IMG/VR virus record: IMGVR_UViG_3300042448_001659
Coordinates: 1 to 36,390 of that record
Direction: 5' to 3' (one strand)
Source: a virus
Length of the DNA stretch: 36,390 nt
The notes under the pieces were generated by a model. The model was not told the origin of the DNA. It saw only the letters and a program-made list of their open reading frames with translations, and did not search any database. Below are positions 1 to 36,390 of this stretch, piece after piece (position 1 is the stretch's first letter; every line of letters begins with the position of its first letter). The translations under genes and the position numbers were made by a program.

Positions 1-869
1 ATAAATAGGATTGGGTTACTCTTTTTATAACCAACTGATTCACTTAATTTATCCCAAGTTGTGTTATATCTAATATTAGTATTCAGCACAAATCTTTTAG
101 TTATTTTCCAATCAATAGATGTACCATAATATAAATCTAAATTGAAATCATCTACATACGCTAAATCCGATTCAGTACCATCTTTAAATACTTTGTATAT
201 ATCACTCATTGCGAATATTTGTGGCGAAATATTTACTCTTTTTGTTTTCAATGTATATGTGTACATTATCATACCTCTATAAGTAAGTTCAGATGATGCC
301 GGCATTTGTGGATATATTAAATCTTTAAAATCACCATTTTCATCTACCGTATATTTTCCTTCCCATTCACCTTGATAAGTCCCCCAAAATGATTTTGATG
401 CTGTTAAACTATAACCGAATGTTCCATACTTTTTTGTTCTAAACACATCTATAAAAGATAGGTTAATATCTTTTTGGAAATCAAAGTCCGTAGAATAAAA
501 TGTTTGTATTGTTGTTGTTCTTTTTTCTGTATTTCTACTAAGTCCATATCCCACACCATAATAGTTCCATATAGGATTTATTGATGCGGTAAATGAATGT
601 CCCCATTGACCATTCATAGATGATTTATGGTATCCTAAATTAAGAGTAGTAGATACTTGTCTACCAATTACACCCACCGAAAGATTAGATGATGAGAGGA
701 TATCCTTTGAAAAATTAACATAGGATTGTAATATACCCACATCGTTCCAATCATCACTTTCCCCAAATAATTCTTTTGCAGATAGTTGTAATGTATCAGG
801 TTTTACGATTTGTGCATTTGATACAAATCCAATTAAAACTAGAGATATGATTAATAATAATTTTTTCAT
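1..869 (-). CDS. Outer-membrane beta-barrel-like protein, C-terminus cut by window edge
   Basis: The frame is open from the ATG at 869 to the left edge, giving about 289 residues without a stop. It starts with a signal peptide (MKKLLLIISLVLIGFVSNAQ) of the Bacteroidota type, with cleavage likely after NAQ. The rest alternates polar and aromatic residues with many Tyr, Trp and Phe and short turns, the pattern of outer-membrane barrel strands. I recognise no specific family. The ATG overlaps the stop of the upstream gene by one base (TAATG), so the two are probably translationally coupled and act in the same process. It could instead be a soluble periplasmic beta-protein; the barrel call is an inference from composition. 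Confidence 0.6.
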   Translation of the reverse strand, partial: MKKLLLIISLVLIGFVSNAQIVKPDTLQLSAKELFGESDDWNDVGILQSYVNFSKDILSSSNLSVGVIGRQVSTTLNLGYHKSSMNGQWGHSFTASINPIWNYYGVGYGLSRNTEKRTTTIQTFYSTDFDFQKDINLSFIDVFRTKKYGTFGYSLTASKSFWGTYQGEWEGKYTVDENGDFKDLIYPQMPASSELTYRGMIMYTYTLKTKRVNISPQIFAMSDIYKVFKDGTESDLAYVDDFNLDLYYGTSIDWKITKRFVLNTNIRYNTTWDKLSESVGYKKSNPILF

Positions 870-3178
870 TAGTTTACTTTTACTTTTAATTGCTTACCAT
901 TTCTATTAACTGCATCGGTAGAACCAACTGAAATTAATCCTAACACATTTGTAATATTTTTAGTTGGTGTAAACATAATTCTATATTCTGTTGTATTATC
1001 TAATGTATTACTTCCATCGGTTATCAATGAACCCACATTAACATAAGTCCCTTTATTAGTTCCAAAATTCGTAGGTGAACCTTTTGTTTTAAATTCCACA
1101 CCATCAAACTTTAATACCGAATTATCATAGTTTAATTGGAATTGCGTACCAACTAATTCGTTTTGTAATGGATTTAATGAAATATATGCATAAGCCTTTC
1201 CATTAACTAATTCAGTAAGTATAGAAGCTTGAATATCAGTTGAAACTGCATTAGTTGTTAAACTCATACTTCTAATAGAATTACTTGCAACACTACTTAT
1301 ACTTTGTTGTGCTGAGTGTGATAAATTTACATCACCTACCCAAGTTGCACTAACATTATAAGTGTTATTAAGTGTACCACTATTCAAATTAAATGGAAAC
1401 AAACTTCTTGTTGAGTTTAATTGTGTATTCCAATTTGTTTTTGTAATAGCATCATAATCAGCTTTACCGTATAATTTTATTAAATTTTCTAAATTAGTGT
1501 TTTGTGTAAGCGATTGTACGCCTGTTAAATGTTGTAGTAACTTATATGTATCCGCTTCATTGAACACTCCATTACCATCTACATCTGCGTTCATATATTG
1601 AATACCATTTGTAAATTCCAATCCACTCTGGTCTCCAAATATCCCACCATTTGATAATTCCTTAAATGCTATAAACACATCGGATACAGTTACAATATTA
1701 TTATATAAAGTATTTAAATCCGTTTGATTGGTATATGATAATTGAATTCCATGTTGTTTAAACATTGTATTTGCTGTGAATGAATAATCTGCTCTAAATG
1801 CGTACCACCCATCTTGCAATCGTATATTACTTTGGAATGAACTTGCGGCTACTTTACTAGCCAAATTAATATTTCCCGGCACTACCCATTGTTTCCACCA
1901 TCCGTTAAAATCCATTGGTGTAATTGGCCCTTCGTAGATATCAAATAACTTTACATATTTTACAGTATTCAAATTAATACCAGTCCCACTAAATACTCTT
2001 TCATCAATTTGTAATCTGTGTCCATTTCTTGATGTTTCATATGGATTTATAAGTGACCATTCTACTTGACCGGGTACTATTGTTGCTCGGATTCCATCTG
2101 ATATTTTGATTGTATCCAAATCATTGGTGATATCAACTTTACCCAACCCACTTAATGTTCTTGATGTATTAGTTGTTGTACCCCACACATTGTTTACAAA
2201 AGTATTTGCTTTGGCTGTGAATTTAGTTTCATCCACATTACTACCAAAATCAATATTAAATCTTGCAGTTAATACATCTCCGTTTGTATGTGTTACCGAA
2301 TTAGTATAAAACTCTGTAAATGTTGCATCATCAGGATTAGTCCAAGTTCCATATTCAATTACATAGGGGTTATTCCAATTGTTTGATAAATCATTCCAAC
2401 TTGATACACCATTCCATTTTGCTACTGCGTAGTTTTCACTACCATTACTACCATTTGGCTCACCCTGTGCCCAGTTGTTATACACACCAGGAATGTTTCC
2501 AGCAGTTTGTCCGTTTGAGGTTTTCATTACAGTTCCTTTTTCAGGCCCAGCATCAATTACCCATCTACCATCTATCACCTCATCGGTTGCAGCAAACCAA
2601 ACATTAGTTGCAGGTACATTTGCGAATATAAAAGCATCTTCCGAAGCTGATGTTATTGTTACCAAATATCCGGTCTGTCCTTTGAATGTTGTTAATAAAG
2701 ACCTAGCTCTTGCATTTGTGTAAGTAGTTCTTTCATTAGTTGCTGTTATAGGTCTATAAAAGTGACCATTAACTCCATTATAAAAAAACCCAACTGGATT
2801 AACAGTTGCTGCTACCGATAATTGAACATTCCCAACTACCGAACCTGTGTTTACTTTTAACGATGCCAATGCAGTATTAATATCTACCATAGTTCCCGTT
2901 ACCACTAAACGAGTCTTATTACCTGCTAATGTAAATCCACTTGCTGCGGTTAAACCTGTTGTTGTAGTTAAGTTAAATGTTGTACCTGTTGGTGGATTAA
3001 CTAAACTAATTGAAGCTAATAGGGTTGATGTAGAAGTAAACCCACTTAATACAAATCCACTTGCATCTTGTCCGTTTGTAGATGGTATAAACGATTTAGA
3101 GTCCGGAGCAGATACACTCTGTCCGAACCCTAAAAATGATGTTAATAAAAATAATAATGTAACTAATAGATTTTTCAT
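869..3178 (-). CDS. Secreted C-type lectin / dockerin-like / cohesin-like protein
   Basis: A protein of 769 residues with a signal peptide ending GFGQ. I start it at the ATG at 3178; the frame extends to a TTG at 3187, but the ATG lies one base after the upstream stop. Residues about 30-130 look like a beta-sandwich. Residues about 138-277 form a C-type lectin-like domain with an EPN motif (240-242) and a WND motif (261-263), the calcium and sugar ligands of mannose-type lectins. A dockerin-like calcium loop (DVDGNGVFNEAD) lies near residue 535, and the last 120 residues resemble a cohesin domain. The C-terminal 270 or so residues are paralogous to the next gene upstream. Likely role: binding of surface glycans and self-assembly outside the cell. 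The domain calls are from pattern reading only. Confidence 0.7.
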   Translation of the reverse strand: MKNLLVTLLFLLTSFLGFGQSVSAPDSKSFIPSTNGQDASGFVLSGFTSTSTLLASISLVNPPTGTTFNLTTTTGLTAASGFTLAGNKTRLVVTGTMVDINTALASLKVNTGSVVGNVQLSVAATVNPVGFFYNGVNGHFYRPITATNERTTYTNARARSLLTTFKGQTGYLVTITSASEDAFIFANVPATNVWFAATDEVIDGRWVIDAGPEKGTVMKTSNGQTAGNIPGVYNNWAQGEPNGSNGSENYAVAKWNGVSSWNDLSNNWNNPYVIEYGTWTNPDDATFTEFYTNSVTHTNGDVLTARFNIDFGSNVDETKFTAKANTFVNNVWGTTTNTSRTLSGLGKVDITNDLDTIKISDGIRATIVPGQVEWSLINPYETSRNGHRLQIDERVFSGTGINLNTVKYVKLFDIYEGPITPMDFNGWWKQWVVPGNINLASKVAASSFQSNIRLQDGWYAFRADYSFTANTMFKQHGIQLSYTNQTDLNTLYNNIVTVSDVFIAFKELSNGGIFGDQSGLEFTNGIQYMNADVDGNGVFNEADTYKLLQHLTGVQSLTQNTNLENLIKLYGKADYDAITKTNWNTQLNSTRSLFPFNLNSGTLNNTYNVSATWVGDVNLSHSAQQSISSVASNSIRSMSLTTNAVSTDIQASILTELVNGKAYAYISLNPLQNELVGTQFQLNYDNSVLKFDGVEFKTKGSPTNFGTNKGTYVNVGSLITDGSNTLDNTTEYRIMFTPTKNITNVLGLISVGSTDAVNRNGKQLKVKVN

Positions 3179-3179
3179 A

Positions 3180-4844
3180 TTATTCAACTATTAAGTCGAT
3201 TTTGTTTCCTTTAGCATCTACTGCATCTGAAAGTACAAAGTAGAACAATCCTGCGGTATTTGTTAATTGAACTTTAGGTGTGAATATTAATTTGTAAGGA
3301 GTTCCTGTCTTAATTCTAGAAGTTTTTATTTGGTCAATAGAACCAAATGTCAATCTACTACCTTCTCTTGTAGAGAAGTTTGTAATTGTAGAACCAGAAT
3401 CAAATATAATATTATCCAAAGTTAATTTAGATTCATCATAGTTCATAATAACTTCCAATCCTGCCAATTCCTCTTTTGTTAAAGTAGTAGTTAATACAAC
3501 CTTACCATTTTCTAATGTAGATGTTACACTTAACTTTGCAGTCTCAACAGCTTCGGTTTGATATGCCATAACTATATTTGAAGATAATGACATATTCTTT
3601 ACAACCAATGCTTCACTGTTGTTTACTGCATTTGTGTAAATTCCACTACTAATTCTACTAGCAATTACCGCCGGGTCAGATGAATGTGACCAGTTCAAAT
3701 CACCACCCCAAGCAAATACAGCATGAACTTCTTTTGTAGGAGTATCAATTATTACTCTATTTTTAACAACACCATCTAACCAACTTTGATTTAATAAACC
3801 GCTATACCATCTTACTGATGTTGAAGTGTTTGACGGAATCATAGCCGGCGTATCCACATTGATACCCATTACATGTGCGAATAAGTAATAAGAATCTGAT
3901 TCACTAAATGTTGTTTTGTTTTTTGTGATTAAACCCACTCTCCTTTCTAAATTTGGATATGTAAAAAAGTTTGCAGTTCCACCAATATCAGTTTGTGAAT
4001 GTCCTAAAAATGCTTTATATGCATCGGATACTGTTACAATGTTGTTCATCCAAGTCTTTTGAAATGCAGGTCCTACAAATACACCAACTGAATCACCAAC
4101 TTTAACTTGTGTTGTGAAAAGTGCTTCACCACTTGCATCTAATGGTAATTGTGCAATAGGTTGTTGTGACCAATCAATTTCACCACTACCATTAGTTTTT
4201 AATCTCATTAATTGAACATTATGGTCAGTAATAGTATATCCTTGTGGGAATAAAACTTTTACTTTGAATTGAGATGTATTACCAGTTATACCATTTAAAG
4301 ATATACTTGTTGCACTTCTTGTGATTGGAGAAATGAAACCAGACGTATCATTAATAGAGTATGCCAAATCCAATTTATGAATATCATTGTAAGTGTTTTG
4401 GTCTTTCAATACAAACTTTTGAGTTGCTATATCACCATTGATTGATGCATCGGTTCTTTGAACAGTCAATTGTCCAACGTTCCAATCATTGTTTACAGCA
4501 TATCCCCAAGGTGTAGTTTGATACTGAGTATATAACTGAGTTTCTGCTACATTCGCAGCTGGTGTGAATCGGTAATTATTCCAACCTGTAAAGAATGTTT
4601 GTGTAGAAGTACCTTGAGAAAACACAGTACTATTTGGCACCATCGCTAACGCTTTGTTGTTGAAAGAATATCTCAACCAAAAATAACGAGGTGTTGTAGT
4701 TCCTCTAGCTACAGTATACTTTACGGTCAATGTATCCCCAACCTTTAATCCAGTTGTAGGAGTTATAGTTTGATTGACGGTAAGTTGTCCAAATGATGAT
4801 AGGGATATCACTAATACCCCTAAAAGTGTTAATAGTTTTTTCAT
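3180..4844 (-). CDS. Secreted dockerin-like / cohesin-like protein, paralogue of the neighbour
   Basis: A protein of 554 residues with a signal peptide (MKKLLTLLGVLVISLSSFGQ). The first 260 or so residues are beta-rich with no recognised family. From about residue 270 it follows the same plan as the adjacent 769-residue protein: the shared motif NNIVTVSD, a helical dockerin-like part (TFSESDSYYLFAHVMG) whose calcium ligands are poorer, a GDLNWSHS motif matching GDVNLSHS in the neighbour, and a final cohesin-like beta domain ending in a SDAVDAKGNK motif. The two proteins thus share a C-terminal assembly region and carry different N-terminal modules. Its stop is one base from the start of the downstream gene, consistent with one transcript. 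Function outside the cell is an inference. Confidence 0.68.
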   Translation of the reverse strand: MKKLLTLLGVLVISLSSFGQLTVNQTITPTTGLKVGDTLTVKYTVARGTTTPRYFWLRYSFNNKALAMVPNSTVFSQGTSTQTFFTGWNNYRFTPAANVAETQLYTQYQTTPWGYAVNNDWNVGQLTVQRTDASINGDIATQKFVLKDQNTYNDIHKLDLAYSINDTSGFISPITRSATSISLNGITGNTSQFKVKVLFPQGYTITDHNVQLMRLKTNGSGEIDWSQQPIAQLPLDASGEALFTTQVKVGDSVGVFVGPAFQKTWMNNIVTVSDAYKAFLGHSQTDIGGTANFFTYPNLERRVGLITKNKTTFSESDSYYLFAHVMGINVDTPAMIPSNTSTSVRWYSGLLNQSWLDGVVKNRVIIDTPTKEVHAVFAWGGDLNWSHSSDPAVIASRISSGIYTNAVNNSEALVVKNMSLSSNIVMAYQTEAVETAKLSVTSTLENGKVVLTTTLTKEELAGLEVIMNYDESKLTLDNIIFDSGSTITNFSTREGSRLTFGSIDQIKTSRIKTGTPYKLIFTPKVQLTNTAGLFYFVLSDAVDAKGNKIDLIVE

Positions 4845-4845
4845 C

Positions 4846-5496
4846 TTATTTCTTTCCCAATAATTTTGTTATCAGCTTATCGGATGCTTTTTTGAGTGCG
4901 TTGCTTAAAGATGTTTGATTGAATTTACCACCTTCATCAACAATTAACGTAGACATTGAGATTTCTGATGATGATTCTTCAACCACCACTTCTTTCTCCT
5001 TCTTTCCTTCTTTGTATAGGATACCCTGCAGTCTAACCACCACTTCCTCCTCTCCTTTATGGAATACCGAAATATTTGTTTTTGTTGTAAGTACGTCCAA
5101 ATACACAATGTTTACTTTTAATTTGTATTGTGCATCTTTTGAAAGGTCATATCCCTTTTCCTGAACATATTCTTCTAAGATGTTTCTAACACCAAATGCA
5201 AGATTACGATTTCCTGCTAATTTACCAATTTTAACTTGGTTTTCTACTGCTTCAACCCAAATATGTTCTTCGGCATTATACCAAATATTACCTGGTGAAT
5301 TTTTCCATCTTCCATCAATTTTCCAAGTGATTTCATTTGATATATCCCTTGCTAAATCTTCTTGACCTGTAATGTGAAGATATACAAAGAATAATTGGAA
5401 GCATAATGCAAATGCAATCCAAAACCCTACCAATGAAAAAATAACCCATACAAGTTTATCTTTCCAGTTTAATACAAACGCTTTAACGTATGACAT
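4846..5496 (-). CDS. Membrane-anchored protein with periplasmic domain
   Basis: A protein of 216 residues. One long hydrophobic segment at about residues 15-40 is followed by a soluble mixed alpha/beta domain with charged strands and a C-terminal helix ending KLITKLLGKK. Residues 110-190 (strand-rich, then EEEVVVRLQG and a Lys/Glu stretch) resemble small envelope-assembly domains of the CsgG or LptE kind in general layout, but I cannot assign a family. It is first in the four-gene envelope module and ends one base from the next start. It may anchor or assist the secreted products downstream. I saw no host-type promoter directly upstream. Confidence 0.55.
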   Translation of the reverse strand: MSYVKAFVLNWKDKLVWVIFSLVGFWIAFALCFQLFFVYLHITGQEDLARDISNEITWKIDGRWKNSPGNIWYNAEEHIWVEAVENQVKIGKLAGNRNLAFGVRNILEEYVQEKGYDLSKDAQYKLKVNIVYLDVLTTKTNISVFHKGEEEVVVRLQGILYKEGKKEKEVVVEESSSEISMSTLIVDEGGKFNQTSLSNALKKASDKLITKLLGKK

Positions 5497-5587
5497 AATT
5501 TTACTTTTTAGTTATCCGTATAACCAATTAAGTAACTAAATTGCCGTAAAATGTTGAAAAAACCTATTGAGTAGAGAGTCCCTTATG

Positions 5588-5631
5588 TAAAAAAGAAATG
5601 GGAACTCAATGATAAATATCATCAAATTCCC
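5588..5631 (-). terminator. Rho-independent terminator after the sigma/DUF5856 gene block
   Basis: Read on the minus strand, GGGAA (5631-5627) pairs with TTCCC (5604-5600), with an inner paired part around the palindrome GATATTTATC, and the stem is followed by a T-rich tract (ATTTCTTTTTTAC). It separates the block ending at 5657 from the envelope module. The inner part also contains the ATATTTAT motif discussed as a possible late promoter, which could restart transcription toward 5496. Confidence 0.6.
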
Positions 5632-5656
5632 AAATCGAATTAATTCCAGTGTTAAA

Positions 5657-6028
5657 TTATTGTAGGTTTATTAACTTGTATTTTGTAGAGTATAAAAGAG
5701 ATGCAATATTATCTAAATCGTTTTGTAACCAACTCATTTGTAATTTAGGTTCTTTTCTTTCCTTATCCAAAAACTTACAAAGGTTATCAAAGTATTTAAC
5801 CATATTCTCTTTGGATGCATCGTTATCAATGCCATTTACTTCTTTATATTCGATTAAACCATATTGGCCCTGATAAGCTTCTACCAAACCATCTATAAGT
5901 GGTACAATCCCCTCATAATAGGCTTGTAGAGCGGTATGAGCTGCCAGTGAACCTTCTCCGGTTACTCTTGTGTGAAATATGTGTGCCTGTGTACGGCTGT
6001 GAAAAAACATTGATGCGATTCGTTCCAT
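5657..6028 (-). CDS. DUF5856-like (ferritin-like) phage protein
   Basis: A protein of 123 residues, all helical. The N-terminus (FFHSRTQAHIFHTRVTGEGS, then a region with HTALQAYYEGIVPLIDGLVE) matches my memory of the DUF5856 family found in T4-like phages of marine and freshwater hosts, which has His and Glu residues spaced as in Dps/ferritin folds. Its role is unknown; metal binding or DNA protection has been a natural guess for this fold. It follows the sigma factor gene by 7 bases. An ATATTTAT motif at 6047-6055 sits 19 bases upstream of its ATG. The family call is from memory of conserved residues, not a search. Confidence 0.6.
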   Translation of the reverse strand: MERIASMFFHSRTQAHIFHTRVTGEGSLAAHTALQAYYEGIVPLIDGLVEAYQGQYGLIEYKEVNGIDNDASKENMVKYFDNLCKFLDKERKEPKLQMSWLQNDLDNIASLLYSTKYKLINLQ

Positions 6029-6035
6029 AATATAT

Positions 6036-6767
6036 CTATTGTTCTAATAAATATTGCTCTTCCCAAAAATCATCACTTTTGGATGTAATCATACCGGTAT
6101 CGAAATAATCATTCAACATTTTAGTTTGGTGTTTCTTCATTTCGTTTACCACCTTTGTGATATAATGAGTCTTACAATCTGTCATTTCTCTGATTAAAAG
6201 GTATAAATGTTTTTTGTTAAAGTTTTCAATATGTTGTGACCTTCTGAATAATTCTAATACTGCATCTGCAATCTGAATATCTCTTTTCTTTGTAAATACT
6301 CTTGTCAAATTAATATCCCAATATCTTAACATCAATTCTTTAAATTCATTAAGTTCATCTCCAAATTCAGTTTCCTTAAAATCATTTTCAGGATTCCAAC
6401 TTTCAGGCATTTCGGATAACAAAGATGTCTTTTTAAATCTTTTATAGTTTCCGTTATTTTTAAGAATAAGATAGTTTTTAGCTACAATAGAAAAATAAGA
6501 AAAGGCTTTTCCCTTTCCTTCTTGAAACATATGTATTTTTTCAATAAGATTTGATATTACTTCCATTTGAACATCTTCTTTAGATACATCAAAATAAGAA
6601 AACTTAAATGTATTAAGAATGTTCTCTGCTAATTTTTCAAAAGGATATTGAATTCTTGTTTTGTATAAATCATTTCTTTCTCTTTGAGAAGTTGATTTAT
6701 TATACAAAATTATAGCTTCTTCTGTATCTAATGTAAAATATTGTTTACTTTTCTTTTTACGAGGCAT
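6036..6767 (-). CDS. Late-transcription sigma factor, T4 gp55-like
   Basis: A protein of 243 residues with a basic N-terminus (MPRKKKSK). Residues about 45-125 (a helix FEKLAENILNTFKFSYFD, an acidic helix, then KGKAFSYFSIVAKNYLI) follow the layout of region 2 of T4 gp55: a helix ending in FNFS, a helix with E-x-I, and a KAxxYI-like segment before a basic stretch. In T4, gp55 directs host RNA polymerase to late promoters together with the clamp and co-activator. The protein is longer than T4 gp55 (185 residues), with an extra helical C-terminus. It would be the factor reading the ATATTTAT motifs described here; that link is inference. Confidence 0.72.
   Translation of the reverse strand: MPRKKKSKQYFTLDTEEAIILYNKSTSQRERNDLYKTRIQYPFEKLAENILNTFKFSYFDVSKEDVQMEVISNLIEKIHMFQEGKGKAFSYFSIVAKNYLILKNNGNYKRFKKTSLLSEMPESWNPENDFKETEFGDELNEFKELMLRYWDINLTRVFTKKRDIQIADAVLELFRRSQHIENFNKKHLYLLIREMTDCKTHYITKVVNEMKKHQTKMLNDYFDTGMITSKSDDFWEEQYLLEQ
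6047..6055 (-). promoter_or_regulatory. Possible late promoter motif ATATTTAT
   Basis: The minus strand reads AATATTTAT, 19 bases upstream of the ATG at 6028 and inside the end of the sigma gene. There is no TTTG box 20 bases upstream. It belongs to a set of similar sites before other genes; AT-rich DNA makes chance matches common. Confidence 0.3.
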
Positions 6768-6769
6768 TA

Positions 6770-7051
6770 TTAGATTTTATTTTTGTAAGTTTCTATTGTA
6801 TTTTTTAATTCGGTAAATACAGTACCAACTTCATCATCAGATTCAAACGAACCTTTCAAATCAATTTGTTTCATTTCAGCCAACATATTTTCTAAAGTTA
6901 TAAGTGTATCATACTGCCTATCATCATATGATTGTATTGAATCTCTCAATTGTTCATTCTGTTTAACTAAATTAATACCTCTAATTAATAATAGAATATT
7001 AAGTATAATTGATGCTGGTAATACTATTACCATTAAAAATATTTCAAACAT
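6770..7051 (-). CDS. Small membrane protein with coiled coil
   Basis: A protein of 93 residues with one N-terminal transmembrane helix (about residues 3-24, rich in Ile and Leu), followed by a helical, charged coiled-coil-like region. The likely topology places the coiled coil in the cytoplasm or periplasm; the sequence does not settle which. It lies directly under a host-type promoter (7077-7108) whose -7 box is 26 bases from the ATG, and it is followed after two bases by the sigma factor gene. I recognise no family. Confidence 0.6.
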   Translation of the reverse strand: MFEIFLMVIVLPASIILNILLLIRGINLVKQNEQLRDSIQSYDDRQYDTLITLENMLAEMKQIDLKGSFESDDEVGTVFTELKNTIETYKNKI

Positions 7052-7076
7052 ATTGTTTTTTTTAAATTATATTATA

Positions 7077-7108
7077 CAAATATACAACTTTTTTTTGAAT
7101 TTTCCAAA
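7077..7108 (-). promoter_or_regulatory. Bacteroidota-type promoter for 6770-7051 and the sigma gene
   Basis: Minus strand: -33 box TTTG (7108-7105), 20-base spacer, -7 box TATATTTG (7084-7077). Both boxes match the consensus TTTG / TAnnTTTG exactly. Confidence 0.75.
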
Positions 7109-7109
7109 T

Positions 7110-7340
7110 TTAAGCTTCACCCATTTGATTTGAGAATATTTGAGATTTTAAAAAATCAATGGAAGCTTCCTCTTTAGCTTTATTCATTTCTTCCTTTACC
7201 CACTGCATTTTAGAAACAAATCTAGCATCAAGCTTTTCTTCCTTTACCTTTTTAGTTTCAATTAATTCATCTACTAAGGCTTCTACTAACATTTGTAATA
7301 CTAATATTCTTTCATTTTGTTTTAATAATAATTCTTTCAT
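7110..7340 (-). CDS. Small coiled-coil protein
   Basis: A protein of 76 residues, almost entirely helical, with heptad-like Leu/Val spacing in its first 35 residues and a Lys/Glu-rich centre (KKVKEEKLDARF). It has no signal peptide or membrane segment. It overlaps the upstream gene by four bases (ATGA), a sign of translational coupling. The gene is probably real because of this overlap and its place in a tight run of genes. Function unknown; it could be a scaffold or an adaptor. Confidence 0.55.
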   Translation of the reverse strand: MKELLLKQNERILVLQMLVEALVDELIETKKVKEEKLDARFVSKMQWVKEEMNKAKEEASIDFLKSQIFSNQMGEA

Positions 7341-7582
7341 GCTAATTGAATTGAGCCAGAATAGGCGTTTTGAAATATTTGATTTAATTCTTCATCTACA
7401 TTCTTAAGATATTCTTGTCCGAATGCTTTCTTTACTGATAACGATGTGTATCCCATAGCTCCTGCCATTCGGATACACATTCTTTTGTATTCCCAAACAT
7501 CCATATCGTTTGGTACTTCAAATTCTATTTTAGAGGCTTCTCTATTTAATTCTTCTTCAATGATAAATATTAATTTTGCCAT
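7337..7582 (-). CDS. Conserved small phage protein of unknown function
   Basis: A protein of 81 residues from the ATG at 7582 (MAKLIFIIEEELNREASKIE). An in-frame ATG at 7603 would overlap the upstream gene by 16 bases, while 7582 leaves a gap of five bases, so I prefer 7582. The order of a beta strand, EFEVPNDMDVWEYKRMCIRM and a helix with GYTSLSVKKAFG is one I associate with small acidic proteins found in many phages, without known function. The spacing within the operon supports a real gene. Confidence 0.6.
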   Translation of the reverse strand: MAKLIFIIEEELNREASKIEFEVPNDMDVWEYKRMCIRMAGAMGYTSLSVKKAFGQEYLKNVDEELNQIFQNAYSGSIQLA

Positions 7583-7587
7583 TTTGA

Positions 7588-8163
7588 TTAAATTAAGTTC
7601 CATCCTTTTTGTAAATAAGAATCTACCTTTTTACTTTTTACAAATTCCATTTCTCCAGCAGGACCTTGCAACATAACTCTTTCGTTTCTACCTGGCTCTT
7701 TATCTTTTGTAATAGTTTCTGAATATTGGCGAGTTGGGTGAGTGATATCAATACCATCAATTGCATCAATAGCTCTTTGTACCAACACACATTCTAATAA
7801 TCCAACATCTCCAAAAAATTCATCGGAGTTTTTCCAATCTGATTTTTCTGCTTTAAATTCTACTTGTCCTAAATTATCAGTATCAATAATAAGATATGGA
7901 ACTCGTATTGTCTTTCTAACTTTATTTGCTTTGTGTGTATCTTTTTCAAAATAAACCATTGGATTTTCAGAATACTTAACTACCTTTGGATTTACTAAGG
8001 TTAATTCATCTTCAATATTTCCCAAACGAATTGTTATAATACGTTTATCAATATTTACGTCAGCTCCGGTAAACATAAATCCTTCTAATTTAGATACAGC
8101 TTGTTTATAACTTGCGATATCTACATCTGTAATAGGTGTTTGGTTAATTTTTTGTACTTTCAT
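7588..8163 (-). CDS. Peptide-deformylase-fold protein lacking the HExxH motif
   Basis: A protein of 191 residues. Residues about 58-145 run like a peptide deformylase: LVNPKVV for the LINPEI strand, IRVPYLIIDTD for the strand before the last motif, and GLLECVLVQRAIDAIDGID in place of GLLAxxxQHExDHLxGI. The usual catalytic Glu and both metal-binding His residues are replaced (QRAIDA), and I see no EGCLS motif. If the fold is right, this is a catalytically dead relative. T4-like phages often carry an active deformylase. A C-terminal tail of about 40 residues follows. The protein could be unrelated; this is pattern reading only. Confidence 0.45.
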   Translation of the reverse strand: MKVQKINQTPITDVDIASYKQAVSKLEGFMFTGADVNIDKRIITIRLGNIEDELTLVNPKVVKYSENPMVYFEKDTHKANKVRKTIRVPYLIIDTDNLGQVEFKAEKSDWKNSDEFFGDVGLLECVLVQRAIDAIDGIDITHPTRQYSETITKDKEPGRNERVMLQGPAGEMEFVKSKKVDSYLQKGWNLI

Positions 8164-8332
8164 TTTTTTTATTTTTAATATGTTCTTCTATTTTATTTGT
8201 TATATAATCTATCGTTCCTTCGGGGCCTTCAAATCCCATATATTTCATATAGGTTTCAATTTGTTTTGGATTATTTTCTAATTGTTTTTTTAGTTCTTCC
8301 AATTTAGGAAGGTGTGCTATTATATATGTCAT
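8144..8332 (-). CDS. Small helical protein
   Basis: A protein of 62 residues, charged and helical (LEELKKQLENNPKQIETYMK, ending KNKKNESTKN). It overlaps the upstream cupin gene by one base and the downstream deformylase-like gene by 20 bases, which fits the compact packing seen elsewhere in the window. No recognised family, signal or membrane segment. Real by position; function unknown. Confidence 0.5.
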   Translation of the reverse strand: MTYIIAHLPKLEELKKQLENNPKQIETYMKYMGFEGPEGTIDYITNKIEEHIKNKKNESTKN

Positions 8333-8718
8333 TATTCTAAATCACTTGGTTGGTTTCGGTAAATTCTATAACTATCTTCATCAAAGTGTTGTGTACTTAC
8401 TTCAAATATAGTTGCTTCTTCTGTTAAAGCGGTTAGTTGATGTGGTAGTCCTTTTTTAATTTCAATTACATCTCCTTCCTGTATTTGAGTGTAACATCTC
8501 TCTCCATTTTCAGTATCAATCCAATCAAATTGAAATGCTCCTTTCTGAACATACCAAGTTTCATCTTTAATCATATGATAGTGCATTGAGAACTTATTGC
8601 CTGATTTAGTAAATACTAATAATTTACCACAATAATCCGTATCATTGTGTATCCACAACTCATATCCCCATTTCTTATCAACTCGTTTGGGATGTTGTAT
8701 TTTTACATCGTATATCAT
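8332..8718 (-). CDS. Cupin-domain protein
   Basis: A protein of 128 residues with a single cupin fold. Motif 1 is HYHMIKDETWYVQKG, giving metal ligands His46, His48 and Glu53; motif 2 contains GLPHQL with His93. The start KKWGYELWIHN resembles mannose-6-phosphate isomerase type II and sugar-nucleotide enzymes (the WGxE pattern), so the substrate may be a sugar phosphate, but many cupins only bind small molecules. It lies between the thymidylate synthase gene and small helical genes, in the nucleotide and modification part of the block. Metal binding is well supported; the reaction is unknown. Confidence 0.72.
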   Translation of the reverse strand: MIYDVKIQHPKRVDKKWGYELWIHNDTDYCGKLLVFTKSGNKFSMHYHMIKDETWYVQKGAFQFDWIDTENGERCYTQIQEGDVIEIKKGLPHQLTALTEEATIFEVSTQHFDEDSYRIYRNQPSDLE

Positions 8719-8719
8719 A

Positions 8720-9547
8720 CTAATTACTTAAAGGTGCTTTAATTGCCGGATGATGTTGATATCCTTCTAATATAAAATCATCAGGCACATTACAACATAT
8801 ACCATCCATCTTTGCATTTGTTTTTAATGTTGGTAAATCAAATGAATCTCTACTGATTTGTTCTTTAGCTTGTTCAATGTGATTTAAATACAAATGGGTA
8901 TCACCTAAATTGCCAATCAATTCATCAGGTATCATATCCACTTCGTTTGCTATAATATGAAGTAGTAATCCATAAGAAGCAATATTAAATGGTAATCCTA
9001 AAAATGTATCTACACTTCGTTGATTCCACATTAGAGAAATATATCTTTGTCCATTTTCTTCTCTTGTCCAAACCTGAAATCCATAATGACAAGGTGGTAA
9101 AACCATTTGGTCTAACTCACCTACATTCCAAGCTGATACCATTAATCTTCTACTATCAGGATTGGTTTTAAGTTCTTTTACTAAATCATCTATTTGGTCA
9201 ATCCTTCCATTCTTACCATCCCACTTTCTCCATTGCTTACCATAAATAGGTCCTAAATCACCATCGGTTCTTCCACTCTTTTCATAATCACCATCCCATA
9301 TGTGATTGTTATGTTTATGTAAAAAAGCAATATTAGTTTGGCCTGTTAAAAACCAAAGTAGTTCTGATACGATTTGTTTCCATGCCATTTTCTTTGTTGT
9401 AAGTAATGGAAACCCTTCCTGCATATTATGGCGGATTTGATGTCCGAACTCCGATATAGTACCAGTTCCAGTTCTATCTTTTTTCTCCACACCAAATGCA
9501 ATAATATCACTTAGTAGTTGTTGGTATTTTTTATCTAATGTATTCAT
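8720..9547 (-). CDS. thyA: Thymidylate synthase
   Basis: A protein of 275 residues, full length for ThyA. It converts dUMP to dTMP with methylenetetrahydrofolate as methyl donor and reductant. The N-terminal DRTGTGT loop that binds phosphate, the GPIYGKQWR motif, the catalytic Cys153 in LPPCHYGFQ, the RSVDTFLGLPFNIASY block and the HLYLNHIEQ motif are all present. Phages use it to raise dTTP supply for replication. It lies one base after the stop of a small conserved gene and one base before the cupin gene, in one transcript. The call is secure. Confidence 0.97.
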   Translation of the reverse strand: MNTLDKKYQQLLSDIIAFGVEKKDRTGTGTISEFGHQIRHNMQEGFPLLTTKKMAWKQIVSELLWFLTGQTNIAFLHKHNNHIWDGDYEKSGRTDGDLGPIYGKQWRKWDGKNGRIDQIDDLVKELKTNPDSRRLMVSAWNVGELDQMVLPPCHYGFQVWTREENGQRYISLMWNQRSVDTFLGLPFNIASYGLLLHIIANEVDMIPDELIGNLGDTHLYLNHIEQAKEQISRDSFDLPTLKTNAKMDGICCNVPDDFILEGYQHHPAIKAPLSN

Positions 9548-9548
9548 A

Positions 9549-9848
9549 TTATACTATTAAGTCATCTAATTTTATATTGTGCTCATCCAATATTTCGTAT
9601 ATCCTTTCATATACCATTTCCAATACTTCATAATTACTAACGGATTCTCCTTTAAAATCTTTTCCCTCTAATGTATATCCTATTGATTTTTTAGTATTAT
9701 ATTTTATTTCCCACAATGCTAACGCCATATCTAATGATTTAACTGCTCTCATATGTGCCATAGCATCATCCGTATCATTCAAATCATATTTTAAAATTGC
9801 TTCTGCCATTTCTTTTTGGTTTTTCAGTTTTACTTCTAAAGAATACAA
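9549..9848 (-). CDS. Small helical phage protein
   Basis: A protein of 99 residues, helical, with no signal or membrane segment. Features are an acidic centre (DLNDTDDAMAHMRAVKSLDM) and a C-terminal helix with MVYERIYEILDEHNIKLDDL. I recognise it only as the type of small cytosolic protein often next to thymidylate synthase in phages. The first ATG (9848) overlaps the upstream membrane-protein gene by 65 bases; a second ATG at 9809 would cut this to 26 bases, so the start is uncertain. Function unknown. Confidence 0.55.
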   Translation of the reverse strand: MYSLEVKLKNQKEMAEAILKYDLNDTDDAMAHMRAVKSLDMALALWEIKYNTKKSIGYTLEGKDFKGESVSNYEVLEMVYERIYEILDEHNIKLDDLIV

Positions 9849-10113
9849 ATAGTTTAGATTCCAAATTATCCATTTGAGTCATTGCTATCCATTTTCCTAA
9901 TACACTACCACCAATATAGAATGGTAGTACCCACATATCACCTCTTAATAAACTATCTAATGAAAAATAAACTGAAGCAAGTGATACTAAGTTAATCCAA
10001 ACTGAATTAATCAATAATCGGTTCAATTGATTCTCATATGTAAATTTAATCTCCAATACTTTGAAGATATTAAACATAATTTGAAAGGTTAATATTGCTA
10101 TGTAGTTCATCAT
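9784..10113 (-). CDS. Small polytopic membrane protein
   Basis: A protein of 109 residues with about three hydrophobic segments (residues 3-20, 33-52 and 60-80) and a basic, cytoplasmic-looking tail (RSKTEKPKRNGRSNFKI). The positive tail predicts that the C-terminus stays inside. It starts four bases inside the end of the UvdE gene (ATGA overlap) and its 3' end overlaps the next gene by about 65 bases, a long overlap even for a phage. Unknown function. Confidence 0.55.
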   Translation of the reverse strand: MMNYIAILTFQIMFNIFKVLEIKFTYENQLNRLLINSVWINLVSLASVYFSLDSLLRGDMWVLPFYIGGSVLGKWIAMTQMDNLESKLFVFFRSKTEKPKRNGRSNFKI

Positions 10114-11003
10114 TTGATAAAAGGTAATATTGCTAATTCTTTTCCTTTAGCTTCCACCATAATATCCACATCCAATCCGTATGTATTTGGAAGTGAGTTA
10201 ATATAAAGTGAGTGAGCTTGTGGCTTTTCTTTTGGGTTATTTTCATGTAATGCTTTTGATTCTGAATAGTGAACTTCTTGCGTAATTCCAGCCGGCCAAG
10301 TTGTTGCTGCTAATTTAAGAGCTTCTTCTTCACTCAATCCACCTGTACAAAATTGGTGGTGGTGATAATCAAATACAATTGGAATGCCTGTATGTTTGTG
10401 AATATACATAAGGTCTTTAACGGAATACATAGAAGCCTTATCATCATTCTCTAATGTCAATCGTTTGCGTACGCTTGGAGAGAGTCTTTTGAAGTTCTTA
10501 ATCAATCTATCCATCGCAGATTGTTTGTCTCCATAAACACCATTACAGTGGATGTTGATATTATTATAAGGAGTTTTAGATAATCCCATAAGGTCAAATA
10601 TCTTACCATGCAATTCCAAATCAGCAAAAGTTTTTTGAATAACAGATTCATTTGGAGATGGTAATACATTGAAAGGGCCAGGATGTGAATTAATACGCAT
10701 ATTCCAAAACTTAGCGTAATCACCTGCTTTCTTTAATTCACTCTTAATCTCTTTGTAATCTTTTAATTGGGTTAAATCTAACCCATCACCCCAAGGAACT
10801 AAAGCAGATGATAAACGAAAGAAATTAATTCCGTTTAATCTATTCCACTCTAAAATTTTAATAATATCCTTTGCATTGAGTAATGCAAGTTCGGAAACAT
10901 AGTCTAAACCCTTTGCTTCGAAAGTTCTCTTAACCATTGTTCGGTTAGTACCTACTTTCTTACCCATACTCATATTGATACATGCGTATCCTAAATTAGC
11001 CAT
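10110..11003 (-). CDS. uvsE: UV damage endonuclease (UvdE/UvsE family)
   Basis: A protein of 297 residues, near the family's usual length. It belongs to the TIM-barrel UV damage endonucleases, which nick DNA 5' to pyrimidine dimers. The start NLGYACINM, the FRLSSALVPWG motif, the SHPGPFNVL motif, LTLENDD, the metal-binding VFDYHHHQF and the EVHYSES motif are all in order. It would repair phage DNA in light-exposed hosts. A host-type promoter (11026-11057) lies 23 bases upstream of the ATG, so this gene probably starts a transcript that continues into thymidylate synthase. The family call is strong. Confidence 0.93.
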   Translation of the reverse strand: MANLGYACINMSMGKKVGTNRTMVKRTFEAKGLDYVSELALLNAKDIIKILEWNRLNGINFFRLSSALVPWGDGLDLTQLKDYKEIKSELKKAGDYAKFWNMRINSHPGPFNVLPSPNESVIQKTFADLELHGKIFDLMGLSKTPYNNINIHCNGVYGDKQSAMDRLIKNFKRLSPSVRKRLTLENDDKASMYSVKDLMYIHKHTGIPIVFDYHHHQFCTGGLSEEEALKLAATTWPAGITQEVHYSESKALHENNPKEKPQAHSLYINSLPNTYGLDVDIMVEAKGKELAILPFIK

Positions 11004-11025
11004 TTCGATATAATTTGTTGTTATA

Positions 11026-11057
11026 CAAATATACGAAAATTTAATGAGAATACCAAA
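11026..11057 (-). promoter_or_regulatory. Bacteroidota-type promoter for the UvdE gene
   Basis: Minus strand: TTTG (11057-11054), 20-base spacer, TATATTTG (11033-11026), 23 bases from the ATG at 11003. Both boxes are perfect matches. Confidence 0.78.
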
Positions 11058-11059
11058 TA

Positions 11060-12397
11060 TTAATATGATTTACCTGAAAAATCAGTTGGATATTGAGATG
11101 GTTTGATGTTTTTTATCCAGTAATTAACCGCATTTTGGTCATTTATCCAATTCTTACGGTCATCCCAATTAAATTCAGGCTTAGCGTAATAAGGTAACAT
11201 ATTTTTAATTGCAGCTGCTCTAGATGGATGCTCTGCTCTTACTATATCGATAATACCATCGCCATTTGTGTCATATCCATCAATAGAACCATCACCATCA
11301 TAATCAATTGGTCTCTTTGAGTAATCGGTTTGTAGATTCATTAATATCTCATCGGTAATTTCAGGCTCTAATGCTTTTTTATCTTCATCCGTTAGTGTTA
11401 CTTCATCTTCTTCCACATTTGTTGTATTGGAATCAATTTCTTTTTTTTTTATGTCCTCCGTTTGAAGTAATTTCTCTTTATATTTTTCAGCTGCCTGTAT
11501 AAGCTCCTCAGTTGGGGCTGGTGGTATATTTATCGTGTCAAAAAATGTTTTGGTATCATTTTCAGTTGCTAATATAGGAGTTTCTTCATCTTTTGTAGAA
11601 TTTTTTCCACTATCTCCGTATATTTGGTAATTTTTTTCCATTAAATCATCCAAATCATATGTTTTTTCCTTTTTTTTACCAATCAATCCATTAAATGCGA
11701 TAATTAGAGCGATTGCAAGCGGGTCAAACACTATTACAATCAAAAATATGAAGAATTTTACAACATTTTTCAATTCCATACCAAATGCTTCGGCAATAAA
11801 ACGAAATCCACCCACTTCTTTCTCTAAATCTAAGTTTGCAATCTTAATTTCGTTAATTTTATCGTTATTTTTAGCGTTTTGGTCTTGTAAATCAGCTATT
11901 TTCTTATTAATTGTAGCAACTTGCTTATCTTTACTATCAATTGAACGTAATAAACGTGAATTTACCTTACCTTTCTCTAAAATTGTTGATTGGGTTGAGG
12001 ATAATTGCCCTAATTGAGTGTTAAGTTGAGTAATTTGAGCCGTATTTTGCTCAATTTTAGTAGAAAATACTAAAACTTCCCTATCTACTTGCTGTAATTG
12101 TAATGATTGTGCCTGAAAAGCGTTTGAAAGGTAACCAAAAATACCAGCAGAGGTAATCATCATAAGAATACCTACTGAAATTGTTAAATACCATTTGTTA
12201 AAACCCTTAATTTCATCCCAAGTTTGCTTTAAATATGTTGCAGCAACCAATTTAGCAAACTCCAATGAGCCTGCCATCACCATTACCGCCGTTGATGCTC
12301 CACTAAAAAGTACACCCAATCCAGTTACTGAAAAGAATGCTGCACATCCGGCGATAATTAGTGCTGAAAATCCAACTAAGAACTTTAACCAATTCAT
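11060..12397 (-). CDS. Membrane protein with long coiled coil and EF-hand-like calcium loops
   Basis: A protein of 445 residues. Three hydrophobic segments lie in the first 95 residues, then a long coiled coil (about 98-200, rich in Gln, Leu and Asn), then another membrane segment (about 212-240, FFIFLIVIVFDPLAIALII), and a charged tail. Near residue 370 the tail carries two adjacent loops (DYDGDGSIDGYDTNGDGIID) of the EF-hand/dockerin calcium type. I recall membrane proteins with this plan in T4-like phages but know of no function. It starts one base after the stop of the small helical gene at 12399. A coiled coil between membrane segments suggests a periplasmic or membrane-spanning scaffold. 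Confidence 0.65.
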   Translation of the reverse strand: MNWLKFLVGFSALIIAGCAAFFSVTGLGVLFSGASTAVMVMAGSLEFAKLVAATYLKQTWDEIKGFNKWYLTISVGILMMITSAGIFGYLSNAFQAQSLQLQQVDREVLVFSTKIEQNTAQITQLNTQLGQLSSTQSTILEKGKVNSRLLRSIDSKDKQVATINKKIADLQDQNAKNNDKINEIKIANLDLEKEVGGFRFIAEAFGMELKNVVKFFIFLIVIVFDPLAIALIIAFNGLIGKKKEKTYDLDDLMEKNYQIYGDSGKNSTKDEETPILATENDTKTFFDTINIPPAPTEELIQAAEKYKEKLLQTEDIKKKEIDSNTTNVEEDEVTLTDEDKKALEPEITDEILMNLQTDYSKRPIDYDGDGSIDGYDTNGDGIIDIVRAEHPSRAAAIKNMLPYYAKPEFNWDDRKNWINDQNAVNYWIKNIKPSQYPTDFSGKSY

Positions 12398-12398
12398 A

Positions 12399-12578
12399 TT
12401 ACGATAAATCTACTATGTTTGTTGTTAATTCTACCAATCTTTCTATCTCATTTGATAACTTAATTGCTTGTGCTTGGTCTGCAGGTCTTTCACCTTTTAA
12501 CATTTCAGCAATAACTTTCGCTCTTTTAGCAATAGCTTCTAAATGCTCTTGAGCTCTCATTTTGTATTCCGGTTTCAT
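12399..12578 (-). CDS. Small helical protein (59 residues)
   Basis: A short gene of 59 residues: MKPEYKMRAQEHLEAIAKRA, then a helix with AEMLKGERPADQAQAIKL and a last helix ending ELTTNIVDLS. It is fully helical, with no signal or membrane segment. It ends one base before the start of the large membrane protein, so it is probably cotranslated. An ATATTTAT motif lies 24 bases upstream of its ATG. I believe similar short helical proteins occur in T4-like phages; function unknown. Confidence 0.6.
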   Translation of the reverse strand: MKPEYKMRAQEHLEAIAKRAKVIAEMLKGERPADQAQAIKLSNEIERLVELTTNIVDLS

Positions 12579-12601
12579 AATTTGTTTTTTAAATTGTATA
12601 T

Positions 12602-12610
12602 ATAAATATA
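12602..12610 (-). promoter_or_regulatory. Possible late promoter motif ATATTTAT
   Basis: The minus strand reads TATATTTAT 24 bases upstream of the ATG at 12578, right after the Hsp20 terminator, so a fresh start of transcription is needed here. No TTTG box lies 20 bases upstream. Confidence 0.4.
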
Positions 12611-12611
12611 T

Positions 12612-12647
12612 CTAAAATAAAAATGAGGGTGAAATTAATCACCCCCA
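12612..12647 (-). terminator. Rho-independent terminator after hsp20
   Basis: On the minus strand TGGGGGTGA pairs with TCACCCTCA around an AT loop (TTAAT), followed by TTTTTATTTTAG. It lies 29 bases after the stop of the Hsp20 gene. Confidence 0.7.
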
Positions 12648-12676
12648 CCTATTGTTAGTTTGTTTGTTTAGTTAAA

Positions 12677-13156
12677 TTATCCAATTGAAATTGTTCGTTT
12701 CTTTGGTTTTTCAGGTTCTCTCTTTGGTATTTGTAACTCCAATACACCATCTTCAAATGATGCTTTTACACTATCTAAATCAAAGATTTTAGAATCAGCT
12801 GTAAAACTTCGTAAGAATGATGAGCGTTTAACTTCTCTACGAAGATATACTCCACCTTCTTTTTCAGTTGCTTTGTTTGACCTTTCTCCTTTTAGTGTAA
12901 TCACATCACCATCTACATCGATAGTAATTTGTTCTTTGGTTAATCCCGGAACTTCTGCTACAATCTCAATACGGTCATCAAAATTAATGATGTCACATTT
13001 TGGATAAGCTGCTTGTTGAAATGCGTTAATACCAATTTCCTTTGATAATTCAGGAAATGATTCTGAAAATACTTTATCGAATAAAGTATCTAATGGTGAG
13101 AAGAACTCGTCCCTAAATTGGGGAATAGGGAATCCCTTTTGAATTTGTGCTTTCAT
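12677..13156 (-). CDS. Small heat-shock protein, Hsp20/alpha-crystallin family
   Basis: A protein of 159 residues. The alpha-crystallin domain covers about residues 45-145: a CDIINFDDRIEIVAEVPGLT start, ITLKGERSNK, then RREVKRSSFLRSFTADSK and the closing DGVLELQIPK motif. The tail ends in a T-I-S-I motif, the I-x-I type used for oligomer contacts. These ATP-independent holdases keep unfolded proteins soluble. T4-like cyanophages also carry Hsp20. The gene has its own terminator and a possible late promoter motif 76 bases upstream, so it may be a late, virion-assembly-related chaperone. Confidence 0.93.
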   Translation of the reverse strand: MKAQIQKGFPIPQFRDEFFSPLDTLFDKVFSESFPELSKEIGINAFQQAAYPKCDIINFDDRIEIVAEVPGLTKEQITIDVDGDVITLKGERSNKATEKEGGVYLRREVKRSSFLRSFTADSKIFDLDSVKASFEDGVLELQIPKREPEKPKKRTISIG

Positions 13157-13231
13157 TTTTACCTTTTTTAAGCGTTAATTTGTATCTCCTTTTGGATGAT
13201 ACGTTGATATGCTGGCCAGCTCTATCAGTTT

Positions 13232-13241
13232 ATAAATATAA
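13232..13241 (-). promoter_or_regulatory. Possible late promoter motif for hsp20
   Basis: The minus strand reads TTATATTTAT, 76 bases upstream of the Hsp20 ATG and after the HD gene stop. A perfect palindrome GCTGGCCAGC (13211-13220) lies just downstream in the leader. Confidence 0.35.
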
Positions 13242-13253
13242 TGAAATTATTTT

Positions 13254-13916
13254 TTATTTAATTCCGTTCTTATATTCACTATTCTCAATTCGGCAACTCA
13301 TATGGTCTGCCCAATGTAATAAGTAAGGTAATTCAGTTTTTAATTGAAAGTTTTCATCATATGAAATAAAGTATTTTTCATTTCCTTTATTATATAATCC
13401 ATCTGCTAACATAATACCCAACATTTCTTTTTGAGTATATTGGATACCATATTTTTGTAAAGTAAATAAAGCTCTATGTGTTACATCAAAATAATTAATG
13501 TCTGGATTTTGTTTGAATAGGGAACCCTGATTCTTACGATGCCAATCTGATTCTTGCTCTACATAATACGGATGACCAACATCACCTAATTTACCTAAGT
13601 CGTGATGTAGTGCTGCAAATAACAATTCCTCAACTTCAAAATCTATGATACCACCATTAGCTTTGAATTGATTCATTTGTCCGATTGAATTCTTACATAC
13701 ATTCATAACGTGGTCAATATATCCACCATTGTATGCTGAATGGAAATGTGCTTTACCACTTGCCGGCGCCAATAATAATTCCATACCTAATTCATCTTCC
13801 GAATACATATGTAATAACTTCTCCATTCGTTCCGGTTGGTTTACGAATGCCTTACGAATGAAAGCTAGAAACTTCTCATAGTTTTCCTTCAATTGTTGTT
13901 CTGTGTAATTTCTCAT
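13254..13916 (-). CDS. HD-domain phosphohydrolase
   Basis: A protein of 220 residues. It shows His59 in the FHS segment, His69 in YIDHV and the HD signature in LHHDLGKLG (about 103-111), the metal-binding residues of HD phosphohydrolases. These enzymes cleave phosphoesters such as nucleotides or cyclic nucleotides; the substrate cannot be read here. A host-type promoter (13921-13952) ends only five bases from the ATG, so the transcript may have no leader; otherwise translation may start at a TTG codon 9 (13892). Nucleotide clean-up in the phage's nucleotide pathway is likely. Confidence 0.82.
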   Translation of the reverse strand: MRNYTEQQLKENYEKFLAFIRKAFVNQPERMEKLLHMYSEDELGMELLLAPASGKAHFHSAYNGGYIDHVMNVCKNSIGQMNQFKANGGIIDFEVEELLFAALHHDLGKLGDVGHPYYVEQESDWHRKNQGSLFKQNPDINYFDVTHRALFTLQKYGIQYTQKEMLGIMLADGLYNKGNEKYFISYDENFQLKTELPYLLHWADHMSCRIENSEYKNGIK

Positions 13917-13920
13917 AATA

Positions 13921-13952
13921 CAAATATACGATTTATTTTTTAATTTTCCAAA
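13921..13952 (-). promoter_or_regulatory. Bacteroidota-type promoter for the HD gene
   Basis: Minus strand: TTTG (13952-13949), 20-base spacer, TATATTTG (13928-13921). The -7 box lies only five bases from the ATG at 13916, unlike the other sites (mostly 20-27). Confidence 0.75.
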
Positions 13953-14362
13953 TTTGTTCCAGTAAGTGCCTTATAAAGTATTTCAATTTCTTCCTCCGAT
14001 TGACAATATCCTAACCCATCCCAATCCATTAATTCCACAAAGAAAGTTCCTTCAGTCAATCCCATCTCTTTTAACAATCCACTTTCATCGGTAGCGTTTG
14101 AAACTAATCTTGGACAGTATGGGTCATTTCTATCTTTAGGAATTGCTAAAGTATAGTACCAAGCTATTGCTTCAGGCTTTTCCATTGGTTCTTCCATTTC
14201 CTCATCTTCTATACCACCAAAAAAATCATTATTCAGTTCATCTAAATCTTCACCGAATTCTTCAAATAGTGGTTCGTTTACATCACACTTTTTCCAGCCT
14301 TGTCTTATAAAAGTTTCTTCGGTTATTGGAGTTAGTGGAAATTTTACTTCTTTACTTCTCAT
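13940..14362 (-). CDS. Acidic hypothetical protein
   Basis: A protein of 140 residues, strongly acidic in the centre (EEFGEDLDELNNDFFGG, then EDEEMEEPME). The N-terminus has TEETFIRQGWKKCD, a pattern I associate with short phage proteins that take a beta-strand fold. No signal or membrane segment. It overlaps the upstream lipoprotein gene by one base (TAATG), so it is cotranslated with a lipoprotein and the nucleotidase. Its 3' end overlaps the HD gene's promoter. Function unknown. Confidence 0.6.
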   Translation of the reverse strand: MRSKEVKFPLTPITEETFIRQGWKKCDVNEPLFEEFGEDLDELNNDFFGGIEDEEMEEPMEKPEAIAWYYTLAIPKDRNDPYCPRLVSNATDESGLLKEMGLTEGTFFVELMDWDGLGYCQSEEEIEILYKALTGTNLEN

Positions 14363-14901
14363 TATTCTAAAACTATTTTTGTGAATATAATTTTTTTAGA
14401 TGCAAAATGACTGGTTTTAACAATCATAGTATCTCCTTTCATTTCTGATATAGGAGCTATTATTGTATTTATCTCTCCATTAGTTCCACTATAAACTGAT
14501 TTATTTATTGTTGGTACTAATTCATCTTTAGATGCTATCATTGGTGGTAAATTAACTATTGTATATTGTCCATTAAAATAATTTACATATGCATGTGTAA
14601 TATACGCAGTAGTATCACCTCTACGCAACCACCAATATAGATTACTTTCAAATTCAATTTTTTCAATTGGATATGGCTCATTTCCATTAACTAAAATTCT
14701 ACCAGTTATTCGATGTGGTTGCTGATTTGAATTGGGTATTAGTTTTAAATGATAATATCCATTAGCATCTTTTGGTAAAGAGTTTTTACCTGATTGATTT
14801 AGTACCGAATCGATTGATAGTGTATAATTTTTTATTGGTACTGGTACATCTTCTTTTCTACAAGCTGAAAATAAAATTAAGAGGGGTATTAATTTTTTCA
14901 T
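14362..14901 (-). CDS. Lipoprotein with beta-rich domain
   Basis: A protein of 179 residues with a lipoprotein signal peptide: MKKLIPLLILFSAC, in which Cys14 follows an FSA lipobox. Signal peptidase II should cleave before Cys14, leaving CRKEDVPVP. The basic and acidic residues right after Cys do not give a clear retention rule, so inner or outer membrane location is open. The rest is beta-rich with several Thr/Tyr strands. It sits between the nucleotidase and an acidic gene, with one-base overlaps on both sides, so it is part of the phage transcript and not a host fragment. Function unknown. Confidence 0.7.
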   Translation of the reverse strand: MKKLIPLLILFSACRKEDVPVPIKNYTLSIDSVLNQSGKNSLPKDANGYYHLKLIPNSNQQPHRITGRILVNGNEPYPIEKIEFESNLYWWLRRGDTTAYITHAYVNYFNGQYTIVNLPPMIASKDELVPTINKSVYSGTNGEINTIIAPISEMKGDTMIVKTSHFASKKIIFTKIVLE

Positions 14902-15386
14902 TATAATAATTTTTTAAGTATTGATTCCCATGTCGGATATTCGTTCCAAGTTCCGGTTTCGTAATTCAATCCAAATTGTAATAGTTCACCTTTGAATTCT
15001 CCGGCTCCGTTAGCAGTTCTATCATCAATTAAATAATCACCAATTAACATATTTTTTAAATGCGAAATTGTCATCTTCTTTTTGAATAGATTACCGAAGT
15101 GTTCTTCAATCCAAAATCGTTTGTCCATAGCTGCCATCGGATTTCCCCAAGGTGCTGCGGTGGCGATATATAATTCATACTTACCACTTTCTACTAATTT
15201 GTTGATAGCTTCGATAGCTCCTTCAATTGGTGGTGGATTTCTAAATATACCCGGTATGTGGTCATATCTACCTTTGTAACTTTCTCTTAAGAAGGTATTG
15301 TTGGAAATAGTGTTTTCAACGTGTAAACCAAAATCCACTAAAACACCATCCATATCAATCCATACTATTTTCTTGTTATTTGTCAT
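14901..15386 (-). CDS. 5'(3')-deoxyribonucleotidase-like HAD phosphatase
   Basis: A protein of 161 residues of the HAD superfamily, NT5C type. Motif I is IDMDGVLVDF (Asp11 nucleophile, Asp13), motif II has Thr75 in YIATAAPWG, and motif IV is LIDDRTANG (Asp120, Asp121). These enzymes remove the 5' phosphate from deoxynucleoside monophosphates and so balance dNTP pools. It is the first gene of a transcript starting at the promoter 15408-15439 (ATG 22 bases from the -7 box). Three 20-base repeats (15460-15551) lie upstream of that promoter. Confidence 0.87.
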   Translation of the reverse strand: MTNNKKIVWIDMDGVLVDFGLHVENTISNNTFLRESYKGRYDHIPGIFRNPPPIEGAIEAINKLVESGKYELYIATAAPWGNPMAAMDKRFWIEEHFGNLFKKKMTISHLKNMLIGDYLIDDRTANGAGEFKGELLQFGLNYETGTWNEYPTWESILKKLL

Positions 15387-15407
15387 ATCTTCACTTTCTT
15401 TATATAA

Positions 15408-15439
15408 TAAAGATACGAAATATATTTGATATAACCAAA
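15408..15439 (-). promoter_or_regulatory. Bacteroidota-type promoter for the nucleotidase gene
   Basis: Minus strand: TTTG (15439-15436), 20-base spacer, TATCTTTA (15415-15408). The -7 box differs from the consensus only at its last base. A triple repeat begins 21 bases further upstream. Confidence 0.7.
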
Positions 15440-15459
15440 TATTTAGGGTAAAATAATAG

Positions 15460-15551
15460 GTTGAAAATCAACGAGTTATGAAGTATTTTAGGCAAAAATA
15501 TAACCCGTTGAAAATCAACGAGTTATATCTTATTGTAAATCAATGAGTTAT
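15460..15551 (+). repeat. Three direct copies of a 20-base motif (TTGAnnATCAAC family)
   Basis: Copies at 15460-15479 and 15507-15526 are identical (GTTGAAAATCAACGAGTTAT); 15532-15551 differs at three positions (ATTGTAAATCAATGAGTTAT). Each holds a palindromic core (GTTGAaaaTCAAC). They occupy the space between the PhoH gene and the promoter 15408-15439. Related copies lie at 31.9-32.0, 33.8 and 36.1 kb. Confidence 0.85.
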
Positions 15552-15559
15552 GAAATATA

Positions 15560-16390
15560 CTAATTTTCTACTATATGAACACCCTCCACAAGTTCCCCTT
15601 CCGATGGTGCCTCCAAATTAAGTTCAAATGGGTTGCTTTCACCTAATATGATTTCCTCCTGCAATTCATATCTTTCCAATACCCTTTTAACGATACCAGA
15701 ACGAATACAATCTGATGCTGTAAATTCTATTTGATAAGCTCCTTTCATTCCTGCCAATCTTCTCCATATATCATAGAATCCACTTTTAGTGTAAGCTGGC
15801 GAGCCATTATCTCTATATTTGTCACATTGAGAAAGGTCACCTTCTATAACTAATTTTGAATCATCTGAAATTCTAGTGATTAAAGTTTTCAATTGTAGTG
15901 GTGATGCGTTTTGTGCTTCATCTAAAATAATATAACTCTTTTCAAAGTTGATACCTCTTAAGAAGTTCATTACTCTAAACTCAATCTTTTTGTTTTCAAT
16001 TAATTTCTTAACTTCAACAGGTCCGATAATTTTGTTTAAGATAAATAAAGATGATTCATTATGGACTTCTATCTTCTCCATCAAATCGCCAGGTAAATGA
16101 CCTAACTTATCTTCGTTACCAACATCTACTGTTGGGTTTATTATAATAAGTTTTTCGATTGGTGATGATTTGTGTAATAATAGTTCCAATCCTTTTTGTA
16201 TTGATATGTAAGTTTTTCCAGCTCCGGCTAACGCATGGGCCATTATAATATTATTCCCTTCGTTTTCTATTGCTTTGTAAAATCTCTTTTGGTTTCTTGT
16301 TTTAAATTTAATTCTCTTTATAACTTTTGGTAATGTGTGTACTACCGTTTCTAATTCTTCTAAATTTTGCAATTTCTCTTTCTTAGCCAT
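15560..16390 (-). CDS. phoH: PhoH-like ATPase
   Basis: A protein of 276 residues. Walker A is AHALAGAGKT (51-60), Walker B is IILDEAQN (about 154-161), and the PhoH signature EGDLSQCD is at 183-190, with LKTLITRI between. PhoH proteins are SF1-related ATPases; some have RNA helicase activity, and the gene is very common in phages, where its role remains unsettled. The C-terminus is acidic. It overlaps nothing upstream (21-base gap). Between this gene and the nucleotidase promoter lies only the repeat region. Confidence 0.92.
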   Translation of the reverse strand: MAKKEKLQNLEELETVVHTLPKVIKRIKFKTRNQKRFYKAIENEGNNIIMAHALAGAGKTYISIQKGLELLLHKSSPIEKLIIINPTVDVGNEDKLGHLPGDLMEKIEVHNESSLFILNKIIGPVEVKKLIENKKIEFRVMNFLRGINFEKSYIILDEAQNASPLQLKTLITRISDDSKLVIEGDLSQCDKYRDNGSPAYTKSGFYDIWRRLAGMKGAYQIEFTASDCIRSGIVKRVLERYELQEEIILGESNPFELNLEAPSEGELVEGVHIVEN

Positions 16391-16410
16391 AGTGCCTTTT
16401 TTGTTTTTGT

Positions 16411-16767
16411 CTATGAGCTTGTAACTAAAGGAGGTGATTTTACTCTCATCCTTCTTTTGTTTTTTATTGAATTAATTGTTGTATGGATTTCTCTACACAA
16501 TTCATACTTCTCCAAATTAATGCATAGTTGAAGTAAGTGTTCTAATGCAAGAACATAATCTTTACTTTCAATTGTAGCAACAATATCAGATTGTTTGAAA
16601 CGAATAAGAATGATTTGTGATTTTCTCCTTTGGTGAGCCAGCGTAATTCGCTGTAATGTTTGTGTGATAAATGAATCGCCAAAATCGCTTAAATATTTGT
16701 TAATAGTAGGGTTGGAACTATTTAGATATTTTTTCCAATTAACTTTTAACATACCCATATGCAACAT
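16411..16767 (-). CDS. Small helical protein of unknown function
   Basis: A protein of 118 residues, helical, basic at the end (KNKRRMRVKS). Three in-frame ATGs (16767, 16758, 16752) make the start uncertain; the shortest gives MLKVNWKKYLNSSNPTINKY. The ATATTTAT motif at 16778-16787 lies 11-26 bases upstream of these. No signal, membrane segment or family seen. The position between PhoH and a large probable structural gene and the clean reading frame support a real gene. Confidence 0.55.
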   Translation of the reverse strand: MLHMGMLKVNWKKYLNSSNPTINKYLSDFGDSFITQTLQRITLAHQRRKSQIILIRFKQSDIVATIESKDYVLALEHLLQLCINLEKYELCREIHTTINSIKNKRRMRVKSPPLVTSS

Positions 16768-16777
16768 TTAATTACAT

Positions 16778-16787
16778 ATAAATATAA
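16778..16787 (-). promoter_or_regulatory. Possible late promoter motif TTATATTTAT
   Basis: The minus strand reads TTATATTTAT in the 38-base gap upstream of 16411-16767. There is no TTTG at the -33 distance. Same motif as at 13232 and 19213. Confidence 0.35.
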
Positions 16788-16805
16788 GTTAGTTATTAAA
16801 ATGAG

Positions 16806-18248
16806 TTATCTTATATTTTCAAAATCTCTCTGCCTATCTATGAAATCTATATTTTTATTTTGGTTATCATAATAATCATAGTTTCCACCACCTCTATATC
16901 CACCACCACCGCCGCCCGATGGATTAGCAGGAATATTACATGGTGCTAATTGTGTTCTTTGATATAAATTATAATTACCACCAAATGAATTTTCTTCTAT
17001 ACAATATGTACCAACAGGTCCGTAATTGGCAGTTTGTATCGTTTCAATATTACCATTTGATGTTTTAAATGTCATTGTACTTGCTGCTTGTGAAGCTGGT
17101 ATTGATAATCTAATTATTTGGTATTCGAAGAAATTACCAGTACCTGTATTTGTATTTGTAGATGGTGGAGTATCTGTCCCTATCGGATTTTTATTACCAT
17201 CCAATTCATCAATAGTAGTTTCTTTTGGAGCTTCTTCAAACTCAAGAAGTAATTCAGGCGCAATTACACCACCATCTTCTATTTCATCAATATTGGAATC
17301 GGATAATACCCAATCAATATATTTTACTAATAAAATACAATCAACAAAAACACCATTAATTTCAATTATATCTTTTGCCTTTGGAACTCCTACTGATTTA
17401 TTTTTTATTTTTTCTAAAAAACCAATTTTATCTATTTTTATATTTTCTTCTTTAAGTGCTTTAGTTACTATTTTAGTTGTACCAGATTCAGTAATAAAAT
17501 TTTCAATTTTTTTCTTTCTATCCTTTAATGCTAATAATTTAGTACCTAATTGAGTTTTTATATCATCAACTTGCTTATCTCTATTAAATGCTATCTTTGA
17601 ACTAATAGTAGTACCATCAAAATCAATTTTAGCACGTGAACCAAAAAATCCAGCCCTCTTTAATTTAGATGGTACATTTGTTATTTCATTTTCTAATTTA
17701 GAAATTTGAGAATTTACTAAATTTAATTGGTTTCTTATTACGGATGTATTTGCATCATTATTAGTATTACCAGCATTACCAGTTAAACTAGCTACTGCTC
17801 TACTGGTTGGTGAAGATATACCAGCATTACTATATAATATAAAATTATTTCTTGAAAATATCAATCCTCTCTTTAATTCGGCTTCTTTATATGAATCGCC
17901 TGAATTTACGATTTCTTTTAAGTATATATTAACAATATGAGATGGATTAAATGAAGCTTGTAAAAAATAAGGATTTGCTTCTATTCTAGATGCTGATAAA
18001 TCTCTATGATAAATTTCCGATGTATAATATTGAGGTGTTGTATCGTTCCTATCTTCATATATTGCTACTAAAGTACGAATACTTGTATCAGGTACAATAT
18101 TTATATCATCCAACTTTGGTAAATCAAAATCTATTTTATTCACCTCATCATACAATCCAAAAAGACTTGATTTTCCAATACCAGTTGTAATGTAATTACC
18201 TGTTTGTGGATATTTGTTTGTAATTCTAGGTAGCCTGTTATATTGCAT
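16806..18248 (-). CDS. Large modular protein, probably structural
   Basis: A protein of 480 residues, the largest unassigned gene in this block. The N-terminal 150 residues are mixed with many Tyr and Asn (FLQASFNPSHIVNIYLKEIV). A coiled coil follows (about 168-260, with a Lys-rich part), then a globular part with FVDCILLVKYIDWVL, an acidic linker, a Thr/Asn/Gly linker, a beta-rich part with four Cys nearby, and a Gly-rich tail (GGGGGGYRGGGNYDYYDNQN). This order of coiled coil, linker and Gly/Tyr-rich tail is typical of virion or appendage proteins, but I recognise no family. An ATATTTAT motif five bases upstream of the ATG would fit late expression. Confidence 0.55.
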   Translation of the reverse strand: MQYNRLPRITNKYPQTGNYITTGIGKSSLFGLYDEVNKIDFDLPKLDDINIVPDTSIRTLVAIYEDRNDTTPQYYTSEIYHRDLSASRIEANPYFLQASFNPSHIVNIYLKEIVNSGDSYKEAELKRGLIFSRNNFILYSNAGISSPTSRAVASLTGNAGNTNNDANTSVIRNQLNLVNSQISKLENEITNVPSKLKRAGFFGSRAKIDFDGTTISSKIAFNRDKQVDDIKTQLGTKLLALKDRKKKIENFITESGTTKIVTKALKEENIKIDKIGFLEKIKNKSVGVPKAKDIIEINGVFVDCILLVKYIDWVLSDSNIDEIEDGGVIAPELLLEFEEAPKETTIDELDGNKNPIGTDTPPSTNTNTGTGNFFEYQIIRLSIPASQAASTMTFKTSNGNIETIQTANYGPVGTYCIEENSFGGNYNLYQRTQLAPCNIPANPSGGGGGGYRGGGNYDYYDNQNKNIDFIDRQRDFENIR

Positions 18249-18252
18249 ATAG

Positions 18253-18261
18253 ATAAATATA
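18253..18261 (-). promoter_or_regulatory. Possible late promoter motif TATATTTAT
   Basis: The minus strand reads TATATTTAT five bases upstream of the ATG at 18248. No -33 TTTG at the right distance. A start this close would give a transcript almost without a leader. Confidence 0.3.
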
Positions 18262-18276
18262 CCTATATAAAATTCT

Positions 18277-18516
18277 TTACTTTTGTAGGTTTTCTATCTT
18301 ACGATTGAGATAAAATGCGGCTTTCTTTAAATCTTCTAATTCCTTTTGAGGGTCTTTCTTACCGGCTCTTGCTATGTATTTAGCTACATTGAATAGGTAT
18401 GCATCTTTATCTAACCCCCAAGCTTCACATACTTTAATTACTTCGTATGGATTATCAACACCACCATAATAGGATGGGTTTTTAACTGCTTCTTTGATGT
18501 TTGGTTTAGTTGCCAT
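18277..18516 (-). CDS. DUF3310 protein
   Basis: A protein of 79 residues from the ATG at 18516 (MATKPNIKEAVKNPSYYGG). The frame stays open to 18573, but the promoter at 18543-18574 lies inside that extension, so the shorter start is right. The pattern NPSYYGGVDNPYEVIKVCEA, then YLFNVAKYIARAGKK and a helix with LEDLKKAAFYLNRKI is the DUF3310 family, common in phages of many hosts (called SaV-like or nucleotide-kinase-linked). Its molecular role is not established. The ATG is 27 bases from the -7 box. Confidence 0.85.
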   Translation of the reverse strand: MATKPNIKEAVKNPSYYGGVDNPYEVIKVCEAWGLDKDAYLFNVAKYIARAGKKDPQKELEDLKKAAFYLNRKIENLQK

Positions 18517-18542
18517 ATAGTTAGATATTTTTATTCGTTTTA

Positions 18543-18574
18543 CAAATATACGAAAAATATTTGAAACTACCAAG
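18543..18574 (-). promoter_or_regulatory. Bacteroidota-type promoter for the DUF3310 gene
   Basis: Minus strand: -33 CTTG (18574-18571, one mismatch), 20-base spacer, -7 TATATTTG (18550-18543). Confidence 0.65.
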
Positions 18575-18723
18575 CAAAACCATGTTTATTATTTTTTTTT
18601 AAAAATATTTGCTTTTTAGGCAGCGGTTAGTATATATATTTACGGACACTGGACACTGGGACAAAGAAAGCAGTTTAAATAAAGACTTAGACAATAGATA
18701 AGGAAACTGTATTAAACAAGAGA

Positions 18724-18957
18724 CTATATATCTGAAAAAGTCCCATCTTCGTTTTTCTGAACTACTTTGTAAATTCTACCACTTGGGTCTTCGTTCATTA
18801 ATAATCCAACTTTTGTTTGTGCTTCTTCTATCGTTTCAAATTCATCGATAGTATCTTCGGCATTTAACTTCAACACCCATATTTGTCTTTTAGCCCAATT
18901 AGGGTCACCCATACTCTTATCGGTAGGTATTAATTGTTTGTGTATATAATAAGCCAT
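18724..18957 (-). CDS. Small hypothetical protein
   Basis: A protein of 77 residues (MAYYIHKQLIPTDKSMGDPN start), a small alpha/beta protein with an acidic helix (EDTIDEFETIEEAQTKVGLL) and a strand ending in a short tail. It ends with TAG, rare here. It lies two bases after the stop of a membrane protein gene. The 150 bases downstream hold no gene, only a possible hairpin of CAGTTT/AAACTG arms (18671-18710), a duplicated GGACACT and the DUF3310 promoter. Function unknown. Confidence 0.5.
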   Translation of the reverse strand: MAYYIHKQLIPTDKSMGDPNWAKRQIWVLKLNAEDTIDEFETIEEAQTKVGLLMNEDPSGRIYKVVQKNEDGTFSDI

Positions 18958-18959
18958 TT

Positions 18960-19208
18960 TTATTTATTTTTCTTTAAAAGAGATTTAATATCACAATAAC
19001 AGCTATTAGCACTATGTGCAATAGCCATTAGTATCCACATCCAACTCATTTCACCCAAACCCAAAAGCGTCTTTGGTTCACCATCTATAATTAAATTAGT
19101 GGGTGAACAATGTGTTATTGATTGTTGTGGCTGATAAAAGTAAAATGCTAATCCTATAAAAATTACAGAAACCCAATATCTTAGTATATAGTATTTTACC
19201 TTACTCAT
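18960..19208 (-). CDS. Small two-segment membrane protein
   Basis: A protein of 82 residues with two hydrophobic stretches: about residues 10-26 (YWVSVIFIGLAFYFY) and 50-65 (LGEMSWMWILMAIAHSA). A short Cys-containing loop lies between them and the end is basic (KSLLKKNK), placing the C-terminus in the cytoplasm. Three Cys residues fall near or after the segments. No family known to me. The ATATTTAT motif lies five bases upstream of its ATG; the gene shares a transcript with the next small gene. Confidence 0.5.
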   Translation of the reverse strand: MSKVKYYILRYWVSVIFIGLAFYFYQPQQSITHCSPTNLIIDGEPKTLLGLGEMSWMWILMAIAHSANSCYCDIKSLLKKNK

Positions 19209-19212
19209 ACCA

Positions 19213-19222
19213 ATAAATATAA
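19213..19222 (-). promoter_or_regulatory. Possible late promoter motif TTATATTTAT
   Basis: The minus strand reads TTATATTTAT, five bases upstream of the ATG at 19208, in the 22-base gap after the helicase gene. No TTTG at the -33 distance. Confidence 0.3.
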
Positions 19223-19230
19223 GGTAATTT

Positions 19231-20607
19231 TTAAATACCTATTTGTTTGAGTCTATCTAGCTCTACTTTAATAGCATTATTGAACGGAGTCCATTTAATA
19301 TTTTCCAACATCCACTTACGATACCATATTGGAATTTTTCGTATTTCAGTACCTTTGTATTTTCCGAATGTCATTTGAACAACATCTCCTTGTGCTGCTA
19401 CATCGTGTGGTGATGGCTGATTTTCTTTATGTAAACCTATCTCATGCAGAGGAATACCCGTTAGTAGTTTAGTTTCTTCTCCATATAGTTTCCACATTGG
19501 TTCTTCGTATTTAAAGTATAAATCTTCTACCTTTCCGAACTTTGGCACACTACCTACAAAATCGATTACAAGCCCGTTTGCTTTGTCAGTATGGATACGA
19601 GTTACTCTACCCACAAATTGATACCACCAACTCAAAGAAGCCGTAGGGCGGCCGGTTATAATACAATCTAACTGTGGGTGGTCAAATCCTACTGAAAGAA
19701 TTGTGACTTGAACTACTATTCTTAATTTAAGTGATTTGAAATCTTCAATAATTCGGTTACGTTCACTATCAGGCATACCACTAAACACCGCTTCACAACT
19801 TGGTAAACGAGTTGAAAGCTCTTTAGCTTCCTCAATAGATGGAACTGCTATTAGAATTGATTTTCTATCAGGCAATTCAGATATTTTCTTAACTATCTTA
19901 CCACCAATATCCTGCTGCTTATATGCCCGCTTAATACTATCATCGGTAAATTCCGCATTTGTAGAATTGTAAACTAATGCACCAGTATCGAAATCGTATG
20001 ATTCATATTGAAGTGGTGACCAGAATCCCAATTCAGTCATTTCCTTAATCTGCGCTACGTGGATTATTTCTTTGAAGTAGTTTCCCTTTTTACTCTTAGA
20101 TGTAAGCATAACCAATTTGGAGAATGGTCTGAAATGCTCATCAATGTTCGTTTGTAATTTTAATGGAGTTGCGGTTAAACCTAATACGTGAGTAATTTTA
20201 GCGGCAGTTAAGAACCTTCGTAACATTCCATCGGGTTCTCGTGGGAAACGGTCACACTCATCAATGATAACTTTCTTAATACCCAATGTATGGAATTTAT
20301 GTGCTATATTAACAATAGAGCCGATTGTAGCGTATGTAACCTCACCAATCTCTTTCTCACCCATTGCCGCAGAATAGATGGACGCCTGACCACCCAAATT
20401 GATAAACTTGGTATAGTTCTGCTCCAATAACTCTTTTGATGGTTGAATCACCAATAACTTCTCACCCAATTGATGGGCAATCTCAGCTATCACAATAGAC
20501 TTACCAAATGCGGTAGGAGCTACTATAATAGATGGAACGGCTTTCTTTTGTTGAAAAAATTCAACACCTTTTTTAACAGGTTCTACCTGATTTTCTCTTA
20601 ATTTCAA
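19231..20607 (-). CDS. UvsW-like DEAD/DEAH-box helicase with C-terminal DUF3820-like domain
   Basis: A protein of 458 residues of superfamily 2. Motif I is APTAFGKS (30-37), motif II is DECD (116-119), motif III is LTATP, and motif VI is QFVGRVTR in the second RecA-like domain. The layout fits UvsW/RadD/Ssl2-type helicases, which remodel branched DNA and stalled forks; T4 UvsW also switches replication modes. The last 47 residues (MTFGKYKGTEIRKIP, then WYRKWML) look like a DUF3820 domain fused on. There is no ATG at the start: the first codon is a TTG at 20607, 20 bases from the -7 box of the promoter 20627-20658, and upstream frames close quickly. Confidence 0.85.
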   Translation of the reverse strand: MKLRENQVEPVKKGVEFFQQKKAVPSIIVAPTAFGKSIVIAEIAHQLGEKLLVIQPSKELLEQNYTKFINLGGQASIYSAAMGEKEIGEVTYATIGSIVNIAHKFHTLGIKKVIIDECDRFPREPDGMLRRFLTAAKITHVLGLTATPLKLQTNIDEHFRPFSKLVMLTSKSKKGNYFKEIIHVAQIKEMTELGFWSPLQYESYDFDTGALVYNSTNAEFTDDSIKRAYKQQDIGGKIVKKISELPDRKSILIAVPSIEEAKELSTRLPSCEAVFSGMPDSERNRIIEDFKSLKLRIVVQVTILSVGFDHPQLDCIITGRPTASLSWWYQFVGRVTRIHTDKANGLVIDFVGSVPKFGKVEDLYFKYEEPMWKLYGEETKLLTGIPLHEIGLHKENQPSPHDVAAQGDVVQMTFGKYKGTEIRKIPIWYRKWMLENIKWTPFNNAIKVELDRLKQIGI

Positions 20608-20626
20608 ATTTTTACAATTTCAATTG

Positions 20627-20658
20627 TAAAGGTACGAAAAATACCTGATATATCCAAA
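20627..20658 (-). promoter_or_regulatory. Bacteroidota-type promoter for the helicase gene
   Basis: Minus strand: TTTG (20658-20655), 20-base spacer, TACCTTTA (20634-20627). The divergent promoter of the TonB receptor starts 21 bases away. Confidence 0.65.
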
Positions 20659-20678
20659 TATTTTTATTTATATATTAA

Positions 20679-20710
20679 TTTGGTTATGTGGAAAAAAATT
20701 CGTATATTTG
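20679..20710 (+). promoter_or_regulatory. Bacteroidota-type promoter for the TonB-dependent receptor
   Basis: Plus strand: TTTG (20679-20682), 20-base spacer, TATATTTG (20703-20710), both exact. Transcription should start near 20716, giving a leader of about 190 bases. Confidence 0.8.
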
Positions 20711-20810
20711 TGAAACATTTGTTAAATACCATTATAGTTATGTGCGTAGGAAACAAAATTAGCTTATGATTAGAAACAATACAAATATATTAGTATATAG
20801 ACAGAATTCA

Positions 20811-20874
20811 AATTCTCCAGTAGATGGGAGAATTGGGGTAACCAAGTAGGTGTGGAGAAATTCGCACCTTTTTT
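20811..20874 (+). promoter_or_regulatory. Attenuator-like leader: alternative hairpin plus intrinsic terminator
   Basis: AATTCTCC (20811-20818) pairs with GGAGAATT (20827-20834). Downstream, GGTGTGGA (20849-20856) pairs with TTCGCACC (20861-20868) around a GAAA loop, followed by six T: a rho-independent terminator 35 bases before the receptor ATG. TTCTCCA (20813-20819) could instead pair with TGGAGAA (20853-20859), which would break the terminator, so the two states exclude each other. This looks like a switch controlling the receptor, or the end of a separate small RNA of about 160 bases. No known riboswitch class was recognised. Confidence 0.6.
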
Positions 20875-20908
20875 ATTTTAACAATTAAACAAAACAAAAC
20901 AAAACAGT

Positions 20909-23900
20909 ATGAAAAATCTGAAAAAACTGATGTTATTGATGGTGATGTTCGCATTCTCATTCGTAGCAAAAGCACAAGAGACTACATCTGAAATTCAAGG
21001 TAATGTTTTGGCAGGTAAGGAAGCTATCGCCGGTGCAACGGTACAAGCTATCCATCAACCAACAGGAACTAAGTACACAACAAGTACTCGTGCCGATGGA
21101 AGATACAACCTACCAAACGTTAAAATTGGAGGACCTTATGTAGTGACAGTATCGTTTGTAGGCTATAAAGCCGAAACACAAAATGATATTACTTTATTAT
21201 TAGGACAAACCCACAAAGCTAACTTTAGTTTAGTAGAAGCTAACACAACATTGAAAGAAGTTGTAGTTACTTCAGGTCAAAACAAAGTATTTAACTCTAG
21301 CCGTAATGGTTCACAAGAAATCATCAACAGAAGATTAATTGAATCAGTACCTAACGTTAATAGAAGCTGGAAAGACTTAGTAAAATTAGTTCCTTCTCAA
21401 AACAACTTATCATTTGGTGGTATGAGTTCTCAATTGAATAACGTAACCTTAGATGGTGCTAACTTCAATAACTCATTCGGCTTAGGTGATGGTACATTAG
21501 GTGGACAAACAGGAGCTCAACCAATCTCTTTAGATGCGATTGAGCAAATCCAAGTAAACGTTTCTCCGTTTGATGTGAAGTATGGTGGATTCGCAGGTGG
21601 TTCAATAAACACAGTGACTCGTAGTGGTAAGAATCAGGCTTTCGGTTCTGTTTATCAATTCTTTAAGAACAAAGATTTACAGGGTTATAAAGTTGGTGAT
21701 ATCACAATGCCTGAACAACCTTTCACTTATGATTTAAAAGGATTCACAGCAGGTGGAGCAATTGTTAAAAACAAATTGTTCTTCTTTGTGAATGGTGAGC
21801 AAGAAGAAAGAATGGAACCGGGTACACAATGGACAGCATCTACTCCAACAAGTGCACCAAATGGTAATAGTGTTTCACAAGCTAAAGCAGCTGATTTGGA
21901 TGCTTTAAGACAATTCTTAATTGATAAGTATTCATATGATCCTGGTGCATATCAAGGATATCAGTATGGTTCTAAATCACAACGTTTAACAACTAAATTA
22001 GATTGGACTATTAATAGTAAGAATTCATTCTCATTTAAGTACACAATGTTACGTTCTTCAGCAGATATCCCACCATCTAACTCACAATCAGTAAACGCTT
22101 CAAATGGTAGAAGACCAAGCACAACAGCGATGCCTTTCTACGGAGCTGGTTATACAATTAATAACAATGCTGATATCTTTATTGGTGAGTTAAACACTCG
22201 TTTCTCAAATAACGCTTCCAACAAATTACAAATTGGATATACTAAATTGAGAGATTTTAGAGGTACATTGACTAGTGGTAATTTCCCACAAGTGGATATC
22301 TTAGATGGTAATGGACAACCTTATACCACATTTGGTTATGAGAGATTTACTTATGGTAATGAATTGAATACCGATGTAGTTCAAGTGAATAACATTTTCA
22401 ACTTATACAAAGGTAAGCATGAATTTACATTTGGTACACAAAATTCATTTAAGCAATATTCAAATGGATTCTCACCTAACTATGCAGGTGCATTCCGTTT
22501 CAATAGCTTAGCTGATTTCTACGCATCAGCAGCAGGTACAAAACCAGCAGCTGTGTATGATTTATCTTGGTCTTTAACTGGTGATTTCCCATTAGTAGGA
22601 CCAAAGAATACTGAATTAAGTTTATTCGCTCAGGACAAATTCAGAGTAAAAGATAATTTGACTATTACTTATGGTATTAGAGCTGATTATGTTTCTTTCG
22701 CTGATAACTTCCTTTACAATCCCGTAGTTGATACATTATCTAAATTCTATAACGGAGTTCGTTTGAACACAGGTTTAGCACCTAAAGCTTCATTACAAAT
22801 CTCTCCTAGAATTGGTTTCAACTGGGATGTGAACAATGACCAAACATTACAAGTACGTGGTGGTACTGGATTATTCCAAGGACCTCCTCCATTCGTATGG
22901 ATTTCAAATCAGGCATCTAATAGTGGTATGGCATTGTTTGGTTCTATCACAAATGCAACCGGATATATGTTCAACCCAGATATCAACGCATATAGACCAA
23001 CACCAACGCCAGGTTTATCAAGAGCATATTCTCTTAACGTAACCGACCCTAATTACAAATTCCCACAAGTTTGGAAATCAACTTTAGCAGTTGATAAGAA
23101 AATCTTAGGATGGACAGTAACTGCGGAAGGTACATACATTAAGAACATTAACGCTACGGTATTCCAAAACGTTGCATTACCTTCAATGGGTAACATAACA
23201 TTAAGTGATGGTAGAACTCGTTTCGTTAAACGTTCAGTTTATGATGCAACTGGAACTGCTCAAACAGCAGCTAATCCAAACATTGGTAACGCAATTTATA
23301 TGACTAATGCAAACATTGGTTATGTATTATTTGGTACGTTACAGGTTCAAAGACAATTTAAGAATTTAGCAGTAAACGCTTCTTATACTCGTCAAACAGC
23401 TACCGATGGTACAATCAATGGTTCAACTGCATTTACAATGTGGGGAGCTAGACCAACGGCTACTAATCCTAATAACTTTGAGCAAGGTTTATCAAATAAC
23501 TACTTACCTCATAGAGTTATCGCTAGTGTAAACTATGGTAAAGAATTGATTAAGAACACAAGAACTTCAATTGGTTTATTATATGAAGCTTCTCCTAACG
23601 CTCTTCAATCTTCTCTTTCTTACACATACGCAGGTGATTTGAACAACGATGGTTTCAATGGTAACGATTTAATGTTCGTTCCCGCTGATGCATCTCAAAT
23701 CAAATTAGTAAACGCATCTGCTGTTAGTGGTGTAGCTGATACAAGAACACAAACTGAATTATGGAATCAATTAGATGCTTTCATCTCAGGCAACAAATAC
23801 TTAAACTCTCGTAGAGGTATGATGGCTGAAAGACAAGCATTGGTATTACCTTGGGTTCATAGATTAGATTTAAACTTCACACAAGATGTTTATATCAAAG

Positions 23901-24169
23901 TTGGAGAATCTAAACATACTTTAAGATTCACTGCTGATATCTACAACTTCACTAACTTTATTAGTAAAGAATTAGGTATTCAACAATTACCAACAACAAT
24001 GACTCCGCTTAACTTTGTTAGATTGGATACGGATGGTAAAACTCCTATCTACTCATTCCCTTATTTAGATGGTAGAAATAAAGTTCCATTCACCGAATCA
24101 TTCAGAGATAACGTAGGATTTGGTTCTCGTTACCAAATTCAATTAGGCGTTAGATATTTATTTAACTAA
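20909..24169 (+). CDS. TonB-dependent outer-membrane receptor (Oar-like)
   Basis: A complete protein of 1086 residues. A signal peptide ending VAKAQ is followed by a carboxypeptidase-regulatory-like domain (about 27-112, with ATVQAIHQPTGTKYTTST and VSFVGYKAE), a plug domain (about 120-245: NNVTLDGANFNNSFG, IEQIQVNVSPFDVKYGGFAG, GSINTVTRSG) and a large beta barrel ending with GSRYQIQLGVRYLFN, an aromatic-rich last strand. Such receptors import large substrates using TonB energy. It is intact, on the opposite strand to its neighbours, with its own promoter, leader and terminator. Codons look richer in C than in the neighbours, which would fit recent capture from a host. The family is secure; substrate and purpose in a phage are unknown. 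Confidence 0.93.
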   Translation: MKNLKKLMLLMVMFAFSFVAKAQETTSEIQGNVLAGKEAIAGATVQAIHQPTGTKYTTSTRADGRYNLPNVKIGGPYVVTVSFVGYKAETQNDITLLLGQTHKANFSLVEANTTLKEVVVTSGQNKVFNSSRNGSQEIINRRLIESVPNVNRSWKDLVKLVPSQNNLSFGGMSSQLNNVTLDGANFNNSFGLGDGTLGGQTGAQPISLDAIEQIQVNVSPFDVKYGGFAGGSINTVTRSGKNQAFGSVYQFFKNKDLQGYKVGDITMPEQPFTYDLKGFTAGGAIVKNKLFFFVNGEQEERMEPGTQWTASTPTSAPNGNSVSQAKAADLDALRQFLIDKYSYDPGAYQGYQYGSKSQRLTTKLDWTINSKNSFSFKYTMLRSSADIPPSNSQSVNASNGRRPSTTAMPFYGAGYTINNNADIFIGELNTRFSNNASNKLQIGYTKLRDFRGTLTSGNFPQVDILDGNGQPYTTFGYERFTYGNELNTDVVQVNNIFNLYKGKHEFTFGTQNSFKQYSNGFSPNYAGAFRFNSLADFYASAAGTKPAAVYDLSWSLTGDFPLVGPKNTELSLFAQDKFRVKDNLTITYGIRADYVSFADNFLYNPVVDTLSKFYNGVRLNTGLAPKASLQISPRIGFNWDVNNDQTLQVRGGTGLFQGPPPFVWISNQASNSGMALFGSITNATGYMFNPDINAYRPTPTPGLSRAYSLNVTDPNYKFPQVWKSTLAVDKKILGWTVTAEGTYIKNINATVFQNVALPSMGNITLSDGRTRFVKRSVYDATGTAQTAANPNIGNAIYMTNANIGYVLFGTLQVQRQFKNLAVNASYTRQTATDGTINGSTAFTMWGARPTATNPNNFEQGLSNNYLPHRVIASVNYGKELIKNTRTSIGLLYEASPNALQSSLSYTYAGDLNNDGFNGNDLMFVPADASQIKLVNASAVSGVADTRTQTELWNQLDAFISGNKYLNSRRGMMAERQALVLPWVHRLDLNFTQDVYIKVGESKHTLRFTADIYNFTNFISKELGIQQLPTTMTPLNFVRLDTDGKTPIYSFPYLDGRNKVPFTESFRDNVGFGSRYQIQLGVRYLFN

Positions 24170-24193
24170 TAATTGTTAGTATATAAAAAAGTT

Positions 24194-24225
24194 AAAACCC
24201 TCACTTTATGTGGGGGTTTACTTTT
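24194..24225 (+). terminator. Rho-independent terminator after the TonB receptor
   Basis: AAACCCTCAC (24195-24204) pairs with GTGGGGGTTT (24210-24219) around TTTAT, followed by ACTTTT. It lies 25 bases after the receptor stop. Confidence 0.75.
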
Positions 24226-24241
24226 GCTATAAAGATTATGG

Positions 24242-24251
24242 TTATATTTAT
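24242..24251 (+). promoter_or_regulatory. Possible promoter motif TTATATTTAT
   Basis: The plus strand reads TTATATTTAT between the receptor terminator and the microprotein gene, 62 bases upstream of its ATG. Without a -33 box it resembles the late-type motif. Confidence 0.3.
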
Positions 24252-24313
24252 TAAAACTCGGCGCCTGTTTTATAAAGTAAAGTTACCCTTTATTCATTTT
24301 AAACAGAAAGAAC

Positions 24314-24424
24314 ATGCAAAATGTATTAGATTTCGTTTTCAACTTTAGCTTCGTTGGTGGAGTTTTAGTTGGAGTAGTTTTGAGACCATATCTTATGAAA
24401 TTGGTGGCAAAATTAAAAAAGTAA
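24314..24424 (+). CDS. 36-residue single-pass membrane microprotein
   Basis: A short reading frame: MQNVLDFVFNFSFVGGVLVG, then VVLRPYLMKLVAKLKK and a TAA stop. The first 23 residues are hydrophobic with a GG/G pattern, the last dozen basic, so it should cross the inner membrane once with its C-terminus inside. It is bracketed by two strong terminators (24194-24225 and 24454-24479), so it forms its own transcription unit. The size and shape are those of small phage membrane proteins (holin-like or regulators). It is too short for homology to decide; the clean unit structure is the main support. Confidence 0.6.
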   Translation: MQNVLDFVFNFSFVGGVLVGVVLRPYLMKLVAKLKK

Positions 24425-24453
24425 AAAAAGTAGATTATTAGTACTAATCAAAG

Positions 24454-24479
24454 ACCCTCATAGAAATATGGGGGTTTTT
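24454..24479 (+). terminator. Rho-independent terminator after the microprotein
   Basis: ACCCTCATA (24454-24462) pairs with TATGGGGGT (24467-24475) around a GAAA tetraloop, followed by TTTTT. It shares its CCCTCA/TGGGGG arms with the terminator at 24194. Confidence 0.85.
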
Positions 24480-24480
24480 A

Positions 24481-24512
24481 TTTGGTATATTAGATATTAT
24501 TTCGTATCTTTG
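24481..24512 (+). promoter_or_regulatory. Bacteroidota-type promoter for 24528-24926
   Basis: Plus strand: TTTG (24481-24484), 20-base spacer, TATCTTTG (24505-24512), exact boxes; the -33 box touches the preceding terminator's T run. The ATG follows 15 bases after the -7 box. Confidence 0.75.
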
Positions 24513-24527
24513 TAAAAATAAATTAAT

Positions 24528-24926
24528 ATGACTAGTCAAGAATATACACAATGGTTGAAAGGATTTTTAGATGCAGTAGACAACTACTCTATTACTAAAA
24601 AACAATTTGATACAATTAGAGAGAAATTAAAAGAAGTAGAAGATACTCCCATCGGCTTTCCTATTGGTAATGGTGGATTTGGTACACCTAATTGGGGTGG
24701 TACTATAACATACCCATCAACAACACCATATAGTATTCCTTTAACTGGAACTATTACAGCAGGTGGTACAATTACTACATCAAACTATCCAAGCGGAAGT
24801 ACAGTCACCTATACAACAGGAAATGGTAATAGTGGAGCATATACGCTAACAGGAAATACTACAACTACATCGGCTGTATTTGTGAATCAAAGTAGTGAGG
24901 ATGATGAAAAATTATTATTGGATTAA
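24528..24926 (+). CDS. Small protein: helical head plus Thr/Gly-rich beta tail
   Basis: A protein of 132 residues. The first 40 (MTSQEYTQWLKGFLDAVDNY, then a second helix) match a short helical motif (YxxWLKGFLDAV) seen at the start of many unrelated small phage proteins. From residue 45 it is low in charge and rich in Gly, Thr, Ser and Tyr with repeating strands (ITYPSTTPYSIPLTGTITAG), ending with an acidic tail (SSEDDEKLLLD). It is on the plus strand next to the receptor unit with its own exact promoter. Its TAA overlaps the stop of the convergent gene in a shared TTAA. Function unknown. Confidence 0.65.
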   Translation: MTSQEYTQWLKGFLDAVDNYSITKKQFDTIREKLKEVEDTPIGFPIGNGGFGTPNWGGTITYPSTTPYSIPLTGTITAGGTITTSNYPSGSTVTYTTGNGNSGAYTLTGNTTTTSAVFVNQSSEDDEKLLLD

Positions 24927-25291
24927 ACGTATCTAGCCGTTCCAAAAGAAGTATCCATACCATCTAAAGGTATGTTTGTATTATAACTACGAGTTGAATT
25001 ACCACCAACATAATCAATAGCATCTTTAATTGATTTGAATCTTTTAGGAGGAAATGTGGTATTTGATTCACCACCACTAGCAATCATAGTTTTATCGGCT
25101 TTGTTATAGTAGATAGTTCCACCAAACTTACCCAATACCATAACATTATATTTTACATAATCTCCGGCACTACCTTGCTTTACTAATTTAGTATTTTGAT
25201 ATGAAGTTCTAACACCGCCAGCATCCCTTTGTTTGAATGTAAATTTATCTACATTACTTTCACCCTCCATTATCTTTACTATACTAATCAT
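24923..25291 (-). CDS. Small basic hypothetical protein
   Basis: A protein of 122 residues, beta-rich at first (FTFKQRDAGGVRTSYQNTKL), with a Gly-rich strand region and a helix SIKDAIDYVGG, then a flexible tail. It could start at 25291 or at the ATG at 25270. No signal or membrane segment. An ATATTTAT-like motif (25298-25306) lies seven bases upstream of the first ATG. The convergent gene shares the last four bases (24923-24926), leaving no space for a terminator between the two. Function unknown. Confidence 0.5.
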   Translation of the reverse strand: MISIVKIMEGESNVDKFTFKQRDAGGVRTSYQNTKLVKQGSAGDYVKYNVMVLGKFGGTIYYNKADKTMIASGGESNTTFPPKRFKSIKDAIDYVGGNSTRSYNTNIPLDGMDTSFGTARYV

Positions 25292-25297
25292 ATAGTA

Positions 25298-25306
25298 ATA
25301 AATATT
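25298..25306 (-). promoter_or_regulatory. Possible late promoter motif ATATTTAT
   Basis: The minus strand reads AATATTTAT just upstream of 24923-25291, in the gap after the zinc-ribbon gene. No -33 TTTG. Confidence 0.25.
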
Positions 25307-25307
25307 G

Positions 25308-25580
25308 TTATTTTAGGTTATCGTATTTTTTCTTATTACTATCGCTTTGCCACTTCATCTCAACAGCTACCCATTTACCTCTAGGACAAGCACCAATAAC
25401 AGGCGAATATACTTTAGCTTTAAGTGCACATCCACACTCACCACAATGAATAATCGGAGTAGTTCTTTTAGAATCACAAGTATCACATATCTCCATTCTA
25501 GCAGCTGCCAAATCAGATTGCGCATCATTTGGGTTAAACATTATACCCCAAGCTCTGAATATTTCTTCTATCTTATTCAT
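25308..25580 (-). CDS. Zinc-ribbon protein
   Basis: A protein of 90 residues with two Cys pairs: CDTCDSKR and, 11 residues later, CGECGCALKAKV, followed by a further Cys before PRGKW. The spacing C-x2-C ... C-x2-C-x-C suits a zinc ribbon. I recall short proteins with this CxxC/CGC/CPxGKW layout in T4-like phages, without known function. The N-terminal 30 residues are helical. It lies next to the array of small paralogues but is not one of them. Zinc binding is likely; a role in transcription or DNA binding is a guess. Confidence 0.65.
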   Translation of the reverse strand: MNKIEEIFRAWGIMFNPNDAQSDLAAARMEICDTCDSKRTTPIIHCGECGCALKAKVYSPVIGACPRGKWVAVEMKWQSDSNKKKYDNLK

Positions 25581-25601
25581 AAAACTATTAATTTATTATA
25601 A

Positions 25602-25913
25602 TTATAAGGTATTTAAATAATGTGTTAGAGATTCACCAAACAATTCCATATCTTCCAATACAGTATGATAAATAACATCCTCAATTATATTAGAAGGTCT
25701 TATATCATCTTCTACCAATGATATTTGATATGCGGTTTCAAATTCTATTTCAGAAACAATTGGTTCTCTTAATATAGCCATTGTTACACTCTTTTTGGTA
25801 TTAGCATTAAACGCCTGTAATGCATAACACTCTTTCATTTCTTCTACTCTACCAATTTGCCAATCTCCAAAGTATTGATTCTTAATCTTCTTATAGTTCT
25901 TTATTACTAACAT
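25602..25913 (-). CDS. Array paralogue (MLxIxN family), most downstream member
   Basis: A protein of 103 residues. It begins MLVIKNYKKIKNQYFGDWQI, the array signature: Met, hydrophobic, x, Ile, x, Asn, then a GDW turn. The closest match I see is to the member at 29353 (NDTYFGDWQV). The middle has LREPIVSEI and the C-terminal helix carries ESLTHYLNTL. It is the last member in transcription order. One base separates it from the next gene upstream. Function unknown, as for all members. Confidence 0.6.
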   Translation of the reverse strand: MLVIKNYKKIKNQYFGDWQIGRVEEMKECYALQAFNANTKKSVTMAILREPIVSEIEFETAYQISLVEDDIRPSNIIEDVIYHTVLEDMELFGESLTHYLNTL

Positions 25914-25914
25914 A

Positions 25915-26220
25915 TTACACCTTAACCTTTAAATTGTGTCTAACTACTACATCCACTATTGCATCATAAACTGAATTAACATTTTCTAATTCTTTTTTAT
26001 TCAACCAATATTCCGATACACCACATAACATTAAATACTCATCTTTATGCGGATGGTCTTGTTGTGGCGGACTAATTCTACTTAATGTTATTCTATAATA
26101 TTCATTAGAAGGCAAAGTGGGATAGTAGTATATTATTTCATAATACAATTCTAATTCTCCAATATCTATTTGACTTCTAAATAATCTAGTCAACTTATCC
26201 CAATTCTTTATTGTTATCAT
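25915..26220 (-). CDS. Array paralogue (MLxIxN family)
   Basis: A protein of 101 residues starting MITIKNWDKLTRLFRSQIDI. The N-terminal strand and the following turn keep the family pattern, but the GW turn is lost (QIDIG). The middle has paired Tyr strands (YYEIIYYYP), a short ISPPQQDHP insert and a C-terminal helix (VYDAIVDVVVRHNLKV). Very diverged from the others; membership rests on the start, size, place and strand order. Confidence 0.55.
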   Translation of the reverse strand: MITIKNWDKLTRLFRSQIDIGELELYYEIIYYYPTLPSNEYYRITLSRISPPQQDHPHKDEYLMLCGVSEYWLNKKELENVNSVYDAIVDVVVRHNLKVKV

Positions 26221-26222
26221 AA

Positions 26223-26528
26223 TTAAAAAGGTAAAGGATATTCATCATCAATAACCGATTCTATAAAATTATAGAAGGCGCTTTTATTCAAATGGTTAGG
26301 AGCTAATTGAAATTCCTTCTTCCATTGGTCTTTCATATCTTGAAGATATACTTTATGAAACCCACCGGGTTCGGCTTCTCTATGTACCAAAACATATACT
26401 CTCTTTCCCTCTACTCTATGTTCAAATTCAAAAGAATAAAATGCACTATCTTCCATAGCAAACTTCATATCCCATCCAAAGAATACTCCGTAATTCATAT
26501 CACTATTATAATTTTTTATTGTAATCAT
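26223..26528 (-). CDS. Array paralogue (MLxIxN family)
   Basis: A protein of 101 residues starting MITIKNYNSDMNYGVFFGWD. The FFGWD turn matches the GW position of other members (DGWEV, GGWVV). Next come strands with FYSFEFEHRVEGKRVYVLVH and a helix near the end (SAFYNFIESVIDD). Its start overlaps the end of the next upstream gene by 23 bases, so the genes are tightly packed. Function unknown. Confidence 0.58.
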   Translation of the reverse strand: MITIKNYNSDMNYGVFFGWDMKFAMEDSAFYSFEFEHRVEGKRVYVLVHREAEPGGFHKVYLQDMKDQWKKEFQLAPNHLNKSAFYNFIESVIDDEYPLPF

Positions 26529-27009
26529 CTATCTGTTGTTGTAAAGTTTGTAATGCTTGTATTGCTGCAGTTTGAATATTATTTGTTATTGATATTGAGC
26601 CACTCTTATATGTAAAATTAGTACCAGCGTTTTGGACTTGATTAATAATTCCCGTAGTACCACCATTAATATTTGTAGTTGCTTTCTTTACATACGATTG
26701 TGCTTCTTCTAATATATCATCAACTAACATTTCATATTGCTCTCTAAATTTTTGTAAAGTATCAATATTGGTTTTTGTTAAATGTGATTTAGCTAATAGA
26801 AGTTGGGTTACACTATCTTTAATACGAAATGTAATTACACCTTTAACTGGAGTTGCCGTTAATTCAATATCCCACTTTGGTTTATAAACTTGATTCAAAT
26901 TCAATATAGTTGCATAGTAAACTTCTTCATTGGCATTATGCATTGGATTAACAATAGAGTAACCTTTGTAAGTAAAGCCCGATATTTTCTCCCATCCTTT
27001 AATCTTCAT
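26506..27009 (-). CDS. Longer array paralogue with C-terminal extension
   Basis: A protein of 167 residues, starting MKIKGWEKISGFTYKGYSIV. The first 105 residues follow the array plan (start strand, Gly turn, strands such as VYYATILNLNQVY, IELTATPVKGVITFRI). A C-terminal extension of about 60 residues has a helix, a Thr/Gly/Asn-rich link and a final Gln-rich helix (AAIQALQTLQQQIDDYNKKL). A host-type promoter (27029-27060) lies 20 bases upstream of the ATG, so transcription restarts here inside the array. The extension could be an oligomerisation or linker segment. Confidence 0.58.
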   Translation of the reverse strand: MKIKGWEKISGFTYKGYSIVNPMHNANEEVYYATILNLNQVYKPKWDIELTATPVKGVITFRIKDSVTQLLLAKSHLTKTNIDTLQKFREQYEMLVDDILEEAQSYVKKATTNINGGTTGIINQVQNAGTNFTYKSGSISITNNIQTAAIQALQTLQQQIDDYNKKL

Positions 27010-27028
27010 TACGAAATTGTTTTATCAG

Positions 27029-27060
27029 TAAAGGTACGAAATTTTCCGCACTTTACCAAA
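27029..27060 (-). promoter_or_regulatory. Bacteroidota-type promoter inside the paralogue array
   Basis: Minus strand: TTTG (27060-27057), 20-base spacer, TACCTTTA (27036-27029), 20 bases from the ATG at 27009. Confidence 0.65.
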
Positions 27061-27065
27061 TCTAA

Positions 27066-27377
27066 TTAAATTGATTCCTTAAGAGCCGAACCAAAAGTAT
27101 TCATCGCATTCTGCCAATCTTCAAACCATTTTGCTGTTATCAAATGTTGAGATTTTATTCCGGGATAATTTAATGTATATACCCATTCACTATTTTGCCT
27201 ATCCCAATGACCAATCTTACTTACCTCAATCCAAAGGACTCTAACATTAGGAGTTCGGGTATCTTCGAATTGGAAACGATAGTTAGTATCTGTTTCGTGG
27301 GCATATCTAAATACAAATATACCATTCCAAAATTGAGTACCAACTAATCTATCCGTATTTTTTATCTTCAATATCAT
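27066..27377 (-). CDS. Array paralogue (MLxIxN family)
   Basis: A protein of 103 residues starting MILKIKNTDRLVGTQFWNGI. It has the array's start strand and a WNG turn in place of GW, then FRYAHETDTNYRFQFED, a strand with VRVLWIEVSKIG, a Tyr/Trp strand and a last helix (WFEDWQNAMNTFGSALKE). It overlaps the next upstream gene by one base (TAATG). Function unknown. Confidence 0.6.
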   Translation of the reverse strand: MILKIKNTDRLVGTQFWNGIFVFRYAHETDTNYRFQFEDTRTPNVRVLWIEVSKIGHWDRQNSEWVYTLNYPGIKSQHLITAKWFEDWQNAMNTFGSALKESI

Positions 27378-27943
27378 TATCTAAATTTTTCGTTAAACAT
27401 ATAAGCTATTTCATATAGTAATCTATTTGGGTCTTTACATACACCTACATCCATAATCTCTGTTCTACCTTCACAATAAACACTAACTCTATGAGAATCG
27501 TACATAGTATCATATATGTAAAATGTAACACTCTTTGTCATACCACCAGTTTGTAATGCGAATTCGTATCCATTTGATGTGTGGAATGCATGAACCACAA
27601 TCCATCTTCTACCAAATACCATAGTAGCCATACCAGCTATTCTATCCCAATTTTGTATCACTAATGGTTTACCTATATGATTGAGAGGTGGCACATTTAA
27701 TGATGAAGTACTAAAGGCTGTTGGCATTGCCGGCGGTGGTGGTGGTATAGATTGAAAGGATGGAATTGGCGCCTGTTTAGCTTTCTTCTTTTTACTAAAG
27801 TATTCTCTCCATATCCACCCAATAGCAGTATTATCCCAAAATATTCTTCGCATAGTATCACCATCGGTAACGATAATACCATATACCCATAATCCCAAAA
27901 CACCGCTCATTACCATAGCGAATACAATTTCTCCAAAACTCAT
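27377..27943 (-). CDS. Array paralogue fused to a membrane anchor
   Basis: A protein of 188 residues with a distinct design. A transmembrane helix at the N-terminus (about residues 3-26, FAMVMSGVLGLWVYGIIV) is followed by a basic stretch (FSKKKKAKQ), a proline-rich linker with PPPPPA, and from about residue 91 a full array domain: LVIQNWDRIAGMATMVFGRR, strands such as FALQTGGMTKSVTFYIYD and a C-terminal helix. This places at least one member at the inner membrane with its array domain in the cytoplasm (basic flank rule). It is useful as a clue to where the family works. Confidence 0.68.
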   Translation of the reverse strand: MSFGEIVFAMVMSGVLGLWVYGIIVTDGDTMRRIFWDNTAIGWIWREYFSKKKKAKQAPIPSFQSIPPPPPAMPTAFSTSSLNVPPLNHIGKPLVIQNWDRIAGMATMVFGRRWIVVHAFHTSNGYEFALQTGGMTKSVTFYIYDTMYDSHRVSVYCEGRTEIMDVGVCKDPNRLLYEIAYMFNEKFR

Positions 27944-27944
27944 A

Positions 27945-28268
27945 TTATTTTAATTTTAACATATAATCAATTAATTCAACCAATACCCCTGCTCCTACTT
28001 TAAAATCCGATACACTCAACATTTTTCGTATTGGTATTTGATGTGCCGGGTCTGGGTCATTGTACCACCACCATAATTCATATTGGGAATACCCTTCTGA
28101 ATTCATAGGAGTTCTCTCAATATTAATTCTATTTAAAGGTTTACCATCCGGTGTGGTTGGGTATATCCGATATTGCGTTTCCGTTTCCTCAATACCACCA
28201 ACAAACCATTTTTTACTATTAGGTCCTTTACCAATTAAGTTTCTATGAAAGTTTTCTATTGTTAGCAT
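27945..28268 (-). CDS. Array paralogue (MLxIxN family)
   Basis: A protein of 107 residues starting MLTIENFHRNLIGKGPNSKK. It has a longer loop after the start strand, then WFVGGIEE, a YRIYPTTPDG strand, INIERTPMN (the I-x-R position shared with other members), YELWWWYND and a C-terminal helix (AGVLVELIDYMLKLK). It follows the upstream gene by one base. Function unknown. Confidence 0.6.
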   Translation of the reverse strand: MLTIENFHRNLIGKGPNSKKWFVGGIEETETQYRIYPTTPDGKPLNRINIERTPMNSEGYSQYELWWWYNDPDPAHQIPIRKMLSVSDFKVGAGVLVELIDYMLKLK

Positions 28269-28269
28269 A

Positions 28270-28608
28270 TTATTTAGTTACTTCGTTTTCCCACCACCAT
28301 TGTGCTTTAGCTAATACTTTAGATATCTCTGATGCCAATCCATCTTTAGTTTTAACATCATCAATAGTAATGAATCGTCTGGTTACCAAATGTAATCCCA
28401 TCACAAATATTTGATACTCTCCTTTATTTACATCTCTACCCAATCTTACTTCCCTTTCTTTATTATATCCCTCACCATCACCTATTGGACCGAAGTGGAA
28501 AGAATAGAATTGTTCACCTAACTTATTGTGTGTTTCGGTTATCCTTTTCAATCCTCTATTATGGCAGAAGTTTAACTCTAATTCCTTTATGTTCTTTATT
28601 GTAAGCAT
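28270..28608 (-). CDS. Array paralogue (MLxIxN family)
   Basis: A protein of 112 residues starting MLTIKNIKELELNFCHNRGL. After the start strand there is FYSFHFGPIGDG, a charged strand with EVRLGRD, then KGEYQIFVMGLHLVTRRF and a helix (GLASEISKVLAKAQWWWENE). The order of strands and helix matches the others. The end of this gene is one base from the next start. Function unknown. Confidence 0.6.
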   Translation of the reverse strand: MLTIKNIKELELNFCHNRGLKRITETHNKLGEQFYSFHFGPIGDGEGYNKEREVRLGRDVNKGEYQIFVMGLHLVTRRFITIDDVKTKDGLASEISKVLAKAQWWWENEVTK

Positions 28609-28609
28609 T

Positions 28610-28927
28610 TTATAAATTTTCTTTGTTTACTAATATGTATTCCAATTTGGCTATCATATTATCTTTATCCGCCAACCAATCTGCGGTAGCACATACATCG
28701 GTTCGTTGTGAATTGTATATAAAAAAATATACCAACTTATCACTATGTGTATGGCCGGTTCTCTCCAACATAATTGTACAATGTTTGGGTGTAAAACTCC
28801 ACACATCATCCTTAACCAATTCAATTATATAGGTATCGTTGTGGTTACCTTCGTATATTAGTTTTACTTCCCACCCATCCCATATACCTTGCCCTTGTAA
28901 TTTCAATATGTTCTTAATTGTTAGCAT
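28610..28927 (-). CDS. Array paralogue (MLxIxN family), subfamily A
   Basis: A protein of 105 residues starting MLTIKNILKLQGQGIWDGWE. It shares with the member at 29687 the blocks YFFIYNSQRTDVCATADW (there YFFNYNGEQTDVCVTGEW) and a closing helix (MIAKLEYIL against FISQLKYII). This is the clearest pair in the array and shows that members are true homologues. A gap of 78 bases lies upstream, the largest in the array, without a recognisable promoter. Function unknown. Confidence 0.68.
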   Translation of the reverse strand: MLTIKNILKLQGQGIWDGWEVKLIYEGNHNDTYIIELVKDDVWSFTPKHCTIMLERTGHTHSDKLVYFFIYNSQRTDVCATADWLADKDNMIAKLEYILVNKENL

Positions 28928-29005
28928 ATAATTCAGTTCATCTATATCATCAACTCCACATCGGGTCGAATTTAAGATTTTTTTAGGTTTTGTTTTGATT
29001 GATAG

Positions 29006-29350
29006 TTATTTCTTTCGTTTGTAGTATTCATCATTAATTCTATATAATAGCAATCCAAAGAATGCATCCTTCTTACCAATTGATTCCTTACTCAGTTCGG
29101 TTTGGTATATTATCGTAGTCCATTCATCATACACTATCGTTATGTGATACTTCCCCAACGCATTTACATTTCTATCTATAAGAACGCCGGCTCTATCATC
29201 CAACATCACACCAATATTATCCATTTTAGCAAATACAATCTTATAATAATTCTCTCCCCTTTCTACGTTTTGTTTTTCACAGGCCTCTAATATCTTCCAA
29301 TCATTCATTCCGGTCCCATTCAAATCTCCTATGTTGTTTATCGTTAGCAT
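29006..29350 (-). CDS. Array paralogue (MLxIxN family), subfamily B
   Basis: A protein of 114 residues starting MLTINNIGDLNGTGMNDWKI. The second half has KYHITIVYDEWTTIIYQ, then KKDAFFGLLLYRINDEYYKR. The members at 29353 and 30024 have a similar Y-strand, IY/IW and K-helix with NxEY in the same order, which defines a second subfamily. The gap to the upstream neighbour is two bases. Function unknown. Confidence 0.65.
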   Translation of the reverse strand: MLTINNIGDLNGTGMNDWKILEACEKQNVERGENYYKIVFAKMDNIGVMLDDRAGVLIDRNVNALGKYHITIVYDEWTTIIYQTELSKESIGKKDAFFGLLLYRINDEYYKRKK

Positions 29351-29352
29351 TG

Positions 29353-29685
29353 TTATTGTTTTTTTCGTAATGTATATTCCGCATTAACATACCCCATCAT
29401 ATTCTTTAAGAAGTGTCCCTTATCCATAATCACTCTCTTAGAAAACGCACCTTCGTATATTCTATTATCAAAACTATCATAACAAACATACACATGGTAT
29501 TGTTTCGTTAGTGGGTTTATGTTTCTCCAAATCAAAATAGCGGCGCCATCATTTCCTTTACCTAATGAAATCGAATAGTGTTCCGTTGGTAACCACTTCT
29601 TCGGCCTACTAGCTTTAGCTTCAGCCACTTGCCAATCACCAAAATAGGTATCGTTCAGTTTTTCTATGTTCTCTATCTTTAGCAT
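29353..29685 (-). CDS. Array paralogue (MLxIxN family), subfamily B
   Basis: A protein of 110 residues starting MLKIENIEKLNDTYFGDWQV. Compared with the member at 29006 it keeps QYHVYVCYDSFDNRIYEG and a helix FLKNMMGYVNAEYTLRKK at the end. Its start also closely resembles the member at 25602 (QYFGDWQI), so the array's order does not simply follow its duplication history. Function unknown. Confidence 0.65.
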   Translation of the reverse strand: MLKIENIEKLNDTYFGDWQVAEAKASRPKKWLPTEHYSISLGKGNDGAAILIWRNINPLTKQYHVYVCYDSFDNRIYEGAFSKRVIMDKGHFLKNMMGYVNAEYTLRKKQ

Positions 29686-29686
29686 T

Positions 29687-30022
29687 CTATCGTTTGTTAT
29701 GGTATTCGTTAATAATGTATTTCAATTGGGATATGAAGTTTTCGGGATTCTTTATCCACTCCCCAGTAACGCACACATCGGTTTGTTCTCCATTGTAGTT
29801 AAAGAAGTAAGCCGTAGTATCGGGCTTGAACATATTCCTTTGTAGTTCACCAATTCGGTTAATGGATATCGTACATCTATCAATTGTATTTCCCAACGGA
29901 CCCATACAGTGGATATCGAACATATATTTGTTTTGTGTAGGGTGGCAATTCATATCCCTAACTACCCAACCTCCAAATATCCTTCTACCAGCCAGCTTAG
30001 TTACATTTTGTATTGTTAGCAT
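29687..30022 (-). CDS. Array paralogue (MLxIxN family), subfamily A
   Basis: A protein of 111 residues starting MLTIQNVTKLAGRRIFGGWV. It is paired with the member at 28610 by the YFFNYNGEQTDVCVTGEW block and the C-terminal helix. Both have the ISINR/IMLER strand in the middle. Two subfamily B genes sit between the two subfamily A genes, so the types alternate. Function unknown. Confidence 0.68.
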   Translation of the reverse strand: MLTIQNVTKLAGRRIFGGWVVRDMNCHPTQNKYMFDIHCMGPLGNTIDRCTISINRIGELQRNMFKPDTTAYFFNYNGEQTDVCVTGEWIKNPENFISQLKYIINEYHNKR

Positions 30023-30023
30023 A

Positions 30024-30362
30024 TTATATTCGGTTTATATGTGTGTGAAGCATTGAAGCGATTGAACGAAGTAGAGCATCCTTCTTACGAAGTACATCAA
30101 TAACCAACCACTCCTGCCATATTACATTATCGGTAGTTCCGTAGAATAACTTACAAAAGTATCTTCCTCTCATATCGGAATCTGCTCCAATCGTTAAACA
30201 CGCGGGCTTGGCATTACCAAATGGTGGGCGTTTATCGAATTGGATTTGATAGTGGGCATCTCTTTCTAAGTTAGAGCCGTTCTCCAAAAAATCACAATGT
30301 GAAAGATTGAATCCTCCACATACTTCTCCATTGAGTTCTCGTATGTTTCTTATGTTTAGCAT
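30024..30362 (-). CDS. Array paralogue (MLxIxN family), subfamily B-like
   Basis: A protein of 112 residues starting MLNIRNIRELNGEVCGGFNL. It has HYQIQFDKRPP, a strand with CLTIGADSDMRGRYFCKLFY, then NVIWQEWLV and a helix (KKDALLRSIASMLHTHI). The RYFCKLFY/NVIW/KKDALL order corresponds to KYHITIVY/TIIY/KKDAFF at 29006. Three Cys residues are not conserved in relatives. Function unknown. Confidence 0.62.
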   Translation of the reverse strand: MLNIRNIRELNGEVCGGFNLSHCDFLENGSNLERDAHYQIQFDKRPPFGNAKPACLTIGADSDMRGRYFCKLFYGTTDNVIWQEWLVIDVLRKKDALLRSIASMLHTHINRI

Positions 30363-30380
30363 GTTATCGGACAGTTTTAC

Positions 30381-30620
30381 TTATTTCAGTATAGATAGTA
30401 TAGAGGATACTGAAAACTTAGGTGTTTTATTTTTACCTAATGTAGAGTACTCATATTGCCTATTCAGTTCGTTAGCCCGTATGATACCACCTCTATCCTC
30501 ATAGGACTGAGATACATTCAACTCACTCATCCATTGTTGGTATAGTGGGTCCGCAATTGTATTATTACGTTCCTGCTCTAATAACTCATACTTTTCTAAA
30601 TCTAATCTTTCTAAATTCAT
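30381..30620 (-). CDS. Small helical protein within the array
   Basis: A protein of 79 residues that does not share the array start. It is helical and acidic at first (MNLERLDLEKYELLEQERNN) with a basic, Ser-rich end (KNKTPKFSVSSILSILK). It sits between two array members with short gaps and in the same direction. Function unknown; it may be an unrelated passenger in the transcript. Confidence 0.5.
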   Translation of the reverse strand: MNLERLDLEKYELLEQERNNTIADPLYQQWMSELNVSQSYEDRGGIIRANELNRQYEYSTLGKNKTPKFSVSSILSILK

Positions 30621-30638
30621 AATCTTAATTTTTATTGT

Positions 30639-31004
30639 TTATTTAATCTTATTGCCAGGTGAACCATCAAATACTCCTTCACTAGCCAACTTAAGTGTGT
30701 GGTTTAAGAATGAAGTGAATTGGGATATATTACTCAATGAATCCCTATCTATACTCATAGGGTACGATATATTAGCTTCCATATCCCATAGCCATATATG
30801 ATAACCTCTACTATCATCTCTCCATCCCTTATCTATACTCATCTTATAATGCTTAGGTCCTATTGGGGTAAAGGATATCACATCCCTTATATCAATACCC
30901 ATTACATACTTATCTCCCATATCCGTACTATACTTAACCTCTAAGAAGTCCGAATAGATATCCATAACGGACTTAGTAAAGTTTTTAATGTTTAATCGTT
31001 TCAT
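30639..31004 (-). CDS. Array paralogue, most upstream member
   Basis: A protein of 121 residues starting MKRLNIKNFTKSVMDIYSDF, in which LNIKNF is the array start shifted by two residues. The middle has KHYKMSIDKGWRDDSRGYHI (the I-x-K/R strand then a Tyr strand) followed by a C-terminal helix (QFTSFLNHTLKLASEG). It follows the 53-residue gene by one base. Function unknown; membership is likely but less clear than for the central members. Confidence 0.55.
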   Translation of the reverse strand: MKRLNIKNFTKSVMDIYSDFLEVKYSTDMGDKYVMGIDIRDVISFTPIGPKHYKMSIDKGWRDDSRGYHIWLWDMEANISYPMSIDRDSLSNISQFTSFLNHTLKLASEGVFDGSPGNKIK

Positions 31005-31005
31005 A

Positions 31006-31167
31006 TTAATACTTGCTTATCTTTTTTGAATACTCTTTAATAATATCTATCTTTTGACACGAAGGATTATCGTTTGCTATCTTCATCATCATCGAATAGG
31101 ATACTCCCTTAATGAATAGGGAATCGCCTGAATAGGATAGTATGTGTATATCGTAGTAGGTTTTCAT
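31006..31167 (-). CDS. Microprotein of 53 residues
   Basis: A short frame: MKTYYDIHILSYSGDSLFIK, then GVSYSMMMKIANDNPSCQKI and DIIKEYSKKISKY. It is one base from the next start downstream and six bases from the stop of the gene upstream, a spacing like that of its neighbours, so I take it as real. A strand-strand-helix layout can be imagined. No membrane segment or signal. Function unknown. Confidence 0.55.
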   Translation of the reverse strand: MKTYYDIHILSYSGDSLFIKGVSYSMMMKIANDNPSCQKIDIIKEYSKKISKY

Positions 31168-31173
31168 ATAGGG

Positions 31174-31473
31174 TTATTTACTGATTGAATACATTTTGTT
31201 AGCTAGGGTGATGGCATCTTCGAACTTTAACTCTTTGGTAAGCTCAGTAGGGAAACGTTCATTCACTTCCTTTGTCTTAATAATACAGAACATCTCTTTG
31301 GATGAATCGTATCTTTTAACCTTATCCATACGAGGTTTAGGTTTAGCCAGCTCCTCCAACATAATAAGGTGAATGGTTAAGTCTGATTTAATCCATATAG
31401 AACGAATTGAATACAATGGATTAATTTCGAATCTTACATCTTTCCAGCTCTTAGGGGTTTCGATAAATTTCAT
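31174..31473 (-). CDS. Small hypothetical protein
   Basis: A protein of 99 residues starting MKFIETPKSWKDVRFEINPL. Two strands (SIRSIWIKSDLTIHLIMLEE), a basic loop, a CIIKTKEV strand and a C-terminal helix (FEDAITLANKMYSISK) give the same strand-then-helix size class as the array, so it may be a very remote member, but no signature is kept. It lies 18 bases after the stop of the upstream gene. Function unknown. Confidence 0.5.
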   Translation of the reverse strand: MKFIETPKSWKDVRFEINPLYSIRSIWIKSDLTIHLIMLEELAKPKPRMDKVKRYDSSKEMFCIIKTKEVNERFPTELTKELKFEDAITLANKMYSISK

Positions 31474-31491
31474 ATACTTAGTTTTTATTTA

Positions 31492-31851
31492 TTATTTAAT
31501 GATGGTTGAATATTCACAACTACCCGTCCTCATAATGAACCAACTCCAATCTTCACCACTTACGAACCTATCCCAATTCCTACCTTTAACCATACAACGT
31601 TTAACTGAATCGAACTTACATACATCGATTTCTTTTAAACATCTACGAACTGACGAATAGTAAGATGAAGGGTTACAATCTTTTGGGTTATCACCTAACA
31701 TCTTTTTCATAATACCCGTCCAAGTGGGGTTGGGGTTAGTATTCATTTCGAACACTAATAAATCATATACCCTAATAAGGTATTGTTTGTTTACGGAATC
31801 ATAACCGATTTTCTCACTAAACAAATCATAATCGAAGTTTACTTTACTCAT
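31492..31851 (-). CDS. Small hypothetical protein, first gene of the array transcript
   Basis: A protein of 119 residues from the ATG at 31851 (MSKVNFDYDLFSEKIGYDSV). The frame runs to 31971, but the promoter 31874-31905 lies inside that extension; the ATG at 31851 is 23 bases from its -7 box, like other genes here. A helical middle (IMKKMLGDNPKDCNPSSYYS, then VRRCLKEI) with several Cys leads to a C-terminal strand pair (RFVSGEDWSWFIM). No family recognised. It probably heads a transcript that runs through the array to about 27.0 kb or further. Confidence 0.6.
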   Translation of the reverse strand: MSKVNFDYDLFSEKIGYDSVNKQYLIRVYDLLVFEMNTNPNPTWTGIMKKMLGDNPKDCNPSSYYSSVRRCLKEIDVCKFDSVKRCMVKGRNWDRFVSGEDWSWFIMRTGSCEYSTIIK

Positions 31852-31873
31852 AGTTTTAAGTTTTATTACATAA

Positions 31874-31905
31874 TAAAGGTAGGAAGAATACCCGATATAT
31901 CCAAG
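31874..31905 (-). promoter_or_regulatory. Bacteroidota-type promoter heading the array transcript
   Basis: Minus strand: -33 CTTG (31905-31902, one mismatch), 20-base spacer, TACCTTTA (31881-31874). A copy of the dispersed 20-base motif begins 31 bases upstream. Confidence 0.62.
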
Positions 31906-31935
31906 CAATTGGGTAAAAATCTTCAAAAATTGTTC

Positions 31936-32007
31936 ATAGAGAATCAACCAGTTATACATATATTTTTTCATAATGGGTAAACCTCACGTAACGTGTTGAT
32001 TTTCAAT
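31936..32007. repeat. Two copies of the dispersed 20-base motif, facing each other
   Basis: Copy 1 (31936-31955, plus strand) is ATAGAGAATCAACCAGTTAT; copy 2 (31988-32007, minus strand) is ATTGAAAATCAACACGTTAC. They lie between the promoter 31874-31905 and the gene-free stretch. Confidence 0.75.
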
Positions 32008-32154
32008 CTAATACAGATTATGCCATTTTCCTTCGATTTGGGAGGGTCTACCCTACAATAAGGTATTTGTACCACCCTATACCCTAGCTACTCCAGAAAC
32101 ACTTAATTTGATACCCTATTAAGGGTATTTTAACCTATTAATATTACCCCAGAG

Positions 32155-32183
32155 AAAAAACCCGGCTCGGGGCGGAAACGGGT
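32155..32183 (-). terminator. Rho-independent terminator
   Basis: On the minus strand ACCCG pairs with CGGGT across a GC-rich 14-base loop, followed by TTTTTT. No gene ends just upstream, so it may end a small RNA. Confidence 0.6.
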
Positions 32184-32440
32184 CAGCGTGGGCCATGCCA
32201 TAAATCTTTTTTTCCGAATTACAAGAAACCAGTCCCCCCTGCCTATGCAACCCACACCCACACACGTTCTCCTGTTGCTGCTCTACAACCCTTGCTATCA
32301 CTCACTCTCCTGTTTACATTTGTATCCATCTACTATATAGGGGATTTGCATATGTGAATTTGGGGTTTTATTTTAAGCTCGAAATTGAGGTTTTTAAAAT
32401 GGTGTATTTTGGACATCCAGTGGGGGGGTCTACAGAAAAC

Positions 32441-32473
32441 AAAAAACCCACCAAGCTATTTAAGCCGGGTGGG
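32441..32473 (-). terminator. Rho-independent terminator after 32541-32831
   Basis: On the minus strand CCCACC pairs with GGTGGG, followed by TTTTTTGTTTTC. It lies 68 bases after the stop of the last gene of the transcript started at 33707. Confidence 0.7.
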
Positions 32474-32540
32474 AAAATATAAAATGAAAACCAAAACTAT
32501 CTTATTATATACTATACAGGGTATTTAGCTATTTTAAAAA

Positions 32541-32831
32541 CTACTCACCTATATAGGGTTTAAACCAACTATGTATTACTCTATACTTTAGTCCAAATCC
32601 ATCTTCATTGTAGTCCGTATAATCGGGACCAGCTATATCTTTAAGCTCATCACATAGGCCTATACCATCCTCCCTATGTATGCCAACCAATGCGTGTATC
32701 TTAGCCTGTATAGATTTCTCATGTCTCATACCAGCCTCCCATACTGAATGGCTATCTGACATCATATAGGACCAATCATGCTTTTGGACCATATCTATTA
32801 GGTCCTGTTTAATTTGTTTACTTATACTCAT
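32541..32831 (-). CDS. Small hypothetical protein
   Basis: A protein of 96 residues: a helical start (MSISKQIKQDLIDMVQKHDW), a long helix with SVWEAGMRHEKSIQAKIHAL, an acidic loop with GPDYTDYNEDGFG and a final strand (RVIHSWFKPYIGE). No signal or membrane segment. It is the last of four genes in the transcript from 33707-33738. Several His and Asp residues could bind metal but no motif is clear. Function unknown. Confidence 0.55.
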   Translation of the reverse strand: MSISKQIKQDLIDMVQKHDWSYMMSDSHSVWEAGMRHEKSIQAKIHALVGIHREDGIGLCDELKDIAGPDYTDYNEDGFGLKYRVIHSWFKPYIGE

Positions 32832-32841
32832 ATACTTAATT

Positions 32842-33072
32842 TTAATCTTTTAACCACAATTTATATACATACTCATATCCCAGACCCAGCTCCTCAGCCA
32901 ATTGTTCAAACACACGCTCCCTTATTATACTATCGTACACATATAGGTACTCATACACATCACCACCAACAAACAACTGATTCAATAGGCCGGCAAATGT
33001 AGCCTTTTTGTTAATACCCATACCCATATCGTCTGTAGGGTACTTACTTACATAATATTCTCTAATAGTCAT
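32842..33072 (-). CDS. Small phage/plasmid-type protein
   Basis: A protein of 76 residues: MTIREYYVSKYPTDDMGMGI, then TFAGLLNQLFVGGDVYEYLY and a helix with DSIIRERVFEQLAEELGL. I recognise the order YVxxYPTDxMG, TFxxLL, DVYE, DSxIRERVFExLA from small proteins in phages and mobile elements; their function is not known to me. Helical and cytosolic. It follows the upstream gene by 11 bases. Confidence 0.6.
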   Translation of the reverse strand: MTIREYYVSKYPTDDMGMGINKKATFAGLLNQLFVGGDVYEYLYVYDSIIRERVFEQLAEELGLGYEYVYKLWLKD

Positions 33073-33083
33073 ATCTTTAATTT

Positions 33084-33371
33084 TTACGAGTGAGCTCTCA
33101 CGTCCGAATCATACATAGCTTCATAAGCTTTATATGCTGCCGAACCCATTGGAGCGTTTGAATTAGGTTTTGTATCAATCACCTCCGCATTCATATAGTT
33201 AGATAGTAATAGGGCATCGGTTATCTTATTGAAAGCTTGGACCGTAGTGACTGTACTTCTACCTTGTTTACGTTTGATATTCACATAACCAGCTAAAGCG
33301 GTCATTATTTCGGCAAGTTCGTCTTGATTGAATACACTCACCAATTTTTCATTCATTTGATTCGTAGTCAT
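33084..33371 (-). CDS. Small hypothetical protein
   Basis: A protein of 95 residues: a helical first part (FNQDELAEIMTALAGYVNIK), a basic turn (RKQGRST), a second helix with FNKITDALLLSNYMN and a flexible tail with NSNAPMGSAAYKAYEAMYDS. No signal or membrane segment and no family recognised. It follows the next gene upstream by ten bases and belongs to the transcript from 33707-33738. Probably early. Confidence 0.55.
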   Translation of the reverse strand: MTTNQMNEKLVSVFNQDELAEIMTALAGYVNIKRKQGRSTVTTVQAFNKITDALLLSNYMNAEVIDTKPNSNAPMGSAAYKAYEAMYDSDVRAHS

Positions 33372-33381
33372 AGGGGTTAAA

Positions 33382-33684
33382 TTATTTAATTAAGAAATTA
33401 GATACCGTAGAGAAACCAGCACTAGCCAATTCTCTTTTAATTTCCGAATGGTACTTAGTAGGGAACTTACCCATAACCACCGGATACTCACTTAAGATAG
33501 CATTAATCTTAACCGTCTCAGTCTTAAACATCTTTAAGAACTGATTAGCTTCAGCTAACTTCTTACGATTCCTACACACTATATTGTGTTTTTTACCTAA
33601 GAAATCCGTAAAGGATACTACCACCTCAAAACGTGGGTTATTACTCATTTTACTAGCGGCGAAGTTGTTGTAAATTGTACTCAT
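33382..33684 (-). CDS. Small hypothetical protein, first gene of its transcript
   Basis: A protein of 100 residues from the ATG at 33684 (MSTIYNNFAASKMSNNPRFE). A second ATG at 33693 is closer to the promoter; the lower one is 23 bases from the -7 box, the distance seen for most genes here, so I prefer it. Strands (RFEVVVSFTDFLGKKHNIVC), a helix (KLAEANQFLKMFK) and a final helix-turn part (HSEIKRELASAGFSTVSNFL). No family known. Confidence 0.58.
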   Translation of the reverse strand: MSTIYNNFAASKMSNNPRFEVVVSFTDFLGKKHNIVCRNRKKLAEANQFLKMFKTETVKINAILSEYPVVMGKFPTKYHSEIKRELASAGFSTVSNFLIK

Positions 33685-33706
33685 ATTTATCATTTTTATT
33701 ACATAA

Positions 33707-33738
33707 TAAAGATAGGTAGAAATACCAATATAGCCAAG
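33707..33738 (-). promoter_or_regulatory. Bacteroidota-type promoter for 33684-32541
   Basis: Minus strand: CTTG (33738-33735), 20-base spacer, TATCTTTA (33714-33707). A copy of the dispersed 20-base motif starts 31 bases upstream, the same distance as at 31.9 kb. Confidence 0.68.
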
Positions 33739-33768
33739 GATTTACCCAACTTTCTTTAAAAATTCTTT

Positions 33769-33816
33769 ATTGAGAATCAACACGTTAGCCGGGCCTATTG
33801 ATTATCAACACGTTAG
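33769..33816 (+). repeat. Two direct copies of the dispersed 20-base motif
   Basis: Copies at 33769-33788 (ATTGAGAATCAACACGTTAG) and 33797-33816 (ATTGATTATCAACACGTTAG), 28 bases apart, differing at two positions. Confidence 0.85.
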
Positions 33817-33842
33817 CTCGAGTACAATTTGTACCGGGCCCG

Positions 33843-33948
33843 TTTTCCAGATTTTCCAGATTTCTGTTTTTGGGGACCGGCATAACTTATAGTTTAGGGG
33901 TTATTCTATAAGTTATTTAGTATAGTGGTGATTTAAACTATAAGTTAT
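33843..33948. repeat. Repeat cluster: tandem 9-mer and 15-base inverted repeat
   Basis: TTTTCCAGA occurs twice in tandem (33843-33860). ATAACTTATAGTTTA (33882-33896) is perfectly inverted at 33934-33948, and an 11-base part of it (CTATAAGTTAT) occurs again at 33906-33916. A 12-base direct repeat GGACCGGCATAA lies at 33874-33885 and 34001-34012. This is part of a 330-base space without genes. Confidence 0.8.
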
Positions 33949-34010
33949 CTATACACATTGAGCGCCTCCGCAAACGTCTTCATAGGACCGTCTCCGCAGC
34001 GGACCGGCAT

Positions 34011-34037
34011 AAAAAAAGGATACCCTATTGGATACCC
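34011..34037 (-). terminator. Rho-independent terminator after the micro-lipoprotein
   Basis: On the minus strand GGGTATCC pairs with the following GGGTATCC through two G-U pairs, around AATA, then seven T. On the plus strand the same stem would not form. Confidence 0.75.
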
Positions 34038-34064
34038 TTTAATAATTTACTAACCCTTAAAGGA

Positions 34065-34226
34065 TTACTTAGTAGCGATTGTATCTACTAATGGAGCTAC
34101 TGCTGTATCAGCCGTTACTACCGTTGAATCTACTGCTACTGCAGTTGAATCAGTTGTTGCTTCAGTTGAAGCACCACCACAAGCTACTAAAGCTGTGATT
34201 GCGAAGATTGCGATTACTTTTTTCAT
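34065..34226 (-). CDS. Micro-lipoprotein (53 residues)
   Basis: A short frame with a lipoprotein signal: MKKVIAIFAITALVACGGAS, lipobox LVAC with Cys16. The mature part is only 38 residues, rich in Thr, Ala, Val, Asp and Ser (TEATTDSTAVAVDSTVV) with no Lys until the last residue, so it is a short flexible acidic lipopeptide. A TATATTTA box at 34251-34258, 25 bases upstream, may be its -7 element; no TTTG is present at the right distance. A terminator follows 28 bases after the stop. Small lipoproteins can block entry of other phages or toxins; that is only a possibility here. Confidence 0.75.
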   Translation of the reverse strand: MKKVIAIFAITALVACGGASTEATTDSTAVAVDSTVVTADTAVAPLVDTIATK

Positions 34227-34314
34227 CTTTGTTTGTTTATTGTTTAAATTTAAATATACACTTATTGGTATAACCCTACATACTAAATATAAGGTTATTA
34301 GATTTTTTAGTATT

Positions 34315-34337
34315 GGGACCAGCCCTAAGCCGGTCCC
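34315..34337 (-). other. GC-rich hairpin after 34354-34548
   Basis: GGGACC (34315-34320) pairs with GGTCCC (34332-34337); on the minus strand three more pairs extend it. It is 17 bases after a stop codon but has no following T run, so it is more a 3' stabiliser or processing signal than a classical terminator. Confidence 0.55.
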
Positions 34338-34353
34338 TTACCAAATCTATTGA

Positions 34354-34548
34354 TTACCCTACCCAGCTATTGCGTAACGCCTTAGCTTTCTTTAATGAAG
34401 TCTCATATTGAGAATACATTACACCATCTTCACTTACACGTACTCTATAAGAAGTAGTGCCTGATGGACGAGTGATTTTCTGAATGTTGTTAGAAACTGT
34501 CTCATAGATGTTTCCACGCTTTGCTGCTGCTTTTGACTTATTAGCCAT
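34354..34548 (-). CDS. Small basic protein resembling an AP2/integrase-arm DNA-binding domain
   Basis: A protein of 64 residues with a basic N-terminus (MANKSKAAAKRG). The pattern IQKITRPSGTTSYRVRVSED, then YSQYETSLKKAKALRNSW is like the three-strand, one-helix arm-binding domain at the start of tyrosine recombinases and AP2-type domains, standing alone here. Such a protein could bind DNA. It has its own promoter (34637-34668) and an 80-base leader containing a 7-bp hairpin (34595-34620). The domain call is a pattern match; no search was possible. Confidence 0.55.
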   Translation of the reverse strand: MANKSKAAAKRGNIYETVSNNIQKITRPSGTTSYRVRVSEDGVMYSQYETSLKKAKALRNSWVG

Positions 34549-34594
34549 AATTTACTACGGTTGACCTCTCTCACCGCCAGGTTTTTGTTATGTT

Positions 34595-34620
34595 GGACCA
34601 CTTTATAATAGGGGTGGTCC
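34595..34620 (-). promoter_or_regulatory. Leader hairpin upstream of 34354-34548
   Basis: GGACCAC (34595-34601) and GTGGTCC (34614-34620) form a perfect 7-bp stem with a 12-base loop in the 80-base leader, about 10 bases after the expected transcription start. Confidence 0.6.
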
Positions 34621-34636
34621 TTACCCTTTATTTACA

Positions 34637-34668
34637 TAAAGATACGAAATATTCCTGATATTACCAAA
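34637..34668 (-). promoter_or_regulatory. Bacteroidota-type promoter for 34354-34548
   Basis: Minus strand: TTTG (34668-34665), 20-base spacer, TATCTTTA (34644-34637). The -7 box is 89 bases from the ATG, the longest leader among the minus-strand genes. Confidence 0.7.
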
Positions 34669-34669
34669 T

Positions 34670-35068
34670 TTATTTTTCATCAATTGGCTCCATAGGTAAT
34701 AAACCCACCGAATCCAATTCCTTAGCCACACTCTTAGCTCCCTTATCAATAGATACATAAGCCTTCTCACCCTCAATGAAGGTTATAAAGCGTTCCCTAC
34801 TCACATACTTTTTACCTACTAAGTTACTATAAGCCGCAGGAGCCGTAGTGATTGTAACCATTGTAGGGTACTTCTCATTCGGGCAATCTTCAATAACGAA
34901 CTTACCATATTTGTTTGGGTCTACCATCTTAGGTGCCCTCTTAACTACCGGCTTCTTAGCTACTGCTTTCTTTGTTGCCGTTTTCTTAACTACTTTAGCT
35001 TTAGGGGCTTTACCCTTACCTTTAGCTGATTTACTTACTACCTTTGTTTTTGTTGCTGTCTTAGCCAT
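34670..35068 (-). CDS. Histone-H1-like Lys/Ala-rich tail fused to a small domain
   Basis: A protein of 132 residues. The first 50 are rich in Lys, Ala, Thr and Val with AKK/TKK/KAVAKK repeats and one PKAK and KRAPK motif, like the C-terminal tails of histone H1 and bacterial H1-like proteins, and should bind DNA or RNA without sequence preference. A globular part of about 80 residues follows (KFVIEDCPNEKYPTMVTITT, a strand-rich part, then a helix KGAKSVAKELDSVGLLPMEP). It is the last gene of the transcript from 36067. It may compact DNA or bind host nucleic acids. The tail is clear; the domain is unknown. Confidence 0.65.
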   Translation of the reverse strand: MAKTATKTKVVSKSAKGKGKAPKAKVVKKTATKKAVAKKPVVKRAPKMVDPNKYGKFVIEDCPNEKYPTMVTITTAPAAYSNLVGKKYVSRERFITFIEGEKAYVSIDKGAKSVAKELDSVGLLPMEPIDEK

Positions 35069-35094
35069 ATCTTAATTACTTTAAATTATTATTA

Positions 35095-35391
35095 CTATAC
35101 TATACCTACTCTTGTCCACTCACCATTCCACTCCTGTCCGTTCAAATACCAATTCCAGTTCTTTTGATTGATACGAACATTGGGTAAGCCATTCAAACGT
35201 TCTTTGGTTGTATTACTAGCCCAACCGGCGTTCGATACACTTAACATATTGAATTCATCCAATACAGCGATAGTATTACCATGTAGCTTCAAACGAAACT
35301 GACCGAAACACTCATCGACCTGCATATTGGATTTCTTAAAAGGGGTTCTACTTAAAAACTTGTCTACTGCTTCACTTGTGATTTTTCTCAT
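35095..35391 (-). CDS. Small phage protein of unknown function
   Basis: A protein of 98 residues with an order I associate with phage and plasmid small proteins: MRKITSEAVDKFL, FKKSNMQV, FRLKLHGNTIAVLDE, SVSNAGWASNTTKERLNGLP and NWNWYLNGQEWNG. The Gly/Asn/Trp-rich end suggests a compact beta fold. No signal or membrane segment. It follows the upstream gene by about 25 bases in the same transcript. The molecular role is not known to me. Confidence 0.6.
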   Translation of the reverse strand: MRKITSEAVDKFLSRTPFKKSNMQVDECFGQFRLKLHGNTIAVLDEFNMLSVSNAGWASNTTKERLNGLPNVRINQKNWNWYLNGQEWNGEWTRVGIV

Positions 35392-35416
35392 ATTAAAGGG
35401 GTTATTTAATGATTAA

Positions 35417-35941
35417 TTATTTTTTCTTAACTGCTCTCTTAGCTTTAGATACCGTAGATATACCACCAGAATATACTCTACCTATACCAGTCTTAGTACT
35501 ATATGGTTTAAGCGATGGAAACAATTCAAACAATTCAGTTTGATATAATTCACCCACATACTCTAATTCTAATAGTATAGACCAGGTATTTTTACGAGTA
35601 TTGATTCTTGATACATACTTCGATTCATTAGCTTCAATTACAGGCCATTGTGATGGCTTTAACTTACTAACCTTATAATCACTTACTGCGGTCAATTTAT
35701 ATATCGCACACATAGCGTTTGGACCTGAATTCTCTTTATCCATTAATTGAATAACATTTTCACCAACGAATTCACTTAATTGCCCTTTAACCTTAGCAAC
35801 CATATGGGTTGCGGTTAATAAAGGTAATACTCCATACATCTTAGCACCAACAATATCCAAAGGACATTGACCGGTAATAAGTGCTATATTATCAGGGTCT
35901 GTACTAACTAATGTCTTAAAAATTTCAAATTGCTTGTTCAT
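35417..35941 (-). CDS. Hypothetical protein
   Basis: A protein of 174 residues. The start (MNKQFEIFKTLVSTDPDNIA) is helical, the middle has strands and helices (QCPLDIVGAKMYGVLPLLTA, then KVKGQLSEFVGENVIQLMDK), and the end is strongly basic (RVYSGGISTVSKAKRAVKKK), which suggests contact with nucleic acid. No family recognised. It follows the 34-residue membrane microprotein by one base, so both are probably translated together. Confidence 0.58.
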   Translation of the reverse strand: MNKQFEIFKTLVSTDPDNIALITGQCPLDIVGAKMYGVLPLLTATHMVAKVKGQLSEFVGENVIQLMDKENSGPNAMCAIYKLTAVSDYKVSKLKPSQWPVIEANESKYVSRINTRKNTWSILLELEYVGELYQTELFELFPSLKPYSTKTGIGRVYSGGISTVSKAKRAVKKK

Positions 35942-35942
35942 C

Positions 35943-36047
35943 TTATTTGGATTTAATGGTTTGGATAATGGTTTTCACTAATACATACCCTAATAAGGAT
36001 ACTACTGAAATTACCAAAAACTCTAAAATTGTAATGTGTGTGTTCAT
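35943..36047 (-). CDS. 34-residue membrane microprotein, first gene of its transcript
   Basis: A short frame: MNTHITILEFLVISVVSLLG, then YVLVKTIIQTIKSK. Residues 5-24 form one hydrophobic helix; the end is basic, so the C-terminus should face the cytoplasm. The ATG is 20 bases from the -7 box of the promoter 36067-36098, and the stop is one base from the next ATG, exactly where a first gene of this transcript is expected. Very small phage membrane proteins often inhibit host proteins. This is supported by position and design, not by homology. Confidence 0.65.
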   Translation of the reverse strand: MNTHITILEFLVISVVSLLGYVLVKTIIQTIKSK

Positions 36048-36066
36048 ATGTTTTAATCTTATATAG

Positions 36067-36098
36067 TAAAGATAGGTATAACTGCCGATATATCCAAG
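36067..36098 (-). promoter_or_regulatory. Bacteroidota-type promoter for 36047-34670
   Basis: Minus strand: CTTG (36098-36095), 20-base spacer, TATCTTTA (36074-36067). A copy of the dispersed motif starts 32 bases upstream. Confidence 0.68.
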
Positions 36099-36129
36099 GA
36101 TTATTTCACTTTTTTTCGGGCCCGGTTTG

Positions 36130-36179
36130 CTAACGTGTTGATACTCAATAAACTATTTTCTAACTCATTGATTATTAGT
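36130..36179 (-). repeat. Two copies of the dispersed 20-base motif, minus orientation
   Basis: On the minus strand ATTGAGTATCAACACGTTAG (36149-36130) and ACTAATAATCAATGAGTTAG (36179-36160), 30 bases apart. The second overlaps the stop codon of the next gene. Confidence 0.8.
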
Positions 36180-36372
36180 GCCTTACGATAGGGATAAGGA
36201 TTTGGGTAAAACTCTTATCCATTGGGTGTCTCTTAGTTTCATCTAAGTACTTATTCAAATCGTGAAGTTTAGCATACGTCATACTGATATAGTTAAGGAT
36301 TTCACCCTTAGTGTTCTTAAGTACCTTTGAGTACTTTGTAGGTACTTCAATAGTATCCTTACTCTCACCCAT
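36175..36372 (-). CDS. Small protein at the right edge, start uncertain
   Basis: At least 65 residues from the ATG at 36372 (MGESKDTIEVPTKYSKVLKN), then a helical part (GEILNYISMTYAKLHDLNKY) and HPMDKSFTQILIPIVRH. The frame stays open to the window edge with a GTG at 36378, so the gene may begin outside the window; the promoter would in any case lie beyond the edge. Mostly helical, basic. No family recognised. Confidence 0.5.
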   Translation of the reverse strand: MGESKDTIEVPTKYSKVLKNTKGEILNYISMTYAKLHDLNKYLDETKRHPMDKSFTQILIPIVRH

Positions 36373-36390
36373 AACCACATTGGTTCTAAG

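Follow-up and report, generated by a model that had tools for sequence, protein, structure and literature searches.

In this work, we characterised an array of small genes on the minus strand of a viral DNA stretch of 36,390 bp (the window), which is a complete virus record and probably a genome fragment. Fourteen reading frames between positions 25,602 and 31,004 belong to one highly diverged protein family, and the first 21 bp of its members, ATGCTAACAATARAAAACATA, are conserved between paralogues at the DNA level. From comparison of close relatives, two whole-gene gain or loss events could be traced which recombine inside or flush with this block. We regard a cassette repertoire, in which the block would serve as a homology seam and the proteins as non-enzymatic binding scaffolds, as the best joint explanation of these observations and give it, taken as a whole, an even chance of being correct.

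All 14 reading frames listed in an earlier note on this DNA are present with the strand and coordinates it reported. The first member in transcription order (30,639–31,004) is followed by a non-family gene of 79 aa (30,381–30,620) that is kept at the array head among relatives, and then by the members at 30,024–30,362, 29,687–30,022, 29,353–29,685, 29,006–29,350, 28,610–28,927, 28,270–28,608 and 27,945–28,268. The gene at 27,377–27,943 combines an N-terminal hydrophobic segment, an apparent membrane anchor, with a Pro-rich linker carrying (F/Y)xTSSL and a C-terminal family domain, and it is succeeded by a conserved core type with the signature ETDTNYRFQF (27,066–27,377). Further downstream lie a distant member with a helical, Gly-rich C-terminal extension (26,506–27,009), a member whose orthologues in contigs G003, G005 and G006 have an N-terminal extension bearing ITSTP (26,223–26,528), a member at 25,915–26,220 and, at the 3′ end of this array (array A), a second core type (25,602–25,913) found in 10 of the 10 contigs spanning that end. 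Most gaps between genes measure 1–2 bp, as had been noted before, to which gaps of 56 and 78 bp, the 23-bp overlap of the 26,506 and 26,223 frames and the inserted non-family gene have to be added. Matches to sigma-70-type promoters were rarer than in shuffled sequence and the Bacteroidota −7 motif TAWWTTTG occurred at chance level, so that no promoter was assigned.

To assess family membership without circularity, 191 members from other contigs were combined into a profile, and the window and its nearest relatives (L005, L006 and G001) were left out. This independent profile matched 13 of the 14 frames with E-values between 3.8e-21 and 9.7e-5, all within 1e-4, and none of the other 102 window frames of at least 50 aa scored below 0.1. 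The frame at 26,506 gave E 0.076 at first, then 4.8e-4 and finally about 2e-10 when iterating through its orthologues. By these sequence comparisons the 14 frames are confirmed as one family, 13 by profile and the last by iteration, with a median identity between window paralogues of only 18% (range 11–39%), which bears out both the single diverged family in tandem and the mutual relatedness that had been proposed. Placement of most members in separate known families, the outcome that would have spoken against the proposal, was not found: searches of Pfam, PHROGs, NCBIfam and PADLOC-DB yielded no match recurring across members, merely stray single ones at E 0.004 or above, and the best match among PDB sequences was no better than E 0.5. 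Among the libraries searched, this is a small protein family without prior description, and neither the databases nor the literature searched contained a phage array of such layout, in line with the earlier statement that no described system shares it. Regarding internal structure, the suggested pairing of 28,610 with 29,687 holds in BLAST and in the tree; the suggested trio of 29,006, 29,353 and 30,024 is recovered by BLAST, while the tree joins only the first two and places 30,024 in a group of its own. The proposed alternation of two subfamilies did not hold, since the members spread over many orthologue groups.

Scans of contigs together with record searches raised the family to at least 265 members on more than 20 viral contigs. 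Long contigs carry two arrays about 10–15 kb apart, with 14 to 35 copies: G001 holds 35 members (19 and 16), G003 holds 14, and the 274-kb contig G002 holds 20, one of which is fused to a zinc-ribbon-like N-terminus. The sources are IMG/VR metagenomic contigs, many of them partial, and genome counts accordingly refer to fragments; there are also fewer lineages than contigs, because several contigs nearly duplicate each other (G002/G004, G016/G019, G012/G014 and L011/L012). Judged from their gene content, the carriers are large uncultivated T4-superfamily phages; in G002, the major head protein, portal, terminase and sheath are all of T4 type. One of the closest named phages, when capsid and terminase are compared, is Flavobacterium phage immuto (MW353175) at 52–58% identity, bS21 is encoded in three of four relatives, and a SusC-like receptor gene is present; from these three features the host is probably a member of the Bacteroidota. 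In the contigs checked, a phage TonB-dependent receptor gene lies near the array. No relative was found in bacterial genomes scanned with types 25,602 and 27,066 or in annotated phages searched by tblastn with two members.

To what extent the proteins resemble known folds was assessed on the member at 28,610, for which AlphaFold2, using an alignment of 109 members, returned a pLDDT of 92.2 and a pTM of 0.83; it is the one member whose structure was modelled well, the one further attempt, 26,506 on its own 4-sequence alignment, reaching a pLDDT of 39. The predicted fold comprises a short helix, an antiparallel β-meander and a C-terminal helix. Foldseek against PDB and BFVD gave nothing with E below 0.1, and the best VIA-align Z of 5.7 lay below the typical background of 7–8. 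The PDB fold matches (capping protein, RWD-like, E2, SH2 and lipocalin) formed a weak mixture that is not interpretable. Conservation is confined to the hydrophobic core plus L2, I4, N6, Y33 and R56, with most remaining positions near maximal entropy, and N6 and R56 are the few conserved polar residues. The family alignment has no conserved Cys column, an N-terminal CxxC pair being found in a small fused subgroup only. Because the core is conserved, the surface is nearly free, the charge is variable and no set of polar residues suggests catalysis, the family domain is most likely a non-enzymatic binding scaffold. A role as nucleic-acid mimic or nucleic-acid-binding protein was dropped, since the charge varies widely between members (pI quartiles 6.2, 7.8 and 9.1).

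Most members begin with a block similar to that of the 28,610 gene, ATGCTAACAATTAAGAACATA (28,907–28,927, minus strand); the corresponding block of the gene at 29,687–30,022 is ATGCTAACAATACAAAATGTA (30,002–30,022, minus strand). That this similarity goes beyond the encoded amino acids is visible from codon usage in 107 cluster representatives, 64 of which start with ML.I.N. Leu2 is encoded by CTA in 72% of cases against a background of 12% (p 2e-28), Thr3 by ACA in 100% (background 45%), Ile4 by ATA in 91% (59%), Asn6 by AAC in 61% (25%) and Ile7 by ATA in 100% (59%). The bias runs from the ATG to codon 7 and is absent by codon 8; for Leu10 and for the Tyr and Arg residues that are invariant in the core, codon usage is near background. 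The sequence ATGYTAACAATA occurs nine times in G002, every time at an array gene, and a degenerate 21-bp pattern by itself retrieved 22 stretches from viral contigs, of which 13 of the 14 on additional contigs encode the family.

How this block takes part in gene turnover can be seen from close relatives. G002 and G004 share about 90–98% identity over most of the array region, with extra genes in G004, and their two-gene indel joins at identical blocks ATGCTAACAATAGAAAACATA, the upstream part deriving from one copy and the body from the other. L068 and L073 differ by one gene next to sequence of 98% identity, and L073 contains a chimeric block, in which the upstream region of the missing gene and ATGCTAACAATAAAAAAC continue into the body of the next gene. 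Not all other differences between G002 and G004 are joined at blocks; they include a small membrane-type frame, a C-terminally extended member and a replacement by an unrelated frame. In 56 of 105 close pairs, homology is lost on the 5′ side within 240 nt, and the ends of these 56 lie at −10 to 0 relative to the ATG in 34 cases (13 exactly at 0), at −37 to −12 in 14 and farther away in 8, while most 3′ ends lie 0–39 nt beyond the stop codon. Phage breakpoints commonly fall near gene ends. The close pairs are not independent, owing to common ancestry, and a conserved block by itself makes homology end there; the crossover can be placed only at the two junctions described above, so we base the mechanism on these, and from them recombination at the block as a general rule of the arrays may be extrapolated.

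The same block could instead be a translational or regulatory element, such as the target of a T4 RegA-like repressor or an initiation enhancer, selected for co-regulation of the array, with recombination there as a by-product. Its exact start at the ATG and the end of the bias at codon 7 would suit such an element, as would the milder 5′ preference for ACA and ATA in non-array genes of G002, which lack the CTA and AAC bias. The block is mostly missing at internal domain starts and is weaker in, or mostly missing from, solitary members, a pattern that both readings predict alike. What favours a seam over regulation are the two indels and, additionally, the contigs whose members are few and scattered (G008, G015, G017 and G018), in which CTA is used in none of nine cases and replaced by TTA, as expected if recombinational homogenisation depends on array size. 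We consider a translational or regulatory role less probable than not, while noting that both roles of the block can coexist.

The content of the arrays argues against the repeated duplication with fast diversification that had been assumed at first. No genome contains a pair of members more than 50% identical, compared to 301 such pairs between genomes, 102 of them above 70%, and tandem duplication with recent copies was rejected on this ground. Clustering at 45% identity resulted in 107 clusters, including 42 singletons. For 32 of 35 close orthologue pairs (29 of array members and 6 of non-array neighbours) dN/dS was below 0.5, the exceptions being 26,506 (0.66), 27,377 (0.55) and the G002 gene at 51,163 (1.2), and this mostly purifying selection argues against ongoing, fast diversification by duplication. 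Copy number and order vary between related phages, as had been anticipated. Taken together, the sequences indicate that the arrays change as old cassettes are gained, lost and exchanged rather than by recent duplication and fast divergence.

Purifying selection, particularly on the core types, would also fit a fixed machine, in which all paralogues would join into a single hetero-oligomeric assembly, for instance a complex in the membrane or at the cell surface that cooperates with the adjacent TonB-dependent receptor. Types 25,602 and 27,066 are indeed constant, with one copy per contig spanning that end of array A and a fixed order, and some members carry the apparent membrane anchor. Gene content, however, varies even where two phages match at 91–95% identity over most of the array region, and the 42 singletons add to a turnover that a fixed complex would not tolerate, which renders this assembly unlikely. 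The cassette-like organisation and the many variants might further suggest that the diversity stems from a diversity-generating retroelement or from a site-specific recombinase of the integron type. Neither a PF00078 reverse transcriptase nor a PF00589 tyrosine recombinase was detected in the fragmentary records G001–G004, with controls positive, and variation is spread beyond any one hypervariable segment; we regard such a source as highly improbable.

Several known systems share single aspects of the arrays. The multigene families of African swine fever virus and the gene 'accordions' of poxviruses are tandem diverged paralogues whose copy number varies between isolates, and several of these paralogues act against host defences; here, in contrast, a bacterial virus is concerned, recent duplicates are missing and whole cassettes are exchanged at the start-codon block. 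Integron arrays consist of interchangeable single-gene cassettes in a row, as do the phage arrays, and use a separate attC-type site, whereas the phage seam lies inside the coding start. Bacillus phage G encodes about 35 zinc-ribbon copies, a lineage-specific expansion in a jumbo phage (PMC7824862). The likeness is that one large phage genome carries tens of diverged copies of a small domain; the family described here is not a zinc ribbon, forms tandem arrays in which the start block is conserved as DNA, and is partly shared among related T4-superfamily phages. Phage immuto, despite its related T4-type capsid and terminase, contains no family member detectable by a profile that was positive in 12 of 13 other records.

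In the model we propose, a phage has one or two arrays in which diverged copies of a single small domain are tightly packed. A cassette, as it appears from the junctions, would consist of gene body, stop codon, 1–2-bp gap and the start block of the next gene. The start block, kept alike between paralogues, would act as the homology seam at which general recombination can insert, remove or exchange complete genes in frame and leaves the neighbours undisturbed. Each phage would hold a non-redundant subset drawn from an open pool, which comprises more than 100 types, each protein being a binding scaffold with its own partner and some having a membrane anchor or a fused zinc-ribbon-like segment. 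As to the partners, turnover, non-redundancy and free surfaces fit best with binding directed at host or rival-phage factors, an assignment we make tentatively and consider somewhat closer to one in three than to even. That large Bacteroidota phages maintain such a modular repertoire against hosts and rivals, drawn from this pool and traded in frame without an integrase at a 21-bp seam, is a real possibility, though we would still place it below even.

The observation is larger than first noted, as a family of more than 260 members, absent from all libraries searched, occupies two arrays within a lineage of large aquatic phages. Its DNA-conserved start block offers a testable route to in-frame shuffling of whole genes without a dedicated recombinase. 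If it is true that the members act on factors of hosts or rivals, the arrays would constitute a catalogue of new inhibitors.

Close to the array of diverged small paralogues, the phage itself encodes a SusC-like TonB-dependent receptor of 1086 aa (20909-24169, +), comprising CarboxypepD_reg, plug and barrel domains. The receptor is kept in relatives, with 70% identity in the viral contig G001, and comparison of its gene with that of the related contig L005 gave a dN/dS of 0.17. When annotated phage records were searched, the only full-length match was a single unannotated 6-kb faecal contig.

Within the array family, a short motif, (F/Y)(N/S/H)TSSL, is repeated in the linker of the apparently membrane-anchored member 27377-27943 (-) and in C-terminally extended members of the relatives G004-G007, the latter terminating in AKKAA(Y/F). 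The family domain additionally occurs fused to a zinc-ribbon-like N-terminus (G002:99447-100004; G003:91097-91642, corresponding to L044:1098-1643). These fusions are located remote from the arrays, and their Gly-rich C-terminal segment resembles, by eye, that of the distant array member 26506-27009 (-). Directly past the array, where the window carries a small Cys-rich gene (25308-25580), the relatives L010, L011 and L013 have, as observed by eye, a cytidylyltransferase-like gene in its place.

Two large ORFs with signal-peptide-like starts occupy 869-4844 (-), and searches of Pfam and PHROG with both returned no match. Parts of them look like dockerin/cohesin modules as judged by eye, and similar ORFs are found at 7348-11318 of G002. 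The window further encodes a thymidylate synthase (8720-9547, -), a UvdE-type UV endonuclease (10110-11003, -) and a PhoH-like gene (15560-16390, -). Ribosomal protein bS21 is phage-encoded in three of the four relatives tested (G001, G002 and G003); in G002 its gene lies remote from the capsid genes, in contrast to the bS21 phages described previously (PMC9723584).
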